Assembly: GCF_037198285.1 (NCBI RefSeq) | Contig: NZ_CP147243.1 | Location: forward strand, 1,976,422 to 2,040,421 | Reading direction: 5' to 3' | Source: Haladaptatus sp. DJG-WS-42 | Lineage (GTDB): Archaea; Halobacteriota; Halobacteria; Halobacteriales; Halococcaceae | DNA: 64,000 nucleotides | Shown here: in pieces, positions 1 to 64,000 of the stretch | How positions within the stretch are numbered: position 1 is the stretch's first letter | Layout of the letters: each line of letters opens with the position of its first letter | The notes under the pieces: model-generated | Database searches by the model: none | What the model was told of the DNA's origin: nothing | Seen by the model: the letters and a program-made list of their open reading frames with translations, nothing else | Made by a program: the position numbers and the translations under genes

Positions 1-968
1 TCTTCGGACACAATCCACGCCCCGAACAGCTCTGAGACGTTTGGATTCTGGCTGTCGTTGAACAGCCAGAGAGGGAACACGACTTGCATCACGACGTCCA
101 TGGCGTCCCACGCGAGTTCAATCGGCGAGTCGCCCTGGAGCATCGAGTTGACCGGGTCGTTGATGTGGCCGTACCCGACTGCAATCTCACCTTGTGCCAC
201 TAACCGGAATGCTTCACTGGCGCTGTCGACGAATCTGGCGTCGTTGGCAACGAGGCCGGTGATGAACTCCTCGAACATCTCCTCGCCCCACTCAACATAG
301 AGCCCACCGAGCGCCGTGGCGATACCGGACATCCGTAATGGGTCTTGCATCGCCACGTCCCCTCTGAACCGTTCGTCGGTCAGATCCATGTAACTGGTCG
401 GTGGTTCGGAGACCAGGTTCCGGTTGTAGTAGATGATGATGGGGAACGCCTGGAACGGAATCGAGTACGTTCCTGCGGCCGTTTCGTTGTAATCTTCGTT
501 TGCGATGGCTTCCGTCACTAACTCCATCTCGGAGATCGGGCGATAGAACTCGACCGGGTCGAGAGCGAATGCGCTCGAAAAGTCAGACTGGACGATGTCG
601 ATTTCGAGCCTGCCCGCCCGCTTTTGGGTGTTCGCCTGTGAAAGCGAAGCTGAACCTGCATTCGGGTTGTATAACAGCTCCGCCCAGGGATACTGTGCTT
701 CGAACAGGGAGAACACCTCTCTGCGGAAGACGTCCTCTGGGGTGTACGTGTGGATGGTGACTGAGCCTTCCTCTTCTGCCATCTGGAGGACCCGTTCACG
801 ATAGGTCATCGCAGTGTCAGTAGTGATGTCATCGCCAGTGTCGCCGTTCCCATCCTGGGTTCCCCCGCCACCTAAACACCCGGCGAGTCCGAGTGTGAAA
901 CCCGACATCCCGGCCATTTTGAGAAATGTTCGACGGTTCTGAGTACTATTCGGTTGACTATCCGCCAT
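1..968 (-). CDS. ABC transporter substrate-binding lipoprotein, iron/thiamine-type (partial, C-terminus outside window)
   Basis: Translated by hand from an ATG at 966-968, this frame stays open to the window edge (about 322 codons). The N-terminus carries a Tat-like RRTFLK motif, a short hydrophobic stretch and a lipobox (LAGC) followed by a Gly/Asp-rich linker, so the product should be a surface-anchored lipoprotein. The following region (EGSVTIHTYTPEDV, then an I-x-Q-S-D-F segment) resembles family-1 solute-binding proteins of the AfuA/FbpA type. It lies beside the Rieske dioxygenase genes and could bring in the catabolic substrate or a metal; the ligand cannot be read. Permease and ATPase genes would lie to the left of the window. 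Confidence 0.8.
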   Translation of the reverse strand, partial: MADSQPNSTQNRRTFLKMAGMSGFTLGLAGCLGGGGTQDGNGDTGDDITTDTAMTYRERVLQMAEEEGSVTIHTYTPEDVFRREVFSLFEAQYPWAELLYNPNAGSASLSQANTQKRAGRLEIDIVQSDFSSAFALDPVEFYRPISEMELVTEAIANEDYNETAAGTYSIPFQAFPIIIYYNRNLVSEPPTSYMDLTDERFRGDVAMQDPLRMSGIATALGGLYVEWGEEMFEEFITGLVANDARFVDSASEAFRLVAQGEIAVGYGHINDPVNSMLQGDSPIELAWDAMDVVMQVVFPLWLFNDSQNPNVSELFGAWIVSE

Positions 969-1188
969 GCTAGAGAATAGCACTCAATGAGCTTATAATT
1001 TTCCGTAATCCTACACGTGCTAGCACACTCAAAAGCGCGTCTAGAGCGCGCTACACACTGCTAAACGACACTTTAGGAACTGAGAGTGGGTGTGTTTTTC
1101 GGCCCGGTGTTTCTGTTTCTCAAATGTGAACCCGTGACTAAAATGGGCAAATTCTCTCCGTCCACAACCACTCACGAGGTGAAACTCG

Positions 1189-1716
1189 TCACAGGAGAAT
1201 CGAGAGGCGGTCAGAGCCGAGAACCGTATGGTCGAGATACACGGTTCGGCGGGCTAACCGTGGCTCGGCTGTGAATCGAATCGTGTCGTGGCGCTTTCCC
1301 GAAATGAGTTCGGGGTGTCTGCGCTCTTCTCTCGTTCTGAACAGGAGGAGATTGCTTGCCACATCTACTTCGTCTTCGCGGTGTTCGAGAATCCGGAGGT
1401 TCGTGACGAATCGTCTGGTTCGAGACGGTGGACTTTCTGACCAGTCGTACTCGGTCAGCACCCGGTTTACTCGGGTTTGCAGCGAGCTAAAATCGTCCTT
1501 GAAGTGATAGGAATCGGTGCTGAACGGCGCTGCTGTCCGCTCTCGCGTCAACCGAATCGGCACCCGATAGTCGATGTCTTCGGTCAAGCAATCGAGCCAC
1601 GCCTCCAGCTCAAATTGGTCGAGGAGGGCGGCCTCGTCGTACAGGAAGCGGCGGCACTGGTGATACCGTCGCAGCTCCGCAAGTTCGTCTGCGGAATACT
1701 CCGGCTCCGTAACCAT
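1189..1716 (-). CDS. aromatic ring-hydroxylating dioxygenase, beta (small) subunit
   Basis: At 175 residues this has the length and pattern of Rieske dioxygenase beta subunits, a SnoaL/NTF2-like fold. Visible hallmarks are the early LYDEAALLDQFELEAWLDCL segment, then a D-Y-R-V-P-I-R strand, and S-R-T-R-R-F-V-T-N-L in the middle. The beta subunit is structural, supporting the alpha trimer; it binds no metal. It is transcribed divergently from the alpha gene at 1892, an unusual layout because the two subunits are normally co-transcribed. No ferredoxin or reductase gene is nearby, so electrons must come from proteins encoded elsewhere. An A/T-rich box at 1737-1745 (minus strand TTTATTA) lies about 25 bp upstream of the ATG, fitting a leaderless transcript. 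Confidence 0.85.
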   Translation of the reverse strand: MVTEPEYSADELAELRRYHQCRRFLYDEAALLDQFELEAWLDCLTEDIDYRVPIRLTRERTAAPFSTDSYHFKDDFSSLQTRVNRVLTEYDWSESPPSRTRRFVTNLRILEHREDEVDVASNLLLFRTREERRHPELISGKRHDTIRFTAEPRLARRTVYLDHTVLGSDRLSILL

Positions 1717-1891
1717 GGTTAATTTTCAGTCCATCCGATAATAAAGCTATACGTTGCCCGGATTCTCTCGGTTTTTGCAGGCCTGAGCAGGCGAACAACA
1801 GCCCTGCCAGCTGTCGAAATCACACGATTGAGCGAACGCCCACATCCGACTGCTACAAACCTTTAATACTTCTGTTCCGAAATCTTCCATA
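1717..1891. promoter_or_regulatory. divergent promoter region between dioxygenase beta and alpha genes
   Basis: This 175-bp spacer carries an archaeal TATA-like box in each direction. On the minus strand TTTATTA at about 1737-1745 serves the beta gene; on the plus strand TTTAATA at about 1863-1869 lies 23-29 bp before the alpha ATG at 1892. Both distances place transcription starts at or next to the start codons. A shared operator could coordinate the two subunits, but I see no clear palindrome. Confidence 0.5.
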
Positions 1892-3247
1892 ATGGTGAGT
1901 ACAAATAAGGTGACAGCCGAGCAGCCGACCCACAGCTCGGAAGCCGATGAATTAGTGTCGGCAGTTCAGTTGGGGTTTGATCACGGGAAAGTACCCTTGC
2001 GGATATTCAATTCGGATGCCCTCCATCGCGCCGAACTCGACCGTATCTTCGGCCGGTCGTGGATCTTCGTCGGCCACGAGTCCGAAATCGCTTCACCAGG
2101 TGACTATCGGCTCAGATATATCGGAGAGAACCCGTTCATCTTCGTCCGTGATGAACACGAGGACATTCACGTCCTGTTCGACAGTTGCCGCCATCGCGGG
2201 GCGAAGCTCTGTCGCAGCGAGAAGGGAAACACCTCACACTTCCGGTGTCCGTACCACGGGTGGACCTACAAGAACACGGGTGAGCTGGTTGGTGTCCCCA
2301 AGAGACAACAGGGCTTTGGCCACCTCGATTTAGCCGAGTTCAGCCTACACGAACCGCCCCACGTCTCGAACTATCACGGGCTCATCTTCGCCTCGCTCGA
2401 CCCGAACGCACCATCGCTTGCAGAATTCCTTGGCGACGCACGCTGGTATCTCGACCTCATCTTCGGGCTCATCGACTTGGAAGTCGTGGGCGAACCGGAG
2501 CGCTGGGAGACGGAAATCGACTGGAAGTCGCTGGCTGACAACAGCGCGGGTGACAACTACCATCTCCCCGTCGCTCACCGGTCTGCGATGACGACGGGGA
2601 TTGGCTCGCAGTCGGCGACAAAACAGAAAGACGATTCGCTGCTCGCCATCTGCTGTGACGCGCTTTCGCTGAGTATGTACCAGATTCACGACACCGACTG
2701 GTACTGGGGCTACCCGCCGGAAATCGTCGAAACGTTTGCCCCGGACGGGCTGACCGATGCACAGCTCACGCTTGCAAAGGAGTCGAATACGACGGTCGCT
2801 ACTGTCTTCCCGAACTTCACCTTCCACCACGGCTCGACGACACATGACCCGAACAAGCCGCCCCGGTCGTTCGTGACGATTCGGATGGTGCAGCCTCTCG
2901 CTCCCGGGCGGTCTGAGATTTGGAACTGGTTCCTCCTGCCGAAAGACGCGCCTGAGGCGTACAAACAGGAAGCGTACGACGCGGGCGTCGGCGCACGGAG
3001 TGCCTCCGGCGGCTTCACTGTTGACGACATCGCGATTCTCGATGGCATCGCAGAGCTTGCCCAGACGAGTTTCGCGCGAACGAAAAACCTTGAACTCGAC
3101 TACTCGATGGGGATGTCCGACGGAAGCGAGGCCTCCCTCCTCGAAGACTGGGAGGGGCCGGGCGAGGCGTACGACCACGGCGGCGTGACCGACGTCAACC
3201 AGCTTCACTTCTACCGGAACTGGATTGACACCATGACGCAGGACTGA
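1892..3247 (+). CDS. aromatic ring-hydroxylating dioxygenase, alpha (catalytic) subunit
   Basis: This 451-residue protein has the two-domain plan of Rieske non-heme iron oxygenases. The Rieske [2Fe-2S] ligands are visible as Cys99-x-His101 and Cys119-x2-His122 (motif CRHRGAKLC ... CPYHGW). The catalytic domain shows the bridging Asp221 and mononuclear-iron ligands His224 and His229 (GDNYHLPVAH); a C-terminal Asp near residue 375 probably completes the facial triad. Such enzymes insert both atoms of O2, or one, into an aromatic ring using electrons from a ferredoxin. Pairing with the beta gene indicates an alpha3beta3 enzyme. Substrate is not deducible; the locus around it suggests an aromatic or heteroaromatic carboxylate. 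Confidence 0.92.
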   Translation: MVSTNKVTAEQPTHSSEADELVSAVQLGFDHGKVPLRIFNSDALHRAELDRIFGRSWIFVGHESEIASPGDYRLRYIGENPFIFVRDEHEDIHVLFDSCRHRGAKLCRSEKGNTSHFRCPYHGWTYKNTGELVGVPKRQQGFGHLDLAEFSLHEPPHVSNYHGLIFASLDPNAPSLAEFLGDARWYLDLIFGLIDLEVVGEPERWETEIDWKSLADNSAGDNYHLPVAHRSAMTTGIGSQSATKQKDDSLLAICCDALSLSMYQIHDTDWYWGYPPEIVETFAPDGLTDAQLTLAKESNTTVATVFPNFTFHHGSTTHDPNKPPRSFVTIRMVQPLAPGRSEIWNWFLLPKDAPEAYKQEAYDAGVGARSASGGFTVDDIAILDGIAELAQTSFARTKNLELDYSMGMSDGSEASLLEDWEGPGEAYDHGGVTDVNQLHFYRNWIDTMTQD

Positions 3248-3274
3248 TCGACTTTTTCCTGAAACACGCTGTTT

Positions 3275-3733
3275 TCACCCGAACGGCGTTTCGAGGAACG
3301 TAGAAAACGTGCGGTCATCGTAGTACGAAATTGCTTCCAGTTCGGCTGGGCCGAGGTGAATGGCGTAGCCGAGTTTCGGTGAGGCGAGTTCTAACGCCGG
3401 GCCAGCGTCCGTCACCACCCGTGTTAGCGTCACGTAGGCGTACTCGTTCGCAATCGTCACCCCGTCACGGCGGTCGAGTATCTCGTAGGTGGCCGGTTTC
3501 TTCTCAGAAGGGAGTGCAACGCCAGCGATGTCGAGCAGTCTGGTTGGGTCTTGCCAGGTCAGACTTTCGAGGGCGAGTGCGTCGAGATAAATCCGCCCGC
3601 CAGCGCTGGCGTCGATTTCCAGTCGCGTCCCGTTGTACGTCTCGACGACCGCAAGTTCGACGCCGTGCCCATTCGCCGTAATCGTAAACGCCGGTTCTCG
3701 CGAGCGAAACGAGTGCGACCCCTTCGATTCCAT
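3275..3733 (-). CDS. conserved hypothetical protein (152 aa), function unknown
   Basis: I do not recognise a family. The protein is soluble and acidic, with repeated beta-strand-like patterns (AFTITANGHGVELAVVE, GRIYLDALALESLTW, YAYVTLTRVV) and no signal peptide, transmembrane segment or cysteine motif. The overall pattern suggests a small beta-sandwich or split-barrel protein. It lies tail-to-tail with the dioxygenase alpha gene, 27 bp away, inside the catabolic locus. Codon usage matches the neighbours, and the frame is open from an ATG with good haloarchaeal bias, so it is probably a real gene. Confidence 0.6.
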   Translation of the reverse strand: MESKGSHSFRSREPAFTITANGHGVELAVVETYNGTRLEIDASAGGRIYLDALALESLTWQDPTRLLDIAGVALPSEKKPATYEILDRRDGVTIANEYAYVTLTRVVTDAGPALELASPKLGYAIHLGPAELEAISYYDDRTFSTFLETPFG

Positions 3734-3864
3734 TGCCTGAGAGTAGGGCGAACAAGGGCATAATGATTTGTAATGAATAGGCCGACACCGACAGTTGCAC
3801 GGTGCGTCAGGTTTCTGGCCCTCGCCACGGAATCTTTATCGAACGCAGTGGCGACTAGCACGAC

Positions 3865-4764
3865 ATGGTCGCTACGGAGGTGTACCTCCTCGCCATCCTC
3901 ACGGCGCTTTGCTTCGGCGCGAATCAAGTCGCCGCGAAAAAAGGGTTCGAGGCGGGGGGGTCGTCGCTGTTGATCACCGGCATGGTAATCGGATTCAGCG
4001 GCCTGCTCTACTGGACCCTCCTCATCGTCTCGGTCGGACTGGGTACCGTGTTCAGTGGGCTGTCGCTGTTCGGAATTGGACTGTTCCTCGCGGGGGGTGT
4101 CATCGGAACCGGGGTCGCTCGCCTCTCCGTCTATGCAGGTGTCAAGCGCGTGGGTGCAAGCGTCAACTCCGCGGGAACGAACGTTCGCCCGTTGTTTTCG
4201 GCGATACTGGCGGTTGTGCTGCTCGGTGAAGTGCTCACGCCGGTACAGTCACTCGGAATCGTGATTCTCGTCGTCGGCGTTATCGTCCTCTCGCTGTCGA
4301 AAGGCGGGGACCTCCGCGGGTGGAAATTGTCCCAATTGGCGTTTCCGCTGGTCGCGGCCCTTGCTTTCGCCTCCGGGAACGTGATTCGGCGCTACGGGTA
4401 CACAGTGACGACGGCCACTGCCGTCGAAGCCGCCGCGCTGAACGAGACAGCGGCGCTGGTGACGTTCGGCCTCTATGTGGGGGTTCGCTACGCGGGCGAA
4501 CTCAATCGAGCGTTCGTCGCGCCGAGGCGGGTTTACGGGTACTTCTTCGTGGCCAGCATTCTGGCCGCCGTTGGCACGCTCTCGCTGTTTTTCGCGCTCT
4601 CGCTCGGTCCGGTGACGATTGTTGACCCACTCGTGGGAACCGCGCCGCTGTTCGCGCTCGTGTTCACCCACCGATTTTTAGGCGGCGTCGAGGGGGTAAA
4701 CCGGTGGCTTGCACTCGGCGTGCTATTGGTCGTGGCCGGGGCTGGATTGATAACCGCGACGTGA
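3865..4764 (+). CDS. EamA/DMT-family transporter
   Basis: The 299-residue product is almost entirely hydrophobic, with about ten predicted helices in two repeated halves, the signature of the drug/metabolite (EamA) superfamily. It opens with EVYLLAILTALCFGANQVAAKKG, typical of the first EamA repeat (the W/F-G-x-N pattern followed by Lys). The second half starts near residue 155. A box TTTATCG at about 3834-3840 lies roughly 25-30 bp before the ATG and supports this start. It sits between the dioxygenase and decarboxylase genes and could import the aromatic substrate or export an intermediate. Confidence 0.85.
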   Translation: MVATEVYLLAILTALCFGANQVAAKKGFEAGGSSLLITGMVIGFSGLLYWTLLIVSVGLGTVFSGLSLFGIGLFLAGGVIGTGVARLSVYAGVKRVGASVNSAGTNVRPLFSAILAVVLLGEVLTPVQSLGIVILVVGVIVLSLSKGGDLRGWKLSQLAFPLVAALAFASGNVIRRYGYTVTTATAVEAAALNETAALVTFGLYVGVRYAGELNRAFVAPRRVYGYFFVASILAAVGTLSLFFALSLGPVTIVDPLVGTAPLFALVFTHRFLGGVEGVNRWLALGVLLVVAGAGLITAT

Positions 4765-4780
4765 CGGAAACTGTGTGCGG

Positions 4781-6235
4781 TTACTCCACAGGTCGATGCG
4801 GGTCGTCAACCCCATCGAACAAGCCGCCCCACTTCTCGCGGAGGTCGGCAAGGAGTTCGGGGCGCGCACGCGAGACCTTCGGGAACTCATCTTTCCAGTG
4901 GTAGGGTCGCGTCGCGTCTAGTACCGCCCGTGAGTTCGTCAGGTCGCCCGCTTCTTTTCGCTCGGGGGGGATTGTCGGGTCGAGCGTGGTGCTCCAGCAG
5001 CCGTCGATGATGTGGATGTCCGTCGCCGGGTCACACCGCGTTGCGAGCGCCCAGAACACCTCGTCTTGATTGAACACGTCGATGTCGTCGTCTACGACCA
5101 CGGTGAACCGGCCGTGATACCCGCTTCCGCGACCGGAGGCGGCGTGGACGCCAACCTGTTTGCTGTGTCCCGCGTACTGCGTCGAGAGCGACACGATTTC
5201 GAAAAAGCGCGGCCCTGCGGGTAACGAGTTGACCGCTTGGACGCCGGGCATGCCCGCGTTCTTGAGTTCCTTCCATAAGGTGGCGGCGGCGCGCATGTCG
5301 AGCATCCCCTGTGCGGGCGGCGGGAGCGGGAGCCACCCCAGATTAATGGGGTCGTTGCGGAAGTACACTCGTTCGACGGTCATCGGGATTTCCTCGTGAC
5401 CAGTGCCTGCGTAGTAGCCCGTGAACTCGCCGAACGGCCCTTCCGGAACGAGCGCAGAATCGGGATAAATGAACCCCTCGAAGACGAGTTCGGCGTGCGC
5501 CGGAATTGGGAGTCCGGTGACGTCCCCTTCGATTACGTCGACCGACTCCCCGCGAAGCCCGCCCGCGTATTCGAGTTCATTGACCGTGGAGGGGAGCTGT
5601 TGGGTCGCCGCGTAGAAGATGTCGAGGGCGTGGCCGAGCGAGACGACCATCGGCGCGGGCTCGCCCCGGTCGAGGTACGATTTGCGGTTCCGGTTGCCGT
5701 CCATCCCGGGTGAGATGTACACGGTGACCGTGTCCGGCCCCTGCACTTGAACGCGATACACGCCAGCGTTTATGCCCCCGGTTTCGGCGTTGTTGGTAAT
5801 CACCGCACAGCCCGTCCCGATGTACTGCCCGCCGTCGTCTTCGTGCCACCGGGGAGCCGGGAACTCGGTGATGTCGATGTCGTCGCCTTTGTGGACGTTT
5901 TCGAGTACCGGCCCAGACGAGACAAGAGTCGTTGGTGGCAGGTCGGTGACTTTCGCGTCTCGGTGGGCGACTATCGCCTCGCGCTTGCTTTTCGTTGGCT
6001 CGTATCCCATCCCGGCGGAGAACTGGAGCGGGGTGGTCGTCGCGTTCGAAAGCAGCCGATAACCCGGTTCGTGGCCGACGATGTTGTCGAACAGGAGCGC
6101 CGGAGACGGGCGCTGTTTTATCATGAGTTCGGTCAACCCGCCGATTTCGAGCTCCCAGTCTGCTCCGTCAACGACCTTGAGTTCGCCCTGTTCGTCCAGA
6201 AACTCGATGTACCCACGGAGGTCGTGGAAGCTCAT
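4781..6235 (-). CDS. ubiD: UbiD-family prenylated-FMN-dependent decarboxylase
   Basis: The protein (484 aa) matches UbiD (de)carboxylases in length and layout. It begins with the usual MSFHDLRGYIEFL and shows the conserved VYR-x-Q strand (Arg161) and the EGPFGEFTGYY segment. Arg161, Glu265 and Glu270 match the Glu-Arg-Glu network that these enzymes use. They remove (or add) CO2 on unsaturated or aromatic acids using prenylated FMN; the maker of that cofactor, UbiX, is encoded about 5.4 kb away at 11662. The gene is divergent from the molybdenum hydroxylase operon. Haloarchaea have other UbiD paralogues for respiratory quinones, but the catabolic setting suggests decarboxylation of an aromatic or hydroxy-pyridine acid. 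Confidence 0.9.
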   Translation of the reverse strand: MSFHDLRGYIEFLDEQGELKVVDGADWELEIGGLTELMIKQRPSPALLFDNIVGHEPGYRLLSNATTTPLQFSAGMGYEPTKSKREAIVAHRDAKVTDLPPTTLVSSGPVLENVHKGDDIDITEFPAPRWHEDDGGQYIGTGCAVITNNAETGGINAGVYRVQVQGPDTVTVYISPGMDGNRNRKSYLDRGEPAPMVVSLGHALDIFYAATQQLPSTVNELEYAGGLRGESVDVIEGDVTGLPIPAHAELVFEGFIYPDSALVPEGPFGEFTGYYAGTGHEEIPMTVERVYFRNDPINLGWLPLPPPAQGMLDMRAAATLWKELKNAGMPGVQAVNSLPAGPRFFEIVSLSTQYAGHSKQVGVHAASGRGSGYHGRFTVVVDDDIDVFNQDEVFWALATRCDPATDIHIIDGCWSTTLDPTIPPERKEAGDLTNSRAVLDATRPYHWKDEFPKVSRARPELLADLREKWGGLFDGVDDPHRPVE

Positions 6236-6448
6236 CGTGCTCCCCGGATTCGGCGAGTGTGCGGGTTTCCGACTGGCGCACAGGTCGGTCTGAGAGACGC
6301 TGTGGTCTTCATTGCTGTTCGCTAGAGATTTTCTCGCAGTCCTCTTTAAGATTATGCGGCAGGTGAGCGCAAAACGCCCGCTGGCGGAGGATACTCCGTG
6401 TACCGCCTGAGAAAACTATAATTGGAATCGAGGTATTGTATAAGGTAT
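6236..6448. promoter_or_regulatory. divergent promoter region, ubiD / molybdenum hydroxylase operon
   Basis: This 213-bp intergenic stretch separates ubiD from the hydroxylase operon. The A/T-rich run around 6413-6422 (AAACTATAAT) lies about 27-35 bp upstream of the ATG at 6449 and is a credible archaeal TATA box for the plus-strand operon. Another A/T-rich block around 6440-6450 is too close to act for that start. No strong palindrome is obvious by eye. Confidence 0.45.
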
Positions 6449-7321
6449 ATGAAAGATTTTGCGTACTGTAGTCCATCGTCTGTCGAGGGGGTGTGCGAGC
6501 TGTTAGCGACTTACAGGGGCCGCGCAACCGTGCTTGCTGGCGGCCAGAGTTTGCTCCCCGTGCTTCGGTTAGGCATGGCTTCCCCCGAGGTCATCATCGA
6601 CATTAACAACCTCTCCGGATGCGACCACCTCCACGTCGACGGGGACCACCTCGCCATTGGCTGTCTCGTGCGCCACGCTGACGTTGCGCGCTCTGCGACG
6701 GTCCGAGACAACTGTCTCGTCCTCGCGGAAGTCGCCGGGGGTATCGGGGACGTACAGATTCGAAATCGCGGGACGATATGTGGCTCGCTCGCGCAGGCCG
6801 ACCCCGCAGGCGACCCGCCGGTGCTGGCGACGCTATTGAACGCCGACATCGTCGCAACCGACGCTACGGGCGAAACCGTGTTCGAGGGAGACGGATTCTT
6901 CGCCGGACTGTTCGAGACCGAACTCGAACCAACGCAGCTCATCACCGAGGTCAGATTCCCCATCCTCACGGACGGGCAGGGGGCGGCCTACGAGAAGTGG
7001 GAGATAAGCGAGGGGGCGTATCCGGTCGCCACGGTCGGGGCGTTCGTCGAATTCGATGATGGGACGGTCACCGATGCCCGCATCGTGACGGGCGCGGTCG
7101 AATTCGGTCCGACGCGCTTTGCGGACGCAGAAGCCCTGCTCGTAGACGAGCGACCGGACGCCCAGTTACTCGAACGAGTGGCCGCGATCGTTCGGGATGA
7201 CTCGAACCCAATCGAGGATGCTGAGGGGAGCGTGCGGTTCAAGCGCGAACTCGTCCGGACGCTCACAGAACGGGCGTTGACGACGGCCGTAAACCGGGCA
7301 ACAGAGGCCGTACTCGCATGA
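6449..7321 (+). CDS. molybdenum hydroxylase, FAD-binding (medium) subunit
   Basis: This is the medium subunit of a xanthine dehydrogenase/CO dehydrogenase-type enzyme (CoxM/CutM-like), about 290 residues. The FAD_binding_5 segments are visible: VLAGGQSLLPVLRLGMASP near the N-terminus and the second flavin motif IRNRGTICGSLAQADPAGD. I chose the ATG at 6449 (MKDFAYCSPSS) rather than the earlier 6422 codon because homologues start there and the TATA-like box lies 27-35 bp upstream. It passes electrons from the iron-sulphur subunit to FAD. It is the first gene of a three-gene operon whose reading frames overlap by a few bases. Confidence 0.9.
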   Translation: MKDFAYCSPSSVEGVCELLATYRGRATVLAGGQSLLPVLRLGMASPEVIIDINNLSGCDHLHVDGDHLAIGCLVRHADVARSATVRDNCLVLAEVAGGIGDVQIRNRGTICGSLAQADPAGDPPVLATLLNADIVATDATGETVFEGDGFFAGLFETELEPTQLITEVRFPILTDGQGAAYEKWEISEGAYPVATVGAFVEFDDGTVTDARIVTGAVEFGPTRFADAEALLVDERPDAQLLERVAAIVRDDSNPIEDAEGSVRFKRELVRTLTERALTTAVNRATEAVLA

Positions 7322-7815
7322 TGTCTGAACCCAATCCGTCGGTCGCGGTGACGATGACCCTCAACGGACAGGCGGTCACGGAGACGATTCCCGCACGGAC
7401 GACGCTCTCTGAGTACCTCCGGGAGTACCGACGACTCACGGGAGTCCATCGAGGGTGTGAGACGGTGAAGTGTGGCGCGTGTACCGTGCTGGTCGATGGC
7501 CGCTCGGTCAAGTCGTGCAATATGCTCGCGGCGCAGGCCAATGGCCACGAGGTCACGACGGTCGAAGGCCTCGCAACCGATGGCCACCTGACCGCCATGC
7601 AACAGGCCTTTCTCGACAATCACGGCATGCAGTGTGGCTACTGTACGCCCGGCTTCGTGCTCGCGGCCATCGCGCTCGTAGACGAGAACGACGCTCCCTC
7701 AGTGGACGAGGTACGCCACGGACTAACCGGGAACATCTGCCGGTGTACTGGCTACACGAAAATTGTCGAAAGCGTGCTTGACGCCGCTGATCGAATGCGG
7801 GGTGACGACTCGTGA
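7318..7815 (+). CDS. molybdenum hydroxylase, [2Fe-2S] (small) subunit
   Basis: This 165-residue protein carries both iron-sulphur clusters of the family. The N-terminal ferredoxin-type cluster uses Cys47, Cys52, Cys55 and Cys67; the C-terminal helical-domain cluster uses Cys106, Cys109, Cys141 and Cys143 (CGYC ... CRC). It relays electrons from the molybdenum centre to FAD in the cytoplasm. Its ATG overlaps the stop of the FAD subunit (ATGATG; the second ATG at 7321 is an alternative start), indicating translational coupling. The length fits CoxS/NdhS-type subunits. Confidence 0.93.
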   Translation: MMSEPNPSVAVTMTLNGQAVTETIPARTTLSEYLREYRRLTGVHRGCETVKCGACTVLVDGRSVKSCNMLAAQANGHEVTTVEGLATDGHLTAMQQAFLDNHGMQCGYCTPGFVLAAIALVDENDAPSVDEVRHGLTGNICRCTGYTKIVESVLDAADRMRGDDS

Positions 7816-10220
7816 GCCGGTCGGAACTGACGTCCCACGAACGGGCGACAGAGCGCGACACGGCATCGGTCATCGGTGCGCGTGTCCCCAGCAAACTCGG
7901 GCGAAAGCTGGTTACGGGCCACGGCACATACGTCGATGACATCTCACTTCCCGGGATGCTCCACGGCCGGTTCGTCCGGAGCCAATACGCCCATGCGAGG
8001 GTGACGGCTGTCGATACGAGCGAGGTCGCCGCGATGGACGGCGTGGTACTCGTCTGGACTGCTGCGGACATCGACCCGTACGTCGAGCGCTTTGGCGTCC
8101 AGGTTCGAGACGAGGAGGCACTGGTCACGGATATCGCGCGATACGTCGGCGACGAAATCGCCCTCGTCGTCGCCGAAGACCGCAACACTGCGATTGAGGC
8201 GGCAGACCGTGTCCGCGTCGAGTACGAGAAACTCGATGTGGTGACCACAGCCGAAGACGCACTCGCAGAAGGCGCACCGCTCGTCCACCCGGAACTCGCC
8301 GCAGACGAGGAGTCGGGTGTCGTTGGCAACCTCGTCCGGGAGTACACGGTTCAGGCCGGGGACGTAGAAGACGCGTTCAAAACCGCCGACATCATCATCG
8401 AGGAATCGTTCCAGACCAACAAGACGAACCCGTGTCCGCTCGAACCCCACGGATGCGTCGCAGACTACAACCCCGGAACCGGCACACTGACGATATGGAC
8501 GCCGAATCAAGCACCCCACCTGTTCGTCACGACCCTCGCAAACGCGCTCGTCGGCATTGAGTCAGGAGACATCGTCTGTAAGGTTCCCGACGTTGGCGGC
8601 GCGTTCGGCGTCAAAATCGAGTCGCTCACACACGAAGTGTGCGCCGCCGCGCTCGCACGCCACCTCGAACGGCCAGTCAAAATCGTCTTAGACCGGCTCG
8701 AAGACATGCAGGTCGGCCGCGGCCGAGCCGACGAATCGTTCGACGCGAAACTCGCGGCGACCAGCGACGGGAGACTGGTCGGCATGACCGTGGACATGGT
8801 ACAGAACACGGGCGCACGCGTCGGATTCGGGCTGAACGTCGCGCTCAACCCGATGACGAACATCGACGGTCCGTACCTGATTCCGAATCAGCGTGCGACC
8901 GCGAAAGTGGTGTACACCAACCTCATGCCGTCCACCGCGGTGCGGGGGTTCGGTGACCCGCAGTTCACCTTCGTCCGCGAGCAGTTGGTGGACATGGCCG
9001 CGGCCGCCCTCGGGATGGACCCAATCGAGCTTCGTCTCAAGAACATCGTGACCAAAGACGAGATGCCCATTCGGACGCCGACGGGGCTGCTCTGGCAGAA
9101 CATCGACCTCCCCGAGTGCGTGCGGCGCGTTCGCGAGATGATCGACTGGGACGCACACACGGGCGGGTATCGCACCGACGACGGGAAGCTCCGCGGCGTC
9201 GGCTTCGCCGCCCTCGTCAAGCGCAACGGAAACCGCAACTCGCTCGGATTCGACCTCTCTCAGGCGACCGTGCAGATGGACGTAAACGGCAGGGTCACGG
9301 TGCGCACCGGCATTGCGAGCATCGGGCAGGGCACGGAGACGGGAATCGCCCAAATCGTCGCCGAAACGCTCGGCGTCTCGGTCGAGCGGGTCACGCCGGT
9401 CGTGGGCGACACCGACAGCACGCCTTACGACTTGGGAGTGTGGGCAGACCGGGGAATCGTGTTCGCGGGGTCTGCAGCGGCCATGGCTGCCGAACAACTG
9501 AAAGAGACGATTGTCACGCTCGCCGCCCATCGGCTCGGTGTTGATGAGGCTGCAATTGCCCTTGCAGACGACCGCATCTTCGAGCGCGAGAACCCCGAAA
9601 ACGGGCTTGACATCGAGGCGTTCGTCCGGTGGGCGCTGTTCGGCGGGCGCGAGAGCCGCCCGGCCGCCTTCCGTGACGGCGTGGTGTTACAGGGGCAGGC
9701 GGTGTTCGAAACGCAGGTTGCAACCACCCTCGACCCCGAGACGAACCACGGGAATCTCGGCCACTCCTACACGCACGGCGCGTTGGCCGTACTGGTCGAA
9801 ATCGACCCGGGAACGGGTGATGTCGCAGTTATCGACGTTGCGGTATCAGAAGACCTCGGGCGGGTCATCAACCCGTCGCTCGTGGAGGGGCAAGTCCACG
9901 GCTGTATCGCCCACGCAATCGGTGACGCGCTCTTAGAGCGGATGGCGTACGACGAAACCGGCATCCTCCAGAACGGGACACTCGTGGATTATCACCTCCC
10001 GACGAGCGTTGACGTGCCCATGATTTCCAACATCAGCGAGGTTGAGTCGCCGGACCCAGCGACGCACTTCGGTCAACGCGGCGTGGGTGAGAGTTCGCTC
10101 CTCCCGGTCACCGCGGCGATTGCCAACGCGATTTACGACGCGACCGGGCTCCGCTTCTGTACGCTTCCCATCACGCCAGACCAGCTGCTCGTCCGCCTCA
10201 TTGACGAAGGCGTGGCCTAA
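7812..10220 (+). CDS. molybdenum hydroxylase, molybdopterin-binding (large) catalytic subunit
   Basis: At 802 residues with a GTG start overlapping the small-subunit stop, this is the xanthine dehydrogenase-family large subunit. It shows the N-terminal hammerhead domain (GHGTYVDDISLPGMLHGRFV), a Mo-cofactor loop (VGGAFGVK), the GFGDPQ segment and, near residue 760, GVGE, which holds the catalytic glutamate. The CO-dehydrogenase-specific VAYRCSFR loop is absent, so CO oxidation is unlikely; the sequence is closer to enzymes that hydroxylate heterocycles or aromatic CoA esters. Co-location with a NicX homologue and a UbiD decarboxylase makes hydroxylation of a pyridine carboxylate plausible, but this is inference. 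Confidence 0.9.
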   Translation: MSRSELTSHERATERDTASVIGARVPSKLGRKLVTGHGTYVDDISLPGMLHGRFVRSQYAHARVTAVDTSEVAAMDGVVLVWTAADIDPYVERFGVQVRDEEALVTDIARYVGDEIALVVAEDRNTAIEAADRVRVEYEKLDVVTTAEDALAEGAPLVHPELAADEESGVVGNLVREYTVQAGDVEDAFKTADIIIEESFQTNKTNPCPLEPHGCVADYNPGTGTLTIWTPNQAPHLFVTTLANALVGIESGDIVCKVPDVGGAFGVKIESLTHEVCAAALARHLERPVKIVLDRLEDMQVGRGRADESFDAKLAATSDGRLVGMTVDMVQNTGARVGFGLNVALNPMTNIDGPYLIPNQRATAKVVYTNLMPSTAVRGFGDPQFTFVREQLVDMAAAALGMDPIELRLKNIVTKDEMPIRTPTGLLWQNIDLPECVRRVREMIDWDAHTGGYRTDDGKLRGVGFAALVKRNGNRNSLGFDLSQATVQMDVNGRVTVRTGIASIGQGTETGIAQIVAETLGVSVERVTPVVGDTDSTPYDLGVWADRGIVFAGSAAAMAAEQLKETIVTLAAHRLGVDEAAIALADDRIFERENPENGLDIEAFVRWALFGGRESRPAAFRDGVVLQGQAVFETQVATTLDPETNHGNLGHSYTHGALAVLVEIDPGTGDVAVIDVAVSEDLGRVINPSLVEGQVHGCIAHAIGDALLERMAYDETGILQNGTLVDYHLPTSVDVPMISNISEVESPDPATHFGQRGVGESSLLPVTAAIANAIYDATGLRFCTLPITPDQLLVRLIDEGVA

Positions 10221-10239
10221 CTGGCGTGTGGGGCCGGTG

Positions 10240-11457
10240 TTACGTTCTGACGAGAACTGCGAGGAGTACGCCGTAGACGAGCGCGGACAGCCCCATCACG
10301 GCGAAAATAACCGTGAAATTCGAGACGGCGAGGAGCAATCCGAGTGCGACGGGGGTGATGGTTTTGCCGAGGTTCTTTGAGATTTGGAACACGCTGACAA
10401 CGCGGGCCCGGTAGGAGGCTTCGACGGAGTTTGCGACCGCATCGGCCAGAATTGGCCCCAACAGCGAATCGACGACCGACCAGAGGACGATGAGCCCGGC
10501 GAGCCACAGCACGGACGGCGCAAACGGGATGAGCGCGGTGCCAACGGACAAGCCAATGAACAGGACGGCCAACGCGGTCAGTCTGTTGAACATGCGGAGA
10601 AGCTGATTCGCAAAGGGCGAGATGACAACGCGGACGCTGAGGAGGGCCAGTACCGACCCGGCGGCGGCCGGACTCCCACCGAGTTCACGAACGACGAACA
10701 GCGGGAGGAACGTGAGGATTCCGAACATGAAGACGAAGCGGACGAAGCCGCCCAAGACGAGCATCGTCACGGTGAGGTTCATCACCTCGCTTGAATTCGA
10801 GATAAATTGCGCGAATCGGGTTCGTGAGAACCAGTTCCAACCAACCGAGAGGTGGGACACCCGCTCTAATTCGACCGGAGGGAGATAGAAATAGACGATG
10901 ACGAACGCGAGAAACGCAGAGGCGTACAACAAAAATGCGTACTGCCAGAGGATGCCCGCGAGGAAGCCCGCAATCGGAAAGATGATGATTTGGTTGACGC
11001 CGTTCGCGCTCGCTCTGAACCCTTGGGCGGCAGACCCCCACTCGCCACTGTAATAGTCGCCGATGAGCGTAATCGTGAGCGGCATGATGCCAGCGAAGGC
11101 AATACCCTGGAAGAGTCGAAACAGCAAGATGAGCTGAAAACTGTCCACGAACGCAATGGCCGTTCCGCTCACACCGAACAGGAGGAGCGACGGGAGGACG
11201 ACTGGGCGGCGGCCATAGCGGTCTGCGAGCGTTCCCATGATGGGTGAGATGAAAATAGCTGGCAGGGTGTAGACGGTGATGATGAGGCCGAGTTGCGCCT
11301 CAGAGAGCGTGAGCGCAGAGCCAAGCGCCGGGAGCGCTGGCGAGACGACGTTCGTCCCAGTGGTTGCGATAAACGTCATTATCATAATCGAGATCAGCCG
11401 CTTATCGGAGACCAACGAGACATACGAGAGAGATCGCTGGGACTCAGCCTGCTCCAT
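10240..11457 (-). CDS. MFS transporter
   Basis: The 405-residue protein has twelve predicted transmembrane helices and the major-facilitator loop 2-3 signature GTLADRYGRRPV. The N-terminal half resembles drug:H+ antiporters of the DHA1 type (D-x-R-L-I-S... start and R-L-x-Q-G in helix 4). It is convergent with the hydroxylase operon (about 20 bp apart) and divergent from ubiX. Uptake of the aromatic acid or efflux of a toxic intermediate are both possible roles. Confidence 0.85.
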   Translation of the reverse strand: MEQAESQRSLSYVSLVSDKRLISIMIMTFIATTGTNVVSPALPALGSALTLSEAQLGLIITVYTLPAIFISPIMGTLADRYGRRPVVLPSLLLFGVSGTAIAFVDSFQLILLFRLFQGIAFAGIMPLTITLIGDYYSGEWGSAAQGFRASANGVNQIIIFPIAGFLAGILWQYAFLLYASAFLAFVIVYFYLPPVELERVSHLSVGWNWFSRTRFAQFISNSSEVMNLTVTMLVLGGFVRFVFMFGILTFLPLFVVRELGGSPAAAGSVLALLSVRVVISPFANQLLRMFNRLTALAVLFIGLSVGTALIPFAPSVLWLAGLIVLWSVVDSLLGPILADAVANSVEASYRARVVSVFQISKNLGKTITPVALGLLLAVSNFTVIFAVMGLSALVYGVLLAVLVRT

Positions 11458-11630
11458 TGATTCTAGTCATTACTCGAGGGGAGATACGGATTGCGGTGAC
11501 GCTGCTTCCATCGCCCGCGAAATCGAGGGCTGTCTTTCGATAATTCGGTGGTGGCGCGTGGGTACGATGTCCGCCTGAGACTGTCTAAACGCAAGTAACC
11601 TGTGCGCAAGCGTGTCGGCTCGACGGAACG

Positions 11631-11638
11631 TATAACCA
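11631..11638 (+). promoter_or_regulatory. TATA-like box of ubiX
   Basis: TATAACCA begins 31 bp before the ATG at 11662, the usual archaeal spacing for a leaderless transcript. This spacing, together with homology, decides the start at 11662 rather than the in-frame codon at 11602. Confidence 0.5.
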
Positions 11639-11661
11639 CCAAACAAACGATATATGCTAGC

Positions 11662-12246
11662 ATGGCAAAACGAATCATCGTCGGGATGACGGGTGCCACC
11701 GGGCAGATTTTTGGAGTGTCGGCGCTCGAACTGCTCCGGGACACTGCGTACGAATCCCATCTTGTCCTCTCCGAGGCCGGCGCGGTGACGCTGAAACAGG
11801 AACTTTCTGCCACCCCACAGGAGGTCATCGCCCTCGCCACTACGTCCTACCAGAACCGGGATATCGGTGCGTCAATTGCGAGCGGGTCGTTCGAGACCGC
11901 GGGCATGCTCGTCGCACCGTGCTCGATGAAAACGCTCTCGAACATCGCCCACGGCAACACCGGAAATCTGGTGACGCGGGCGGCCGACGTCACGCTCAAA
12001 GAACGACGGCCGCTGGTCGTGATGCCACGAGAAAAACCGTTCAACCGAATTCACTTGCAAAACATGCTGGCGGTCACGGATGCGGGGGGAATCATCATGC
12101 CACCGTTCCCGTCGTACTATCAGGGCACGAACCGCGTCGAGGAGACCACGCGACGAACCGTCGCTCGGGCGCTCAACCTGCTCGGCGTGGGCATCGAAAT
12201 CGAGGAATGGCACGGCCTCTCTGGAGCTTCGACGACCGATTCGTAA
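11662..12246 (+). CDS. ubiX: UbiX-family flavin prenyltransferase
   Basis: This 194-residue flavoprotein makes the prenylated FMN that UbiD enzymes need, joining a dimethylallyl group to reduced FMN. It shows the N-terminal phosphate-binding segment MTGATGQIFG, the middle APCSMKTLSNIAHG motif, the REKPFNRIHLQNM segment and the late PPFPSYY loop, all characteristic. The start at ATG 11662 gives MAKRIIVGMTGA, as in homologues. Having ubiX in the same locus as ubiD suggests a dedicated cofactor supply. A ThiX-type or Pad1-like paralogue remains possible, but the enzymatic class is secure. Confidence 0.92.
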   Translation: MAKRIIVGMTGATGQIFGVSALELLRDTAYESHLVLSEAGAVTLKQELSATPQEVIALATTSYQNRDIGASIASGSFETAGMLVAPCSMKTLSNIAHGNTGNLVTRAADVTLKERRPLVVMPREKPFNRIHLQNMLAVTDAGGIIMPPFPSYYQGTNRVEETTRRTVARALNLLGVGIEIEEWHGLSGASTTDS

Positions 12247-12271
12247 ACCCGAGCGAGAGCGCGTCTCACGC

Positions 12272-13174
12272 TCAGTCCGGGAATCGTCGGCGTTGGTTCG
12301 AGCGAAGTCGCACCACGAAATCTGCGGTGCGGGCTGCGACTTCACGCTCTGCACCCGTGAAAAAGTGGTCTGCCTCGATGGGATGGATTTCGACCACACT
12401 GGACTGGGTTGCCGTCAGGGCAATTTCGTTTGCCTCCTCTACCATTCTCTTATCCTCGCTGTCGTGGGGGAGCAGGAGGATGGGCACGTCGATGTGCGGC
12501 GTCCACTCAATGGTGGAACAGGCGCTTTCCGGCGCGCGGTAGGAGAGAAACGACGTCGCCGTCATGGGGATGTACTCGACCGTTCCGCCGACCGGTCGGG
12601 GAAGCGCAACGAGTTCGGTCCCACGGCCGGATTCAACGAGGCTCCGTGCGTTCTCGACGAACGACTCGTACGCGGCCGCTGCGTCGTCTGAAACCGCATC
12701 GAAATACGAGCGCGTCGTCCGTTCACGGATGTCGGCAAACGGGGCTGCGAGTACAACGGCCGTCACGTCTGCGTCTTTTCGCGTTCCTTGGTAGTAGGCG
12801 ACCTCCGTCGCGGCGAGGCTCCGCCCCCAGAGGATGATTTCATCGCAGCCTCGGTCGCGGAGAAACGCCACCGCACCATGGATGTCCCGGTCGATTTCGT
12901 CGAATATCGAGCGTTCGTACAGCTTGCCACTGTTTCGTTTATTCACCGTTAGACAGTACGCCCCCTTCCTCGCAAGGGCGTGGGCGACGGCTGCGATTCC
13001 GCCACTGAGGGCAGAACCCCGTAATCCGTGCAGGAACACAATCCCCGTTTTCTGACCTTCCAACGTGGTGCGTTCACTGGTTAGCTGAAACCCGTCGAAC
13101 GTTTGCCCGTCTTCTGCGACGTAGTTGATGGCTTCGAGGGTGATGTCTAGGGGCGTTGGCTCCATCGGTGCCAT
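12272..13174 (-). CDS. alpha/beta hydrolase
   Basis: The 300-residue protein has an alpha/beta-hydrolase core: the oxyanion-side FLHGLRGS strand, the nucleophile elbow WGRSLAA (catalytic Ser), and a C-terminal IEADHFFTGAE with the catalytic His; an Asp in LLLPHDSEDKR is the likely acid. The ADHFF pattern is typical of dienelactone-hydrolase-like esterases. I use the ATG at 13174 because the longer frame to 13303 would overlap the neighbouring gene and because a TATA-like ATTATACTGG box lies about 25 bp upstream. In a NicX-type pathway an alpha/beta hydrolase (NicD) removes the formyl group after ring cleavage; this gene is a candidate for that step, unproven. Confidence 0.8.
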   Translation of the reverse strand: MAPMEPTPLDITLEAINYVAEDGQTFDGFQLTSERTTLEGQKTGIVFLHGLRGSALSGGIAAVAHALARKGAYCLTVNKRNSGKLYERSIFDEIDRDIHGAVAFLRDRGCDEIILWGRSLAATEVAYYQGTRKDADVTAVVLAAPFADIRERTTRSYFDAVSDDAAAAYESFVENARSLVESGRGTELVALPRPVGGTVEYIPMTATSFLSYRAPESACSTIEWTPHIDVPILLLPHDSEDKRMVEEANEIALTATQSSVVEIHPIEADHFFTGAEREVAARTADFVVRLRSNQRRRFPD

Positions 13175-13253
13175 ACCTGAGTGAAGGACAAACCAGTATA
13201 ATATCCTTTGGCTGAACTCGGCTCCGAGCGAGAATGGCGGCCGCGACGGTGAC

Positions 13254-14915
13254 TCACCACACCTTCCGAGAGACGTACGCGGCTTCGGGGTCGATGACCA
13301 CATCGAGGACGGTGTGTCGGTCTGCTGTGAGTGCGTCTTCCAGTGCAGGGCGGAACGCTTCCGGGGTCTCGACGCGGACGCCGTTCACGCCAAAACCCCT
13401 TGCGATGGCGGCGAAATCGATGGGCGGATTTGTCGTCCCAACCTCCTCGTAGCCGCGGCTACGCTGGTAGTTCCAAATCATCCCGTACTTCGCGTCGTTC
13501 AACACCACCGTCACGGCGTTCGTGTCCGTCTCGACTGCCGTCGCAAGCTCCATCACGCACATCAGCATGCCCCCGTCACCGACGAGGTTGACGACCTGTC
13601 GGTCGGGGAAGACGAGTTTCGCGGCGTTGCCCGCGGGCACCGGAAAACCCATCGAATCGTACAGCCGCGAGTGTTGGAACGAATTGACGGCTCGAAACTC
13701 GAATGCGTCGTTCGGCCAGGCACCGCCCGCCGCGCCGGCGTCTCCGGTGACAATGACATCGTCATCAGCGACCGCTCGAAGCGTCTGGAGGACGAAGAGC
13801 GGGTGAATCGGCACCTGTTCACGAACCGCCTCGTAGTAGTCAGCAATCGCGTCTCGAACGCGCTCAGCCTCCGCGAGAACGTTCTCACGGTACTCGGTAG
13901 CCGTCTCGCCGGGGTCACGCTGTAGCTCATCGCGGGCAACGCGAAGCGTGGTGTGGAGGTCACCAGAGACGACGGCGAATGCCGGAATACGAGTCGGTTC
14001 TCGCGGGCCAGTTGCGAAAAACACGAGTTCCGCTTCGTCGGGCGTGCGGTCGTCAAGAACGGCGGCTTCGTGAGAGTCCACGCGGACGCCGAGCGAGAGC
14101 ACCGTCTCGGCAGTTCTGAGCGCCACACTGGCAGCCGGATGGTCGGCCATTCCGACGCTCCCTGCGTACAGACGATGGTCGTTCGGGAAGGAATCGGGGT
14201 AATGGCGCGGACAGACGACGGGACAGTCGAGTGCCTCCGCGATGTCCACCACGATATCGCCCGCGAACGCTCGCGAGACGCCCTTGCCGACGTACAGGAC
14301 GCGCCGGTTTCGTCCACGGAGCGCATTCAGCGCCGTCACCACCGTGTCCGGTGCGACCGGGGCGTCGTCGTGGTGCGTCCACGCAAAGCGTGACTCGGGG
14401 AGTTCGACCTCGCCCATGAGAATCTCCTCGTCAATGCCGACGAAAACCGGCCCGGGTCGGCCACTCGTTGCGACGTCAAACGCGCGATTGAGCGTTTCGG
14501 GGAGGCGTGTCGCGTCGTGTACCTGCGTGCTCCACTTGGTGGCGTCGTCGAACACGTGCGCGAGGAGGTGTGGGTCGTCAACTCCGTGCAGCGACTCGGG
14601 TGGCGCCGTCTCGGGGAGCACCGCGCTGATGCAGAGGACGGGCGACATCGCGGCGTACGCCTGTGCAATCCCGGTCAGCGCGTTCGTCCCTCCCGGCCCG
14701 GCAACCGTGAGAACGACCCCCGGGTCGCCGGTCAACCGACCGTACGTGTCTGCCATGACCGCTGCGTTGTACTCGTGGCGGGCGGTGATGACCGCCACAC
14801 CGCGCGTTGTGAGCCCCTGGGCGATGCTTACCGTCTGATTCCCGAGCAGGGTGAACACGTGTGTGACGCCGTTTTCAGCAAGCACGCGCGCAACGGCGTC
14901 TCCTCCTGTTGCCAT
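13254..14915 (-). CDS. thiamine-diphosphate-dependent enzyme (acetolactate synthase / benzoylformate decarboxylase family)
   Basis: This 553-residue protein has the three-domain plan of ThDP enzymes. The N-terminal domain holds the catalytic Glu48 in the HEYNA motif, followed by the GPG-G-TNALTGIA loop. The C-terminal domain carries GDGGMLM ... LND, the Mg-ThDP binding motif. Similar proteins include acetolactate synthases, benzoylformate and oxalyl-CoA decarboxylases and sulfoacetaldehyde acetyltransferase; substrate cannot be settled by eye. There is no ilvN-type regulatory subunit gene nearby, and the enzyme sits in a catabolic locus, so decarboxylation of a 2-oxo acid intermediate is more likely than branched-chain amino acid synthesis. 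Confidence 0.85.
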   Translation of the reverse strand: MATGGDAVARVLAENGVTHVFTLLGNQTVSIAQGLTTRGVAVITARHEYNAAVMADTYGRLTGDPGVVLTVAGPGGTNALTGIAQAYAAMSPVLCISAVLPETAPPESLHGVDDPHLLAHVFDDATKWSTQVHDATRLPETLNRAFDVATSGRPGPVFVGIDEEILMGEVELPESRFAWTHHDDAPVAPDTVVTALNALRGRNRRVLYVGKGVSRAFAGDIVVDIAEALDCPVVCPRHYPDSFPNDHRLYAGSVGMADHPAASVALRTAETVLSLGVRVDSHEAAVLDDRTPDEAELVFFATGPREPTRIPAFAVVSGDLHTTLRVARDELQRDPGETATEYRENVLAEAERVRDAIADYYEAVREQVPIHPLFVLQTLRAVADDDVIVTGDAGAAGGAWPNDAFEFRAVNSFQHSRLYDSMGFPVPAGNAAKLVFPDRQVVNLVGDGGMLMCVMELATAVETDTNAVTVVLNDAKYGMIWNYQRSRGYEEVGTTNPPIDFAAIARGFGVNGVRVETPEAFRPALEDALTADRHTVLDVVIDPEAAYVSRKVW

Positions 14916-15035
14916 TGCTGTATGTTACCATGTGGGTGCTCAAAAAGCTACCAGTTTGTGTGAAGACACCTACCCGGGGCAGTGCCCACTCAGAACGCCG
15001 ATTTCACGGTCGTCGATTCGGCGGCTGAAACGGGT

Positions 15036-16115
15036 TTAGTCGTCGGCCGGAGCCACGAGCGATTCGCGGACGACCTCACCTTTCTCGACGACGGCGTCGC
15101 CGTCGAGATAGACCGAACAGTTCTTCAATGCGATGTCGTAGTGGCAGTTCGTGTAGCGCTTGTCGTGAACGTTCGGGCCGGTGCTCCAGAGCATGTTCCC
15201 TTCCCAGACGCGCCCTTCGTTGGCACTGACGCCCGTCACGTCGGGTTTGCGGTCGTGGATTGCCATGTCGTAGAACGTTCCATTGGGATTCAGTCCCCAA
15301 CCGAAGTGACTCGTCGCGTACACGTCCGCGTCGTCGTAACTCGCCATGTGTCCGCGCATCAACTCGGCGTCGCCGCCGTCACCGTTGATTTTGACGATCA
15401 TGCTATCCTCGATGACGCACTCGACCTCGCTTTGGATGTAATCGCTGAACGGGACGACGTTGTAGTCGCCGGGGGCGATGACGACAGTTCCGTTCACCTC
15501 GGTTGGATAGTTCGACACCATCTGTTGGCCCCACACGTCCCACTTCCCTGGCTCATCAACGAATCCATAGGAGTCGAATGCGGTGTCGGAACGAACCTGC
15601 ATCGTGACGTCGGTGCCGTACTCGGACGTGACTTGCATCTCCGTCGCGTTCGCAAGCATCTCAGCGTGGCGCTGGACCCGTTCTTTGACCGCGGCGGCGT
15701 CTGCCGCAGACCACGGCATCAGCCGCCGGAGGTAGAACGGTTCGCGCGCACCGACGCGGAGAATGCGTGTTCCCGCCCCTCGAATCTCGCCGCGTTCTGG
15801 GACGTGGATGAACCCTTCGAGGGTGAAATCGAACACCATGTCCGCCGCCTTGCACGCCTCGACCGGGCCACGCGAGAGGCGAAGCGTTCCGCCCTGTCCA
15901 CCGGTAAGTTCGGAGCCGACTTCGTTGCGACCGTATTCGGGCACTTTGATTTCGAAGACATCGGCACCGAGTAGTTCCGCACCCGCAAAACACGCTCCGA
16001 CGTACTCTCGCGGACTCATCACGTCTGTTACGACGGCAACCGTTTCGTCGGCTTGTACCTTACAGTGTTCCATCTGCCGAGCGAATAGCGGCACTAACAG
16101 CCCTGTCTCGACCAT
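15036..16115 (-). CDS. nicX: NicX-like 2,5-dihydroxypyridine 5,6-dioxygenase
   Basis: The 359-residue protein belongs to the M29-aminopeptidase-like family that includes NicX, the Fe(II) enzyme opening 2,5-dihydroxypyridine to N-formylmaleamate. Recalled landmarks of bacterial NicX are present in order: YGFVDEPGKWD, SHFGWGLNP, IHDR, STGPN and CHYDIALKNCSVYLD. His270, His325 and Asp327 align with the iron ligands I recall for Pseudomonas NicX (His265, His318, Asp320), with nearly the same spacing. It is divergent from aspartate dehydrogenase. A leucyl aminopeptidase is the alternative within the superfamily, but the C-terminal half fits NicX much better. The exact hydroxypyridine substrate in this archaeon is not shown. 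Confidence 0.82.
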   Translation of the reverse strand: MVETGLLVPLFARQMEHCKVQADETVAVVTDVMSPREYVGACFAGAELLGADVFEIKVPEYGRNEVGSELTGGQGGTLRLSRGPVEACKAADMVFDFTLEGFIHVPERGEIRGAGTRILRVGAREPFYLRRLMPWSAADAAAVKERVQRHAEMLANATEMQVTSEYGTDVTMQVRSDTAFDSYGFVDEPGKWDVWGQQMVSNYPTEVNGTVVIAPGDYNVVPFSDYIQSEVECVIEDSMIVKINGDGGDAELMRGHMASYDDADVYATSHFGWGLNPNGTFYDMAIHDRKPDVTGVSANEGRVWEGNMLWSTGPNVHDKRYTNCHYDIALKNCSVYLDGDAVVEKGEVVRESLVAPADD

Positions 16116-16291
16116 TATGACCTATAAATGGTGGTATACTTATCTAAAGATTATGTCTCATGTTGGCACACTATTGTTTCTAAGCCAATTTTCTGGCGCG
16201 AACTATCCGCCGTAACGCCGGTCTAACGGCAATTACCCGGCATTTCGAGGTGAGCGAAATTCCTATCCATTCGAGCGGCGAGTACAGCAGT

Positions 16292-17116
16292 ATGTCACTT
16301 CGTATTGGCTTAGTCGGCTGTGGAACCATTGGTACGGAACTCTCGACTGCGATTCTCGACGGGACGCTTGACTGTCGCCTCGCCTGCGTGCTCGATCCGG
16401 GCGGCGAACGGTGCGCTGCCCTCATCGAGCGATTCGATGCCGACCCGCCGATGCGCGTTGAAACGGTGGCGGAACTGGTCGCCGAGGTTGACCTCGTGGT
16501 CGAGGCTGCGAGCCAAGCCGCGGTGGCCCAAATCGGCGTCCCGGTTTTGGCACAGGGACGTGACCTCTTGGTGTTGAGCGTGGGGGCATTGGCCGATGCA
16601 CCGCTCAGGAGACGCCTCTTCGAAACCGCAGACCGCTCCGGGGCAACGATTCACATTCCCTCTGGCGCAATCGCCGGACTCGATGCCGTGAAAGCAGCGG
16701 CGCTCACGGATGGTCTCGACACGGTTTCGTTGACCACGACGAAGCCTCCCGCTGGACTTGCGGGTGCGCCGTATCTCGTAGAGAACGACATTGACCTTTC
16801 GGGGCTTACCGACCCGCGGGTCGTGTTTGAGGGCGTTGCGACCGTCGCCGCGAAGGCGTTTCCTTCGAATATCAACGTCGCAATGGCGCTCAGTCTCGCG
16901 GGAATCGGCCCCGATAAGACGCGCGTTCGCATCATTGCCGACCCAACCGAGGAGACCAACGTCCACCGAATCGACGCGACCGGTACGGTGGGTGAGATTC
17001 ACACCGAGGTGAGAAACGTGCCGTCACCGACCAACCCGAAAACCAGCTATCTCGCTGCCCTCTCGGCTATCGAAAAACTCCGCAGTTTGGAAGCCACCGT
17101 TCGCGTTGGTACGTGA
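16292..17116 (+). CDS. nadX: L-aspartate dehydrogenase (NadX-type)
   Basis: This 274-residue Rossmann protein starts MSLRIGLVGCGTIGTEL, the dinucleotide-binding loop, and continues with the DUF108-type C-terminal domain: IPSGAIAGLDAVKAA, the TTTKPPAGL segment, FPSNINVAMALSLAG and the late E-T-N-V-H-R-I-D stretch that holds the probable catalytic His. It interconverts L-aspartate with iminoaspartate/oxaloacetate and ammonia using NAD(P). I start at ATG 16292 because the upstream extension from 16250 is not family-like. Its usual job is NAD synthesis, but no nadA or nadC is nearby; in this locus it may instead assimilate or release nitrogen during ring catabolism. Confidence 0.88.
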   Translation: MSLRIGLVGCGTIGTELSTAILDGTLDCRLACVLDPGGERCAALIERFDADPPMRVETVAELVAEVDLVVEAASQAAVAQIGVPVLAQGRDLLVLSVGALADAPLRRRLFETADRSGATIHIPSGAIAGLDAVKAAALTDGLDTVSLTTTKPPAGLAGAPYLVENDIDLSGLTDPRVVFEGVATVAAKAFPSNINVAMALSLAGIGPDKTRVRIIADPTEETNVHRIDATGTVGEIHTEVRNVPSPTNPKTSYLAALSAIEKLRSLEATVRVGT

Positions 17117-17151
17117 GATTCCGCCCTTACGGGGTTTGTCTGCTCGTCGGC

Positions 17152-17970
17152 CTACTGGCTCTCTGCGTCGTCAAGAAGACGCCACGCCTGATTCAGTTCG
17201 ATTCCGTCGTACAACTCACGGACTTTTTCGGTGAGCGGCACGTTGAGTCCGAGTGCTCCGGCGAGGGCCAGCGTTTTGTCGAGGTCGTCAGCCACCCAGT
17301 CGTCCGAGACTGCGCCCCAGCGATGGAGCGCGTAGTTATCCCCAGAACCGCGGGTGAGTGCGTCGAGCAACACCTCTGATTCGATACCGAAGGCTTTGGC
17401 GACTCGAACTGCCTCCACGTTTGCGAGGTGACACGTCCAAAAGAGTTGATTGTTGACTAATTTCCCGCACTGCCCAGCGCCGACCCGCCCGAGATGAACG
17501 GTCGCGCCGATGGCGGCCTCAAACATCGGGGTGAGCCGCGCTACGACGGTGTCAGGCCCGCCAAAGAGGGCGACTGCCCCTCGGTCGGGAATCAGCGGCC
17601 CGCGGGCAATCGGCGCGTCCACGAGGTCACCAGAGGATTCAAAGCGGGTCGCCCAGTCGGTGCAGGCGTTGGGATGAACCGTGCTTGTGATTGCGACGGT
17701 GACGGTGCCGGTTGCCCCAGTTGTGACCCCGTCCGGCCCGAACAGCACGGATTCGACCTGTTCGCTCGTTCCAACGACGACCACGACAACGTCGCTCTCT
17801 TTGGCCACGGCTGCGGGCGAGGACGCGGGTCGTATCGGCCCTCCCACAACGTCTGCAACTCGCTTGTCGTCAACGTCGAAGCCGACGACATCGAACCCTT
17901 CCTCGGAGAACGCCCGTGCCATGAGCGCGCCGAGACTCCCCAGTCCGATGATTCCGACCGTTTCCGTCAT
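17152..17970 (-). CDS. NAD(P)-dependent beta-hydroxyacid dehydrogenase (3-hydroxyisobutyrate dehydrogenase family)
   Basis: The 272-residue protein has the N-terminal GLGSLGALMA dinucleotide fold, the substrate-binding DAPIARGP (usually DAPVSGG) and the catalytic-lysine motif GQCGKLVNNQ. These mark the beta-hydroxyacid dehydrogenase family, which includes 3-hydroxyisobutyrate, tartronate semialdehyde and 2-hydroxymethylglutarate dehydrogenases. The last is known from nicotinate fermentation. The changed substrate loop makes naming a substrate unsafe. It converges on aspartate dehydrogenase and probably handles a small hydroxy acid produced further down the pathway. Confidence 0.85.
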   Translation of the reverse strand: MTETVGIIGLGSLGALMARAFSEEGFDVVGFDVDDKRVADVVGGPIRPASSPAAVAKESDVVVVVVGTSEQVESVLFGPDGVTTGATGTVTVAITSTVHPNACTDWATRFESSGDLVDAPIARGPLIPDRGAVALFGGPDTVVARLTPMFEAAIGATVHLGRVGAGQCGKLVNNQLFWTCHLANVEAVRVAKAFGIESEVLLDALTRGSGDNYALHRWGAVSDDWVADDLDKTLALAGALGLNVPLTEKVRELYDGIELNQAWRLLDDAESQ

Positions 17971-18044
17971 TGGTCATACTTCATCACGAACCGGTAATAC
18001 TCTACCGCCAAGTCACGTTTGCGTGTACCAGTCGATAACTATAG

Positions 18045-18065
18045 GTATGTGTAAGATTTACATAC
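18045..18065. promoter_or_regulatory. imperfect palindrome over the promoter of the extradiol dioxygenase gene
   Basis: GTATGT and ACATAC form 6-bp inverted arms separated by 9 bp. The palindrome follows an A/T-rich AACTATAGG box (about 18037-18045) and ends 11 bp before the ATG at 18077, so a protein bound here would block transcription initiation. The IclR-type regulator encoded at 19051 is the natural candidate. Confidence 0.4.
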
Positions 18066-18076
18066 TATGAAGTTCG

Positions 18077-18973
18077 ATGAGTGGTGCTCAAAAGCTAGAA
18101 CACGCGACCCTTCGCGTCACGAACCTGCCCGAAGCAGTCGTTTTCTACACCGACGTGATGGGGCTGGTAGAACTCTCTCGGCTGGACGGGAGAGTGTATC
18201 TTGGAACCGGTATCGACGAACACTACGACCTCGCTGTCGAGGAGGGCGGAACCGGTGTCGAGCACTTTGCGATTCGGGTTTCTGACGAAAGCGTCCTTGA
18301 CGACTACGCTGAGCGGTTAGTAGCGCGAGGGATATCGACGGCGCGCCACGACGGAACCGAACCGGGGCAGGATGCGGGACTTCGTTTCACGCTCCCGAGT
18401 GGTGTCTCGATGGAATTCGTCGTCGTTCCGAAGCGACGGTACGCTCACGTCACTGAAGGTGGCGCATCGAAAACCGACTGTGGGCCGGTTGATTTAGACC
18501 ACATCACGCTGGCAACGTCAAGTCCGAAACGAGACGCTGAATTCCTCCGCGACGCACTTGGCTTTCGCATCTCTGACGCGGCCGAACAGCCCTCCGGGGA
18601 ATGGGGGCTCGCGTTCACTCGATTCGGTGCGTATCACCACGACGTTGGGCTTATCCAGTCCGACAACGACGCGTGGAATTTGTTTCACCTCGCCTGGACG
18701 TTTTCGAGCTTTGACCACATGAAACTGTTCGCCGACAATCTCGCCCGTCACGGATATCCCTTGGAGATGGGGATGAACCGCCACTACTTCGGCGACAACC
18801 TGTTCGCGTATTTCCGCGAACCGGGTGGAAACCGCTTTGAAATCACCGCCGAGATGGCGACCGTTGACGAGGATACACCGACGTACATCCATACGGCCGC
18901 GAGCGAGCGCGAGAACGTCGTCGCCGCATGGGGTGGGATTGCGCTGCCAGAGTCGATGAAAGAAGGCATGTAG
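18077..18973 (+). CDS. extradiol ring-cleavage dioxygenase (VOC family, catechol 2,3-dioxygenase-like)
   Basis: Two tandem glyoxalase/VOC modules make up this 298-residue protein, as in catechol 2,3-dioxygenases (about 290-310 aa). The C-terminal module keeps all three iron ligands: His142 (DLDHITL), His204 (NLFHLAW) and Glu255 (NRFEIT). A conserved H-x-Y-F-G-D-N-L-F segment near residue 236 also matches. The product should open a catechol-like ring at the position next to the diol. The ATG at 18067 is in another frame; 18077 is the start that gives family-like sequence. It is followed 77 bp later by the IclR gene and may form an operon with it. Confidence 0.88.
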   Translation: MSGAQKLEHATLRVTNLPEAVVFYTDVMGLVELSRLDGRVYLGTGIDEHYDLAVEEGGTGVEHFAIRVSDESVLDDYAERLVARGISTARHDGTEPGQDAGLRFTLPSGVSMEFVVVPKRRYAHVTEGGASKTDCGPVDLDHITLATSSPKRDAEFLRDALGFRISDAAEQPSGEWGLAFTRFGAYHHDVGLIQSDNDAWNLFHLAWTFSSFDHMKLFADNLARHGYPLEMGMNRHYFGDNLFAYFREPGGNRFEITAEMATVDEDTPTYIHTAASERENVVAAWGGIALPESMKEGM

Positions 18974-19050
18974 GCCTTCCACTAAATACATATTTTTTGA
19001 CATGTTCACCGATACCGAACAGTAAAGAGTCGTTACAGCCTATATTGTAT

Positions 19051-19824
19051 ATGCAAGATGGAAACCAGGGACGTGGGGTTCCGGTGAAGTCCGTCGATGT
19101 GGCGTTCACCGTCGTCCAGACGATCCAAGACCGTGGTGGTGCCGGTGTCACGGAGGTAGCCACGGAACTCGGCGTCGCAAAGAGTACGGCCCACAACCAC
19201 CTGACGACGCTCGAACGCCTTGGCTACCTCGTCCGTGAAGACGACGTGTACCGCGTTGGCTTTCGGTTCCTCGACCACGGTGGGTACGCACTCACGAACA
19301 ACCGCTGGTATCATCCGGTGAAAGCCAGAGTGAGCGAAATCGCCCAGAATACGGAAGAGCTCTGTCAGTTCGCAATCGAAGAACACGGCGTTGGTGTGAT
19401 TGCGATTCGAGAGGAGGGGGCACACGCAATCCAGACGGAGTTACGCATCGGGTCGCGGTTGAAGCTCCATCATTTCACCGCGGGGAAAACCATCCTTGCG
19501 GCGATGTCACCCGAGCGAGTCGAGGAGTTGATCGAACGCCACGGCCTTCCACCGAAGACGAGCAAGACGATAACTGACCCTGATAAACTGCGCTCAGAGC
19601 TAGCCGAAATCAGAGAGAAGGGGTACGCATTCGACCGCGAAGAGCACGTAAAGGGCGTCCATGCAATCGGCGTCCCGTTGAAACTAAACGATGGTCACGT
19701 CCTCGGGGCGCTGAGCATTGCCGGTCCACCACGACGATTTTCCAACGAACGAGCGATAGAGATGGCAAACCACCTCCTCGGTGTGGCCGAAGAACTCACG
19801 TTCAACTTGCGTCTCCCCTCGTAA
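19051..19824 (+). CDS. IclR-family transcriptional regulator
   Basis: The 257-residue product has the IclR plan. An N-terminal winged helix-turn-helix spans roughly residues 5-65 (VKSVDVAFTVVQTIQ, then TEVATELGVAKSTAHNHLTTLERLGYL), and the C-terminal effector domain includes LHHFTAGKTILAAMSPERVEEL and GVPLKLNDGHVLGALSIAGPP. IclR proteins commonly control aromatic catabolism and bind a pathway acid. I take the ATG at 19051 because the upstream extension from 18928 overlaps the dioxygenase gene and is not family-like. As the only regulator in the first 20 kb it probably controls the locus. Confidence 0.92.
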   Translation: MQDGNQGRGVPVKSVDVAFTVVQTIQDRGGAGVTEVATELGVAKSTAHNHLTTLERLGYLVREDDVYRVGFRFLDHGGYALTNNRWYHPVKARVSEIAQNTEELCQFAIEEHGVGVIAIREEGAHAIQTELRIGSRLKLHHFTAGKTILAAMSPERVEELIERHGLPPKTSKTITDPDKLRSELAEIREKGYAFDREEHVKGVHAIGVPLKLNDGHVLGALSIAGPPRRFSNERAIEMANHLLGVAEELTFNLRLPS

Positions 19825-20391
19825 TGTCTGCTTGTGGTGCTCGGTTCTCCCACCATTCGGTTTTTAATTAAGGTGGCATTACCCGTTTGTATCTCACTGT
19901 TTTATAATAGAAAACACCGCGTTTCTGCCTGAATTGGCAGTGTTTCGCTGTAATACAGGACAATCTCCGCTGTTTGTGCCATCCTGTCGGTTCAGTATTA
20001 GTGAACGAGGTGCGCGGCCTCATCCCATGAGAGTTCGGTGCCATAACAAAAGTACGGTTGTTATAGAATGCTGGCGAAACCGTTAGAGAATGAGACTCCT
20101 CAGTGCTCGGTCACTAGCAACTAGTTTCTCGTTAACTCCGAAATTGGTGCCCAATCGGCTCAGTATCACGGGCAATTAAATTATAATTAATTGCCCATCT
20201 ATCTCTTCCCATTTTATAGAAAAATTACAATCATCCGCTCTGGCGAAAAAGGCGGTGTATCGAAGGGTAGCTAGCAACAACGGAACTGTCATGCAGAGCG
20301 TATCGAATCCCACGCTCAATGCGTGGTTCGCTGGTACTGCTTCAAATCGTGCGCGAGGGTGAGCCGAACCCGAACCGTGTCGCTGCTGTTG
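19825..20391. other. A/T-rich intergenic stretch, no gene seen
   Basis: About 570 bp with markedly lower G+C than its surroundings and no open frame with haloarchaeal codon bias. It contains one strong inverted repeat (20170-20196) and runs into the broken transposase gene on its right side. It probably represents the remains of inserted DNA. Confidence 0.5.
20170..20196. repeat. perfect inverted repeat, 10-bp arms, 7-bp loop
   Basis: GGGCAATTAA and TTAATTGCCC are exact inverted arms around ATTATAA. The element sits in non-coding A/T-rich DNA between the IclR gene and the transposase remnant. It could be a regulatory site, an end of a miniature element, or a terminator-like hairpin; nothing nearby decides. 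Confidence 0.6.
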
Positions 20392-20814
20392 CTATCTGTC
20401 TCTTGCTTCGTTCATAAATCGCCGACAGCTCGGGATCGAATACGCGACGTCGAACGAGTCTTCGATGAACTGTTGGACAAGCGGTGGCGTCCACTCACCC
20501 GCATCGTAGCCCGCGGTTGCCGGTGTCGCTTGTAACGCTCGCTCTAGTGTGACTCGCTGGTCGTCTGTGAGCTTTCGGGGGCGCCCGCTCCGATGCTCGT
20601 CGGTGACTGCGTCTGTGAGCGACCCGTGTTCGAGGCGCTTGAGCCACGCGTAGATAGTCCTGCGTTCGACGCCGTACCAGTCGGCGAGTTCGGTCTGGGT
20701 AACGCCGTTTTTGTACGCAATTGCGGCCAGCAGCCGTTGGGTTGGCTTCTTCCCCTCGACCTCCTCGAGGGCCCGGTGCAAGTCCGCCATCGAAATCCTG
20801 TCGAGATGCTCCAT
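20392..20814 (-). pseudogene. IS630-type transposase, N-terminal part only (truncated)
   Basis: The 140-residue frame reads as the helix-turn-helix half of haloarchaeal IS630 transposases: KKPTQRLLAAIAYKNGVTQ, ADWYGVERRTIYAWLKRLE, then HRSGRPRKLTDDQR and a SIPSCRRFMNEA stretch. Full-length homologues continue into a DDE catalytic domain of about 180 residues, which is missing: the frame stops right after CRRFMNEARDR and the DNA beyond is non-coding. It should be unable to transpose by itself. Some IS630 elements split into two frames, but I find no second frame here. Confidence 0.75.
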
Positions 20815-20947
20815 AGGTACGGATATATTTTCGAGTAAATAGTTTTATTGGTTTCTGCGTCGCTCACGCAAGGTTGTGTGCTATGTGCTGGTGTCTTTGC
20901 TCCCAGAATCTTGCCTACTAATATATAGAGGCGACATAACTAGTCAG

Positions 20948-21154
20948 TCACACTTCAGTCTCAGCGAGGAGACTGTCATCCTCGACTCGCGGTCGTGTAG
21001 CCGCTTTCGGGATTGTAACCGACGGTCGATATGCCTTCGGTTCAACTGTTTCGAACGCTCCTGCCACCGTATGGATGACTGCCCATGGAATGAGTATCAG
21101 CAATCCGAACGCGGTCACCCACACGACGAACAGGAACAGGAGTTCAAGTACCAT
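20948..21154 (-). CDS. small single-span membrane protein (68 aa), function unknown
   Basis: The protein starts with a long hydrophobic helix (residues 2-30, ending IPWAVIHTVAGAF) and ends in a charged cytoplasmic-looking tail. It lies 35 bp downstream of another tiny membrane protein (21190-21339) on the same strand, so the two may be co-expressed. No family is recognised. Such pairs in haloarchaea often accompany transporters, but none is adjacent here. Confidence 0.45.
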   Translation of the reverse strand: MVLELLFLFVVWVTAFGLLILIPWAVIHTVAGAFETVEPKAYRPSVTIPKAATRPRVEDDSLLAETEV

Positions 21155-21189
21155 TCTGTTCCCGTCGTGTGTCTGTTCTGTGAACGGTC

Positions 21190-21339
21190 TCAGATCACGT
21201 GGAACGTTTCCATCGCGGCGGCGTTGCCGGTGATCATCACGACCAGTGCTGCGAGAAGCAGCAAGAGCGTGATGAGTCGTGGGCTCAGTATCGTGGTCTG
21301 AAGCGGTGCAATCGAATGGGTTTGGGTTGATTCTTGCAT
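21190..21339 (-). CDS. very small membrane protein (49 aa), function unknown
   Basis: Read by hand from an ATG at 21337-21339 to a TGA at 21190-21192. The product has a Thr/Gln-rich start, then one hydrophobic helix (LITLLLLLAALVVMIT), and ends METFHVI. Its frame is just upstream of the 68-residue membrane protein. The clean amphipathic-free helix and the tandem arrangement argue for a real gene; nothing else identifies it. Confidence 0.4.
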   Translation of the reverse strand: MQESTQTHSIAPLQTTILSPRLITLLLLLAALVVMITGNAAAMETFHVI

Positions 21340-21798
21340 TGTGTTTTCCCCAACTAAAGCCACGTCAATGGAGGGGAGATATGTTAGCTGATAAACATTT
21401 CTATCGGCCAGTTGAGTGAAATTCTGTTGCCTAAAAAAGGTGGAATGACTGGGGGCGATATGGGCGACCCGTGGCGAGACTGCACCGCATCACGACGCCA
21501 CTGGCGCCAGTATTGGTGGCCGTCAACAACCGTCCAATCCCCTACCAGATACGGCTTTGTCGCTGCTCGACGTCTTAGTAGGGAGATGACCGCAGTGGCG
21601 TCATCTACGAGTACGAACAGTGCGATGCGCTGGCATCCCATCACTGTACCCGTCTCACTGTCGTCATTGTTTGACCATACTCTCGGGCTTTTATGGGATG
21701 TATCCTTCGACAATATTGACTTTCCTAGAATACGATGATATATCGGCAGAACTCGCACCAGTAGGTCTTTTTCTCGCCACGCTTCGTACCGTGAGCCA
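21340..21798. other. intergenic stretch without a recognisable gene
   Basis: About 460 bp. Frames are open on both strands (for example minus 21384-21806 and plus 21412-21738), but neither translation resembles a known family or has the acidic bias of the surrounding genes, and one overlaps the yqeC start. I treat it as non-coding or decayed DNA. Confidence 0.4.
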
Positions 21799-22527
21799 AT
21801 GGACATCGCCGAAGCACTCGCCGCGGACGCCGGACTTGTCTGCGTGGTCGGCGCGGGTGGGAAGAAAACGACGCTCTATACGCTTGCAAACCGCCTTTCG
21901 CGTGCCATCGTCACGGCCACGGTTCGCATCCCGATTTTCGATGCTGAGGTGGGTGACGTCGTCGTTACCGGTGACCCCGTTTCCGCGCTCGACTCGTCGC
22001 ACGACTGGCCGCTTGGCCTCGTCGCCGCACGTAAACGCGAAGACCGGTATGAGGGCTACGACCCTGCCATCGTCGACCGTCTCGCGGCCGCGACCGACGC
22101 ACCCGTACTCGTCAAAGCAGACGGCGCACGCACCCGGTTGCTCAAAGCGCCGAACGACCGCGAACCCCAACTACCCAAAACTGCAGACACGGTCATCCCC
22201 ATCGCCAGCGCGCGCGCCGTCGGCAAGCCGCTCGCAGAGACGCACGTTCACCGCCCAGAGCGCGTCGCGGACGTGACTGGAACCGCGCTCGGCCACGAAC
22301 TCACGCCAGTAGATGTCGCAACCATCCTCGCCAGCGAACAGGGAGGATTGAAAGGCGTTCCAGAGGGTGCGACCGCTCTCCCGCTCATCAACATGGTCGA
22401 TACCGAGGCGCTCGAAGCGGTGGCCCGTGAGATTGCAGACGAAGTGCTCGCACGCACAGACGTGCCGCGCGTCGTTCTCGCGCAGATGACCAGCGAGACG
22501 CCGCTCGTCGCCGTAATTGAGCGATGA
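21799..22527 (+). CDS. yqeC: YqeC-family molybdenum hydroxylase accessory protein
   Basis: The 242-residue protein begins with a P-loop-like VGAGGKKTTLYTLA and contains VKADGARTRLLKAP and HRPERVADVTG, the pattern of YqeC proteins. In bacteria YqeC is annotated as an accessory of selenium-dependent molybdenum hydroxylases. Here it is 11 kb from a molybdenum hydroxylase operon and 1 kb from mobA, which supports a maturation role. Haloarchaea do not use selenocysteine in such enzymes, so the selenium label should not be taken over. It has its own promoter region and no operon partners. Confidence 0.78.
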   Translation: MDIAEALAADAGLVCVVGAGGKKTTLYTLANRLSRAIVTATVRIPIFDAEVGDVVVTGDPVSALDSSHDWPLGLVAARKREDRYEGYDPAIVDRLAAATDAPVLVKADGARTRLLKAPNDREPQLPKTADTVIPIASARAVGKPLAETHVHRPERVADVTGTALGHELTPVDVATILASEQGGLKGVPEGATALPLINMVDTEALEAVAREIADEVLARTDVPRVVLAQMTSETPLVAVIER

Positions 22528-22797
22528 GCCGAAGCTGTCTGTCGATATGAATGTTAGTTTCGAACTAAGCGCTACTGTCTGTGTTATAGACACATAGTTG
22601 GGAAGAATTAATCCGCTATTGCGGCAGTATTCTCCTAAACACCTGCCAACTAGTCACTTTTATGACACCCCTTTCTCTGTGAGTTATCGGCGTGTAGTCT
22701 ATGTGTTTTTCGAATGAGTGTCTGCAAAAATATATTAATTCATTCGACATTTGTAACTAAATAATAACGTCTGAGCGCACATTACCGATTACTTGTC

Positions 22798-23040
22798 ATG
22801 CAGGAGCAAAGCTTCACTGACAGTGACGTTGGAAAGCGCGTTGTAGATGCACACGGTAACGAAGTCGGGATGGTCGCTGCGGTTCGTGATGGGATGGCCT
22901 ACGGCAACCCAGAACCCGGGGTGTTCGACAAACTGCAAGCCAAGCTCGGCTGGGAGGACAAAGACGAAGAGACCTACCCGGTTCAGACGACCAACGCAGA
23001 CCGAATTACCGACGACGAAATCCACCTCCGCAAGTTCTAA
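22798..23040 (+). CDS. PRC-barrel-like small protein (80 aa)
   Basis: The product, with SDVGKRVVDAHGNEVGMVAAVRDG near its N-terminus, has the start of a PRC-barrel-type fold (conserved G-K-x-V ... G-x-x-V-G pattern). It is acidic, cytoplasmic and ends with TDDEIHLRKF. PRC-barrel proteins in haloarchaea are common and mostly uncharacterised, sometimes linked to RNA processing. It is preceded by 270 bp of A/T-rich non-coding DNA with possible promoter elements and is followed by a T-run after the stop. Confidence 0.65.
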   Translation: MQEQSFTDSDVGKRVVDAHGNEVGMVAAVRDGMAYGNPEPGVFDKLQAKLGWEDKDEETYPVQTTNADRITDDEIHLRKF

Positions 23041-23081
23041 CTGCGGGGGTTTCAGGGACTTTTTGAGCGACTCTTTCCGGA

Positions 23082-23339
23082 CTATTCCTCCCAGACCAAT
23101 TCGAGCGAGAGCGACGCCTGACAGGTGCCATCAACCGGGTCGGTGTCCGAATCGGATTCGCTCATCTCAACGTCTACATACCCACTGCAGTGGCCGTTTT
23201 CGACGAGGTACATGAGTGGCGTCGATGATCCACAGGCCGGACAGTCGATGTACAGTCCGCCGTCTTCTTCGTGGAATGCGTCGGGTTTGAGGATGATGTG
23301 GGGCGCATCCGCGTGGTTTTCAGTCGATGAATCTCCCAT
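23082..23339 (-). CDS. small zinc-ribbon-like protein (85 aa), function unknown
   Basis: The sequence holds a CPAC pair followed by an HC (and a later Cys in GTCQAS), consistent with a single zinc site. The rest is acidic (runs of SDSDTD), typical of haloarchaeal small proteins. It ends 41 bp from the convergent PRC-barrel gene and lies 75 bp downstream of mobA's stop on the same strand. No family recognised. Confidence 0.55.
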   Translation of the reverse strand: MGDSSTENHADAPHIILKPDAFHEEDGGLYIDCPACGSSTPLMYLVENGHCSGYVDVEMSESDSDTDPVDGTCQASLSLELVWEE

Positions 23340-23413
23340 ATCGCTCTCTGAAGCCGGTTGTGTGGATAGCTATAGTGTACCTTCAGCCGGTATGTCGCGG
23401 CAATGAGAGCGTT

Positions 23414-24022
23414 TCAAAATCGCGCCGCCGCCGCCTCGAACTCCTCACGGGTGTTGCAGTTTGCGAAGCTTTCCGTCGAGCCGTGCCCACGAATCGCCTC
23501 GTCGTCCACAATGACGTAGTCGAGTTCGAACAGCGGGTCGAGGATTTTGTGGTTCCCTGCCAAAAGCGAGGTGTCACACGCGTCTGCCATCGTCTGTGCG
23601 CGATACACCGCGTGGGTCGTCTGATACCAGCCGTCGTCCAGTTTCGGGACGGCGGCGGCGTGACCAGCCGCCCGCTCGAACAGATACGAGACGAGGTCCG
23701 CATCCACGAACGGCATGTCACAGGCGACGACGACGGCGTATTCGGCTTTGACCGCCCGTAGGCCGGTTTTGATGCCAGCCATCGGCCCTTCGTCCGGTTC
23801 CTCGTCTTCCGCATAGGTGACGGGATGTGGGTAGCCCGCCATCGCCTCGCGGATGGCGTCGGTCTGGTCACTGCGACAGTTCACGACGAGTTCCGAAATT
23901 TCGTCCACGAGCCGGTCTGCAACGCGACGAATCATGGGTACACCCGCGAGGGGGGCGACGGCTTTGTCCGCCTCGCCAAAGCGCGTCGAGCGACCCCCGG
24001 CGAGGATGACGGCAGCAGGCAT
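23414..24022 (-). CDS. mobA: molybdenum cofactor guanylyltransferase (MobA)
   Basis: The 202-residue protein starts MPAAVILAGGRSTRFGEADKA, the GTP-binding signature of MobA, and contains VVACDMPFVDADLV, the conserved metal/nucleotide segment. It attaches GMP to molybdopterin, producing the guanine dinucleotide form used by DMSO-reductase-type enzymes such as the formate dehydrogenase encoded 0.9 kb away. The ATG at 24022 gives the family N-terminus; the longer frame from 24085 does not. Xanthine dehydrogenase-type enzymes normally need a different (cytosine or unmodified) form, so the neighbouring FDH is the more likely client. Confidence 0.9.
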   Translation of the reverse strand: MPAAVILAGGRSTRFGEADKAVAPLAGVPMIRRVADRLVDEISELVVNCRSDQTDAIREAMAGYPHPVTYAEDEEPDEGPMAGIKTGLRAVKAEYAVVVACDMPFVDADLVSYLFERAAGHAAAVPKLDDGWYQTTHAVYRAQTMADACDTSLLAGNHKILDPLFELDYVIVDDEAIRGHGSTESFANCNTREEFEAAAARF

Positions 24023-24071
24023 ATCAACGACTACGCAATCGGCGGTGAAATAGCACCCGGCAGGCAGGCGG

Positions 24072-24818
24072 CTACTTGTCTGCAACCCAGACCATCTCTT
24101 GGGTCGGCGACGTCAATTCGTCGCCGTCGAACCCGCCCGCGACCGACCAATCACTGAACCCCGCGAGGGAGAACAGCAATTCGAGTTCACGCTTGAACAG
24201 GAGTTTGATGCGGAACTCCTGTGCGAACACCTGCTCGCCGTCTGCGTCGTAGAGTTTGCGTCGGTCGCGGACGATACAGTCAACTTCGTCTACGAATTCG
24301 GTCGTCGAGACGAGCGTGTACTCGTCTCCGTCGCGTTCGATGGTGGATTCCTGTGGCGTGCCGTAGCGTTCGCAGATGATGTCGAAGTCGGGGGCGAAGA
24401 TGTTCATCGCTAACTGTCCGCCGGATGCCAGCGCGTCGCGGATGGTTTCCAGGGCCGCGAGTTGGTCTGCGAAGTCGGTTAGATGTAAGAACGCGCGAAA
24501 CGGGATGATGACGAGCGCGTACTCACGGTCAGGGTCGAAGTCGGTGACATCCGCCTGCCGGACGCTCGGTTCGAGGCCGTCTGCGCGCGCTTTTTCTCGA
24601 AGCACCGAGAGCATTCCCGTAGAGAGGTCGATGCCATCTGCATCGACGCCCGCCCGAAGGAGTTCGAGATAGACGCGCCCCGTCCCACAGCCGACTTCGA
24701 GAACCGGCCCGTCTGCGTCGCGGGCGCGGTCTACGTAGAACGTGATGTCATCGGTCATCGCGCCATGCTCTGCGTCGTAAAACGTCGCCCACTCGTCGTA
24801 GTAGCGTTCGTCGGCCAT
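24072..24818 (-). CDS. class I SAM-dependent methyltransferase
   Basis: A Rossmann methyltransferase of 248 residues. Motif I is VLEVGCGTGRVYLELL, motif II region includes GIDLSTGML, and motif post-I is RQADVTDFD. The C-terminal half has a beta-rich cap. The substrate is not apparent. It lies between mobA and the formate dehydrogenase genes, all on the minus strand, with 57 bp before fdhA's stop, so it may be in the same transcription unit. Confidence 0.85.
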   Translation of the reverse strand: MADERYYDEWATFYDAEHGAMTDDITFYVDRARDADGPVLEVGCGTGRVYLELLRAGVDADGIDLSTGMLSVLREKARADGLEPSVRQADVTDFDPDREYALVIIPFRAFLHLTDFADQLAALETIRDALASGGQLAMNIFAPDFDIICERYGTPQESTIERDGDEYTLVSTTEFVDEVDCIVRDRRKLYDADGEQVFAQEFRIKLLFKRELELLFSLAGFSDWSVAGGFDGDELTSPTQEMVWVADK

Positions 24819-24875
24819 GATGCGACAGGCGACAGCGGACGAAAAGAACGTTCGGGTCAGCCAGTTCTCGTGACG

Positions 24876-27800
24876 TCAGTCGTCGGACGGTGCGTGGTCG
24901 GTCACGTCATCCGGGTCGGCCGGACTGACGCGCACGCTCGCCACCTTGTACTCGGGGATGCCGCTCACAGGGTCGAACGCCTCGTTGGTGAGTCGGTTTA
25001 CCGCCCCCGCCGCGAAGTGCATCGGGATGAACACGACGCCCTTACCGGGGCGGTCGGTGACGACGGCTTTCACGGTGATTTCGCCGCGTTTTGACTCCAC
25101 CTTCACGTAGTCGCCGTCTTCGATTTTCAGTGCCGCTGCGGTCTCAGGGTGAATCTCCACGAAGCTCTCGCCGACGTGCGACATGATGCCTTCGACACGG
25201 CGGGTGAGCGTCCCCGTGTGGAAGTGATAGAGCACGCGCCCTGTCGTCATCGTGAGTGGGTACTCTTCGCCGGGCAGTTCGCCCGGTTGCCCCATGTCCG
25301 CGGGGACGAAGCGGGCTTTTCCGTCCTCGAAGTTGAACCCGTCCTCGTAGAGGAACGGCGTGCCCGGATGGGCGTTGTCCCAGCAGGGCCACTGGAGGCC
25401 GCCTTCGGTGGCGAGGCGGTCGTGGTCGATACCGCCGTAAATCGGTGTCACCTCTGCAATCTCGTCCATGATGTCGGACGGGTGGTCGTAGTCCCAGTCG
25501 AAGCCCATACGGGTTGCGAGGGCTTGGAGAATCTCGTAATCCTGCCATGCCTCGCCCGGCGGGTTCATCGCCTTGCCGACGAGTTGGACGCGTCGTTCGG
25601 TGTTCGTGAACGTCCCGTCTTTCTCGGGGAACGCGGCCGCAGGCAAAATCACGTCCGCGTACTGGGTCGTCTCCGTCGGGAAGATGTCTTGGACGACGAG
25701 GAAATCGAGGTCTTCGAGGGCCTTCTCGGCATGGCTAATATCAGGCTCTGAGAGCGCCGGATTCTCGCCCATGATGTACATCCCCCGGACGTTGCCCTCG
25801 TGGACTTCATCGAACGCTTCCGGGACTTTCAAGCCCACCTCGTTCGGCGGCCGGACGCCCCACGCCTCTTCGAATTTGTCGAGCACCGACTCGTCGGTCA
25901 CGTCCTGATACCCCGGGAGGGAGTTCGGGAGGGTTCCCATGTCGCCGCCTCCGCCCTGGACGTTGTTGTGTCCGCGAAACGGCGAGAGCCCGGCTTTCGG
26001 CTTGCCGACCTGTCCAAGCGTGAGCGCGAGGTTGGCGAGCGCGAGGACGTTTTGCGTGCCGTGTGAGTGCTGGGTCATGCCCATCGCCCAGCCGAAGACG
26101 ACGTTTTCTGCGGTCGCGAGCGTCTCCGCGGCCTGTACGAGTTCGTCGGCCGGAACCTCCGTGAGGCGTTCGACTTCTTCGGGCGTGAACGGTTCGACCT
26201 TCTCGACCAGTTCGTCGAAGTGCTTCGTGTGCTCCTCGACGAACGCCTCGTCGTGGAGGTCGTGTTCGATGATGTAGCGCGTGAGGCCGCTAATCCACGC
26301 CACGTCGAAGCCGGGTTTCACGCGCGTGAACTGTGTTGCGTGCTCCCCGATGCCGACCTTCCGGGGGTCGAACACGACCAAGTCCGCACCCGCGTCAACG
26401 TTCTGCTTGATGCGCGTGGCGAGCACCGGGTGGCTCTCGGTGGTGTTCGACCCGGTGATGAGGTAGGCGTCGGTCTTCCCGATGTCCTCGTTGATGCGGT
26501 TGGTCATCGCCCCGAAGCCCACGGTCTGCTTGAGCGCGGCGACGGTCGAGGAGTGACACAATCGCGCGCAGTTATCGATATTCTTGGTTCCCAACACTTG
26601 CCGGGCGAACTTCTGCATCAGGTAGTCCTCCTCGTTCGTGCACTTAGAGGAGGCAAAGCAGACGAGCGCGTCGGGGCCGGATTCCTCGCGAATCTCGCTA
26701 AAGCCTTCCACCACCCGGTCTAGCGCCTCGTCCCACGACGCTTCGCGGAACGCGCCGTCCGCGCCGCGAATCAGTGGTTTCGTCAGGCGGTCGTCCGCGT
26801 CCACGAACTCATAACCAAATTTCCCCTTCACGCAGGTCGAAAAGTCGTTTACGGGGGCCACGTCGGGGTCGGTTGGCTGGACGCCGAGGAAGTCGTCGTG
26901 TTTGGTGTATACGTCGAATCGACACCCAACCGAACAGTAGCCACACGTCGTCTCCGTCTTCTCGACGTTCCGCAGGCGCACGTCGCTCACGGCGTTCGCC
27001 ACCGAGAACAGGTAGCCTTCGGGCAGGGTGCGCGCCGCGAGGTCTTCTGCGGTGTGTTCGACCGTTTTCATCGCCTTCTCACCGAGACCGTCGGCCGTTT
27101 TCTGCGCGCGCTGTTTCGCTCGCGCCATCATCCGCGCCACACCGGATTTTTTGGCCACCTCTTTTTCACTTACTCCCCCGAGGCCGCGATTTGGCGCGTC
27201 GTTTTTCACTGCAGTTTCCGCCTTCTCGTGTTCGATGACATTTCCAATCGAGTTGCGCTGGTTGAAGCCGGGAATCGGGAGCGTCGCCAAATCGGCCATC
27301 CCCTTCGCCGTGAGCGACCCGGTCGGGCACACCGTCTCACAGTGGCCACACGAGACGCACTCAGAGTCGGCCATCGCCTCTGCGCCGTTCTGGAAGGCGA
27401 TTCTCGTATCCGACCCCGAACCTTCGATGCGGAGGATGCCTTCCATCTGCACGTCGTTGCAGGCGTCAACGCACCGTGTACAGAGGATGCACTTGTTGCG
27501 GTCAACTTGGATGAACGGGTGGGAATCGTCGAGCGGTTCGTACTCGTCGCGGTCGTCGAACACGCCGTAGCGCGGGTGCATCACGTCGTTTTCGATGCTC
27601 ACGTCCTGGAGCTCACACCGCCCGTTCTGGTTGCACGTCGTACACCGGAGGTTGTGATTCGAGAGCACGAGGTCGAGATTCACGTCGCGGGCTTCCGTCG
27701 CCCCGCCCGCGTCCGTTTTCACGGAAAGCCCGTCTTCTGCCGGGAAACTGCATGCCGGAACCAGTCCATGCGCGTCGGTTTCGACCATGCAGGTGCGACA

Positions 27801-28112
27801 CTCGCTTCGCGGCCCAATGCCGTCTGCGGCGTCGGTTCGACACGATTCGCCCGCCTCGTGGCGGTCGTAGTAACAAAGTGCGGGGACGGTTGCTGCCGTC
27901 TCCACGCTCCCGAGTGCGTCGATGATGGTCGAACCGGGCGGGAGCGCGACGGGTGTGCCGTCCACCGTAATCGTCGTCATCTCTTCTCCCGTCGTGCCCA
28001 CCTCGGGGTCGCTTGCCGTCCCCGGATTGAACGTCTCGGTGAGCGGGGTGCTCGACCGGGGGTCGTCGATGCGCGGAACGCCGGGGAGTGGGTCTTGCTC
28101 GTCAGTGCTCAT
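24876..28112 (-). CDS. fdhA: formate dehydrogenase alpha subunit (molybdopterin oxidoreductase, NADH-linked type)
   Basis: This 1078-residue protein combines a NuoG-like N-terminus with a molybdopterin domain. The N-terminus shows a [2Fe-2S] site (Cys80, Cys105, Cys108, Cys121), a His-Cys3 site (His153, Cys157, Cys160, Cys166) and two [4Fe-4S] sites (Cys208-218 and Cys252-262). After a charged linker comes another cluster motif (CGYCSVGC) and the Mo-bis-MGD domain. The active-site segment NCARLCHSSTVAALK has Cys where some homologues have selenocysteine. It oxidises formate to CO2 in the cytoplasm and passes electrons to the NuoF-like subunit encoded one base upstream. A family member with another substrate is possible but less likely. 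Confidence 0.88.
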   Translation of the reverse strand: MSTDEQDPLPGVPRIDDPRSSTPLTETFNPGTASDPEVGTTGEEMTTITVDGTPVALPPGSTIIDALGSVETAATVPALCYYDRHEAGESCRTDAADGIGPRSECRTCMVETDAHGLVPACSFPAEDGLSVKTDAGGATEARDVNLDLVLSNHNLRCTTCNQNGRCELQDVSIENDVMHPRYGVFDDRDEYEPLDDSHPFIQVDRNKCILCTRCVDACNDVQMEGILRIEGSGSDTRIAFQNGAEAMADSECVSCGHCETVCPTGSLTAKGMADLATLPIPGFNQRNSIGNVIEHEKAETAVKNDAPNRGLGGVSEKEVAKKSGVARMMARAKQRAQKTADGLGEKAMKTVEHTAEDLAARTLPEGYLFSVANAVSDVRLRNVEKTETTCGYCSVGCRFDVYTKHDDFLGVQPTDPDVAPVNDFSTCVKGKFGYEFVDADDRLTKPLIRGADGAFREASWDEALDRVVEGFSEIREESGPDALVCFASSKCTNEEDYLMQKFARQVLGTKNIDNCARLCHSSTVAALKQTVGFGAMTNRINEDIGKTDAYLITGSNTTESHPVLATRIKQNVDAGADLVVFDPRKVGIGEHATQFTRVKPGFDVAWISGLTRYIIEHDLHDEAFVEEHTKHFDELVEKVEPFTPEEVERLTEVPADELVQAAETLATAENVVFGWAMGMTQHSHGTQNVLALANLALTLGQVGKPKAGLSPFRGHNNVQGGGGDMGTLPNSLPGYQDVTDESVLDKFEEAWGVRPPNEVGLKVPEAFDEVHEGNVRGMYIMGENPALSEPDISHAEKALEDLDFLVVQDIFPTETTQYADVILPAAAFPEKDGTFTNTERRVQLVGKAMNPPGEAWQDYEILQALATRMGFDWDYDHPSDIMDEIAEVTPIYGGIDHDRLATEGGLQWPCWDNAHPGTPFLYEDGFNFEDGKARFVPADMGQPGELPGEEYPLTMTTGRVLYHFHTGTLTRRVEGIMSHVGESFVEIHPETAAALKIEDGDYVKVESKRGEITVKAVVTDRPGKGVVFIPMHFAAGAVNRLTNEAFDPVSGIPEYKVASVRVSPADPDDVTDHAPSDD

Positions 28113-28113
28113 C

Positions 28114-29664
28114 TCACACCTCCTCGCACACGCCGGTCGGACAGCGCCCGGCGGCGTGTTCGATGAACTCGTGCTCGAAGGCGGCCATCGCCGTCGTCAC
28201 CGGCCGTGAGGCCAGCTGGCCGAAGTCGCACGTGCTCGTCTCGCGCATGACGCGGGCAAGTTCGCGGATTTTCCCGTTGTCGTACTCACCATCATAGACG
28301 TTCCGGAGCAGGGTCACCAACTGGGTCGATCCCTCTCGACACGGCACGCACCGGCCGCAGTTTTCCTCCGCGGCAAAGCGCGAGCGCGTGCCAGCGAGCG
28401 CGACGGGACAGGTGTGCGCGCCGAACAGTTCGACCGCACCGTCGGTGCCGAGATTCGTGTCCAAAAGCGTGGGTGCATTCGCAGAAACGTCGAGCGTTCG
28501 CGTGAGGCCGCCGAACTGCCCGCCAACACAGGCGAGTTTGAGCGCTCCCTCAAAGGTCACCGCCTCCTGAACCGCAGATAGCGAGTCGTCGGTTGCGAGT
28601 TCGACGGTCGCGGTCGAATCGCCACCCGTGACGGTCACGAGGCGCGTTCCTGGGTCTGCGCTTCCTGCGTCAAAGCGGTCGGGAGACAGAATCGCCTCAC
28701 GAACCTGTGCGAGCGTTCGCGGGGTGTGAATCACGGTGGGGCGGCCGTACAGCCCAAACACGTCGGGTGTTGGCGGGCGGAGTCGCGCTTCGAGGCGGTC
28801 TTTTCCCTCCATGGCTTCGAGCGCCATCGTCATCTCACCGGCAATAAAGCGGTCGGGGCCGACGACGATTTCTGGAGGGTTCGAGAGCGAGAATTCGGCT
28901 TCGAGCGCAGCGACCGCATCCCGCACCCGTTTTTGGGCGAGTTCGTCCGCCTCGTTCAGGTAGCACACCACGTCTGCGGGGGCGTCTTCACCCACCAGTT
29001 CTGCGACAGCGAGTGCGGCGTCGATGCTGTCGATTGGTGCGCCACAGAGCAGGGTTCGGTCGGTCTGATTGCGCGGGTCGCTCTCGTTTGCGTTCACGAC
29101 CACCACCGGGTCACCCGCGCTCTCGCGGGCGGTGTCCCACGCTTTGGTGATGGGTTGGTCAGTGCGACCGTCGCCGCGGCCGCGCCCGAGTAGGCTAAGG
29201 CGTCGAAGCCGTGCGGTCGCATCGTCTCCCGCTTCGCGTGCGTGCTCGTACGCGAAGGCGTCGTAGTCTGTCGGTGCGTCCGGGACGACCCATCCACAGC
29301 GCGCGAGGGCGCGCCTGATGCCGACTGCAAGCGGCCCTACATCGGGCGCGGGAAACGTCCACTGCGTCTCCTCGTGGGTCACAGAAAAATCTGCGTGGTC
29401 GGCTGCGAGTGTTCCGTCTTCGAAGGCGGAAATCACGTCAGAAAGCGTGGCCTCGTCCGGGTGTGCGAGAAAGTCAGTCACGCCGCCACGGCTGAGCGCG
29501 ACGAGCGGTTCGATGTCGGGAATCCCGGTCGAACCCACGGTGACAACCGGCGTGTCGGTTGCCGCTTCCGTCGCCACGCTCATGAGTCGGTCGCGGACGG
29601 CCGTGTCGTCACCACAGAGCCGAACTGTTGCTGTGTGTCCCACCGCACCCTGTGTGTCTGCCAT
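28114..29664 (-). CDS. fdhB: NuoF-like formate dehydrogenase beta subunit with atypical N-terminus
   Basis: The C-terminal third has the NuoF layout: a segment equivalent to the flavin-domain end (AMEGKDRLEARLRPP, then GLYGRPTVIHTPRTLAQV), an SLBB-like region and the [4Fe-4S] motif CGRCVPCREGS with a later Cys in STCDFGQL. The N-terminal half is diverged: the glycine-rich GRGGAGFPTG loop that binds FMN/NADH in NuoF is not visible. Either it no longer binds flavin or uses a different acceptor. It is translated just before fdhA with a 1-bp spacer, so the two form one unit. I cannot identify the physiological electron acceptor. Confidence 0.78.
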   Translation of the reverse strand: MADTQGAVGHTATVRLCGDDTAVRDRLMSVATEAATDTPVVTVGSTGIPDIEPLVALSRGGVTDFLAHPDEATLSDVISAFEDGTLAADHADFSVTHEETQWTFPAPDVGPLAVGIRRALARCGWVVPDAPTDYDAFAYEHAREAGDDATARLRRLSLLGRGRGDGRTDQPITKAWDTARESAGDPVVVVNANESDPRNQTDRTLLCGAPIDSIDAALAVAELVGEDAPADVVCYLNEADELAQKRVRDAVAALEAEFSLSNPPEIVVGPDRFIAGEMTMALEAMEGKDRLEARLRPPTPDVFGLYGRPTVIHTPRTLAQVREAILSPDRFDAGSADPGTRLVTVTGGDSTATVELATDDSLSAVQEAVTFEGALKLACVGGQFGGLTRTLDVSANAPTLLDTNLGTDGAVELFGAHTCPVALAGTRSRFAAEENCGRCVPCREGSTQLVTLLRNVYDGEYDNGKIRELARVMRETSTCDFGQLASRPVTTAMAAFEHEFIEHAAGRCPTGVCEEV

Positions 29665-29738
29665 TACTCACGGTGTGGGTGCAACAGAGGAAAGGTTTGT
29701 GGGACGGTGTACCATATTTGGCTGCGTGTCTGCGGATT

Positions 29739-30866
29739 TTACGGCTCGACCGAGAGCGCCTCCACAGCGTCGACCGCTGTGAGTGTGACGGTGAACACCG
29801 TGCCCTCCTCGCCCGTCGAGGTGAGTGAAATCGCTCCATCGTAGTTCTCTACGAGCACTTTCACGAGGTAGAGGCCGAGGCCGTGGTCTGTGTTTTCTTG
29901 CTGTTCGAACAAGGTTTCTTTCACGTACTCAGGGAGGCCAGGACCATTGTCCTCGACGCGCACTGAGACGGTATCGTCGGCTTCTGTCACGGTGAGCGAG
30001 ACGTGCGGCGAATCACTGTCGTTGTGGACGATACCGTTTCTGACGAGGTTCATGAAAATCGACCCGACCAGCGTGTCTGCGTGGACGTAGACGTGGTCGG
30101 GTATCGTGAGGTCGAGTGTCGCCGCCGGGTACGCTTCTCTGAGCGCCTCGATTTCGACCGTGAGAATCTCAGTGAGGTCGATTGCTTCGAGTTCGTGTTC
30201 ATCGGTCGGTATTTGGGCGAGAATGCGCACGTTTTGGATGAGTTCGGTGACGAGGTCGCTCTGGCGACGAATCCGCTTGAGACGGTCGCGTTCGGTTTCG
30301 TCCTCGCTCGTCTCGAGTAAGACGTCTGCCATCGCCTGAATCACCATCACCGAGTTCAGGATGTCGTGGCGCAACAGGTCGTTTAGGTGTTGGAGCCGAC
30401 CGCGCTCTGCCTCTGCGAACTCAGCCGACAGCTCTGCGCGTGCACTTGCCTCTGCGTGCTGTATCGCGCGGGCTTCGTTCGTGCCAATGACGAATCCTGC
30501 GTTCGCTCCGACACCTGCGGCCACCGGCAACAGGAAACTCGCACCGTCACTGACAAGGGGGAATTCAATCGCAAAGAGAGCGAGTGTCGCAAGCGTGCCA
30601 ACCGCGAGGGTACTGGCAATCACCCATCCCGTGATACGCCACCGTATCTCCTCTGAAAACGCGCTCTCTCTGAGCCACCCAACCCCGAGGAGTAACGTCG
30701 TTGGTAACAAAGCAAGCAGCCCCAACTCCACGATGTGGTGGAGGTCGAACAGGTGTCCGATTTCGTCTATGAGAAGCAGATGTGACAGAAAAAAGACGAA
30801 CAGTAGCACTCCGAGACCAGCGATGCTACCAATTGAGGGGGCGAAAGGAAGCGTGCGAGTTGACAC
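29739..30866 (-). CDS. membrane-bound sensor histidine kinase
   Basis: Starting with a GTG at 30866, the 375-residue protein has about four N-terminal transmembrane helices (residues 10-130), a short coiled linker, a dimerisation helix with the phospho-acceptor His167 (LLRHDILNSV) and a C-terminal ATPase domain. The ATPase domain shows the N box NLVRNGIVHN, the G1 box VEDNGPGLP and the G2 box GLGLYLVK. It has no receiver domain, and no response regulator gene is adjacent, which is common in haloarchaea. The four-helix sensor module (with paired His in the second loop) may sense a membrane or redox signal. Its stop is 74 bp from the fdhB start. Confidence 0.88.
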   Translation of the reverse strand: MSTRTLPFAPSIGSIAGLGVLLFVFFLSHLLLIDEIGHLFDLHHIVELGLLALLPTTLLLGVGWLRESAFSEEIRWRITGWVIASTLAVGTLATLALFAIEFPLVSDGASFLLPVAAGVGANAGFVIGTNEARAIQHAEASARAELSAEFAEAERGRLQHLNDLLRHDILNSVMVIQAMADVLLETSEDETERDRLKRIRRQSDLVTELIQNVRILAQIPTDEHELEAIDLTEILTVEIEALREAYPAATLDLTIPDHVYVHADTLVGSIFMNLVRNGIVHNDSDSPHVSLTVTEADDTVSVRVEDNGPGLPEYVKETLFEQQENTDHGLGLYLVKVLVENYDGAISLTSTGEEGTVFTVTLTAVDAVEALSVEP

Positions 30867-31127
30867 GTCTTATCTCATTGTCTCATGCAATGTGCTTAAT
30901 CATTGTGCTAGCGACACTCATGTCTCTGTTTTGACTTGCTTGAATTTTTTAAGTAGGCGTGACGGTTGTCGTATGTTTCAGCGCCAGTTCCCCGAGTAGT
31001 TTGCCAACTCATAGACAATCATACTTGCCTTAGATACATTTTTATTGGTTTACACAGAGGTCACAACAACCGTGTTTCATCGCTCGCCCACACACTCAGC
31101 AAAGCGGTTTGCCCACCGAGGGCCACA

Positions 31128-31766
31128 GTGAGCGTCTCGTTCGACCTGTTCGGGACGCTTGTCGAGGCCGAATATCCGGAGAATCCAGCCGCCGCGGTCG
31201 GCGCGGAACTGGCCGCGAGAAACGTCCCCGTCCCCGACGACTGGGAAGACGCCTACCACGAGGTACACATCGACGCCCCCGAGGGTGCGGAAGTGCCGCT
31301 TCCAGCGCACGTAAACGCCGCCCTTCGCAGCCGTGACGTGGATTTCAGAGTCGGTGGCGACGGCCACGGCAACGTGGTGCGCCGTGCGCTCGTCGCCGCA
31401 TTCGATCCGGAGGTGACCACCCGCGAAGGTGCCGTCGAAGCGGTCAAAGCCGCCGCAGCCCACGGCCCAGTCGCCATCCTCTCAAACTGCAGCGTCCCCG
31501 ACCTCGCAAACCGGACGCTCATCCGCTCTGAGCTGTATCCTCCGATGTTCGACTGCATCATGACGAGCCTCGGGTGTGGCTGGCGCAAACCCGACGCCCG
31601 CGCGTTCGAGTCGGTGGCGCGAATGCTCGACACACCCATCGAAAATCTGATTCACGTCGGCGACGACCCCGCGACAGACGGCGGCGCGGCCGACGCGGGT
31701 GCAACCGCTGTCCTGCTCTCCGACGTGCCGCTCACCGAGTTTCCCGACTGGTTGGAGGCACACTGA
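31128..31766 (+). CDS. HAD-superfamily hydrolase in the cobalamin operon
   Basis: The 212-residue protein begins at a GTG (31128), right before the HAD motif I FDLFGTLVEAE; an upstream in-frame TTG at 30966 gives unlikely sequence. Motif II (ILSNCS) and motif IV (HVGDDPATDGGAADAGA) are present, with a Lys in WRKPDARAF as motif III. HAD enzymes of this size are phosphatases of small phosphorylated metabolites. The stop overlaps the cbiB start (TGATG), so it is the first gene of the cobalamin operon. A role as the phosphatase that removes the 5'-phosphate of alpha-ribazole or cobalamin is a reasonable guess, since no CobC or CobZ homologue is visible here. Confidence 0.82.
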   Translation: MSVSFDLFGTLVEAEYPENPAAAVGAELAARNVPVPDDWEDAYHEVHIDAPEGAEVPLPAHVNAALRSRDVDFRVGGDGHGNVVRRALVAAFDPEVTTREGAVEAVKAAAAHGPVAILSNCSVPDLANRTLIRSELYPPMFDCIMTSLGCGWRKPDARAFESVARMLDTPIENLIHVGDDPATDGGAADAGATAVLLSDVPLTEFPDWLEAH

Positions 31767-32662
31767 TGGGATTGCTGGCCGTGATCGCCGTGGGACTTGC
31801 GTTCGCGCTCGATGCGCGCTTCGCTGAGCCACCCGCGCGCATCCACCCTGTGGCGATATTCGGCCAGCTTATCGCGCCGCTCGACCGTGACTGGCGCACA
31901 CCAAAACTCGTCGGCATGTCGATTGCGCTCTTGTTCCCACTCGCAGTCGCAGCCATCGCTGCGGGCACAATTCTCCTCGTGACCGTTCCATTTCTCGCCG
32001 CGATTGTCGCCGGGCTCTGGTTGTTTTCGACCACGAGCCGGAGCATGCTCGTCTCGCTCGCCCGCGACGTCCTCGCCGCCGTAGACGCAGACAACCCGAC
32101 CGCGCACAGCCACATCCGCGGCCTCGTGGGTCGAGACACCACCAACCTCTCGCCGGGTGAACTCCGCAGCGGCGCGGTCGAGAGCGCGGCCGAAAACCTC
32201 GCAGACGGGCTCGTCGCGCCCTTGCTCGCGTTCGTGCTCGGCGCACAGGTGTCGCTCGCACTTGGCGTCGGAGCCGCTGTGTGGGTGAAAGCCGTGAACA
32301 CGCTCGACTCGATGCTCGGTTATCCCGCGAAACCCCACGGCACCGCGAGTGCCCGGCTTGACGACGTCGTGATGTGGCTTCCCGCTCGGGTGAGCGCACT
32401 CTTGCTCGCCGTTGCTGCTCGAAATCTGCGCGCCCTGTCTGTGGCTCGGCGGTGGGCACACGCGCCGCCATCGCCGAATTCGGGCTGGCCAATGGCGACG
32501 CTCGCGGCGGCGACGAACGCCCAACTGCGAAAACCCGACACCTACACGCTGAATCCCGACGCATCGCTGCCGACCTCCGAAGGGGCGACTCGGGGCGTCC
32601 GAATTGTGAACGTCGCCGCCCTCCTCGCGTTCGCCCTCGCCGGGGTGATTGCGTGGTTCTGA
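31766..32662 (+). CDS. cbiB: adenosylcobinamide-phosphate synthase CbiB
   Basis: The 298-residue membrane protein has four to five helices and the CbiB landmarks: DARFAEPPARIHPVAIFGQLI at the start, the GLVGRDTTNLSPGEL loop, SAAENLADGLVAPLL and VKAVNTLDSMLGY. It joins an aminopropanol arm (phosphorylated) to adenosylcobyric acid, giving adenosylcobinamide phosphate. Start ATG overlaps the HAD stop and its end overlaps cobS, so expression is coupled along the operon. Confidence 0.93.
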   Translation: MGLLAVIAVGLAFALDARFAEPPARIHPVAIFGQLIAPLDRDWRTPKLVGMSIALLFPLAVAAIAAGTILLVTVPFLAAIVAGLWLFSTTSRSMLVSLARDVLAAVDADNPTAHSHIRGLVGRDTTNLSPGELRSGAVESAAENLADGLVAPLLAFVLGAQVSLALGVGAAVWVKAVNTLDSMLGYPAKPHGTASARLDDVVMWLPARVSALLLAVAARNLRALSVARRWAHAPPSPNSGWPMATLAAATNAQLRKPDTYTLNPDASLPTSEGATRGVRIVNVAALLAFALAGVIAWF

Positions 32663-33396
32663 CCGCGCTTCGCGGCGCGCTCGGCTTTCTCTCGCAGGTT
32701 CCCGTCGGGCAGACCGGGACGGCGTGGGAGGCGTTTTTGCGAACGCCGGTCGCGTTCCCGCTCGCGGGCTACGTCATCGGTGCCCTCCTCGCCGTTCCCC
32801 TCTTGCTCCCGCTTCCACCAGCGACGGCGGCCATCGTGTTCGTCTGCTGGTTGCTCGTCGTCACCGGCATCAACCACGCAGACGGCGTTGCTGACCTCGG
32901 TGACGCCCTCGCGGTACACGGCGACCAAGAACGCAGACGCGACGTGATGCGCGATACGACCGTCGGCGTCGGTGCCGTCCTCGCCGTCTGTGTCGTGTTT
33001 CTCGGCGTTGCGGCGGCCGCGTTCTCGCTTGCGAGCCTCGCGCTCGCGGCACTCGCGGTTGTGGTTGCAGCCGAGGTCAGCGCCAAACTCGGGATGGTGT
33101 TCGTCGCGTGCTTCGGGACGGCCGCCCACGAGGGACTCGGGTCTGCACTCACCGAACCGCTCGATTCGCGTTCCTTCGTGCTTCCGCTCGTCGTCTCGCT
33201 TCCTGTCGCAGCGCTCTCATGGCCAAACCCGGCCGCAGCAGTCGCGCTCGTTGCCGGACTCACTACCGCGCTCGTCGTGTTCTGGTGGGCGAACCGCACG
33301 CTCGGCGGCGTCAGCGGCGACGTGCTCGGGGCGACCAACGAACTCGCGCGCGCCGTCGCGCTCCACGCGGGGGTGGTCGCATGGATGCGCTGGTGA
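32653..33396 (+). CDS. cobS: adenosylcobinamide-GDP ribazoletransferase CobS
   Basis: The 247-residue membrane protein carries the CobS pattern: an early ALRGALGFLSQVPVG segment, the metal-binding [17 protein letters not shown] motif (DGxxD-like) and a late GGVSGDVLGATNELARA. It joins adenosylcobinamide-GDP to the lower ligand nucleoside, forming cobalamin or its phosphate. The GTG at 32653 overlaps the end of cbiB by 10 bp; the much longer frame from 32374 is antisense-like translation of cbiB and is not used. Confidence 0.92.
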   Translation: MVLTALRGALGFLSQVPVGQTGTAWEAFLRTPVAFPLAGYVIGALLAVPLLLPLPPATAAIVFVCWLLVVTGINHADGVADLGDALAVHGDQERRRDVMRDTTVGVGAVLAVCVVFLGVAAAAFSLASLALAALAVVVAAEVSAKLGMVFVACFGTAAHEGLGSALTEPLDSRSFVLPLVVSLPVAALSWPNPAAAVALVAGLTTALVVFWWANRTLGGVSGDVLGATNELARAVALHAGVVAWMRW

Positions 33397-33935
33397 TGTG
33401 CGGCGGCCGGGGCACGCGCCTCGACACCGACGTGGAGAAACCGCTCTACGAAATCGCTGGCGAGCCAATGATTGACGCCGTGATTGGGGCACTCACAGAG
33501 AGTCGCGTCGACAACACTGTCGTCGCCGTCTCGCCGCACACCCCCGAAACCGCCCGCCACCTCGACTCGTTCCCGCAAATCGAGACGCCCGGCGAGGGCT
33601 ACGTTGCCGACCTCGGCGACGCCCTTGCTCACCTCTCAGAACCCGTTCTCACCGTCGCCGCAGACTTGCCCTTGCTCACGGGCGAGGTTCTCGACGCCGT
33701 CCTCGCCGCCTACGACGGTGACTCGCTCACCGTCTGCGTCCCCGCCGCGCTCAAATCCCAGTTGGGCGTGAGCGCAGACCTGACCTTCGACCACGAGGGG
33801 CAACCCGTCGCGCCAACCGGCGTGAACATCGTTGCCTCATCCACTTCTGAAACCATGTTTCTCTCAGCTGACCCACGACTGGCAGTGAACGTGAATCGAC
33901 CAACAGACGCCCAGATTGCGGAGGTGTGGCGATGA
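33381..33935 (+). CDS. cobY: GTP:adenosylcobinamide-phosphate guanylyltransferase CobY
   Basis: At 184 residues, starting [25 protein letters not shown] at its N-terminus (shown here only as its two motifs: CGGRGTRL and EKPLYEI), this is the archaeal CobY, the non-homologous replacement of bacterial CobU. It transfers GMP from GTP onto adenosylcobinamide phosphate. The frame overlaps the cobS end by 16 bp and its stop overlaps the next ATG (ATGA), so translation is coupled. No kinase domain is present, consistent with an archaeal salvage route via CbiZ. Confidence 0.93.
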
Positions 33936-34930
33936 GGTTCGTCCTCGCGTGCGCCGCGACCGAAACCGCCCAAATCGAGGGTATCAGCGCCGCGGGCGCG
34001 ACCCGAACGCTGATGGCTCACACGCCGCCCGCGGACGCCGAACTCATCGAGTACGGCAGGCCCACGCTCGCGCCGGTCGTGCCGGTCAGCCCGGATGGCT
34101 GTCCCACCCCCGCAATCGTCACGCGCGCAGTGCGCGAGTGTACGGACTTTCCGATGCTCGTCGTGGACGCGGGGCTCGCCGCGCCGTCGGGTGCGCCGAC
34201 TGTCGAACTCGGCGACCGGCCCGGTGGCGACATCCGAAATCGAGAACCCGTCCCGAACGCTGCGGCCATCTACGAACGCGGCGTCGAACTCGGCGAGTCG
34301 CTCCCCGAAGACCACCTCGTCATCGGCGAGACCATCCCGGGCGGGACGACGACCGCACTCGGTGTGCTCACTGCCCTCGGAGAACCGCACGCAACCTCGT
34401 CGTCGCTCCCTGAGAATCCACAGTCGCTGAAAGCACGTGTCGTTGAGGAGGGGCTCGCCGCGAGCGACCTCGACTCCGGCGATTGCGCCGAACGTCCCAT
34501 CGAGGCGGTCACACACATGGGCGACCCGATGCTCGCAGCGGTGGCTGGTATCGCCGTTGGCGCACTGTCTCGGGGCGCGCGCGTGACGCTCGCTGGCGGC
34601 ACCCAGCAGATTGCGGCCGCCGCGCTCGTCCGTCACGCGGGCGTCGAAGCTCCGCTCGAACTCGCCACCACGTCGTTCGTCGCAAACGACCCGTCGTCGG
34701 ATGTCGAAGGGGCTGCGGCCGACCTTGGCCTCACGCTTACCGTCACCGACCCCGGTTTCCACGACGAAGATCACGTCGCAATGGAACACTACTGCGCGGG
34801 CGTCGCAAAGGAGGGCGCGGGCATGGGTGGCGCGCTCGCCGTCGCCGCAGAACGCAACGTACCGATGGCCGACGTGCGCGCTCAACTCGTCGACTGCTAC
34901 GACCGGTTGGTGGGGGATAATGGAGCCTGA
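33932..34930 (+). CDS. cobT: archaeal CobT: nicotinate-nucleotide:dimethylbenzimidazole phosphoribosyltransferase-like
   Basis: The 332-residue protein matches the archaeal CobT-like family. Landmarks are [37 protein letters not shown], the [16 protein letters not shown] loop and [15 protein letters not shown] near the end. It makes the alpha-ribazole phosphate lower ligand by exchanging the base of nicotinate mononucleotide. Start ATG at 33932 overlaps the cobY stop; an in-frame GTG two codons earlier is an alternative. The 3' end overlaps the next gene by 11 bp. Confidence 0.9.
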
Positions 34931-35930
34931 GGCGATTCGTACGGCAGAGCGGGTTCCTCACGGCAGCAGCGACGACCCCGAACTGCTCGACTTCAGCGCG
35001 AACACGAATCCGCACGTGCCGCCGGGCGTCCGCGAGGTGTACGAAGCAGCCTTCGCACAGGCGCGAACCTATCCGCAGGAACCGCCCGAAACATATCGCC
35101 ACGCAGCAGCGGAGTACGTCGATTGTGACCCATCCAAAATTATCCCGACGCCGGGCGGCCTCGCCGCGATTCGCCTCGCCATCGAGTGTACGGTGTCGCC
35201 CGGCGACTCCGTGCTCGTCCCGTACCCGAGTTTCGGAGAATATGCCCGCGAGGTGCAATTGCAGGGCGCACAGCCCGAGTTCGTGCCACACGACAAACTG
35301 CTCGAAGCCGACCCGGACGGTCACGCACTCGCCATCCTGTGCAACCCGAACAATCCGACCGGCGACGCATACGACCCTGATGCGCTCCGCGAATTTGCTC
35401 GCACCTGCCACGACTCCGGGACGCCACTGCTCGTAGACGAGGCGTTCCTCGGCTTCACCGACCACCCCTCGCTCGCGGGCGAACCGGGCGTCATCGTGGC
35501 GCGCTCGCTCACCAAACTGTTCGGCCTGCCGGGCATTCGGGCTGGCTTTGCTGTCGCCGACGGCGACCTGCGTGACTCGCTGCTCACCGCTCGTCGGTCG
35601 TGGAACATGGGCACGCCCACGCTCGCCGTCGGTGCGTTTTGTATGCGCCAAGCCGACTTCATCACAGAAACCCGTGAGCGCGTAGCCACCGAGCGCGACC
35701 GCATGACGGCGACCCTCAGCGAACACTTCACGGTTCATCCCTCAGACGCGCCCTACCTGTTGCTCGACGTGGGCGACAGCGACGTGACGAGCCTTCTCAA
35801 CCGCGCACTCGAACACGGCATCGCCATCCGCGACGCGACGACGTTCCGCAGCCTTGAGTCGCACGTTCGGGTCGCAATTCGGCTGCCGGACGAGAACGAC
35901 GAACTGCTGGCGGTGCTTTGTGATGTTTGA
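34920..35930 (+). CDS. cobD: threonine-phosphate decarboxylase-like aminotransferase CobD
   Basis: This 336-residue class I/II PLP enzyme starts at the ATG at 34920, giving [16 protein letters not shown] close to the N-terminus, as in CobD and histidinol-phosphate aminotransferases. Other landmarks are [14 protein letters not shown] and [10 protein letters not shown], and the pyridoxal lysine lies in [17 protein letters not shown]. CobD decarboxylates threonine phosphate to aminopropanol phosphate, the nucleotide-loop linker attached by CbiB. Operon context with cbiB, cobS and cobY supports CobD over a histidine-pathway role. Confidence 0.88.
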
Positions 35931-36630
35931 GCCAACTGTCCGCCAAGACGTGCTCCGCGTTTCACAACCCGGCAGCCGGTGGCTGTCGACCGGGTGGAAC
36001 GGCGGATTCGCCGACGCCGACGCCGCGTTCAACGTGAGCGTCCCGGAGGGATGGGCGCGAACCGACCTGGGTGAGTATGCCCGAGAACGCAGGGCACAGG
36101 CTGGTTTCGACGGAGCGGGGCCGACGCTGTTCACAGGCGTCGACATGGAACACCTTCGGGGTGCGAAACTGAACGGTGTCGTCGCCTTTGCGACCGCAGG
36201 CGTCTCGAATCCGGCAGTGCTCCCGATGGAGCCGTCGGGCGACCCGTCGTCAGTAGAACAGCCAGACGCCGGAACCGTGAACGTCATTCTCTGTACCGAC
36301 CGTGCGCTTGCGGACGACGCGATGGCAACGCTGCTCGGCGTGGCTGTCGAGGCGAAAACCGCGACCTTGCTTGCGAAAACTGGCTTCACCGGGACGACGA
36401 CGGACGCCGTCATCGTCGGCTGTGACCCGACAGGCGAGGACGCCACGTTCACAGGGAGTGCAACCCGCGTTGGCACGGCGGCGCGAGCCTGCGTGCGCGA
36501 AGCCGTGAGCGCCTCGCTTGCCGCCCGCTACGCGGGAAACCCCGACAAACCGATGCCAGAGAGCGTTGCTGACGCCAAGTACGGCGTCACCACATCCGAC
36601 CGCGCAACCATTTTCGACCCACTACAATGA
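35923..36630 (+). CDS. cbiZ: adenosylcobinamide amidohydrolase CbiZ
   Basis: The 235-residue protein has the CbiZ/DUF105 pattern: RWLSTGWNGGF near the N-terminus, GVVAFATAGVSNPAV and the late KTGFTGTTTDAVIVGCD and ARYAGNP. It cleaves imported adenosylcobinamide back to adenosylcobyric acid, which CbiB can then use, so cells can scavenge B12 precursors. The start overlaps the cobD stop by 8 bp. Many haloarchaea have this archaeal salvage enzyme together with CobY. Confidence 0.92.
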   Translation: MFEPTVRQDVLRVSQPGSRWLSTGWNGGFADADAAFNVSVPEGWARTDLGEYARERRAQAGFDGAGPTLFTGVDMEHLRGAKLNGVVAFATAGVSNPAVLPMEPSGDPSSVEQPDAGTVNVILCTDRALADDAMATLLGVAVEAKTATLLAKTGFTGTTTDAVIVGCDPTGEDATFTGSATRVGTAARACVREAVSASLAARYAGNPDKPMPESVADAKYGVTTSDRATIFDPLQ

Positions 36631-37322
36631 CCGATTCAGATTCATCCCAACGCGAAGAACAGCTCAAAAACACCCCCGGAAAGGGCCGGACGCCGACCGC
36701 TCGCGCCATCGAACCGAGGTCCCCAGAGGAGTTCGGGCTGGTGCAGGTGTGGTGGGGCAACGGGAAGGGAAAGACCACCGCAGCGCTGGGCATGGGCTTT
36801 CGCGCCGCTGGACACGGCTACCGCGTCCACTTCCTCCAGTTCATGAAAGGCGGCGCCTCGAGCGTCGAGGACGTGCGCGGAGAGTACAACGCCATCGACG
36901 CCTTCCCCGGATTCACTTACGAAACCTCGGGGAGCTACGGCTGGCACGGCTTCTTAGACGAGAGCGACGACGACGAACACGAAGCCCGCGCGAAAGCCGG
37001 TCTCGACCGGGCACGCGAGTTGCTCTGGGGAGCTTCTGGTGTCTCGCTCGACGAGCCGATTGCGCTCGACGGCGAACCCGAAGCGGGCGTCCATATGCTC
37101 ATCTTAGACGAGATTCTCTACGCCGCGAACCGCGGGCTGGTCGAACCCGAAGACGTGGTTGCACTCATTGAGAACAAACCGCCGAATCTCGAACTCGTGT
37201 TGACCGGTGGGCACGAAGCGCCCGAGTACGTCTTTGAGGGCGCAGACCTCGTGACCGAAGTGAAAAAGCACAAACACCCCTTTGACGCGGGCCAGCGCGC
37301 CCGGAGAGGAACGGAGTATTGA
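36627..37322 (+). CDS. cobA: cob(I)alamin adenosyltransferase, CobA/BtuR type
   Basis: The 231-residue protein has the P-loop [19 protein letters not shown] and the HFLQFMKGG segment, hallmarks of BtuR/CobO/CobA ATP:corrinoid adenosyltransferases. The acceptor-loop region [20 protein letters not shown] and LTGGHEAP in the C-terminal half also match. It adds the adenosyl group to cobalt. The N-terminal 35 residues are a charged extension typical of halophiles. Start and stop overlap neighbours, so it belongs to the operon. Confidence 0.94.
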
Positions 37323-38821
37323 CGCGGACGATTCTGGTCGCCGGAACCGCGAGCCACGTCGGCAAGAGCACCGTCGCCGCAGGCCTGTGTCGCGCCCTCT
37401 CTGACGCCGGTGTGTCGGTCGCGCCGTTCAAGGCGCAGAACATGAGCAACAACGCGCGGGTCGCGCTGTCGCGTGCGGGCGAGTGGGGCGAAATCGGCGT
37501 CTCGCAGTTCGTCCAAGCCCGCGCAGCGCGGGTTCCGGCGACGACGGATATGAACCCTGTGCTGCTCAAACCGCGCGGTGATGGCCAGTCGCAACTCGTG
37601 ATTCAGGGCGAAGCCGTCGGCAACTTCGAGGCCGGAGCCTACTACGAAGCCGGGTGGGAACGCGCGAAAGCCGCCGCCGAAGCATCCTTCGAGCGCCTCG
37701 CTGCCGAATACGACGTCATCGTCGCGGAGGGCGCGGGGAGCATCGCGGAAATCAACCTCGCAGACCGCGACCTCGCCAACCGCGAAACCGCGCTGTTCGC
37801 GGACGCGGACATCCTCTTGCTCGGCGACATCGAACGCGGCGGCGTGTTCGCCAGCCTCTACGGGACGCTCGAACTGATGCCCGACGACCTCCGCGAGCGC
37901 GTGATTGGCACCGCCATCACCAAATTCCGCGGTGACCCGAGCCTGCTCGATTCTGGACTTTCTGCGTTAGAAGCGCGAACCGGCGTGCCGTGTCTCGGCG
38001 TGCTCCCCTACGACGACCCGGGCTTGCCCGAAGAGGACAGTGTCTCGCTGCCGGCGGCGGCCGAACGTGCGGTGTGGGGCACAGAGGACGGCGTCTCTGA
38101 GACGGCTGCAATCACGATTGCCGTGCCTCGACTGCCGCACATCTCGAACTTCACCGACCTCGAACCACTCGCCGCGGAACCGGGTGTGCGAGTCGCGTTC
38201 GTCCCCCTCAATGATTCGCTTGACGTGGCTGATGCCGTCGTGCTCCCGGGCACGAAAAACACCGTTGATGACCTGCTCGCGCTCCGCGAGGCCGGATTCG
38301 GCGAGCGCATTCGCGCCTTCGACGGCCCCGTCGTCGGCATCTGTGGTGGCTTCCAACTGCTTGGCGACCGCCTCACGAACGTCGAAGTAGAGAGCACGAG
38401 CGAACGCGGCGATATTCAGGGATTCGGCCTCCTTCCAGTCACGACCGAGTTCTTGCCCGAAAAGCGCGTGACACGGCCAACTCTTGCTGTGGACGGACAC
38501 GGACTGCTCGCCGGTTTCTCCGGAACTGTCACCGGCTACGAAATCCACATGGGTCGGACGAGCGCGTCGGGGTCGGTGGCCCGACCACTCGGCCCCGAGA
38601 GCGCGGCGACAGAGCGTGTACTTGGCACGTACCTGCACGGATTGTTCGAGAACGACTCGCTTCGCCGGGCGTTCGTAGAAGCGGTGTTTTCGGCTGCTGA
38701 GAAATCGGTTCCCAGTTTCGCCGACGCAACCGACGACCCCGCAGACCGGGCGGCGGAGTTGGTGACGAAACATCTCGATTCAGAATTTATCGAGGGACTT
38801 CTCGAAACACCCGCACGCTGA
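37319..38821 (+). CDS. cbiP: adenosylcobyric acid synthase (glutamine-hydrolysing) CbiP/CobQ
   Basis: The 500-residue protein has an N-terminal dethiobiotin-synthetase-like ATP domain ([28 protein letters not shown]) and a C-terminal class I glutamine amidotransferase domain with nucleophile Cys in [11 protein letters not shown] and the His in YEIHMGRT. It amidates four side chains of adenosylcobyrinic acid diamide. It starts at a TTG overlapping the cobA stop. Its presence indicates capacity for late de novo steps, although the earlier corrin genes are not in this window. It is the last gene of the operon. Confidence 0.94.
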
Positions 38822-38865
38822 CCCGAGACCACAACGCAATTACCCGCACAGACGGAGACTGGGAC

Positions 38866-39276
38866 ATGCTCGACAACGACTACAACCCGCTCTACATTGG
38901 CGACCAGCCCGAAGAAAAGGCCGTCTGTGGCACCCACGGCCAGATGGAACAACGCCTCGCAGCCATCGACTTCGAGGAAGAAATCTTCGCCACGACTGGT
39001 GGCTACGAGATTCACCAGTGTCCGACGTGCAGCGTGAAAATCGTCGAGTCGCAGGGTCGCTACGGCATCTCTGAAGAGGATGCGATGTTCGCCATGCTGT
39101 CCCATATCGTCTCTGAACAGTGGGACGACGGCCTGAGCGAGCACTTCGAGAGTCTCGGCCCGGGTCACATCACGGCCCGGGGCGACGTGTACACCATCCA
39201 CCTCGAAAACTACGATGATGCGGACGTGCCAGACCACATCCGCGAGGACGTGAACGTCTGGGTGCAGAAAGCATAG
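38866..39276 (+). CDS. hypothetical zinc-binding-like protein (136 aa)
   Basis: The protein has two cysteine/histidine groups, a C-x2-H (VCGTHGQ) and a QCPTCSV pair about 40 residues later, so one structural metal site is likely. The rest is acidic, with ENYDDADVPDHIREDV at the C-terminus. No membrane segment is seen. It follows cbiP by 45 bp but has its own apparent start region. I do not recognise the family. Confidence 0.6.
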   Translation: MLDNDYNPLYIGDQPEEKAVCGTHGQMEQRLAAIDFEEEIFATTGGYEIHQCPTCSVKIVESQGRYGISEEDAMFAMLSHIVSEQWDDGLSEHFESLGPGHITARGDVYTIHLENYDDADVPDHIREDVNVWVQKA

Positions 39277-39337
39277 GCCGACGAATCTGTTGACAGAATG
39301 GGAAAAACCTAAACTCCGCCCGCGGCCTACGTTTCGT

Positions 39338-40258
39338 GTGAACCGGCAGCACGCTACGCTTGCCGCCATCGCCCTCCTCTCTGTGCTCGCCCTCTCCGTC
39401 GCGGCTGCGAACTTAGACGCCACCGCAGACTCGTCGCCGGGTGCTGGCGTCGGCGGGAGCGACATCGGCGTCGGCCCGGACGAGGAGTTCTCCTTTGGCG
39501 GCCCCGCTCCACCCCAACCCATCGACGAAGCGGTCTCACCGTTCTATCGCCTCCTATCGAAACTGCTCGGCATTCTCATCGTCATCGGCGCACTCGTCGG
39601 CATCGTCGTCCTCTACAAAGACTACGGCGTCAAAGGCCCCGTACTCGTGTTCGGGGTCGGCATCTTTCTCGCCGTGTTCATGTACTACCTGCTCCGTGCG
39701 GGGGGCTTTTCGTTCCCAGATGGCGCTGGGGGTTTTGGCTCTGGCGACCGCATTTCGCTACCCGGCGGCGGCACGCTTGGCGAAGTGACGAACTCGGTGG
39801 TCGCCCCGCAACCAGCCGTCTCGACGCCAGTGGCCATCCTCCTCGGTCTCGTCCTTGTACTCGGTATTTTCGCGTACACAAAATCTGTCCGTGGTGATGA
39901 CGACGAGGAAGCGACGGTTCCCGGCGCGCCGCCCGTTGACGTGGCAGAACTCGGCGCAGTTGCCGGTCGCGCTGCCCGCCGCATCGAACAGTTTGACGGC
40001 GAACCCGAAAACGAAGTGTACCGTGCGTGGAAGGCCATGACCGACCACCTCGACTTGCCAAACCCGCGAACGAGTACGCCATCTGAGTTCGCCGACGCGG
40101 CCGTCGCGGCCGGAATGGCACGCGAAGACGTGACCGAACTCACGCGGCTGTTCGAGGACGTACGCTACGGCGGCGAAACGCCCACCACGGAACACGAAAC
40201 CCGCGCCGTGAACGCGCTCAAACGCATCGAACGTACCTACGGGGAGGATGCGCCATGA
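39338..40258 (+). CDS. DUF4129 domain membrane protein
   Basis: The protein has a first hydrophobic helix or signal peptide, an exposed Gly/Ser/Pro-rich stretch, two to three more helices and a C-terminal DUF4129 domain (VYRAWKAMTDHLDL, then PSEFADAAVAAGM and LTRLFEDVRYGGE). I prefer the GTG at 39338, which puts the hydrophobic segment at the N-terminus; an upstream TTG at 39290 adds 16 charged residues. DUF4129 proteins commonly occur with DUF58 and MoxR proteins in systems thought to assemble or fold surface proteins. Its stop overlaps the next gene. Confidence 0.78.
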   Translation: MNRQHATLAAIALLSVLALSVAAANLDATADSSPGAGVGGSDIGVGPDEEFSFGGPAPPQPIDEAVSPFYRLLSKLLGILIVIGALVGIVVLYKDYGVKGPVLVFGVGIFLAVFMYYLLRAGGFSFPDGAGGFGSGDRISLPGGGTLGEVTNSVVAPQPAVSTPVAILLGLVLVLGIFAYTKSVRGDDDEEATVPGAPPVDVAELGAVAGRAARRIEQFDGEPENEVYRAWKAMTDHLDLPNPRTSTPSEFADAAVAAGMAREDVTELTRLFEDVRYGGETPTTEHETRAVNALKRIERTYGEDAP

Positions 40259-40830
40259 GGGTCAGTCGCGCGCTGTTCTCCCTTCTCGGCGCGAGTGCGG
40301 TCGTCGGTGGCATCGCCGTCGCGTTCGTTCCCGGTCTCCTCGACGGCGTTAGCCAAACCCAACTCCTCGTCACCATCCTCGGTGTCGTGGCACTCGTCCA
40401 AGCTGTGAGCGCGGCCACAGACCGCCTCAACTCGACCGACGAGGCGGCCACGACGATACCGGTCGAGTACCGTGACCCCGTCACGATTCCCGGCACCGAG
40501 TTCGACGAGGGCTTTGGGGGCCTCGGCGCGATGGGTCGAATGCGTGGGGCGCGCCGCCGGGACGCGGTCAGAGACCGGCTCGAACGAGCGACCCTCGACG
40601 TACTCACGCGCTACGGCGGGCTCTCAGAGGCAGAAGCCACCGACCAACTCCGCGAGGGAACGTGGACGGACGACGTTCACGCTGCGGCGTTTTTCGCCGC
40701 AGACGTAGACGATTCTGGGTACTTCGGTGGGTTTCTCAGAACGTCGCTCATGTCTGACTCGCTGTTCCAACAGCGCGCCCGCCACGTCATCGACGCGCTC
40801 AACCGGCGACTCATCACGGAGGAGCGCTGA
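40255..40830 (+). CDS. membrane protein of the DUF58 operon (DUF7269-like)
   Basis: The 191-residue product has two transmembrane helices at the N-terminus (residues 3-22 and 36-56) and a cytoplasmic part with a conserved-looking ATLDVLTRYGGLSEAEA and GTWTDDVHAAAFFA. It lies between the DUF4129 and DUF58 genes, sharing an ATGA overlap with the former. The family name is from memory of haloarchaeal annotation. Function is probably as a structural partner of the DUF58 protein. Confidence 0.7.
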   Translation: MRVSRALFSLLGASAVVGGIAVAFVPGLLDGVSQTQLLVTILGVVALVQAVSAATDRLNSTDEAATTIPVEYRDPVTIPGTEFDEGFGGLGAMGRMRGARRRDAVRDRLERATLDVLTRYGGLSEAEATDQLREGTWTDDVHAAAFFAADVDDSGYFGGFLRTSLMSDSLFQQRARHVIDALNRRLITEER

Positions 40831-42150
40831 ATGCGTAAGCACTTACGCCCCGACCCGGACGACCTCCCAGACCTCGGAACGGTGATAGACCGACAGACTG
40901 GCCGGTGGACGGGCATCAGCGTCGTCGCCTTTTTCGCCGGTGCACTCGGTGTCCTCACGAATCGGCCCGCCGTGTTGCTCGCGGGCGTCCTTGGCATTGG
41001 TTTCGCCGCCTACGCCCAACTTCGAACCCCACCTCCCGTTTCGCTTCAGGTGTCACGAACCGTGTCGAATCCGACGCCCGACCCCGGCGAGGAGGTCGAG
41101 ATTACGACGACCGTGACGAACGAGGGCGACGGCACGCTCGCAGACCTCAGGCTCACTGACGGCGTTCCGGCGGGCGTGGAGGTGGTCGATGGGTCGCCAC
41201 GGCGGGCGACCGCGCTCAAACCCGGCGCGTCGGTAACCCTCTCCTACACGGTCGAAGCGGTGCGCGGAAGTCACCCGTTCCGGCCGCTGTTCGCGCTCGC
41301 ACGGAATCGGCCCGGAACGGTCGAACGAGCCGTACAGGTGGCCTGCGAGTCGCCCCTCGCGTGCGTTGCGCCGTTGCCACCAGTGGGCACGTTTCCGCTT
41401 CGCGCCCAGACCTCACAGTACGCCGGGCAGGTCGAAACCGACACGGGCGGGTCGGGCATCGAGTTTTTCGCCACCCGCGAGTACCGCCCCGGTGACCCGC
41501 TCGGGCGCATCGACTGGAACCGAAAGGCACGCACAGGGCGGCTCTCGACGCTCGAATTTCGAGAAGAGCGGGCGGCAACCGTCGTGTTGCTCATCGACGC
41601 TCGTGACGCCGCATACGTCGCTCCGGACGAAGACGCCGACACAGCGGTCACGCGCAGCGTCGATGCTGCTGCTCACGCCTTCGTGTCGCTGCTCGCACAG
41701 GGCGACCAGGTCGGCGTGGCGACGCTCTCGCCAACGCCACTCTGGCTTGGCCCACGCGCTGATGGCGAACACCGCGCACGAGTCAGAGAAGCGCTTTCGA
41801 CCCACGAATCGCTCACGGCGACGCCACCGACCGGCCCGTTCTATCCGTCGGTACGGGTGAACCAGCTTCGAAAACAGCTGCCGAGTCACGCACAGCTCGT
41901 CCTCATCTCTCCGATGTGCGACGACTACATCGCGTCGCTCGCGCGCCGCTTCGACGCCTACGGCCATCTCGTGACCGTGCTCAGCCCAGACCCCACGGCG
42001 ACGACCACGCCGGGCCAACGGCTTGCGCGCATCGAGCGCCAAACACGACTGTCGAATCTGCGCTCGGTCGGGATTCGAGTCATCGACTGGCCCGCAACCG
42101 AATCGCTCCCCCAAACGCTCGCGAAGGCGACGCGGAGGCTCGCTCAATGA
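40831..42150 (+). CDS. DUF58 domain-containing protein
   Basis: The 439-residue protein has two N-terminal helices, an extracytoplasmic or cytosolic beta-sandwich like CARDB/DUF11 (VSRTVSNPTPDPGEEVE), and a DUF58 signature (EYRPGDPLGRIDWN, then a vWA-like VVLLIDARD segment). DUF58 proteins are coupled to MoxR AAA ATPases and are thought to act in protein assembly at the cell surface. It begins one base after the previous stop. The MoxR partner is convergent, at 42646-43596. Confidence 0.88.
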   Translation: MRKHLRPDPDDLPDLGTVIDRQTGRWTGISVVAFFAGALGVLTNRPAVLLAGVLGIGFAAYAQLRTPPPVSLQVSRTVSNPTPDPGEEVEITTTVTNEGDGTLADLRLTDGVPAGVEVVDGSPRRATALKPGASVTLSYTVEAVRGSHPFRPLFALARNRPGTVERAVQVACESPLACVAPLPPVGTFPLRAQTSQYAGQVETDTGGSGIEFFATREYRPGDPLGRIDWNRKARTGRLSTLEFREERAATVVLLIDARDAAYVAPDEDADTAVTRSVDAAAHAFVSLLAQGDQVGVATLSPTPLWLGPRADGEHRARVREALSTHESLTATPPTGPFYPSVRVNQLRKQLPSHAQLVLISPMCDDYIASLARRFDAYGHLVTVLSPDPTATTTPGQRLARIERQTRLSNLRSVGIRVIDWPATESLPQTLAKATRRLAQ

Positions 42151-42644
42151 CCGACATCGACCGCACGCCCTCCGACTTCGGCCGTGTACTCACGATGGGC
42201 GTCGCGCTGGTTGCCGTGCTCATCGCCGCGTATGCAGGCCCGGAAACGGTGTTGCTCGCACTCGCGGGCGTCCTCAGCATCGCCATTGGTGTCCTCCGCG
42301 GTAGGCGCGTCGCGGTGACTATCGGCGCGAGCGTGATGTTCGTCGCGCTCCTTCTCGCCGGGGTGTCTGGACTTTCCATCCCGCTCACACTGTTCGGCGT
42401 CAGCGCGACCGTGGTGGCGTGGGACATCGGCGAGAACGCAATCGGTCTCGGGGAGCAACTTGGGAGACACGCCCCGACGAAACGCGCCCAACTCGTGCAC
42501 GCGAAAGGGAGCTTCGTGGTTGCCACATTCGCGTGTGTAGTCGGGTATGGAGCCTATGTAGGGGCCGCGGGGACGGACTCGCTCACCGCACTTGTGCTCT
42601 TGCTCGTCGGCGCGCTGGTGCTCACGTCCGTGCTTCGCGGGTAG
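42147..42644 (+). CDS. membrane protein of the DUF58 operon (DUF7519-like)
   Basis: A 165-residue protein with about six short hydrophobic helices and the charged GENAIGLGEQLGRHAPTKRA loop in the middle. ATG at 42147 overlaps the DUF58 stop. It is the last gene of the four-gene operon and ends two bases before the convergent moxR stop, so the two transcripts probably overlap. The family name is recalled, not searched. Confidence 0.7.
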   Translation: MTDIDRTPSDFGRVLTMGVALVAVLIAAYAGPETVLLALAGVLSIAIGVLRGRRVAVTIGASVMFVALLLAGVSGLSIPLTLFGVSATVVAWDIGENAIGLGEQLGRHAPTKRAQLVHAKGSFVVATFACVVGYGAYVGAAGTDSLTALVLLLVGALVLTSVLRG

Positions 42645-42645
42645 G

Positions 42646-43596
42646 TTAGTCGATTGTCGGCACGGGGACGGCGTCGAGCACGTCGTCGATGACGGTCGCT
42701 TTCGTGATGTCGCTGATTTTCGCATCCGGCGTGAGGACGACGCGGTGGGCGAGCACCGTGGGGGCGATTCGCTTCACGTCGTCAGGCGTGACGTACTCGC
42801 GGCCGACGATGACCGCCCGGGCGCGCGCCGCCTCGAACAATCGCTGTGTCCCACGGGGTGACACGCCGATTCTGACTCGCGGGTCTGCGCGCGTCTCGCG
42901 GGCGATGGCGACCATGTAGCGCAAAACGTCGTCTTCGACGTGGACGTTTTCTGGGGCCTGTTGGAGTGCGCGAACGCGCTTGGTCGTGAGGACACGTTCG
43001 ACCGAGGGACTCTGGACGCGCCGGGCCGCACGGCGTTTCAGGAGGTCGAACTCGCCTCCTTCGTTCGGGTAGCCAATCGCGGTCTTGACGGCGAAACGGT
43101 CTACCTGCGCCTCTGGGAGCGCGAACGTGCCTTCCTGCTCGATGGGGTTCTGCGTCGCCATCACGAAAAACGGGTCGGGGAGCTGGTGGGTGTCGCCATC
43201 GACCGTCACCTGTTTTTCCTCCATGGCTTCGAGCAACGCGGCTTGGGTCTTCGGCGGCGCGCGATTAATCTCGTCTGCGAGCACGACGTTCGCGAAGATA
43301 GGGCCTTCCGTGAACTCGAAGGTCCGGTCGCCTTCGTTGAAGACGTGGGTCCCGGTCACGTCGGAGGGCAGGAGGTCGGGGGTAAACTGGATGCGCGAAA
43401 ACGAGAGGCCGAGTGCTTTTGCGAAGCTCCGGGCGGTGAGGGTCTTCCCCGTCCCCGGCACGTCCTCGATGAGCACGTGCCCTTGTCCGACGATTCCCAT
43501 GAGGACGCTTTCGAGAAAGTCGCGGTTTGCGATGACCGCCGTGCTCACGCCGTCTAAGACGGCTTCGCACTCCGCGCTCGCCTCCGTGATATTCAT
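42646..43596 (-). CDS. MoxR-family AAA+ ATPase
   Basis: The 316-residue protein contains all AAA+ MoxR landmarks: Walker A EDVPGTGKTLTARSFAKAL, Walker B VVLADEINRAPPKTQAALLEAM, sensor 1 VMATQNPIEQEGTFALPEAQ, and a C-terminal lid with sensor 2 near ISPRGTQRLFEAARA. Such chaperone-like ATPases activate or assemble partner proteins, here probably the DUF58 product encoded on the other strand. Start ATG at 43596 is supported by homology; the frame continues upstream to 43641 with non-family sequence. Confidence 0.92.
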   Translation of the reverse strand: MNITEASAECEAVLDGVSTAVIANRDFLESVLMGIVGQGHVLIEDVPGTGKTLTARSFAKALGLSFSRIQFTPDLLPSDVTGTHVFNEGDRTFEFTEGPIFANVVLADEINRAPPKTQAALLEAMEEKQVTVDGDTHQLPDPFFVMATQNPIEQEGTFALPEAQVDRFAVKTAIGYPNEGGEFDLLKRRAARRVQSPSVERVLTTKRVRALQQAPENVHVEDDVLRYMVAIARETRADPRVRIGVSPRGTQRLFEAARARAVIVGREYVTPDDVKRIAPTVLAHRVVLTPDAKISDITKATVIDDVLDAVPVPTID

Positions 43597-43703
43597 GCAC
43601 ATATCGCGGTCGGGCGGGCGTTTATGTCTGCCGGATTTCATGCTTCTGGGCCAGCAAAAATCGAAACGGATAAACGCAACACGCCGGTAATCTCATTCAG
43701 AGC

Positions 43704-43785
43704 CGAGATAGCCTAGCCCGGCCAAGGCGGTTGCCTCGAAAGCAACTGTCCCTCGGACTCGTGAGTTCAAATCTCACTCTCGGCG
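43704..43785 (+). tRNA. tRNA-Ser(CGA)
   Basis: An 82-nt cloverleaf is readable: acceptor GCCGAGA pairs with TCTCGGC; the anticodon stem GTTGC/GCAAC encloses CTCGAAA, so the anticodon is CGA (reads UCG, serine); a long variable arm (CTCGGAC region) and the T arm GTGAGTTCAAATCTCAC follow. No intron is seen and CCA is not directly encoded. Its 3' end is duplicated in diverged form 1.4 kb downstream, so it has been an integration target. Confidence 0.9.
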
Positions 43786-43786
43786 T
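43772..43786 (+). repeat. 15-bp repeat of the tRNA-Ser 3' end (left copy)
   Basis: TCTCACTCTCGGCGT at the 3' end of the tRNA gene is repeated exactly at 45221-45235. It covers the acceptor stem, the usual attachment site for tRNA-targeting integrases. Confidence 0.65.
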
Positions 43787-43804
43787 ACCACATTTCTACA
43801 ACCC

Positions 43805-43828
43805 GTGAGCGACTGTGTTGTCGCTCAC
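43805..43828. terminator. stem-loop after tRNA-Ser (terminator-like)
   Basis: GTGAGCGAC and GTCGCTCAC form exact 9-bp arms around TGTGTT. The hairpin starts 20 bp after the tRNA end. A diverged copy (arms GAGCGAC / GTCGCTC at 45257-45263 and 45270-45276) follows the second repeat copy at the same distance. Confidence 0.5.
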
Positions 43829-43879
43829 ACGGTCTGAAATGTTGTGGGAGCCGTCCAGTGAATTTGAACCAAGGAGCGA

Positions 43880-43899
43880 GCGACTGAGGTTCAAATCTC
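43880..43899 (+). repeat. 20-bp direct repeat, left copy
   Basis: GCGACTGAGGTTCAAATCTC occurs here and exactly again at 45098-45117, bracketing the EVE-nuclease gene. The core GGTTCAAATCTC resembles the T arm of the adjacent tRNA-Ser, so these may be partial tRNA copies used as attachment sites. Confidence 0.7.
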
Positions 43900-43957
43900 C
43901 TGCAAAATCTCCGGTACGCTATTAGTGTCTGATTGATAGCTTTTCAACAGGTAAACA

Positions 43958-45091
43958 ATGACGGATATCTCTTTAGAAGATGGTTTTAGGAAAGTCACAG
44001 GCCCAATTGAACACTGGGTCACAACGTTGTACCATGGATATTGGGGGTTTCGTCAAGACAAGAAAGAGGCTTGGAAAGAAATCAAAGTAGGCGAAGTATT
44101 CCTATTCCATGCATCTAAGTCGGCGCTTCAGACAACTCCGAAGAAAAAAGTAGCTGATGTGGGTGGCGGAGTGATCGGGATCGGTGTAGTGGGTGCAAAG
44201 AGTCGAAAAGAAGAGCCAACGTGGTGGGGCGAGCTCCACAACGATGAGATGTATCCGTATCTCATCCATTTCTCAGAGATTCAGTGGTTCGGCGACGCTT
44301 CGTCGATCAGAGACGCACCAGTTAAAGACAAAGACTTGGATGAGATGATCAGAGATGTCCATCTTCTAAATAAGCGTATAATCACTTTTGCTGAGATGGA
44401 CAAGCGTGCTGGCTATCGCATTCCTGCACAGGGTTCACCCGGGAACGTCAAACACCCTCGCAAACTCTTTCCACTCTTACTTGAGCGAATTGAGGGGAGA
44501 CCGATTCAGAATCAAGAGCTACCTGAACAATCTGAAACACAAGATCGCTCACTTTCAGAGTTCCAAGACGATGACTCGGTGCTCACGTCCAGCGGAGAAA
44601 TACGCGACCGCAACCGAGACCGAAATCTGAACGAAGATGTCGAGGAACAAGCGGTTACGTATCGCACGAATATTGGAAGGGTCATTGGGGGAACACTCGA
44701 ACACGAAGCTACGCTCGATATCTTTGAAGATTATTTGTCGGCACGAGGATTTGAAGGGGGTGAAACGGATCGAAGTGATCTTCTGATGGCAAACGATACG
44801 GACGTAATTCTCTGTGAAGCGAAGTCGATACGGGCATACAATGAGCGTGCACAAATCCGGAAAGCACTTGGACAACTCCTCGAATACAGCTACTTTGACG
44901 TACGAAATAACGCGAATTGGGACACAAAAACGCTGTCTCGCTGTCTCCTACTTTCTCGACGCCCGTCCGATCACATACTCACATTTTTAGAGGGGCTCAT
45001 TGAGGATCAAATTCTCACATTCTGGAAGGAAGAAGATGCAATTCGAGGAACGGAGGAATCACTTACTCAACTAAAAGAACTTGTAGAATAA
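43958..45091 (+). CDS. EVE-like domain fused to PD-(D/E)XK nuclease: candidate modification-dependent restriction enzyme
   Basis: The 377-residue protein is soluble and richer in A/T-ending codons than any neighbour. The N-terminal part (about 15-150) has an EVE/PUA-like pattern: VGEVFLFHASKS, GIGVVGAKSRKEEP and YPYLIHFSEIQWFG. After a Asp/Arg-rich linker the C-terminal domain (about 240-375) shows a PD-(D/E)XK core: Glu250, Asp274 (RSDLL) and Glu287-x-Lys289 (CEAKS), then RKALGQLLEY, the helix typical of such nucleases. EVE domains bind modified bases, so the natural guess is a nuclease that cuts DNA carrying modified cytosine. It is a single gene with no methyltransferase partner and lies in a tRNA-bounded cassette. 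Confidence 0.75.
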   Translation: MTDISLEDGFRKVTGPIEHWVTTLYHGYWGFRQDKKEAWKEIKVGEVFLFHASKSALQTTPKKKVADVGGGVIGIGVVGAKSRKEEPTWWGELHNDEMYPYLIHFSEIQWFGDASSIRDAPVKDKDLDEMIRDVHLLNKRIITFAEMDKRAGYRIPAQGSPGNVKHPRKLFPLLLERIEGRPIQNQELPEQSETQDRSLSEFQDDDSVLTSSGEIRDRNRDRNLNEDVEEQAVTYRTNIGRVIGGTLEHEATLDIFEDYLSARGFEGGETDRSDLLMANDTDVILCEAKSIRAYNERAQIRKALGQLLEYSYFDVRNNANWDTKTLSRCLLLSRRPSDHILTFLEGLIEDQILTFWKEEDAIRGTEESLTQLKELVE

Positions 45092-45097
45092 ATCAAA

Positions 45098-45117
45098 GCG
45101 ACTGAGGTTCAAATCTC
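45098..45117 (+). repeat. 20-bp direct repeat, right copy
   Basis: Exact second copy of the repeat at 43880-43899, beginning 7 bp after the nuclease stop codon. The distance between copies is 1218 bp, so the two enclose just this one gene. Confidence 0.7.
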
Positions 45118-45171
45118 TAGCAGGTCAACGCCTCACCACCGTTCGTGGAAGCGCCGCTTTCACTCAACTAC

Positions 45172-45190
45172 GATGCGGCAAAGCCGCATC
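45172..45190. terminator. strong short hairpin
   Basis: GATGCGGC and GCCGCATC are exact 8-bp arms around AAA, between the nuclease gene and the second tRNA-end copy. It may terminate transcription or be part of the integrated element. Confidence 0.4.
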
Positions 45191-45220
45191 GAGGCTCGCA
45201 AACCCTCCGGATTTTCTCAC

Positions 45221-45290
45221 TCTCACTCTCGGCGTCTTTCAACTTTCAACACCCGCGAGCGACGGGCTTGTCGCTCACACCCGAAAAATT
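45221..45290 (+). repeat. diverged copy of the tRNA-Ser 3' end and downstream hairpin
   Basis: The first 15 bp match 43772-43786 exactly; the following 55 bp remain similar (…CAACACCCGCGAGCGAC… against …CTACAACCCGTGAGCGAC…) and keep the hairpin. This gives the right boundary of the tRNA-Ser-associated cassette. No integrase gene lies between the copies. Confidence 0.6.
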
Positions 45291-45339
45291 CCACCGAGGC
45301 ACACACCAACTACAGGAGACACCTCCGAGACGCCGTCAG

Positions 45340-46086
45340 TCACTCCATCGATGCCGGGAACGTCGGCAAAAACGACAACTGCGAGGTCAGGAGATACAGC
45401 GACTTCTTGCTCGCGCCAATCGCGTACTGGCGGGCACTCTTGTGAATCGGCGTTCGCTTGCCGTGAATCGTGGTATCGCCGTCTCGCATCGCTTCGATGA
45501 GGCGGTCACCGTCTATGGTCTCCTCGGTGAACGACACGTCGGCTTCGTCTACGTGAATCTCCGTGACGGCGCGGCCGATGTTCGGGAGATAGTGGGCGTC
45601 GCTCGCGCCGACTTTCGGGTAGTCGCGCCGGTTTGCGAACTTCTCGGCGCGACGATTGCGGTAGCCGGTGAACAGCATGGAGTTGTACACCTCGATGCCG
45701 TCGCAGTCGGTGAGGTTGCGTTTGCGCACGCCGTGGCGGGTGCGTTGGAAGGGGTGGGGTGTGATGGCGACGCCGCCGAGGTCGCGGATGCGGGAGACGG
45801 TGTCTGCGAACGGTTCGCCCTTCGGAGGACGCTCGTCGACGCCGAGTGCGAGCAGATGACCCGCCTTCGTCGAAACTTCGACACCGGGGATACCAATGAG
45901 GCCGTAGTCGGGGGCCAATTCGGCGGCTTTCCGTGACTCTTCTATCGTGTCGTGGTCGGTGATGACCACGCCGTCAAGCCCGATTTGACTCGCGTGTTCG
46001 AGAATCAGCTCGACTGGTTCTCGACCGTCGTAGGACCCCTCCGAATGGACGTGCGGGTCGATACGAACGGAGATGGTGTCCGCCAT
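45340..46086 (-). CDS. PHP-domain phosphoesterase
   Basis: A 248-residue PHP-family hydrolase. The metal-binding motifs are visible as DPHVHSEGSYDG near the N-terminus, ITDHDT, an E in GVEVSTKAGH, and ASDAHYLPNIG near residue 190. Members are phosphatases or nucleases with a trinuclear metal site. Start ATG at 46086 is chosen because MADTISVRIDPHVH is family-like. It converges towards the defence cassette. Substrate unknown. Confidence 0.85.
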   Translation of the reverse strand: MADTISVRIDPHVHSEGSYDGREPVELILEHASQIGLDGVVITDHDTIEESRKAAELAPDYGLIGIPGVEVSTKAGHLLALGVDERPPKGEPFADTVSRIRDLGGVAITPHPFQRTRHGVRKRNLTDCDGIEVYNSMLFTGYRNRRAEKFANRRDYPKVGASDAHYLPNIGRAVTEIHVDEADVSFTEETIDGDRLIEAMRDGDTTIHGKRTPIHKSARQYAIGASKKSLYLLTSQLSFLPTFPASME

Positions 46087-46239
46087 TTTTCTCGTGTCAA
46101 AGGCCACTGCAAAGAGCGTGTTAAACGTTCTGCCTGGTGGGACAGTGCGAATTTGGAGTTTTGTTCAATAGATCGGGCGACGACGCTAGTTGCTTGCCAG
46201 AGAAGCCAACTTTTTCGTTGTCCACCCAAAGTATCCGGT

Positions 46240-47172
46240 GTGAGCCGAAAGCAGACCGCTGCGCTGTTCGCCCTCCTTGGCCTGCTCTGGGGTGGGTCGT
46301 TCGTCGCAATCGAAATCGGCCTCGACTTTTTCCCGCCCATCCTGTTTGCGGCCCTTCGCTACTACCTCGCGGGAGCCATCATGCTCGGCTACGCGGCGCT
46401 CACGACTGACCGCTGGCTGCCACGCCGTCAGACTGAGTGGCTGATTGTGGGTATCTCGGGGACGTTTCTGATTGCCGGGCATCACGCCTTTTTGTACCTC
46501 GGCCAGCGCCACGTCTCGGGGGCGATTGCGGCGGTCATCATCAGCCTCGGCCCCGTGTTGACGACGGCGTTCGCGAGCGTGTTGCTCCCCAGTGAACGCC
46601 TCCGCCCGCTCGGCCTCGTGGGGCTTGCTTGCGGACTGCTCGGCGTCGCTATCATCGCCAATCCAGACCCGCAGAACCTTCTGACGGCGAACGTTCTCGG
46701 CATCGCCACGGTGTTCGTCGCTTCTGTCTGTTTTGCCCTCGGTGCGGTCCTCACGCGCCCGATTCGGTCTGACTTTCCCGTCCAGTCGGTGCAGTCGTGG
46801 GCGATGGTGCTCGGTGCGGCGTTGCTCCACGCCGTGTCCCTCGCGCGCGGTGAGTCGTTCGTGGCCATCGCGTGGACGCAAACGGCGATTCTCTCGCTTG
46901 CCTACCTCGCGGTTGGCTCCGGCGCGGTGGCGTTTTTCATCTACTTCGACCTGTTAGACCGGCTTGGCCCGGTTCAAATCAACCTGATTGGCTACCTCGA
47001 ACCGGTGTGGGCGACGCTGCTTAGCTTCGCCCTGTTCGGGACGCTCATCGGCGCGCGAAGTGTCGTCGGGTTCGTCGCCATTTTCTGTGGCTTTGCGCTC
47101 GTAAAGCGCGAGGCGTTGCTTGCGGGCGTCGGTGCGGTCGTCTCCAGCGTGCGAACGAGAACCAATTCTTGA
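46240..47172 (+). CDS. EamA/DMT-family permease
   Basis: The 310-residue protein has ten helices in two EamA repeats (LLGLLWGGSFVAIEIGLDFF and GLACGLLGVAIIAN, the second repeat from about residue 155). The GTG at 46240 gives this N-terminus, whereas the longer frame from 45952 is not family-like. A 150-bp region before it separates it from the divergent PHP gene. Exported metabolite not deducible. Confidence 0.85.
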   Translation: MSRKQTAALFALLGLLWGGSFVAIEIGLDFFPPILFAALRYYLAGAIMLGYAALTTDRWLPRRQTEWLIVGISGTFLIAGHHAFLYLGQRHVSGAIAAVIISLGPVLTTAFASVLLPSERLRPLGLVGLACGLLGVAIIANPDPQNLLTANVLGIATVFVASVCFALGAVLTRPIRSDFPVQSVQSWAMVLGAALLHAVSLARGESFVAIAWTQTAILSLAYLAVGSGAVAFFIYFDLLDRLGPVQINLIGYLEPVWATLLSFALFGTLIGARSVVGFVAIFCGFALVKREALLAGVGAVVSSVRTRTNS

Positions 47173-47259
47173 TTCAAAAACGCCTGATAGTCCCCAATTT
47201 CTGGAAGTTGGTCAATGGCTATCGCCTCGCCAGTCGTCTGTATGACTGGTGGAAAACCC

Positions 47260-47697
47260 ATGGCAGATACAAAAACTATCGAGATGAACAAAGACGTTGC
47301 CCGCAAATCGCTCGAAGCGCTCTGGGGGCAGGACTACGACACAATAGACGACCTCTGTGCCCCCGAATACGTTGGCCACGACGTGACTGTCGAGGGCGAT
47401 ATCATGGGGCCAGCGGGTGTAAAAGAGTACTTCAAAGCAATACACTCTGGACTGTCTGATACGTCGTACACTATCGACGACATCATCGCAGAGGGCGACC
47501 GCGTCGTCACGCGCGGGACGAGTCAGGGAACGCACTCAGGCGAATTAAACGGCATCCCGGCGACGAACAAGCGAGTCACCATCAGCGACGCCGTCGAGTT
47601 CCGCATCAAGGACGGCAAAGTCGTCGAGACGTGGGCGATTCCAGACGGACTCTCGCTCATGCAACAGGTCGGCATGCTCCCCGAACAGGGCAGCTAA
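47260..47697 (+). CDS. SnoaL-like ester cyclase family protein
   Basis: The 145-residue protein (from ATG 47260) has the SnoaL/ketosteroid-isomerase-like pattern: LWGQDYDTIDDLCAPEYVGHD, then a GVKEYFKAIHSGLSD helix and DGKVVETWAIPD at the end. Such small alpha+beta barrels are often labelled ester cyclases, with largely unknown substrates. An in-frame upstream start at 47215 adds 15 residues without family support. It stands alone, followed by a T-run. Confidence 0.8.
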   Translation: MADTKTIEMNKDVARKSLEALWGQDYDTIDDLCAPEYVGHDVTVEGDIMGPAGVKEYFKAIHSGLSDTSYTIDDIIAEGDRVVTRGTSQGTHSGELNGIPATNKRVTISDAVEFRIKDGKVVETWAIPDGLSLMQQVGMLPEQGS

Positions 47698-47712
47698 TCA
47701 CCGTTTTTTGTA

Positions 47713-47922
47713 CTAGCCGGGACGCTGCGCATCATCGACTTCCTTCCCGATGAAGCCGCTTTTGAACCCAACCCACGCGAGGACGCTCATGAACAGAATC
47801 GGTGGGAGAATCATGAAGCCCCAGAGCGGGTCGAGTCCCCAAAAGAGCAACAAGACGATGTCTGCGAGGCCCAACAACAGGAAGGGTAACACCGCGACTA
47901 CGGCCTCAGTCGTCCGTTCCAT
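47713..47922 (-). CDS. small two-helix membrane protein (69 aa)
   Basis: Two hydrophobic helices (VVAVLPFLLLGLADIVLLLFWG and MILPPILFMSVLAWVGF) with a short loop and a charged C-terminus. It converges with the SnoaL gene, 15 bp away. Typical of haloarchaeal hypothetical membrane peptides; function unknown. Confidence 0.5.
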   Translation of the reverse strand: MERTTEAVVAVLPFLLLGLADIVLLLFWGLDPLWGFMILPPILFMSVLAWVGFKSGFIGKEVDDAQRPG

Positions 47923-48081
47923 ATCTCGGATTCTACCTGCGAACGCAAAAGTCGCGCGTTTGCGATGGCTCGTCGCGCAACCAGCGTTAATAACTCAGGC
48001 TCGCTAATGTGGCGAATATTATTAAAATCTATGCTCAAAATGGCAGCTTGATTAATAAGTTGTGACCGCCAAAACCAGTCA

Positions 48082-50397
48082 ATGATAGCGGATTCGCCGG
48101 CGGTCTCGGGCCACGGGCACTCTCGTCAACAGCTCTCGCTCTCCGTTCCCGAGATGGACTGTGCGTCGTGCGCCGGAAAGATTAGTAACGCCCTCGACGA
48201 CGTCGCGGGCGTCGTCGAGTACGACCTCCACCCTACGACCGGGAAGGCAGAAGTCGTCTACGACCCCGACGAAACGACGAGCGACGCCGTCTTCGCGGCC
48301 TTCGACCGCGCAGGCTACGAGGTGACGAACTTAGCCGAAGCCACCCAACCCGCGAACGAAGACAGCCAGTCGGTCTGGCACTCAACCCGCGCAAAACAGA
48401 CGGCGGTGAGCGGTGTCCTTCTCGCGGTCGCACTGCTCTTCGAGTTTCTCTTTGCGGGCGCGAACACCACCGTCGCAACCGTCCTCACGCGACCGTTTGT
48501 CGTCTCTGACCTGCTGTTTCTCGCGGCCATCGTCGTTGGCGGCCAAGTCATCGTCCGCAACGGCTACTACTCGGCGCGAAATCTAAACCTCGACATCGAC
48601 TTCCTGATGAGCGTCGCCATCCTCGCCGCGACCGGCGTCACGCTCGCCATTCCGTCGGTTGAATTGTTCGTCGAGGCCGGGTCGCTCGCCGTCCTATTCA
48701 ACGTCGCAGAACTGCTCGAACGGCGCTCTATCGAACGCGCTCGCACCTCGCTTGCAGAACTGTTCTCGCTCGCCCCTGAGACAGCGACCGTCAAACACGA
48801 CGGGCACACCCACGAGCGGTCGGTACAGGAACTTGAAGTCGGTGACATCGTCGTCGTCCAGCCGGGTGCAAAGATTCCGACCGACGGCACGATTGTAGAC
48901 GGCGAAAGTGCGGTCAACCAAGCGCCCATCACGGGCGAGAGCGTGCCCGTCGATAAGGCACCGGGCGACGAAGTGTACGCGGGGACGCTCAACGAGGCGG
49001 GCTACCTCGAAGTCGAGGTGACGGCTTCGGCCGACGACAACACCCTCGCGCGCATCATCGACCTCGTAGAGAGCGCACAGGAAAAACAGACCAAACGCGA
49101 GCAGTTCGTCGAACGGTTTGCGGGTTACTATACGCCTGTTGTGGTGACAGCGGCCCTCCTCACGGCGGCCGTCCCGCCGCTGCTCTTCGCCGCGCCGTGG
49201 GTCGAGTGGTTCGTCCGCGGGATTGCCCTGCTCGTCATCGCGTGTCCGTGTGCGTTCGTCATCTCGACGCCCGTGACGGTCGTGTCGGGAGTGACGAGTG
49301 CTGCGCGCAACGGCGTGCTCATCAAAGGCGGCAGCCACCTCGAAGCGATGGGTGAGGTCGAAACCGTCGCCTTCGACAAGACGGGGACGCTCACGATGGG
49401 CAAACTCTCTGTCACCGACGTGATTCCGCTCAACGGTAACACCGAAGCCGACGTGCTCGAATGTGCGCAGGGCGTCGAATCGCGCAGCGAACACCCCATC
49501 GCCTCGGCCATCACCGCCCACGCGGACATGGAGTACACCGCGGAAATCGAGGAGTTCGAGAGCCTCACCGGGAAGGGCGTGCGCGCAGACCTCGGCGGCG
49601 AAACCCACTACGCCGGAAAGCCCGCGCTGTTCGAGGACTTGGGCTTCGACTTGGCGCACGTCCACTTCACGACGAGCGCAGGCGGCCTCCCCGCAGAAAC
49701 GAAGACACTGTGCGAACGCGACGGCTGTCTCGACCTCGTCACAGACACCATCCCGCGCCTGCAAGCACAGGGGAAAACCGTCGTCCTCGTCGGCACCGAA
49801 GACGATATCGAGGGCCTCATCGCCGTAGCCGACACCGTCCGCCCCGAGGCAAACGCCGTCGTCTCGGCGCTCAAAGGCCGCGGCGTCCGCACGGTGATGC
49901 TCACCGGCGACAACGAAGGCACGGCACAGGCGGTCGCAGAACAGGTGGGCGTAGACGAGTACCGAGCAAGCCTCCTGCCCGAAGAAAAAGTCGATGCCGT
50001 CGAAGAACTCCTCGCGGAGTACGAGTCGGTGGCGATGGTCGGTGATGGCATCAACGACGCGCCCGCACTCGCCACCGCGACAGTGGGTATCGCCATGGGT
50101 GCGGCAGGCTCCGCGACGGCCATCGAAACTGCGGACATCGCGCTCATGGCCGACGACATCTCTCGGCTGCCCTACCTCTACGACCTCTCCCACGAAGCGA
50201 ATGGCGTCATCCGTCAGAACATCTGGGGCAGCCTCGCGGTCAAAGCGATACTCGCCGTTGGCATCCCCCTCGGGTTCGTCTCCGTCGTCGTCGCCGTACT
50301 CGCGGGCGACGTGGGCATGACGACGGTCGTCACTGGAAACGCGATGCGACTCTCGAGAATCGAACCGGATGACAGCGCGCTGAGCGAAGGCGTCTGA
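48082..50397 (+). CDS. heavy-metal P1B-type ATPase (Zn/Cd exporter type)
   Basis: The 771-residue pump has an N-terminal metal-binding domain with Cys27 and Cys30 (EMDCASCAGK) after a His-rich start (GHGH), eight membrane helices, the TGES phosphatase motif, the metal-site CPC (IACPCAFVIS), phosphorylation site DKTGTLTMG and the SEHPIASAI motif. In the last helix GDVG supplies the D-x-G pattern of P1B-2 pumps, so Zn2+, Cd2+ or Pb2+ export is favoured over copper. An Asp-rich N-terminus is typical of halophiles. It lies close to the ZnuABC-type importer. Confidence 0.9.
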   Translation: MIADSPAVSGHGHSRQQLSLSVPEMDCASCAGKISNALDDVAGVVEYDLHPTTGKAEVVYDPDETTSDAVFAAFDRAGYEVTNLAEATQPANEDSQSVWHSTRAKQTAVSGVLLAVALLFEFLFAGANTTVATVLTRPFVVSDLLFLAAIVVGGQVIVRNGYYSARNLNLDIDFLMSVAILAATGVTLAIPSVELFVEAGSLAVLFNVAELLERRSIERARTSLAELFSLAPETATVKHDGHTHERSVQELEVGDIVVVQPGAKIPTDGTIVDGESAVNQAPITGESVPVDKAPGDEVYAGTLNEAGYLEVEVTASADDNTLARIIDLVESAQEKQTKREQFVERFAGYYTPVVVTAALLTAAVPPLLFAAPWVEWFVRGIALLVIACPCAFVISTPVTVVSGVTSAARNGVLIKGGSHLEAMGEVETVAFDKTGTLTMGKLSVTDVIPLNGNTEADVLECAQGVESRSEHPIASAITAHADMEYTAEIEEFESLTGKGVRADLGGETHYAGKPALFEDLGFDLAHVHFTTSAGGLPAETKTLCERDGCLDLVTDTIPRLQAQGKTVVLVGTEDDIEGLIAVADTVRPEANAVVSALKGRGVRTVMLTGDNEGTAQAVAEQVGVDEYRASLLPEEKVDAVEELLAEYESVAMVGDGINDAPALATATVGIAMGAAGSATAIETADIALMADDISRLPYLYDLSHEANGVIRQNIWGSLAVKAILAVGIPLGFVSVVVAVLAGDVGMTTVVTGNAMRLSRIEPDDSALSEGV

Positions 50398-50455
50398 GTT
50401 CAGCGCCCTGCCGTCAAACCTACACTTTTTACACCGTGTGAGAAATCCACACAGT

Positions 50456-51898
50456 ATGACTGACCTGTGTTTCACATCTGCGGCGTCGCTGGCTCGACAA
50501 ATTCGCGCAGGCGACCGTTCGCCAGTCGAGGTGACAGACGCCTATCTCGCCCGTATCGAGGGGCGAAACGAGCGCACGAGCGCCTACGTCCACCTCGTCG
50601 GCGACGACGCGCGCGAGGCGGCCCGCGAAGCCGAACGTGCCGTCTCTCGCGGCGACGACATCGGAGCCCTTCACGGACTGCCTGTCGCCATCAAAGATTT
50701 GTTGGAGACGGCAGGCATCCAGACGACCTTCGGGTCGAAACCGCTCGCGGAGTACGTCCCTGACGAGGATGCACTCGAAGTCGCGCGCGTGAAACAGGCA
50801 GGTGGTATCGTCCTCGGCAAGACGAACACCTCCGAGTTCGGCCACGTCGCCATCACCGACAACGAGCTGTTCGGCACGTCGGGGACGCCCTACGCGCCTG
50901 ACTACACGTCAGGTGGCTCGTCGGGCGGGAGCGCCGCGGCCGTCGCAGACGGACTGGCCCCGCTCGCGCTCGGCTCTGACGCGGGTGGCTCGATTCGTAT
51001 TCCGGCGTCGTGCTGTGGCATCTTCGGCCTCAAACCCTCCTTCGGGCGCGTGCCACATCGGAGTCGGCCAGACGGGTTCATCGACGCATGGCCGTTCGTC
51101 CACTCCGGGCCGCTTACGCGAACCGTCGAAGACGCCGCACTCGCGATGGACGTGCTCGCCGGGCCAGACCCCGAAGACCCCTTCTCGCTCCCGGCGCACG
51201 AGGGGAGCTATCTGTCCGCGCTCGACAAACCTGTCTCCGACCTAAAGGTCGCCTACTCGCCCGACATGGAGGCGTTCACCGTCGCAGACAGCGTGCGCGC
51301 GATTGCCGACGAGACGGCCGAGAAATTCGAAGCAGCCGGAATGACGGTCGAGCGTGCAGACCCAGCGTTTGCCGAGTTCTGGGACGAAGTTGAAACCGCC
51401 GCACGCACCCTGTTTCAGGCGCGAGTGTCGTGGACGGTCGAACATTCAGAAGAGGCCTTTGGCGTCGACCTTGCCGAACACGGAGACGACTTGAGTCCGG
51501 CGTTCGGCGCGATGGCACACATCGGGAAGAAACACTCGATGCTGGCGCTCAGCGAGGCGAATGCGGTTCGGACGAAGGTGATCGATGCACTTGCCGACCT
51601 CTTTGCTGAGTACGACCTGCTTCTCACGCCGACGATGGGGACGCCGCCGTTCGAGCGCGGTATCTACGGTCCCGAGGAAATCGACGGCGATGAGATTGAC
51701 CCGTACACGGGCTGGTATCTCACCCTCCCGTTCAACCTGACGGGTCACCCGGCGGCGTCGGTTCCGGCGGGCTCAGTCGATGGCAAGCCGGTCGGGATGC
51801 AGGTGGTGGGCCGTCGGCACGCAGACGACGTGGTGCTCGCGGCGTGTCGGGCGTTCGAGGAGGTCGCGCCGTGGCACGCCCACCGGCCGCCGAACTAA
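50456..51898 (+). CDS. amidase (amidase-signature family)
   Basis: The 480-residue product has the amidase-signature core: catalytic Lys in LPVAIKDLLET, the GGSSGGSAAAVA stretch with a Ser, and GSDAGGSIRIPASCCGIFGLKP holding the second Ser. It hydrolyses an amide bond; related enzymes include GatA, indoleacetamide and aryl-acylamidases. Start at ATG 50456 is preferred over the GTG at 50438 because MTDLCFTSAASL begins like homologues. GatA is usually paired with gatB; none is next to it, so another amide is likely. Confidence 0.88.
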   Translation: MTDLCFTSAASLARQIRAGDRSPVEVTDAYLARIEGRNERTSAYVHLVGDDAREAAREAERAVSRGDDIGALHGLPVAIKDLLETAGIQTTFGSKPLAEYVPDEDALEVARVKQAGGIVLGKTNTSEFGHVAITDNELFGTSGTPYAPDYTSGGSSGGSAAAVADGLAPLALGSDAGGSIRIPASCCGIFGLKPSFGRVPHRSRPDGFIDAWPFVHSGPLTRTVEDAALAMDVLAGPDPEDPFSLPAHEGSYLSALDKPVSDLKVAYSPDMEAFTVADSVRAIADETAEKFEAAGMTVERADPAFAEFWDEVETAARTLFQARVSWTVEHSEEAFGVDLAEHGDDLSPAFGAMAHIGKKHSMLALSEANAVRTKVIDALADLFAEYDLLLTPTMGTPPFERGIYGPEEIDGDEIDPYTGWYLTLPFNLTGHPAASVPAGSVDGKPVGMQVVGRRHADDVVLAACRAFEEVAPWHAHRPPN

Positions 51899-52020
51899 TT
51901 GAAACTCCACGGATACATTTGGCTCGTTCATTCTTTCGCTGCTGTTAGCGGAGCTGTGCGTCACGAAACGTACCAATAGCCGAATTCAATTCCTTTTGGA
52001 AAGCTGTCACCACTCTCGAT

Positions 52021-52034
52021 TTAGACGCGTCTAA
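52021..52034. promoter_or_regulatory. perfect palindromic operator candidate before the metal ABC importer
   Basis: TTAGACGCGTCTAA is an exact 14-bp inverted repeat. A half-site ATTAGAC follows at 52042-52048, then a TATTAAATA promoter-like box. The palindrome is 56 bp upstream of the importer ATG at 52090. The arrangement resembles binding sites of DtxR/MntR/Zur-type metalloregulators; no regulator gene is in the window. Confidence 0.55.
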
Positions 52035-52089
52035 TCTTCCAATTAGACCAATAGTATTAAATATGCTCTACTATCTAACTCCGATAACA

Positions 52090-53160
52090 ATGACTGATTC
52101 GCAGCGACGGACGACCGGACTGTTGACGCGCCGACAAGCTCTCGCTTCCGGAGCTGGACTACTGACAGCAGGACTCGCTGGCTGCACCTCGGGCGGGGCA
52201 ACCGCTGGTGGCGGCGCTGATTCTGGCGACGATGACGGACCGGTCGTCGCGGCGTCGTTCTTCAGTTTCTTCGACTTCGCTCGGAAAATTGCCGCTGACA
52301 CGCCGGTGCAGGTGAAAAATCTGGTTCCGACCGGGCTCCACGGCCACGGGTGGGAACCGAACGCGAGCGTCACGAAAGACATCATCGAAGCGGACGTCTT
52401 CCTCAACGTCGGCGAAAACTTCCAGCCGTGGGCCGACCGCGCGATTCAGACGCTCAAAGACGACAACGTCGAGACGGCGCTCATCAACGCCCGCGAAGGC
52501 GTCGAACTCGTGGACCTCGCCGCCAGCTTAGACCCCGAAGAAGAGGGCGTCGGCCAAGGCCGCGGGCAAGACCCGCACTTTTGGCTCGACCCACAACGGG
52601 CGAAAACGTCGGTCGATAACATCCGGGATGGCTTCGTCGAGAACTTCCCCGACCACGAAGACACCTTCACCGAGAACGCAGAGACGTACAAAACCGACGT
52701 GCTCGACCGCATCGATGCCGACTACCAAGCTGTCTTCGACGCCGCAGAGCGCAAAGTCGTCCAGTTGGCGGCACACAACGCCTTCCAGTACATCGGCGTG
52801 CGCTACGGCGTCGAGATGCGCCCGCTCGTCGTGAACCTCGCCGCGAGTGGCGACGTGAAACCGAGCGACATCACGGAAGCGAAAGACGTCATCGAGGAAC
52901 ACGACATCAAGTACATCGGCGCGGGCGTCTTCGAGACGCGAAAGCCCGCAGAGCAACTGCTCGCTGAGACGCCGGTCGAAGCCTACTACCCGGTCACGCC
53001 ATACGCGGGCGTCCGCGAGGACTGGGTCGCAGAGAACTGGGGCTACGAGGAAATCGCGTACAACATCAACATGCCCACCTTCGAAGTCGTCCTCGGGAAC
53101 AAAACGCCCGCAGAAGTCGGCCTCGACGGGTGGAACGACGAATGGAGGAATTTCGAATGA
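52090..53160 (+). CDS. znuA: zinc/manganese ABC transporter substrate-binding lipoprotein (ZnuA/TroA family)
   Basis: The protein begins with twin arginines (TRRQALASGAGLL) and a lipobox AGLAGC, so it is exported by Tat and lipid-anchored. The mature part has the TroA/ZnuA pattern: HGHGWEPNASV with a likely His ligand, DPHFWLDPQRA, AAHNAFQYIGVRYG and a late Asp/Glu-containing TPYAGVREDW. The His-rich loop seen in some ZnuA proteins is absent, so manganese is as possible as zinc. It is translated with overlap into the ATPase gene. Confidence 0.9.
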   Translation: MTDSQRRTTGLLTRRQALASGAGLLTAGLAGCTSGGATAGGGADSGDDDGPVVAASFFSFFDFARKIAADTPVQVKNLVPTGLHGHGWEPNASVTKDIIEADVFLNVGENFQPWADRAIQTLKDDNVETALINAREGVELVDLAASLDPEEEGVGQGRGQDPHFWLDPQRAKTSVDNIRDGFVENFPDHEDTFTENAETYKTDVLDRIDADYQAVFDAAERKVVQLAAHNAFQYIGVRYGVEMRPLVVNLAASGDVKPSDITEAKDVIEEHDIKYIGAGVFETRKPAEQLLAETPVEAYYPVTPYAGVREDWVAENWGYEEIAYNINMPTFEVVLGNKTPAEVGLDGWNDEWRNFE

Positions 53161-53900
53161 GCGGGGAAACTCCGGTCATCGACCTCACGGACGTGTCGTT
53201 TGGCTACACCACAACGCCCGTGGTCGAAGACATCTCACTCCGGATTGATTCGGGCGAGTACGTTGCTGTGGTCGGCCCGAACGGCTCCGGCAAATCGACG
53301 CTGATGAAGCTCATGCTCGGATTGCTCCAACCCGACGCGGGCAGTGCGCGACTGTTCGGCCAGCCGTCTCACGCCTTTGACGACGGCGCACGAATTGGCT
53401 ATGTCGCCCAGCACGCGAGTGCCTCAAAGGAGATGCCAATCACGGTGCGCGAGGTCGTGAAGATGGGCCGTTTCCCGCACGTCGGCGTTGGCCGACTTTC
53501 ACAGGAAGATTGGGACATCGTCGACCGGGCGCTCGACACCGTCGGGATGACCGCGTTCGCAAACCGGCGCGTGACGCAGTTGTCGGGCGGGCAGCGCCAG
53601 CGGGCGTTCATCGCACGAGCGCTCGCCGGGGAAGCCGACCTGCTCGTCTTAGACGAGCCAACCGTCGGGGTTGACGCGGAGTCGGTCGAAGCGTTTTACG
53701 ACCTTCTCTCTGCGCTAAACGAACAAGGCATCACCATCCTGCTTATCGAACACGACCTCGGCGCGGTGACCGAGCACGCCGCTCGCGTGGTCTGTCTCAA
53801 CCGGGGCATCTACTTCGACGGCCCGACCGACGAATTCATAGAGAGCAACGCGCTCGGGCGGGCGTTTGGCACCGCCACTGCAATTGGAGGGGTTCAATGA
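53157..53900 (+). CDS. znuC: metal ABC transporter ATP-binding protein (ZnuC type)
   Basis: ABC ATPase of 247 residues with Walker A GPNGSGKSTLMKL, signature LSGGQRQRAFIARAL, Walker B LLVLDEPTVGVD and an H-loop IEHDLG. Its ATG at 53157 overlaps the stop of the substrate-binding gene (ATGA). It drives import through the permease encoded next. Confidence 0.93.
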   Translation: MSGETPVIDLTDVSFGYTTTPVVEDISLRIDSGEYVAVVGPNGSGKSTLMKLMLGLLQPDAGSARLFGQPSHAFDDGARIGYVAQHASASKEMPITVREVVKMGRFPHVGVGRLSQEDWDIVDRALDTVGMTAFANRRVTQLSGGQRQRAFIARALAGEADLLVLDEPTVGVDAESVEAFYDLLSALNEQGITILLIEHDLGAVTEHAARVVCLNRGIYFDGPTDEFIESNALGRAFGTATAIGGVQ

Positions 53901-54919
53901 TACCGCTCGACGTGCTTTTGCAGGCAAGTCCGCTCGACCCCGTCTTGTCGCCGCTCTACGTGCTGCTCGACCTCTGGTACTGGCTGCTCACCCAGCTGTA
54001 CCACATGACCGGCCTCGAACTCATCAGCCCCGACTACAAATTCATGCACCGGGCCATCCTCGTTGGCCTCTGTATTGGCGTGATGGCCCCGCTCATCGGG
54101 ACGTTCCTCGTCCACCGCCAACTCGCGTTGATTGGGGACGCGCTCGCCCACACCGCCTTTGCGGGCGTTGCGATTGGGCTGTTCTTGAACGCCGTGCTCA
54201 ATCTCGGCGTCTCGCCGTACCTCACGGCGGTCGTCGTCGCCATCCTCGCCGCGTTGCTCATCGAACTCATCTCTGAGGCGACCGACGCCTACAACGACGT
54301 ATCGATGGCAATCGTCCTCTCGACCGGGTTCGCGCTCGGGTCGGTGCTCATCAGCATCAACGCGGGCGGCCTCGCGGTCGGCGTCAATCAGTTCCTCTTC
54401 GGGAACCTCTCGACCGTTTCCGCTGAGAACGCCGCCATCTTGCTCGTGTTGTTCGCCATCATCGTCGGCACGGTTGCGCTGTTTCGCAACCAACTGCTGT
54501 ACGTCACCTTCGACGAGACGGCCGCGGCCGTCTCCGGCCTGTCAGTTTCGTGGTTCAACCGCGTGATGGTTATGCTCACCGCGATGGTCGTCGTCGGCGC
54601 GATGCAGATTATGGGCGTCATTCTCGTCGCCGCGATGCTCGTCGTCCCGGTTGCCGGGGCAACGCAGGTGTCACGGAGCTTCTCCGAGTCGTTGGTCGTC
54701 TCGGTCGTGCTCGCACAACTCGCCGTCTTGCTCGGCATCGGGGTTTCCTACTACGGCGGGGCGACCGCTGGTGGCGTCATCGTGCTCGTCGCCGTTGCGC
54801 TCTACATCGGTGCCGTCGCGATTGGCAAACTCCAGACGCGGTTTACGGAAGACACCGTGCCGGAACTTGGCAGTATCACCACCACGAAAAAGAAAACCGT
54901 CGAATCGGATTCGGACTGA
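53897..54919 (+). CDS. znuB: metal ABC transporter permease (ZnuB type)
   Basis: A permease of 340 residues with about nine helices and the family-typical GTFLVHRQLALIGDALAHTAFAG and the ABC-3 landmark GVILVAAMLVVPVAGATQ. Overlaps the ATPase end by four bases, completing a single ABC importer operon of three genes. The last residues are charged and cytoplasmic. Confidence 0.93.
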   Translation: MIPLDVLLQASPLDPVLSPLYVLLDLWYWLLTQLYHMTGLELISPDYKFMHRAILVGLCIGVMAPLIGTFLVHRQLALIGDALAHTAFAGVAIGLFLNAVLNLGVSPYLTAVVVAILAALLIELISEATDAYNDVSMAIVLSTGFALGSVLISINAGGLAVGVNQFLFGNLSTVSAENAAILLVLFAIIVGTVALFRNQLLYVTFDETAAAVSGLSVSWFNRVMVMLTAMVVVGAMQIMGVILVAAMLVVPVAGATQVSRSFSESLVVSVVLAQLAVLLGIGVSYYGGATAGGVIVLVAVALYIGAVAIGKLQTRFTEDTVPELGSITTTKKKTVESDSD

Positions 54920-54923
54920 TTTT

Positions 54924-56060
54924 TCACCCGCGGAGTGCGTCCACGGGATTCAGATTCGCCGCGCGCCACGCCGGGTAGAGGCCCGACAGTAAACTCGCCC
55001 CGAGCGCGAAGCCGTAGGCTTGGGCGATGAACACGAAGTTCGCCATCGTGAACACCCCCCACGGGTCGCCGAGGATGAACTGGCTCACCGCCATCCCTGC
55101 GACAATCGACAACAGGATGCCGACAACTCCGCCGAGAATCCCGAGCAACAGCGCCTCGACGAGGATGATGCCGAGAATCTCGACCTTTTGTACCCCAACC
55201 GCGCGTAGCACGCCGATTTCGGTGCGGCGCTCGATGGTACTCATGAGCATCACGTTCAGGATGCTCACGCCTGCGACGACGAGCGAAATGGCGCCAATCG
55301 CAATCAGGAACGACCCGATGGCGTCGAACGCTTGGGTGATCTGGTCTGAGATGTCCGCGAGTTCGAACACCTCATAGCGGGTGTCGCGGTCGTTCAACTC
55401 GCGGATGGCGTCTGCGGTGGCGTTGGCTTCGAGGCCCGACCCCGCATCGACGACGATTTGGTCGTACTCACGGGCGGGAAACTCACCGATTGGGAGGACA
55501 ACGGCGTTGCTCGCAGAGGTTGGTGAGAACGCTTGGCTTGCCGCGAGAATCGCACTCACGCGGTAGCTCTTCCCATCAACCATGATGCTGTTGCCAACGC
55601 GCACGCCGAGATTTTCCGCGAGATTCGTGCCGATGAGCGCGCCGCTTCGCAGCGTTGGCGGGAGCGTGCCGGATTCTGCTTCATAGAGGTCGCCCGGCCG
55701 CGACACGCCAAAGATTTGAACCACCTGTCGTTCGTTGCTGAACTCAACCACCCCCTGTCCCTGTGCAATCGGTGTGACGGTCGCACCGGGAGCGGCCCGT
55801 TCGATGTTCTGGACGTCGCGGTCGGTGAGTGCGCTCACGCCTTCGTCAAACGCGGGTGAGACGATGATTTCGCTCCCGATGTCGCCGAGCGAATCGGTGA
55901 CGCTCACCTGCAGTGTGTTGCCGAAGATGCCGAGTGAGGCAATCGCGAGGACGCCAATGACGATGCCGAGCATGGCAAGCGCAGAACGCACCTTGTTGCG
56001 CGTCAGGTTGCGCCGCGCCATCATTATCGACGGGAAACGCCGGTAGAGCGGCTCAAGCAT
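54924..56060 (-). CDS. ABC transporter permease, MacB/FtsX-like
   Basis: The 378-residue protein has an N-terminal helix (LTRNKVRSALAMLGIVIG), a large extracytoplasmic domain (residues 45-245) and three C-terminal helices (FtsX-type; AIGAISLVVAGVSILNVM and LLGILGGVVGILLSIV). The pattern matches MacB/LolE-type permeases that use a power stroke on a periplasmic or surface partner, not a channel. Its start overlaps the ATPase stop. Confidence 0.9.
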   Translation of the reverse strand: MLEPLYRRFPSIMMARRNLTRNKVRSALAMLGIVIGVLAIASLGIFGNTLQVSVTDSLGDIGSEIIVSPAFDEGVSALTDRDVQNIERAAPGATVTPIAQGQGVVEFSNERQVVQIFGVSRPGDLYEAESGTLPPTLRSGALIGTNLAENLGVRVGNSIMVDGKSYRVSAILAASQAFSPTSASNAVVLPIGEFPAREYDQIVVDAGSGLEANATADAIRELNDRDTRYEVFELADISDQITQAFDAIGSFLIAIGAISLVVAGVSILNVMLMSTIERRTEIGVLRAVGVQKVEILGIILVEALLLGILGGVVGILLSIVAGMAVSQFILGDPWGVFTMANFVFIAQAYGFALGASLLSGLYPAWRAANLNPVDALRG

Positions 56061-56754
56061 CGTGTTCCTCCTCGGCCAGCGCGTCGTCGCCGTCGATGAC
56101 GCCGTCTACGATGTTGACCCGGCGGTCTGCGTAGGCTGCCACGTTCGGGTCGTGGGTGACCGCGATGATGCCAACGCCTTCGTCGCAGATTTCCCGCAGG
56201 CGGTCTAAAATCTCCTTTCCGGTTTTCTGGTCTAAGTTCCCCGTTGGCTCGTCTGCGAGCAGGACTTGGGGTTCGTTCACGAGCGACCGCGCGATGGCGA
56301 CGCGCTGTTGTTGCCCCCCGGAGAGTTCTTTGGGGAGGTGGTCTAATCGGTCGCCAAGGCCGAAGCTGGTGAGCAGTTCAATGGCTTTCTCGCGGCCCTT
56401 TTTGTTTCCCGCGCCGCCGAACAGCGTCGGGAGTTCGACGTTCTCGGTCGCGGTGAGCGACGGGATGAGGTAGAAGTCTTGGAAGATGAAGCCAATTGCT
56501 CCCTGTCGAGCGTTGGTGCGCTCGCGGTCTGAGAGCGTGGTCACGTCTTCGCCGCGAAGCAACACCGTGCCTTCGCTTGGCTCGTCGAGCAGGCCAATCA
56601 TGTTGAGCATGGTCGATTTCCCGGAGCCACTTGGCCCCATCACCGCGACGAACTCGCCGGATTCGATGGCGAAATCCACGCCCTTGAGGACGGTGAGCGT
56701 CTCGCCGCCGAGCTCGTAGCGCTTGACCACGTCGCGCAGTTCAACGAGTGCCAT
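56053..56754 (-). CDS. ABC transporter ATP-binding protein, LolD/MacB-like
   Basis: A 233-residue ATPase beginning at ATG 56754: MALVELRDVVKRYELGGE. Walker A GPSGSGKSTMLNM, signature LSGGQQQRVAIARSL and Walker B LLADEPTGNLD are intact, and the Q-loop is in FIFQDFYLIPSLTATENVELP, typical for LolD/MacB. The start lies inside the previous gene's end (14-bp overlap), so all four genes form one operon. Confidence 0.93.
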   Translation of the reverse strand: MALVELRDVVKRYELGGETLTVLKGVDFAIESGEFVAVMGPSGSGKSTMLNMIGLLDEPSEGTVLLRGEDVTTLSDRERTNARQGAIGFIFQDFYLIPSLTATENVELPTLFGGAGNKKGREKAIELLTSFGLGDRLDHLPKELSGGQQQRVAIARSLVNEPQVLLADEPTGNLDQKTGKEILDRLREICDEGVGIIAVTHDPNVAAYADRRVNIVDGVIDGDDALAEEEHDA

Positions 56755-58225
56755 TGCGTGAGTTGCGCCAAGCGTAGCCGATGACGCCGACCACGAGCAA
56801 GACGACGACCAGCCCGCCGATGATGAGCGGGAGGCTGAAGCCGCCGTCGTCTTGTGGAGCGGACGCGGGCTGGGACTCTTCGATGCGAACCTGCACCGTC
56901 TCTGTGCGCTCTTCGCCGCCCGCACGGTAGGTGACGCTCACGGGGACGGCGGTCGCGTTGTCGTTGACCTCGGCGTAGAGGTCGAACACAACGAAGTCAC
57001 TCTGTGGAACCGTGCCAACGAAGTACTCTTTGAACGGTTGGGCGGGCGTCACGCCGTCTGCGGGGACGACCCGGACGACGACGCTCTCTGCGGTGCCTTG
57101 GCCGATGTTACTCGCACTCCCGGTGATGTGGAGTTTCCCGTCTTCGAACTCGGTGTTGATGCCGGTGAGCGACACCACGCCAACGCGTGGCGTGTAACGG
57201 AGCGATGTTTGACTCGTTCCTTCGATGGTTCCCATGTCGTAGCTGGCCGTGATGACGAGGTCGGCCGGGTCGGTCACCCCAGAGAGGTTGAGGCGGGCAA
57301 CGCCGGTGCTGTCTGCGTCAATCTCCGAGATGAGTGTGCGTGCGACTGGCACGCCGTCGACCGTGGCCGTGACGACGACGCTGTCGATGGCGGCGTTACC
57401 GAGGTTGAGCACTTCAACGGAGATCGGCGGCGTGACGGTGGTGTCCGTCTCTGGGAGGGTCACGACGCTCGCTTCGACCACGACGTTCTCATTGAGCGAC
57501 TCGATTGTCACGTCGCGGGTCGTCGTGACAGAGCGCCGGTTGTTCGCCGTCGCGTAGTCGAGTCGCGCGTCGATGGCTGTGCGACCCGGGTCTTGGCTTT
57601 CAACGGTGAAGTTGAACGTTGTGAGCGTGCCGGGCTCGAGCCGCGGCAGCACTCGCGCGTCGTCTTCGACGGTGATGTCGTCACCCGAAACCGAGAGGTC
57701 GAGGTCACGCAGTGTGGCTTCCCCGCCGTTCGAGACGCGAACCGTCACGACGCTTTCGGTGTTCGAGACGAGGGTTTCAGAGAGAATCTGGACGCGCGGG
57801 ACTGTCCCCGCGGCCTCCTGTGAGCGCACGTCGATGGTCACGGGGTAGCGAACCGTATCGCTCGACCCGTTCACACTCCGGCCGCGCACTTCGAGTTCGA
57901 GGCGTTTGACGCCCGCTTCGTCGAACGTCGTCGTCAGCGGGACGCTCAGACTTTCACCGGGAGAAATCGTGCCGACATTCTGGACTTCGTCGTACTCCGT
58001 ATTTCCGGTGCGAGCGACCAACTCGATCGACCGCACTTCGAACGCTTGCTGACTGCCCGCAGAGTTGCGGATGGTCGCCGTTACCGTCACGAGGTCGCCA
58101 ACGGCAGGCGATTCCGGCGTGATGGTCGTGCCCGTGACCGAAATGAACGCGTCTTCTTGCGCGAAGACGGTCATCGGTGTGAGCAACGAGAACACGATGA
58201 GTGCCGCGACGAGGGGCGCTTTCAT
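56741..58225 (-). CDS. secreted/surface CARDB-repeat protein, C-terminal membrane anchor
   Basis: The 494-residue protein has a signal peptide (VAALIVFSLLTPMTVFAQE), then at least three tandem beta-sandwich modules with the CARDB/COG1361 pattern (VTVTATIRNSAGS, VVTVRVSNGGEATL, ISVEVLNLGNAAIDS), and one C-terminal helix followed by RNSRNGTR. It should hang outside the membrane. The genes with which it is co-transcribed are MacB-like, so this is probably the extracytoplasmic adaptor of that ABC system, a functional stand-in for MacA. Its sequence is Thr/Val-rich, not adhesin-like. Confidence 0.82.
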   Translation of the reverse strand: MKAPLVAALIVFSLLTPMTVFAQEDAFISVTGTTITPESPAVGDLVTVTATIRNSAGSQQAFEVRSIELVARTGNTEYDEVQNVGTISPGESLSVPLTTTFDEAGVKRLELEVRGRSVNGSSDTVRYPVTIDVRSQEAAGTVPRVQILSETLVSNTESVVTVRVSNGGEATLRDLDLSVSGDDITVEDDARVLPRLEPGTLTTFNFTVESQDPGRTAIDARLDYATANNRRSVTTTRDVTIESLNENVVVEASVVTLPETDTTVTPPISVEVLNLGNAAIDSVVVTATVDGVPVARTLISEIDADSTGVARLNLSGVTDPADLVITASYDMGTIEGTSQTSLRYTPRVGVVSLTGINTEFEDGKLHITGSASNIGQGTAESVVVRVVPADGVTPAQPFKEYFVGTVPQSDFVVFDLYAEVNDNATAVPVSVTYRAGGEERTETVQVRIEESQPASAPQDDGGFSLPLIIGGLVVVLLVVGVIGYAWRNSRNGTR

Positions 58226-58854
58226 GGCGTGAACACCTGTCCGAACACCGCGAGGGCGATGTTGATGCCGACGGGAATCGCAACGGTGTACAGCCCCTGT
58301 CTAAAGCTGAGGTTTCGTGCGTGTTTCACGGCAAACGCCCAGAGGAACGCACTCCAGAGCGTGAACACGATGCCGACGGCCGACGCGAGTCGGAGCGTCG
58401 AACTCTGAGTCACGGCGACCGAATACGCCTGAATGGCCTCCGGCGACGTTGGTGCGGGAATCCCTTGCAGCGCGAAGTACATCGCACCGATGCCGAGCAA
58501 CCCACCGAAGATGGAGGGGAGAAAACCCCAGCCAGTCAGTGCGAGCGTTTTCGTGAACTTTCCCTCTCCATCGAACACGATGGAGATGACGTGAAACAGG
58601 ATGGCGAACACGAACCAGATGACGAACTGCGCGACAAGCGCGCCGCCAATCCCGAACGCGTATGCGAGAATCGCTACTGCCTGGCCACCTTCGGCGGGGA
58701 ATGCGGAAACGATGCGAGAGAGCAAGAGGTACGACGTGATAGCACTCAAAACCCCCGCACCTAATATGATTCCAGCGGCCCCCAACAACCGCGGTGACTC
58801 GGCCTCCTCCCGGAAGAACGCATCCGGGTTCGTAATAAGGTCGAGAATCATCAC
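58222..58854 (-). CDS. Yip1-family membrane protein
   Basis: The 210-residue protein has about five helices and the Yip1-like pattern, beginning LDLITNPDAFFREEAES and continuing with helices such as LLGAAGIILGAGVLSAITSYL. It is the first gene of the ABC operon; its stop overlaps the start of the CARDB gene. Yip1-domain proteins are frequent partners of MacB-type operons in haloarchaea. Function unknown. Confidence 0.8.
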   Translation of the reverse strand: MMILDLITNPDAFFREEAESPRLLGAAGIILGAGVLSAITSYLLLSRIVSAFPAEGGQAVAILAYAFGIGGALVAQFVIWFVFAILFHVISIVFDGEGKFTKTLALTGWGFLPSIFGGLLGIGAMYFALQGIPAPTSPEAIQAYSVAVTQSSTLRLASAVGIVFTLWSAFLWAFAVKHARNLSFRQGLYTVAIPVGINIALAVFGQVFTP

Positions 58855-58948
58855 CTCATGTTAGTTTCGAGAGGAGTTAACTGTACCAGGGGTACGGTAT
58901 ATCACACAACTCATCATGTGTTTATTTGAGTTTCAGCCCACCCGCTTG

Positions 58949-59383
58949 CTACTTCATCTCCGGTGGTGTCTCTTGGAACTTCAACAGTGCCTCCCGGAAA
59001 TCGTCGGGAACGCGACACGGTTCGCCAGTCTCTGTGTCTACCGCAACATAGGTGACGTGCCCCGAAGCGAGCAGTGCGTCGTCTGCCTTTCTGCGCGCTC
59101 GATAGGCGAAGGTGAGGCTTTTCGTTCCAATCGTCTCTGCGCGCATCGCGTTCACGAGCACGTCATCGAACTCCGCTGAGGCGTGGTAATCCAAATCGAC
59201 GTGGACGACGTGGACGTCCCAGCCGCGAGCTTCGAAGGTGTCGTAGCCGTAGTCAAATTTGCGCAAGAAGGCGTTGAACGTCTCGTCTTGGAAGGTGACG
59301 TAATTGCCATAGAACACAATCCCCTGCATGTCCGTTTCTGCAAACCGTACCCGGTTTTCGAACACGTCGTAGTACTCAGCCAT
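58949..59383 (-). CDS. acyl-CoA thioesterase, 4HBT (YbgC/FadM) family
   Basis: The 144-residue protein has the hotdog-fold signature with FAETDMQGIVFYGNYVTF, where the Asp matches the catalytic Asp of 4-hydroxybenzoyl-CoA thioesterases. HVVHVDLDYHASAEFDD follows. It hydrolyses an acyl- or aryl-CoA ester in the cytoplasm. It is not near the aromatic locus, so a link to aromatics is not implied. The next gene downstream, toward the plus strand, is leuA/cimA-like. Confidence 0.86.
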   Translation of the reverse strand: MAEYYDVFENRVRFAETDMQGIVFYGNYVTFQDETFNAFLRKFDYGYDTFEARGWDVHVVHVDLDYHASAEFDDVLVNAMRAETIGTKSLTFAYRARRKADDALLASGHVTYVAVDTETGEPCRVPDDFREALLKFQETPPEMK

Positions 59384-59425
59384 TGCTCACCGTGGGGTGG
59401 CACACACAAAGAAAGTATGTCGGGG

Positions 59426-60964
59426 TTAGTCGTCCGCGATAACGTGTGTCGATTCGGCCGCAAGCAGGCGGTCTAACGCATCGACCATCGCGTTCACGCT
59501 CGCGCGCGTGATGTCCGCTTCACTGGAGGCGACCGTGACGTGGCGGCCATCGCGGGACATCTCGACTTCGACGGTCACGACGGCGTCGGTGCCGCCCGTA
59601 ATCGCATCGACGTGATAGCTGTCGAGTTGGGCGTCTGCGGCCGGGCCGAGCGCCGAGCGCACCGCAGAGACGGCGGCATCGACTGGGCCGCTGCCCGTGC
59701 CCGAGGCGACGCGTTCTTCGCCATCGACGAGCAGACGGACGCTCGCGGTGGGCGTGCCACCACCCGAGGCGGCAGTGAGACCGAGCAACTCGACGCGGCG
59801 GTCGCGTTCGCGCTGCTGGACTTCCTCTGCAATCGTGAGCAGGTCTGCGTCGGTGACGCGCTTGCCGCGGTCGCCGAGTTCTTTCACCCGAGAGACGACC
59901 GTCCCCAGTTCCTCGGGGGAGACCGAAACGCCGTGTTCGTCGAGTGCGGCTTTGACGCCCGCGCGCCCGGCGTGCTTGCCGAGGACGAGACGCCGCTCCC
60001 GACCCACCTTTTCTGGCGGGTAGGGCTCGTACATCGCGTCGTCTTTGAGCGTGCCGTCGGTGTGGATGCCGCTCTCGTGGCTGAAGGCGTTCTCGCCGAC
60101 GACGGCCTTGTTCGGCGCGAGCGGGATGCCCGTCGCCGTAGCCACGGTCTGGGCGAGTTTGAACAGGCGCGTCGTATCGACCGTCTCGATGCCGTAGCCG
60201 TGGTCGAGCGCGATTGCGACTTCTTCGAGCGCGACGTTGCCCGCGCGCTCACCGATACCGTTTACGGTGGCGTGGATGAGGTCTGCGCCGGCGCGCACGC
60301 TTGCGAGGGCGTTCGAGACGGCGAGGCCCAAGTCGTCGTGGGTGTGGGTGCTCGTTGGCCCCAGCGCGGCAAGCCGCGAGACGGCCTCGTAGGTGTGTTC
60401 GGGCGTCGCGTGCCCGACCGTATCGCAGTAGCAGACGCGGTCTGCGCCTGCGTCGAGCGCCGCGCCAAGCAGTCGTTCGAGGTAATCGAGGTCGGCGCGC
60501 GAGCCGTCTTCGCCGAGGACTTCGACCCAAAGGCCGTGGTCGCGGGCGTACTCCACGAGCGAGGTGGTCTTTTCGACCACACCGTCGCGGGTCGTCCCGA
60601 CTTTTGTTTCGATGTGACGGTCGCTCGACGGCACGACGAGGTGGACGCCATCGACGCCGCAGTCGAGCGCGAGGTCGATGTCGCCTTGGACGCCGCGGGC
60701 GAAACTCGTGACCTTCGCGTCGAGTCCGAGCGAGGCCACGCGCGAGATGGTCTCGCGTTCGCCCGCGCCGGTGCAGGCGCTGCCTGCTTCGATGACCGAG
60801 ACCCGTGCCCGGTCGAGTTCACGGGCAATCTGGGCCTTCTGGTCTGGGGTGAGCGAGACGCCTGGCGCTTGCTCACCGTCGCGGAGCGTTGTATCTACGA
60901 ACTGTACAGAAACCGGGTCAGAGGTGGGATGTGATTCGGGAGGAGACCCGAATAAAACGGTCAC
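59426..60964 (-). CDS. 2-isopropylmalate / (R)-citramalate synthase family protein
   Basis: The 512-residue protein has the DTTLRDGEQAPGVSLTPDQ motif, the metal-binding STHTHDDLGLA, GIGERAGNVALEEV and SHESGIHTDG, and a C-terminal LeuA-dimer regulatory domain (from about residue 385, EVQQRERDRRVELL onward). It condenses acetyl-CoA with 2-oxoisovalerate (leucine) or pyruvate (citramalate, isoleucine). I cannot separate the two by sight; both paralogues exist in haloarchaea. The second substrate decides the pathway. Confidence 0.9.
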   Translation of the reverse strand: MTVLFGSPPESHPTSDPVSVQFVDTTLRDGEQAPGVSLTPDQKAQIARELDRARVSVIEAGSACTGAGERETISRVASLGLDAKVTSFARGVQGDIDLALDCGVDGVHLVVPSSDRHIETKVGTTRDGVVEKTTSLVEYARDHGLWVEVLGEDGSRADLDYLERLLGAALDAGADRVCYCDTVGHATPEHTYEAVSRLAALGPTSTHTHDDLGLAVSNALASVRAGADLIHATVNGIGERAGNVALEEVAIALDHGYGIETVDTTRLFKLAQTVATATGIPLAPNKAVVGENAFSHESGIHTDGTLKDDAMYEPYPPEKVGRERRLVLGKHAGRAGVKAALDEHGVSVSPEELGTVVSRVKELGDRGKRVTDADLLTIAEEVQQRERDRRVELLGLTAASGGGTPTASVRLLVDGEERVASGTGSGPVDAAVSAVRSALGPAADAQLDSYHVDAITGGTDAVVTVEVEMSRDGRHVTVASSEADITRASVNAMVDALDRLLAAESTHVIADD

Positions 60965-61035
60965 TGGTCATGATAGCCATTCTCAGGGAACGCCTCTACG
61001 AACTTAAAGTGGGCCTATGTGGCAGATGTTGCTGC

Positions 61036-61389
61036 TCACTCGACGAGGGCGATACGGTCACCGACTTCGACACCCGCTGCATTCCCAGCGGGCAGTTCGA
61101 GTATCAAATCTGCGGACGCCGCGCCGTATCCGAGCCACGGGCGGAGGGTTTTCACCGCCACCACCTCGCCGTCTCGCGCCCAAATCACGTCGATGGGGAA
61201 GAACACGCAGACCATGTGGATGTCGCGGCGTTTCGCCTTTCCGAAGCGAAAGGCGAGCGCGTAGTCGTCGGGAATCGAGCGCCGGAACATGAGGCCACGG
61301 CCTTGCTGGAGGAGGCTGTCGGCCGTGTCTACCTGCGTTGCGAGGAGTTGCTGCCCGGAACCAGTGTCGTGAACGAGACGCACACCCAC
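61036..61389 (-). CDS. DUF192 domain protein
   Basis: The 117-residue protein fits DUF192: LLQQGRGLMFRRSIPDDYALAF, MVCVFFPIDVIWARDGEVV and a final LELPAGNAAGVEVGDRIAL. There is no signal peptide, so it should be cytosolic. The family's biochemical role is unknown. It is convergent with the gene at 61458 only in the sense of lying on opposite strands back-to-back (69 bp apart), so a shared promoter region serves both. Confidence 0.82.
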   Translation of the reverse strand: MGVRLVHDTGSGQQLLATQVDTADSLLQQGRGLMFRRSIPDDYALAFRFGKAKRRDIHMVCVFFPIDVIWARDGEVVAVKTLRPWLGYGAASADLILELPAGNAAGVEVGDRIALVE

Positions 61390-61457
61390 ACCTCTCCCGG
61401 CGAGTGGAAAAGTGGTTCGGGAGTCAACTTGAAATTCGAGGGCGAACGAGGTGTGGT

Positions 61458-61979
61458 ATGGAGAAGACGCCGCAGGGCACGTCGGTCGGGGTGGACGACC
61501 CCTACGCCCACGTCTCGCGGTGTGACCACCTCACCGACGACGGGCGGTGTCGCTACGCCTTTCACTACGCCGGAAACGACCCCGCATTCGCCGCAGCGCG
61601 GCGCGCAGACGAGTTTCAGTGTCCGGTCGGTGACCCCGATAGTGGCTGGGAGTGGCGCGACTGCCCCCACTTTCGCTCGACCGAGCACAACCGCGAGTGC
61701 GCTCGCTGTGGCTTAGCAGAGCGCCTGAACACGCACACCGGCGACCGCCCGTTGCTCGAAGAACACCATCTGTCATACGCCGACCGGGACGCCGGAACCC
61801 ACGAAATCACGGTGTTTCTCTGTCGGTGGTGTCACGCGAAAATCCACACCTCCTTTGCGCGAATCGACGACGACGCCAGCCCCGGCCCGGAGGCGCTCGC
61901 CGAGGCCGAAACGCGCCGCGGCCACGAGCTAGACGAATTCGGATTCGAGCCCGCGAGCAAACGACGAGAAAGAGAGTAG
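61458..61979 (+). CDS. HNH-like zinc protein (probable DUF7097 family)
   Basis: The 173-residue protein holds a row of Cys/His pairs. The N-terminal part has C-x-H and C-R-Y-A patterns (SRCDHLTDDGRCRY), then a CPVGDPDSG and DCPHF region. The second half has CARCGLAE, EEHHLSYAD and FLCRWCHAKIH, which is the layout of HNH endonuclease-like beta-beta-alpha-metal folds. The charged C-terminus is typical. The family name is recalled. DNA-binding or cleaving activity is possible, not shown. Confidence 0.72.
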   Translation: MEKTPQGTSVGVDDPYAHVSRCDHLTDDGRCRYAFHYAGNDPAFAAARRADEFQCPVGDPDSGWEWRDCPHFRSTEHNRECARCGLAERLNTHTGDRPLLEEHHLSYADRDAGTHEITVFLCRWCHAKIHTSFARIDDDASPGPEALAEAETRRGHELDEFGFEPASKRRERE

Positions 61980-62254
61980 GTAGCTGCTGTTCGACCAGTA
62001 GGTGAGTTTCGTGGCGGCGAGCACTTCTGTGAGAAACCGACTCTTGTTACCGTCGCTTGTTCGGCTGAGCAAGTGCGAACTCCAGAACTCCTTGGGCGCG
62101 CGTGTTGGCCGTTTGGAGTGCGTCGTCCGGCCACGCTTCGGGATGAAACCTGCACCTGACTCTGCGCCACGTTTCGATACCACCGCTCCTCATTCGCACC
62201 CGTTTTCGCCCAGTTTCAGGAGGTTTATACGACGATACTCGCTACTCACCGCTA

Positions 62255-62803
62255 ATGACCCGCATCGTCGTGATTAACAATCACGGGCAGTTCACCCACT
62301 TAGAACACCGGGCGCTTCGTGACCTCGGCATCGACACCGACCTCATCGACAACGACACGCCACCAGAGGAGATTGACGCAGACGGCATCGTCCTCTCTGG
62401 CGGCCCGAGCATGGACGACATCGGCCGCTGTGAGGAGTATTTGGAACTGGACATTCCAGTCCTCGGCATCTGTCTCGGGATGCAGATTCTCGCTGAGAAA
62501 CTCGGCGGACGCGTCGGCAGCGGCGAGTACGGCGGCTACGCCGACGTGACGGTCGAAGTGCTCGATGAAGACGACCCGCTCATCGGCTCACTCGCCCCCG
62601 AGACGCGCGTTTGGGCGAGCCACGCAGACGAGGTTAAAGAACTCCCAGAGGGCTTCACTCACACCGGCACGAGTGACGTCTGTGGCATCGAGGCGATGAG
62701 CAACACCGAACGCGACCTCTACGGCGTCCAGTGGCACCCGGAAGTCGCCCACACCGACGAGGGCGAAGCCGTGTTTGAGAACTTCCGCGCCATCTGCGAG
62801 TAA
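62255..62803 (+). CDS. guaAA: GMP synthase glutaminase subunit (GuaA subunit A)
   Basis: The 182-residue class I amidotransferase has the nucleophile Cys in VLGICLGMQILAEKLGG and the catalytic His-x-Glu in GVQWHPEVAHTDEG, with a start MTRIVVINNHGQF. Archaeal GMP synthase is split into this subunit and a separate ATP-pyrophosphatase subunit (not in the window). It hydrolyses glutamine to feed ammonia for GMP formation. Single gene, followed by a T-run. Confidence 0.94.
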   Translation: MTRIVVINNHGQFTHLEHRALRDLGIDTDLIDNDTPPEEIDADGIVLSGGPSMDDIGRCEEYLELDIPVLGICLGMQILAEKLGGRVGSGEYGGYADVTVEVLDEDDPLIGSLAPETRVWASHADEVKELPEGFTHTGTSDVCGIEAMSNTERDLYGVQWHPEVAHTDEGEAVFENFRAICE

Positions 62804-62838
62804 CGGGCTTTTTGTCCTCTGGCTAGAATTATTTCGTA

Positions 62839-64000
62839 ATGACCGCCACGCAGGGTGACCTTGCGGCACTTTCTCGCTACATCTTCCGCGCACCGCGGTG
62901 GTATTCGAGCCTCGCGTTCGCGCTCCTCATCGCGGCCGTCGCTGGCGTCGCCGCCTTCGACTTTCGATTCGTCCTCGAAGACGCTTGGCAGGGGATATTC
63001 TTCATTGGCTTGCCAACCGTCATCGCAAGCGCGCTGACCCCGTGGATAGACGGGAAACTCGGCGGCCAACTCACGCGCAATCGCGCCTCGTTGCTCGCGC
63101 TCGCGGGCGAACTCGTCGTGGTCGCCTTTCTCATTCTCGCGGGCATTCTCGCGGTGCTCACGCCGCTTGGCCAGGGGTTCGTCTTCGATACCTTGCTCGC
63201 CGCACTGGCGAGCGTGTTCGCGCTTCGCCTGCTCGTCGTGATGGCCGTCTCCCGAAAGTCGCTGCTCATCGCGTCGATTCCCGCGAGTCTCCACACTGTC
63301 GCCTCGGCCGTCCTCCTGTTCATCTACTCGGGAACGATGCGCTACTTCGAGATTGGCGGCCCGCTCGCTCGGTCGTTTCTTTCCCGGCCAGAGCGCGCGC
63401 CGCCGGAACTCCTCGTCGTTGTCCCACAGGACTTTCTCGTTCTCGGCGTCATCTGCGTGCTCTATGCGGGGGCTGTCTGGGCATTCCTCACCGTCATCGA
63501 CCGCCCGTGGCGGCGGAGCATGGACGTTTCCGTCCTCGACTTTATCCGGGGGTTCATCGGCCACATCGCCGAAGGGTCACGGGAACTCGAAACGTTCTTC
63601 GAGGACATCGGTGAGGAAGCCATCGTCCCCGTCACCGTCCTTTCGTTTCGGACGCCCAGTGGCACGGAGAAAGCCCGCTTTACGCTCCCGATGATACACC
63701 CCGGCCCGATGGGAGAAATCGGCGGCGGGAACCTCCCAGAGCGCGTCGCAGAGTGGTCTGATGGCGTCGCATTCCCGCCCCACGCAACCGCGGGCCACGA
63801 CTTCAACCTCGTCACCGAGCGCGAGGTCGATTCGATTCTGGATGCCGCAAGCGAGGCGTTTGCGGCCATCTCGTATGACGGTGTGGCGTCTCAAAGCGTC
63901 AGAAAGCGCGTCGGCGACGCGACGCTCATCGGGCAGGCGTTCGGCAACGATGCGTTGCTTGTTTCGACGTTCTCACCGCAGTTCGCAGACGACGTTGAGT
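62839..64000 (+). CDS. DUF2070 family membrane protein (partial, continues beyond window)
   Basis: The frame opens at an ATG (62839-62841) and is still open at 64000 (about 387 codons). The first 230 residues contain roughly seven hydrophobic helices (for example YSSLAFALLIAAVAGVAAFDF and VVVAFLILAGILAVLTP), then a soluble part starts with the family-type PVTVLSFRTPSGTEKARF and MIHPGPMGEIGGGNLPER, where His/Asp residues could bind metal. DUF2070 proteins are archaeal, of unknown function. Confidence 0.82.
   Translation, partial: MTATQGDLAALSRYIFRAPRWYSSLAFALLIAAVAGVAAFDFRFVLEDAWQGIFFIGLPTVIASALTPWIDGKLGGQLTRNRASLLALAGELVVVAFLILAGILAVLTPLGQGFVFDTLLAALASVFALRLLVVMAVSRKSLLIASIPASLHTVASAVLLFIYSGTMRYFEIGGPLARSFLSRPERAPPELLVVVPQDFLVLGVICVLYAGAVWAFLTVIDRPWRRSMDVSVLDFIRGFIGHIAEGSRELETFFEDIGEEAIVPVTVLSFRTPSGTEKARFTLPMIHPGPMGEIGGGNLPERVAEWSDGVAFPPHATAGHDFNLVTEREVDSILDAASEAFAAISYDGVASQSVRKRVGDATLIGQAFGNDALLVSTFSPQFADDVE

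Follow-up and report, generated by a model that had tools for sequence, protein, structure and literature searches.

A NicX-family iron dioxygenase-like protein with an altered substrate pocket, encoded in a conserved gene cluster of haloarchaea

The window, a 64,000 nt stretch of the genome of Haladaptatus sp. DJG-WS-42, contains a gene (15036-16115, minus strand) whose product is, by every available sequence test, a NicX-family iron dioxygenase. The product retains the iron site of NicX and has lost the two residues with which that enzyme binds 2,5-dihydroxypyridine (DHP), and its gene is linked to a set of catabolic genes that recurs in other haloarchaea. We consider it probable, from these sequence comparisons, that the protein is a ring-cleaving enzyme acting on a substrate other than DHP within a conserved haloarchaeal pathway. 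Such a substrate would be a pyridine-type ring, reached late in that pathway once an extradiol enzyme has cleaved another ring. The cluster looks like a pathway for the breakdown of a two-ring nitrogen aromatic that is undescribed in the papers searched, which also contained nothing directly relevant on archaeal NicX.

The NicX-like ORF runs from an ATG to a stop codon and encodes 359 aa; another ORF, at 14982-15974 on the opposite strand, is regarded as a shadow of it. Profile searches returned no Pfam or NCBIfam match for the product, and a bacterial plasmid homolog annotated as 2,5-DHP dioxygenase likewise lacks a Pfam match. A phmmer search of all PDB sequences gave NicX (7cn3; E 1.5e-52, residues 6-350) as the sole significant match over the full length, with an identity of 34.8% over 330 columns; full-length identity to NicX and its relatives was 35-37%, with NicX represented in the alignments by residues 7-343. 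Orthologs from other haloarchaea are 74-77% identical, and at E 1e-15 there were no further homologs in a phylum-wide sample. An AlphaFold2 model built from five sequences reached a mean pLDDT of 35 and was left unused.

NicX from P. putida KT2440 (PDB 7cn3, 7cnt, 7cup) was the first pyridine-ring-cleaving dioxygenase to be solved; its ligands His265, Ser302, His318, and Asp320 are each required for iron binding and activity, and Asp320 is held by Arg293 (PMC7910607). The earlier note had equated His270, His325, and Asp327 of the haloarchaeal protein with the iron triad of NicX, which is correct: they align unambiguously with His265, His318, and Asp320, and it was also right that the STGPN and CHYDI blocks are intact. 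Its statement that the spacing also matches holds less well, since the two histidines are 55 residues apart here and 53 in NicX. That reading overlooked the fourth ligand, Ser311 (Ser302 in NicX), and the supporting Arg302 (Arg293), both of them also kept, as well as the changed substrate-binding residues described below. The four ligands and Arg302 are invariant in the 12 haloarchaeal orthologs, and the window protein also keeps the equivalent of NicX His105. Homology, iron ligands and placement in the tree thus agree in assigning it, as far as sequence allows, to the NicX structural family of 2-His/Asp/Ser Fe(II) dioxygenases.

The genes closest to the NicX-like gene encode a ThDP-dependent enzyme of the acetolactate synthase/2-oxo acid decarboxylase superfamily (13254-14915, minus strand), which is beside or near it in most haloarchaeal loci, an alpha/beta hydrolase (12272-13303, minus strand), for which we propose a role as amide hydrolase similar to that of NicD, and, divergently transcribed, an L-aspartate dehydrogenase of the NadX family (16250-17116, plus strand). 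The true start of the hydrolase gene is probably near 13168-13174, because its orthologs begin at about residue 46. The aspartate dehydrogenase gene is the only copy in the genome, which also encodes a NadB-like protein elsewhere, so that NAD synthesis does not clearly depend on the dehydrogenase. A two-domain VOC extradiol ring-cleavage dioxygenase (18077-18973, plus strand) takes the place of a one-domain extradiol enzyme found in other loci; in the extradiol proteins, both the His, His, Glu set of ligands and another His that is conserved in homoprotocatechuate dioxygenases are retained. The cluster would therefore encode, as judged from these residues, two unrelated ring-cleaving dioxygenases. 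Toward the start of the window are the genes for the alpha (1892-3247, plus strand; HcaE/BenA-like, below cut-offs) and beta (1189-1716, minus strand) subunits of a Rieske ring-hydroxylating dioxygenase, for an EamA-family transporter (3865-4764, plus strand) that recurs in the cluster, and for a 152-aa protein with no Pfam match (3275-3733, minus strand), whose homologs, with 27-44% identity, are encoded next to the Rieske genes at almost every related locus. An IclR-family regulator gene (18928-19824, plus strand) is also recurrent.

Other genes belong to the version of the cluster found in the window. The FAD (6422-7321), 2Fe-2S (7318-7815), and molybdopterin (7812-10220; xanthine dehydrogenase family) subunits of a molybdenum hydroxylase, all on the plus strand, are followed by an MFS transporter gene (10240-11457, minus strand). 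The hydroxylase genes are flanked by those for a UbiD-family decarboxylase (4781-6235, minus strand) and a UbiX-family flavin prenyltransferase (11602-12246, plus strand), its presumed partner, neither of which was found in the related loci examined; they likely provide a prenylated-flavin decarboxylase that is peculiar to the cluster as it occurs in this genome. A gene for a 3-hydroxyisobutyrate dehydrogenase-like reductase (17152-17970, minus strand) had no counterpart in the other loci examined either. After the cluster, the region 21799-29664 contains genes for YqeC, a MobA-like protein, a large molybdopterin oxidoreductase, and an NADH-binding subunit.

Among 391 haloarchaeal genomes, 10 carry the NicX-like gene, and precisely these 10 also carry the alpha/beta hydrolase gene. 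The one-domain extradiol gene is confined to nine of these carriers; the tenth is the window genome, with its two-domain enzyme. A naive calculation puts the probability of this co-occurrence by chance at about 1e-19, which overstates the case because of common descent and transfer of the genes as one unit, and the pattern shows linkage rather than function. The distribution is patchy, as the NicX-like gene is missing from two congeners in the sample. In the annotated plasmids of Halocatena salina and Salinigranum rubrum, the aspartate dehydrogenase, NicX-like, ThDP, and hydrolase genes are found together, along with genes for Rieske subunits, an HcaB-like dehydrogenase, VOC and EamA proteins, a sodium:solute symporter, and IclR. 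Tblastn comparisons revealed most of the same set in other haloarchaeal loci, compared as stretches of 17-20 kb beyond which some genes fall: the Rieske alpha and beta genes are in nearly all loci and an HcaB-like SDR gene in most related ones, and the aspartate dehydrogenase gene is absent from the 20 kb stretch in two of them.

The presence of two ring-cleaving dioxygenases in one gene set suggests a two-ring substrate or two ring openings in succession. Likewise, the aspartate dehydrogenase suggests that the pathway yields an iminosuccinate-like product, which the opening of a pyridine-2-carboxylate ring would be expected to give. Kynurenate is degraded by dihydroxylation at positions 7,8, cleavage at 8,8a, and decarboxylation, which gives a dihydroxypicolinate. 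Every conserved gene of the cluster can be accommodated by a kynurenate/quinaldate-type substrate, and we tentatively propose that the cluster encodes a complete haloarchaeal pathway of that type. The Rieske dioxygenase, accompanied in most genomes by an HcaB-like dihydrodiol dehydrogenase, would generate a catechol on the carbocyclic ring, which the VOC extradiol enzyme would open, and the ThDP enzyme would decarboxylate a 2-oxo-acid side chain. The NicX-like enzyme, with a mononuclear Fe(II) held by two His, one Asp, and one Ser, would then open the ring of a hydroxylated pyridine-2-carboxylate (picolinate) beside the hydroxylated carbon, giving an N-acyl aminobutenedioate; the alpha/beta hydrolase would cut its amide, as NicD does with N-formylmaleamate, and the aspartate dehydrogenase would reduce the released iminosuccinate to L-aspartate, so recovering the ring nitrogen. 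We infer the order of the steps, the intermediates, and the type of substrate from gene content; the Rieske dioxygenase, extradiol dioxygenase, and decarboxylase genes do occur together, with roles assigned by family that are unspecific to kynurenate or quinaldate. According to a review, pseudomonads convert kynurenate to glutamate, alanine, and organic acids (PMC11354673), and the papers searched contained no gene-level description of kynurenate or quinaldate clusters.

The upstream chemistry must differ in the window genome, which has no ortholog of the HcaB-like dihydrodiol dehydrogenase (its best SDR is 36% identical) and carries the UbiD, UbiX, and molybdenum hydroxylase genes; as a speculation, the latter enzyme could convert quinaldate to kynurenate. 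A gene for tryptophan dioxygenase is absent from all 391 haloarchaeal genomes, which made it uninformative as a co-occurrence marker; kynurenate would therefore come from outside the cell or by another route. The cluster of plasmid pNK83 from Caballeronia sp. NK8 (locus L032, 1545-13257) shows a similar assortment of gene roles (Rieske, SDR, cupin, hydrolase, ThDP, aspartate dehydrogenase, aldehyde dehydrogenase, and VOC). However, it contains no NicX homolog, whose place may be filled by the cupin protein, its Rieske protein is of another type, and its ThDP enzyme shares only about 24% identity with the haloarchaeal counterpart, so that the parallel amounts to gene roles and an aspartate dehydrogenase with 37-43% identity.

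It is also conceivable, though unlikely, that the NicX-family dioxygenase of this cluster acts on a single-ring substrate and that the extradiol enzyme serves a branch or another substrate. This would agree with the variation of the upstream genes of the cluster between genomes, and with a second NicX-like paralog in Natrarchaeobius that is accompanied by Rieske and molybdenum hydroxylase genes, without the ThDP and aspartate dehydrogenase set. The extradiol and NicX-like genes are, however, together in nine of the 10 carriers, the former being exclusive to these among the sampled genomes, and in the tenth a different extradiol gene lies close by, which argues against this reading. The Natrarchaeobius paralog (L030, 9782-10840; G308:C9) is about 35% identical, has Gln and His at the positions of NicX Glu177 and His189, and is also found near genes for a carbon-nitrogen hydrolase, an SDR, and a luciferase-like monooxygenase.

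The earlier note had proposed a functional 2,5-DHP dioxygenase instead of an aminopeptidase relative; the substrate is the part of this proposal that did not stand. NicX was reported to be active only on DHP, whose N1 and O1 are bound by Glu177 and whose O1 is bound by His189, and a mutant with both residues changed to alanine was inactive (PMC7910607). In the haloarchaeal protein these positions are occupied by Ser182 and Val194, within a block that aligns without gaps (YGFVDEPGKWDVW vs. YGYADEPGRWDHW), and this is so in all 12 orthologs examined. The same orthologs invariably replace NicX Val175 by Phe (F180) and Glu308 by His (H317), the last assignment being less certain since it adjoins a two-residue gap. 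Conversely, Glu177, His189, and Glu308 are kept in 10 of 10 bacterial sequences from DHP-type clusters, NicX included. The NdpE-type DHP dioxygenases from nicotine and nicotinate clusters (e.g., Sphingobium fuliginis, Rhizobium) share the family and the iron site with the haloarchaeal protein but keep the Glu177/His189 pair, and their genes adjoin those for N-formylmaleamate deformylase, maleamate amidohydrolase, and maleate isomerase. One of the two bacterial DHP-type clades (L018, L019, L020, L022, L023, L042) has Phe at the position of NicX His105, a change (H105F) with which NicX was reported to be still active (PMC7910607).

The neighboring genes also differ from those of the nic pathway. 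The bacterial homologs are accompanied, in clusters that are in some cases partial, by genes for a flavin monooxygenase, an alpha/beta hydrolase, a maleamate amidohydrolase-type protein, and an Asp/Glu racemase or maleate isomerase. In contrast, NicC, NicF, and NicE genes are absent from the neighborhood in the window, where only the alpha/beta hydrolase is comparable, and from the vicinity of the other orthologs examined. A search with a maleate isomerase query retrieved nothing from the window genome or from seven of the other nine carriers, the remaining two giving distant matches. A true 2,5-DHP dioxygenase that holds its substrate in another way would be compatible with the 35-37% identity to NicX and its relatives, with the complete iron site and the retained His105 equivalent, and with a molybdenum hydroxylase nearby, as in nic clusters; nevertheless, the replacement of both DHP-binding residues and the lack of nic partners and of maleate isomerase make it quite unlikely. 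The sequence evidence does not, in consequence, support DHP as the substrate, and because the defining Glu177/His189 pair is lost, the name 2,5-DHP dioxygenase should not be given to the NicX-like protein.

A tree with 35 sequences separated 24 NicX-type from 11 M29-type proteins with supports of 100/100, with the window protein on the NicX side, so the non-peptidase part of the earlier claim stands. On the NicX side, a separate clade of haloarchaeal proteins (100/100) has a long stem of 1.1 changes per column and is neighbored by a clade (100/99) of bacterial enzymes that belong to nicotinate and nicotine clusters. The second Natrarchaeobius copy and a protein from a plasmid of Shinella sp. 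PSBB067 (L038, 5917-6966) fall outside both clades, on long branches whose exact positions are unsure. The Shinella protein has Thr at the position of Glu177, is encoded near acyl-CoA dehydrogenase-like, hydrolase, and glutamine synthetase-like ORFs, and possibly represents another substrate branch. The second His and the Asp of the iron site do not discriminate between the two sides of the tree, as M29-type paralogs also have them; the telling difference is that M29 proteins have Glu at the position of NicX His265, occupied here by His270, and do not conserve Ser302 and Arg293. Even though NicX and the M29 aminopeptidases (PF02073) share a distant ancestry and many bacterial homologs are annotated as leucyl aminopeptidases, the tree, the ligands, the absence of a hit to the Pfam M29 profile, and the separate existence of four M29-type genes elsewhere in the window genome make an M29-type relative devoid of dioxygenase activity highly improbable.

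A haloarchaeal clade with linked genes, in which the iron site is that of NicX and the pocket is rebuilt, would demonstrate that NicX chemistry has been redirected, and would offer a testable route for the breakdown of N-heteroaromatic compounds in salt-loving archaea. It also warns that neither the name 2,5-DHP dioxygenase nor that of leucyl aminopeptidase can be transferred by homology alone. If the tentative assignment to a complete kynurenate/quinaldate pathway is true, it would represent a new class of substrates for the NicX family, and would provide gene assignments, new with respect to the papers searched, for a pathway that is known chiefly through classical biochemistry.

Follow-up and report, generated by a model that had tools for sequence, protein, structure and literature searches.

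The locus and its gene

A gene for an EVE-like domain fused to a PD-(D/E)XK nuclease domain lies on a small insertion at the 3' end of a tRNA-Ser gene in the window, the whole stretch of 64,000 nucleotides analysed from Haladaptatus sp. DJG-WS-42. The features of the locus are as follows.

43702-43785, plus strand: tRNA-Ser(CGA), the integration site (ARAGORN)
43772-43786, plus strand: attL-like core TCTCACTCTCGGCGT, the tRNA-Ser 3' end (exact repeat D3)
43787-45235, no strand assigned: inserted cassette of 1,449 bp, carrying the fusion gene and no integrase; absent from G001 and G002
43879-43904, plus strand: inner T-arm-like repeat, left copy (repeat D2, 92% over 26 nt)
43958-45091, plus strand: EVE-like + PD-(D/E)XK fusion protein, 377 aa (ORF with ATG start; full-length haloarchaeal homologues)
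43979-44497, plus strand: predicted EVE/YTH-like (PUA superfamily) reader domain, residues 8-180 (model, Foldseek, NCBIfam, fusions to McrB-like ATPases)
44510-44689, plus strand: disordered and variable linker, residues 185-244 (pLDDT <50; length differs among homologues)
44678-45088, plus strand: predicted PD-(D/E)XK nuclease domain, residues 241-377 (pLDDT ~90; Foldseek; invariant residues)
44705-44707 (E250), 44777-44779 (D274), 44816-44818 (E287), 44822-44824 (K289) and 44873-44875 (Q306), plus strand: predicted catalytic residues
45097-45122, plus strand: inner T-arm-like repeat, right copy (repeat D2, 92% over 26 nt)
45221-45235, plus strand: attR-like core TCTCACTCTCGGCGT, then the ancestral flank CTTTCAACTTTC as in G001 and G002 (exact repeat D3; comparison)

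The open reading frame, which an earlier note had picked out from the letters, is a real gene with full-length homologues in other haloarchaea. Five of these homologues are non-identical, four with 47-54% identity over the whole alignment and a more diverged one with 38% from G235 (matching Halorubrum lipolyticum). The four are encoded in G277, in G036 (matching Haloarcula argentinensis), in G344 and on the Halosegnis marinus plasmid NZ_CP119803, and a sixth homologue, from G166 (matching Haloferax gibbonsii), is a near-duplicate of the copy in G277. Full-length copies were found in 6 of the 391 sampled haloarchaeal genomes, with the window genome counted among the six. Relatives were recovered with an alignment as query; a single-sequence query for related loci returned none. 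No relatives were found in the phage and viral contig collections.

Neither Pfam nor the PADLOC-DB defence models match the whole protein up to an E-value of 10, and a phmmer search of the single sequence against the PDB gave nothing significant. Profile searches against the PDB were likewise not significant (best E 1.7 for alignment A1; best E 1.1, an unrelated helicase, for alignment A4), so that the folds are argued from structural models. The predicted structure displays two domains with a disordered linker between them, and the mean pLDDT is 70 over the whole protein. An assignment to the McrBC type does not fit, as the protein contains no AAA domain (Pfam) and no adjoining McrB or McrC ORF was recognised by eye; the AAA gene upstream of the fusion gene is MoxR-like.

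Insertion at tRNA-Ser

The cassette is bounded by exact 15-bp copies of the 3' end of tRNA-Ser(CGA). In two genomes of the same genus the site is empty and the tRNA 3' end joins the right-hand flank of the window directly. Integration into a tRNA gene is typically recognised by just such a pair of findings, a duplicated tRNA end and an empty site. The fusion gene, the sole gene on the cassette, has a GC content of 47% and a GC3 of 45%, compared to 62-67% and 76-81% in its neighbours. Most homologues are also lower in GC than their surroundings, and part of the low GC may be a property of the family. Horizontal transfer, previously proposed on the basis of codon use, is now borne out by the exact duplication of the tRNA-Ser core, the empty site in two genomes and the low GC. 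A small element that inserted in tRNA-Ser brought the fusion gene with it as cargo.

Elsewhere in the same genome, a second partial T-arm copy is present about 100-150 nt downstream of tRNA-Gly, Glu, Val, Met and Thr genes (L140-L144), as it is in the window at 43786-43904. These copies are joined to a hairpin of the GTGAGCGAC...GTCGCTCAC type and to a GGGAGCGA motif. This T-arm/hairpin unit looks like a repeated module of tRNA 3' ends or an integration scar.

The reader domain

An AlphaFold2 model of residues 1-181 alone reached a pTM of 0.79. Against the PDB, Foldseek placed PH1033 first (1wmm and 2hd9, E 2.5e-5 to ~1e-4), with MJECL36 (2p5d) at ~1e-4; further matches were to YTH, ASCH, THYN1 and other EVE-type structures, and the TM-scores of the matches are moderate (0.48-0.61 by target length). 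YTH domains read m6A. The predicted fold and the best structural neighbours place the domain in the PUA superfamily in its wider sense (EVE, YTH, ASCH). This agrees with the EVE-like domain of the earlier note, with weak support at the sequence level. Here, the Pfam EVE family (PF01878) gives no match up to E 10, and NCBIfam PRK00809, which we take to be an EVE-type family including archaeal UPF0310 proteins, matches far below its curated cut-off (E 0.004 for the full protein, 9e-4 for the domain alone). A PDB profile search with the reader alignment A5 ranked PH1033 first at a non-significant E of 0.31 and also listed 6p0f, the McrB-type 'GTPase subunit of restriction endonuclease', at an equally non-significant E of 1.2.

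All of 23 archaeal and bacterial reader domains keep W20, G45 and G74, and W39, W89 and F105 are close to invariant. The domain also occurs in long proteins of about 50 haloarchaeal genomes, which carry an AAA_5 McrB-like ATPase domain where checked. In Pseudomonas relatives (L056-L059) a reader domain of about 30% identity is fused to a NOV_C/DUF3883 part; this part has a match to the anti-T4 protein PD-T4-1 as well. A gene in a Bipolaricaulota MAG (L055, 7974-10715) combines an EVE-like domain with a DUF805 membrane part and PKD repeats, and no nuclease domain was detected in it.

The nuclease domain

The C-terminal domain is modelled with a pLDDT of about 90, and Foldseek against the PDB returned Nt.BspD6I, XisH-family proteins, Hjc and FokI (best E ~4e-3, probability 1.00), which is the PD-(D/E)XK fold named at the outset. 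The residues then proposed for its core, E250, D274, E287-A-K289 and the ALGQLLEY helix (303-310), are all in place. Of the homologous sequences that cover these positions, all 11 keep H249, E250 and D274, and all 12 keep E287, K289, R301, G305, Q306 and E309. Some members of the nuclease-domain family match XisH, NERD and AHJR-like REase.

This domain is combined with different readers in haloarchaea. In L050 it is found with an SRA domain (SAD_SRA, E 3.6e-5) and a winged-helix-like part, and weaker SRA-like readers are present in L045 (E 0.03) and, by similarity, in L035, L037 and L047. A classical EVE domain precedes it in L048, where the match is weak (E 0.04) and the frame is broken; this EVE-nuclease gene (5933-7013, G259) is split over two overlapping ORFs.

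A putative modification-dependent restriction enzyme

With a probability of roughly three in four, we consider the fusion protein to be a putative single-protein modification-dependent (type IV) restriction endonuclease. This reading is preferred since both domains also occur in combination with other known restriction modules, and the strongest argument is the occurrence of differing base readers before one conserved nuclease domain. Mechanistically, the N-terminal EVE/YTH-like domain would bind a modified base, by analogy to its relatives probably one flipped out of the helix. The PD-(D/E)XK domain, held on a flexible linker, would then cut nearby DNA, presumably as a dimer and with metal ions coordinated by E250, D274, E287 and K289. 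In this way the protein could restrict viruses. The candidate target is most likely a C5-modified cytosine of the 5mC/5hmC type in halovirus or plasmid DNA, and m4C or m6A are not separated from it by sequence.

In the proposed mechanism no methyltransferase would be needed, because the host genome does not contain the recognised base. In agreement with the earlier note, inspection by eye of the ORFs around the gene showed none. Searches of the window genome found neither a C5-cytosine methyltransferase (PF00145) nor a methyltransferase of the HsdM-type N6 family (PF02384), both of which gave matches in control genomes. Since PF00145 is missing from the host, a 5mC/5hmC reader would not attack its DNA. 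One N4/N6 methyltransferase (PF01555) is encoded about 126 kb from the gene. Methylated cytosine has been reported for the haloviruses PhiN and HRPV-3 and methylated adenine for PhiCh1 and HGPV-1 (PMC4284463).

The viruses with methylated adenine also leave room for a variant of the restriction reading, in which N6-methyladenine or N4-methylcytosine is the target instead of C5-modified cytosine. This variant would be in line with the YTH-like structural matches, with the non-significant profile match to McrB-type 6p0f (E 1.2) and with the YTH domain of Thermococcus gammatolerans McrB, which reads m6A according to a citation in PMC7641849. The recurrent dCTP pyrophosphatase neighbour described below points to cytosine, however, and the one N4/N6-type methyltransferase of the host means that recognition would have to be restricted by sequence. 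Such a target is rather unlikely.

A dCTP pyrophosphatase neighbour

A gene for a DCTPP1/MazG-like dCTP pyrophosphatase adjoins the fusion gene in four of six haloarchaeal homologues and in all four Pseudomonas relatives. In the haloarchaeal pairs (L034, L040/L052, L042 and L043/L054) the two genes are arranged tail to tail, and the ends of the fusion gene and of the neighbour of about 120 aa touch or overlap by 4 bp. In the Pseudomonas loci the pyrophosphatase homologue directly precedes the fusion gene on the same strand, and the nuclease-like domain of the fusion differs (NOV_C/DUF3883). The positions of the pyrophosphatase gene are as follows.

L034: 7083-7445
L040: 9281-9640
L042: 7540-7989
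L043: 7963-8325
L056-L059: ~7580-7940

The neighbour family matches PF12643 (MazG-like) and structures of dCTP pyrophosphatase 1 at E 2e-17, and an acidic motif as in all-alpha pyrophosphatases can be seen in its proteins. About 27 of 391 haloarchaeal genomes carry a member (E <1e-14). Chance linkage was rejected at ~1e-12 for three of six adjacent, a rough estimate that ignores gene clustering and shared ancestry.

Close copies of the pyrophosphatase elsewhere in haloarchaea adjoin EVE-HNH proteins (L096 and L097), HNH_2 proteins whose N-terminal domain looks PUA-like by eye (L090 and L092) and McrB/McrC-type loci (L091, L093 and L094, and farther off in L103). In Priestia the gene overlaps one for a DUF3578 protein (McrB-type reader) beside mutT and DUF2075, and in Nocardiopsis it overlaps an HNH gene, though such neighbours are not seen in all bacterial records. 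Genes for SLFN-g3 (DUF2075) helicases often follow the more distantly related copies. In plasmid records several copies stand beside housekeeping or unknown genes, and these mixed neighbours indicate that a link to restriction is not universal for the family.

Three observations were made alongside. The haloarchaeal EVE-HNH genes that overlap a DCTPP1-like gene (L096, 7718-10314; L097, 8004-9450) have a VcaM4I-like architecture. In L091 (4920-7650) a McrC-like gene is apparently split by a transposase-like ORF, with McrB-like and DCTPP1-like genes alongside. MazG-like and SLFN-g3/DUF2075-type helicase genes are found side by side in haloarchaea and on Bacillota plasmids (L100-L102, L104-L108, L145, L154 and L155).

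DCTPP1 has been shown to hydrolyse 5-methyl-dCTP and C5-modified dCTP (PMC7162842). A partner of this kind might therefore hydrolyse modified dCTP, which would keep the DNA of the host unmodified or hamper viruses with modified DNA. It is quite possible, though short of an even bet, that EVE-type modification-dependent enzymes pair functionally with a DCTPP1-like pyrophosphatase that destroys modified dCTP, for self-protection or to starve the virus. The association recurs across readers (EVE-like, classical EVE and McrB type), nucleases (PD-(D/E)XK, HNH and DUF3883) and both archaea and bacteria; the protein of the window would have lost this partner or never needed it. A parallel is given by the MutT homologues beside SauUSI-type enzymes, described by Bell et al. 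(PMC7641849), in whose main text MazG is not mentioned. In the open-access literature no earlier description of a link between MazG or dCTP pyrophosphatase and type IV restriction was found, although absence there is no proof.

The partner was not found in the genome of the window, while other haloarchaea gave matches in the same family search. A remnant in the window was also considered and rejected, as only about 130 bp separate the stop codon from the right repeat and the genome gave no match. Since the partner gene is common in the homologues and missing here, the fusion gene may be a reduced system. One step further, it could be a degenerate passenger that became non-functional after the loss of its pyrophosphatase, and its position as the only gene on the cassette would agree with this. 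This is unlikely, since the ORF is intact and the conserved catalytic and reader residues are all retained, and two Haloferax-type homologue loci are likewise without the pyrophosphatase gene. The fusion protein is probably active.

Other roles of the two domains

A target in RNA was considered as well. Binding to modified RNA is known for YTH and many EVE domains, the N-terminal domain resembles YTH, and an RNA target has been predicted for CoCoNuT systems with EVE-like domains (PMC11090510). In this case the protein would read a modified base in tRNA, rRNA or viral mRNA and cleave RNA or nearby nucleic acid in a manner similar to abortive infection. However, the C-terminal domain matches the DNA nucleases Nt.BspD6I, Hjc and FokI and is common to SRA-fused proteins, whose SRA domains read modified DNA, and the gene that recurs as partner encodes a dNTP pyrophosphatase, which makes this role quite improbable. 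A resolvase-like nuclease of DNA repair or recombination with an accessory PUA domain, instead of defence, would fit the structural similarity to Hjc and XisH but is highly improbable given the patchy spread (6 of 391 haloarchaeal genomes), the plasmid copy, the island location in the window, the low GC and the swapping of modules with McrB and SRA.

Relation to known systems and outlook

The preferred reading, modification-dependent restriction by a single protein, has known counterparts. In the main-text sections of Bell et al. (2020, PMC7641849), EVE-PD(D/E)XK core architectures are reported as putative type IV enzymes. Like the protein of the window they join a reader of the EVE superfamily to a PD-(D/E)XK nuclease without a methyltransferase; in contrast to them, its reader is missed by the Pfam EVE model. 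Nothing is said in these sections of the haloarchaeal subfamily. This subfamily is new, in line with the suggestion of the earlier note that the haloarchaeal architecture might be undescribed, and the EVE-PD(D/E)XK kind as such was already known.

VcaM4I, in the crystal structure of which an EVE domain holds a flipped-out 5mC, is also a single protein with an N-terminal EVE reader and a C-terminal nuclease (PMC7897488). It carries HNH in place of PD-(D/E)XK, and the likeness is one of architecture. Among the closest systems are also the haloarchaeal EVE-McrB-like proteins, with an EVE-like domain homologous to that of the window, and McrB of T. gammatolerans with its YTH-like N-terminal domain for m6A (cited in PMC7641849). 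McrB-type systems employ an AAA+ NTPase and a separate nuclease, whereas in the protein of the window the nuclease is part of the same chain as the reader and there is no NTPase. The haloarchaeal SRA + PD-(D/E)XK proteins (L050, L045, L035, L037 and L047) share a nuclease domain 29-40% identical to that of the window and differ in their SRA or SRA-like reader; HHPV4I, which compares to them, ends in HNH (PMC10101028). The Pseudomonas proteins share the reader, as described above, and also the dCTP-pyrophosphatase-like neighbour, in their case directly upstream, that most homologues have and the window genome lacks; they differ in the nuclease-like C-terminal domain (compare PD-T4-1).

The fusion protein would add a haloarchaeal branch to the single-protein restriction enzymes, with modules exchanged among McrB, SRA and EVE systems. 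As readers of modified bases at high salt, such proteins may become enzymes for base-modification mapping. The association with the dCTP pyrophosphatase is the part most deserving follow-up since, if the pairing is true, the self/non-self control of type IV restriction would take place at the level of the nucleotide pool.
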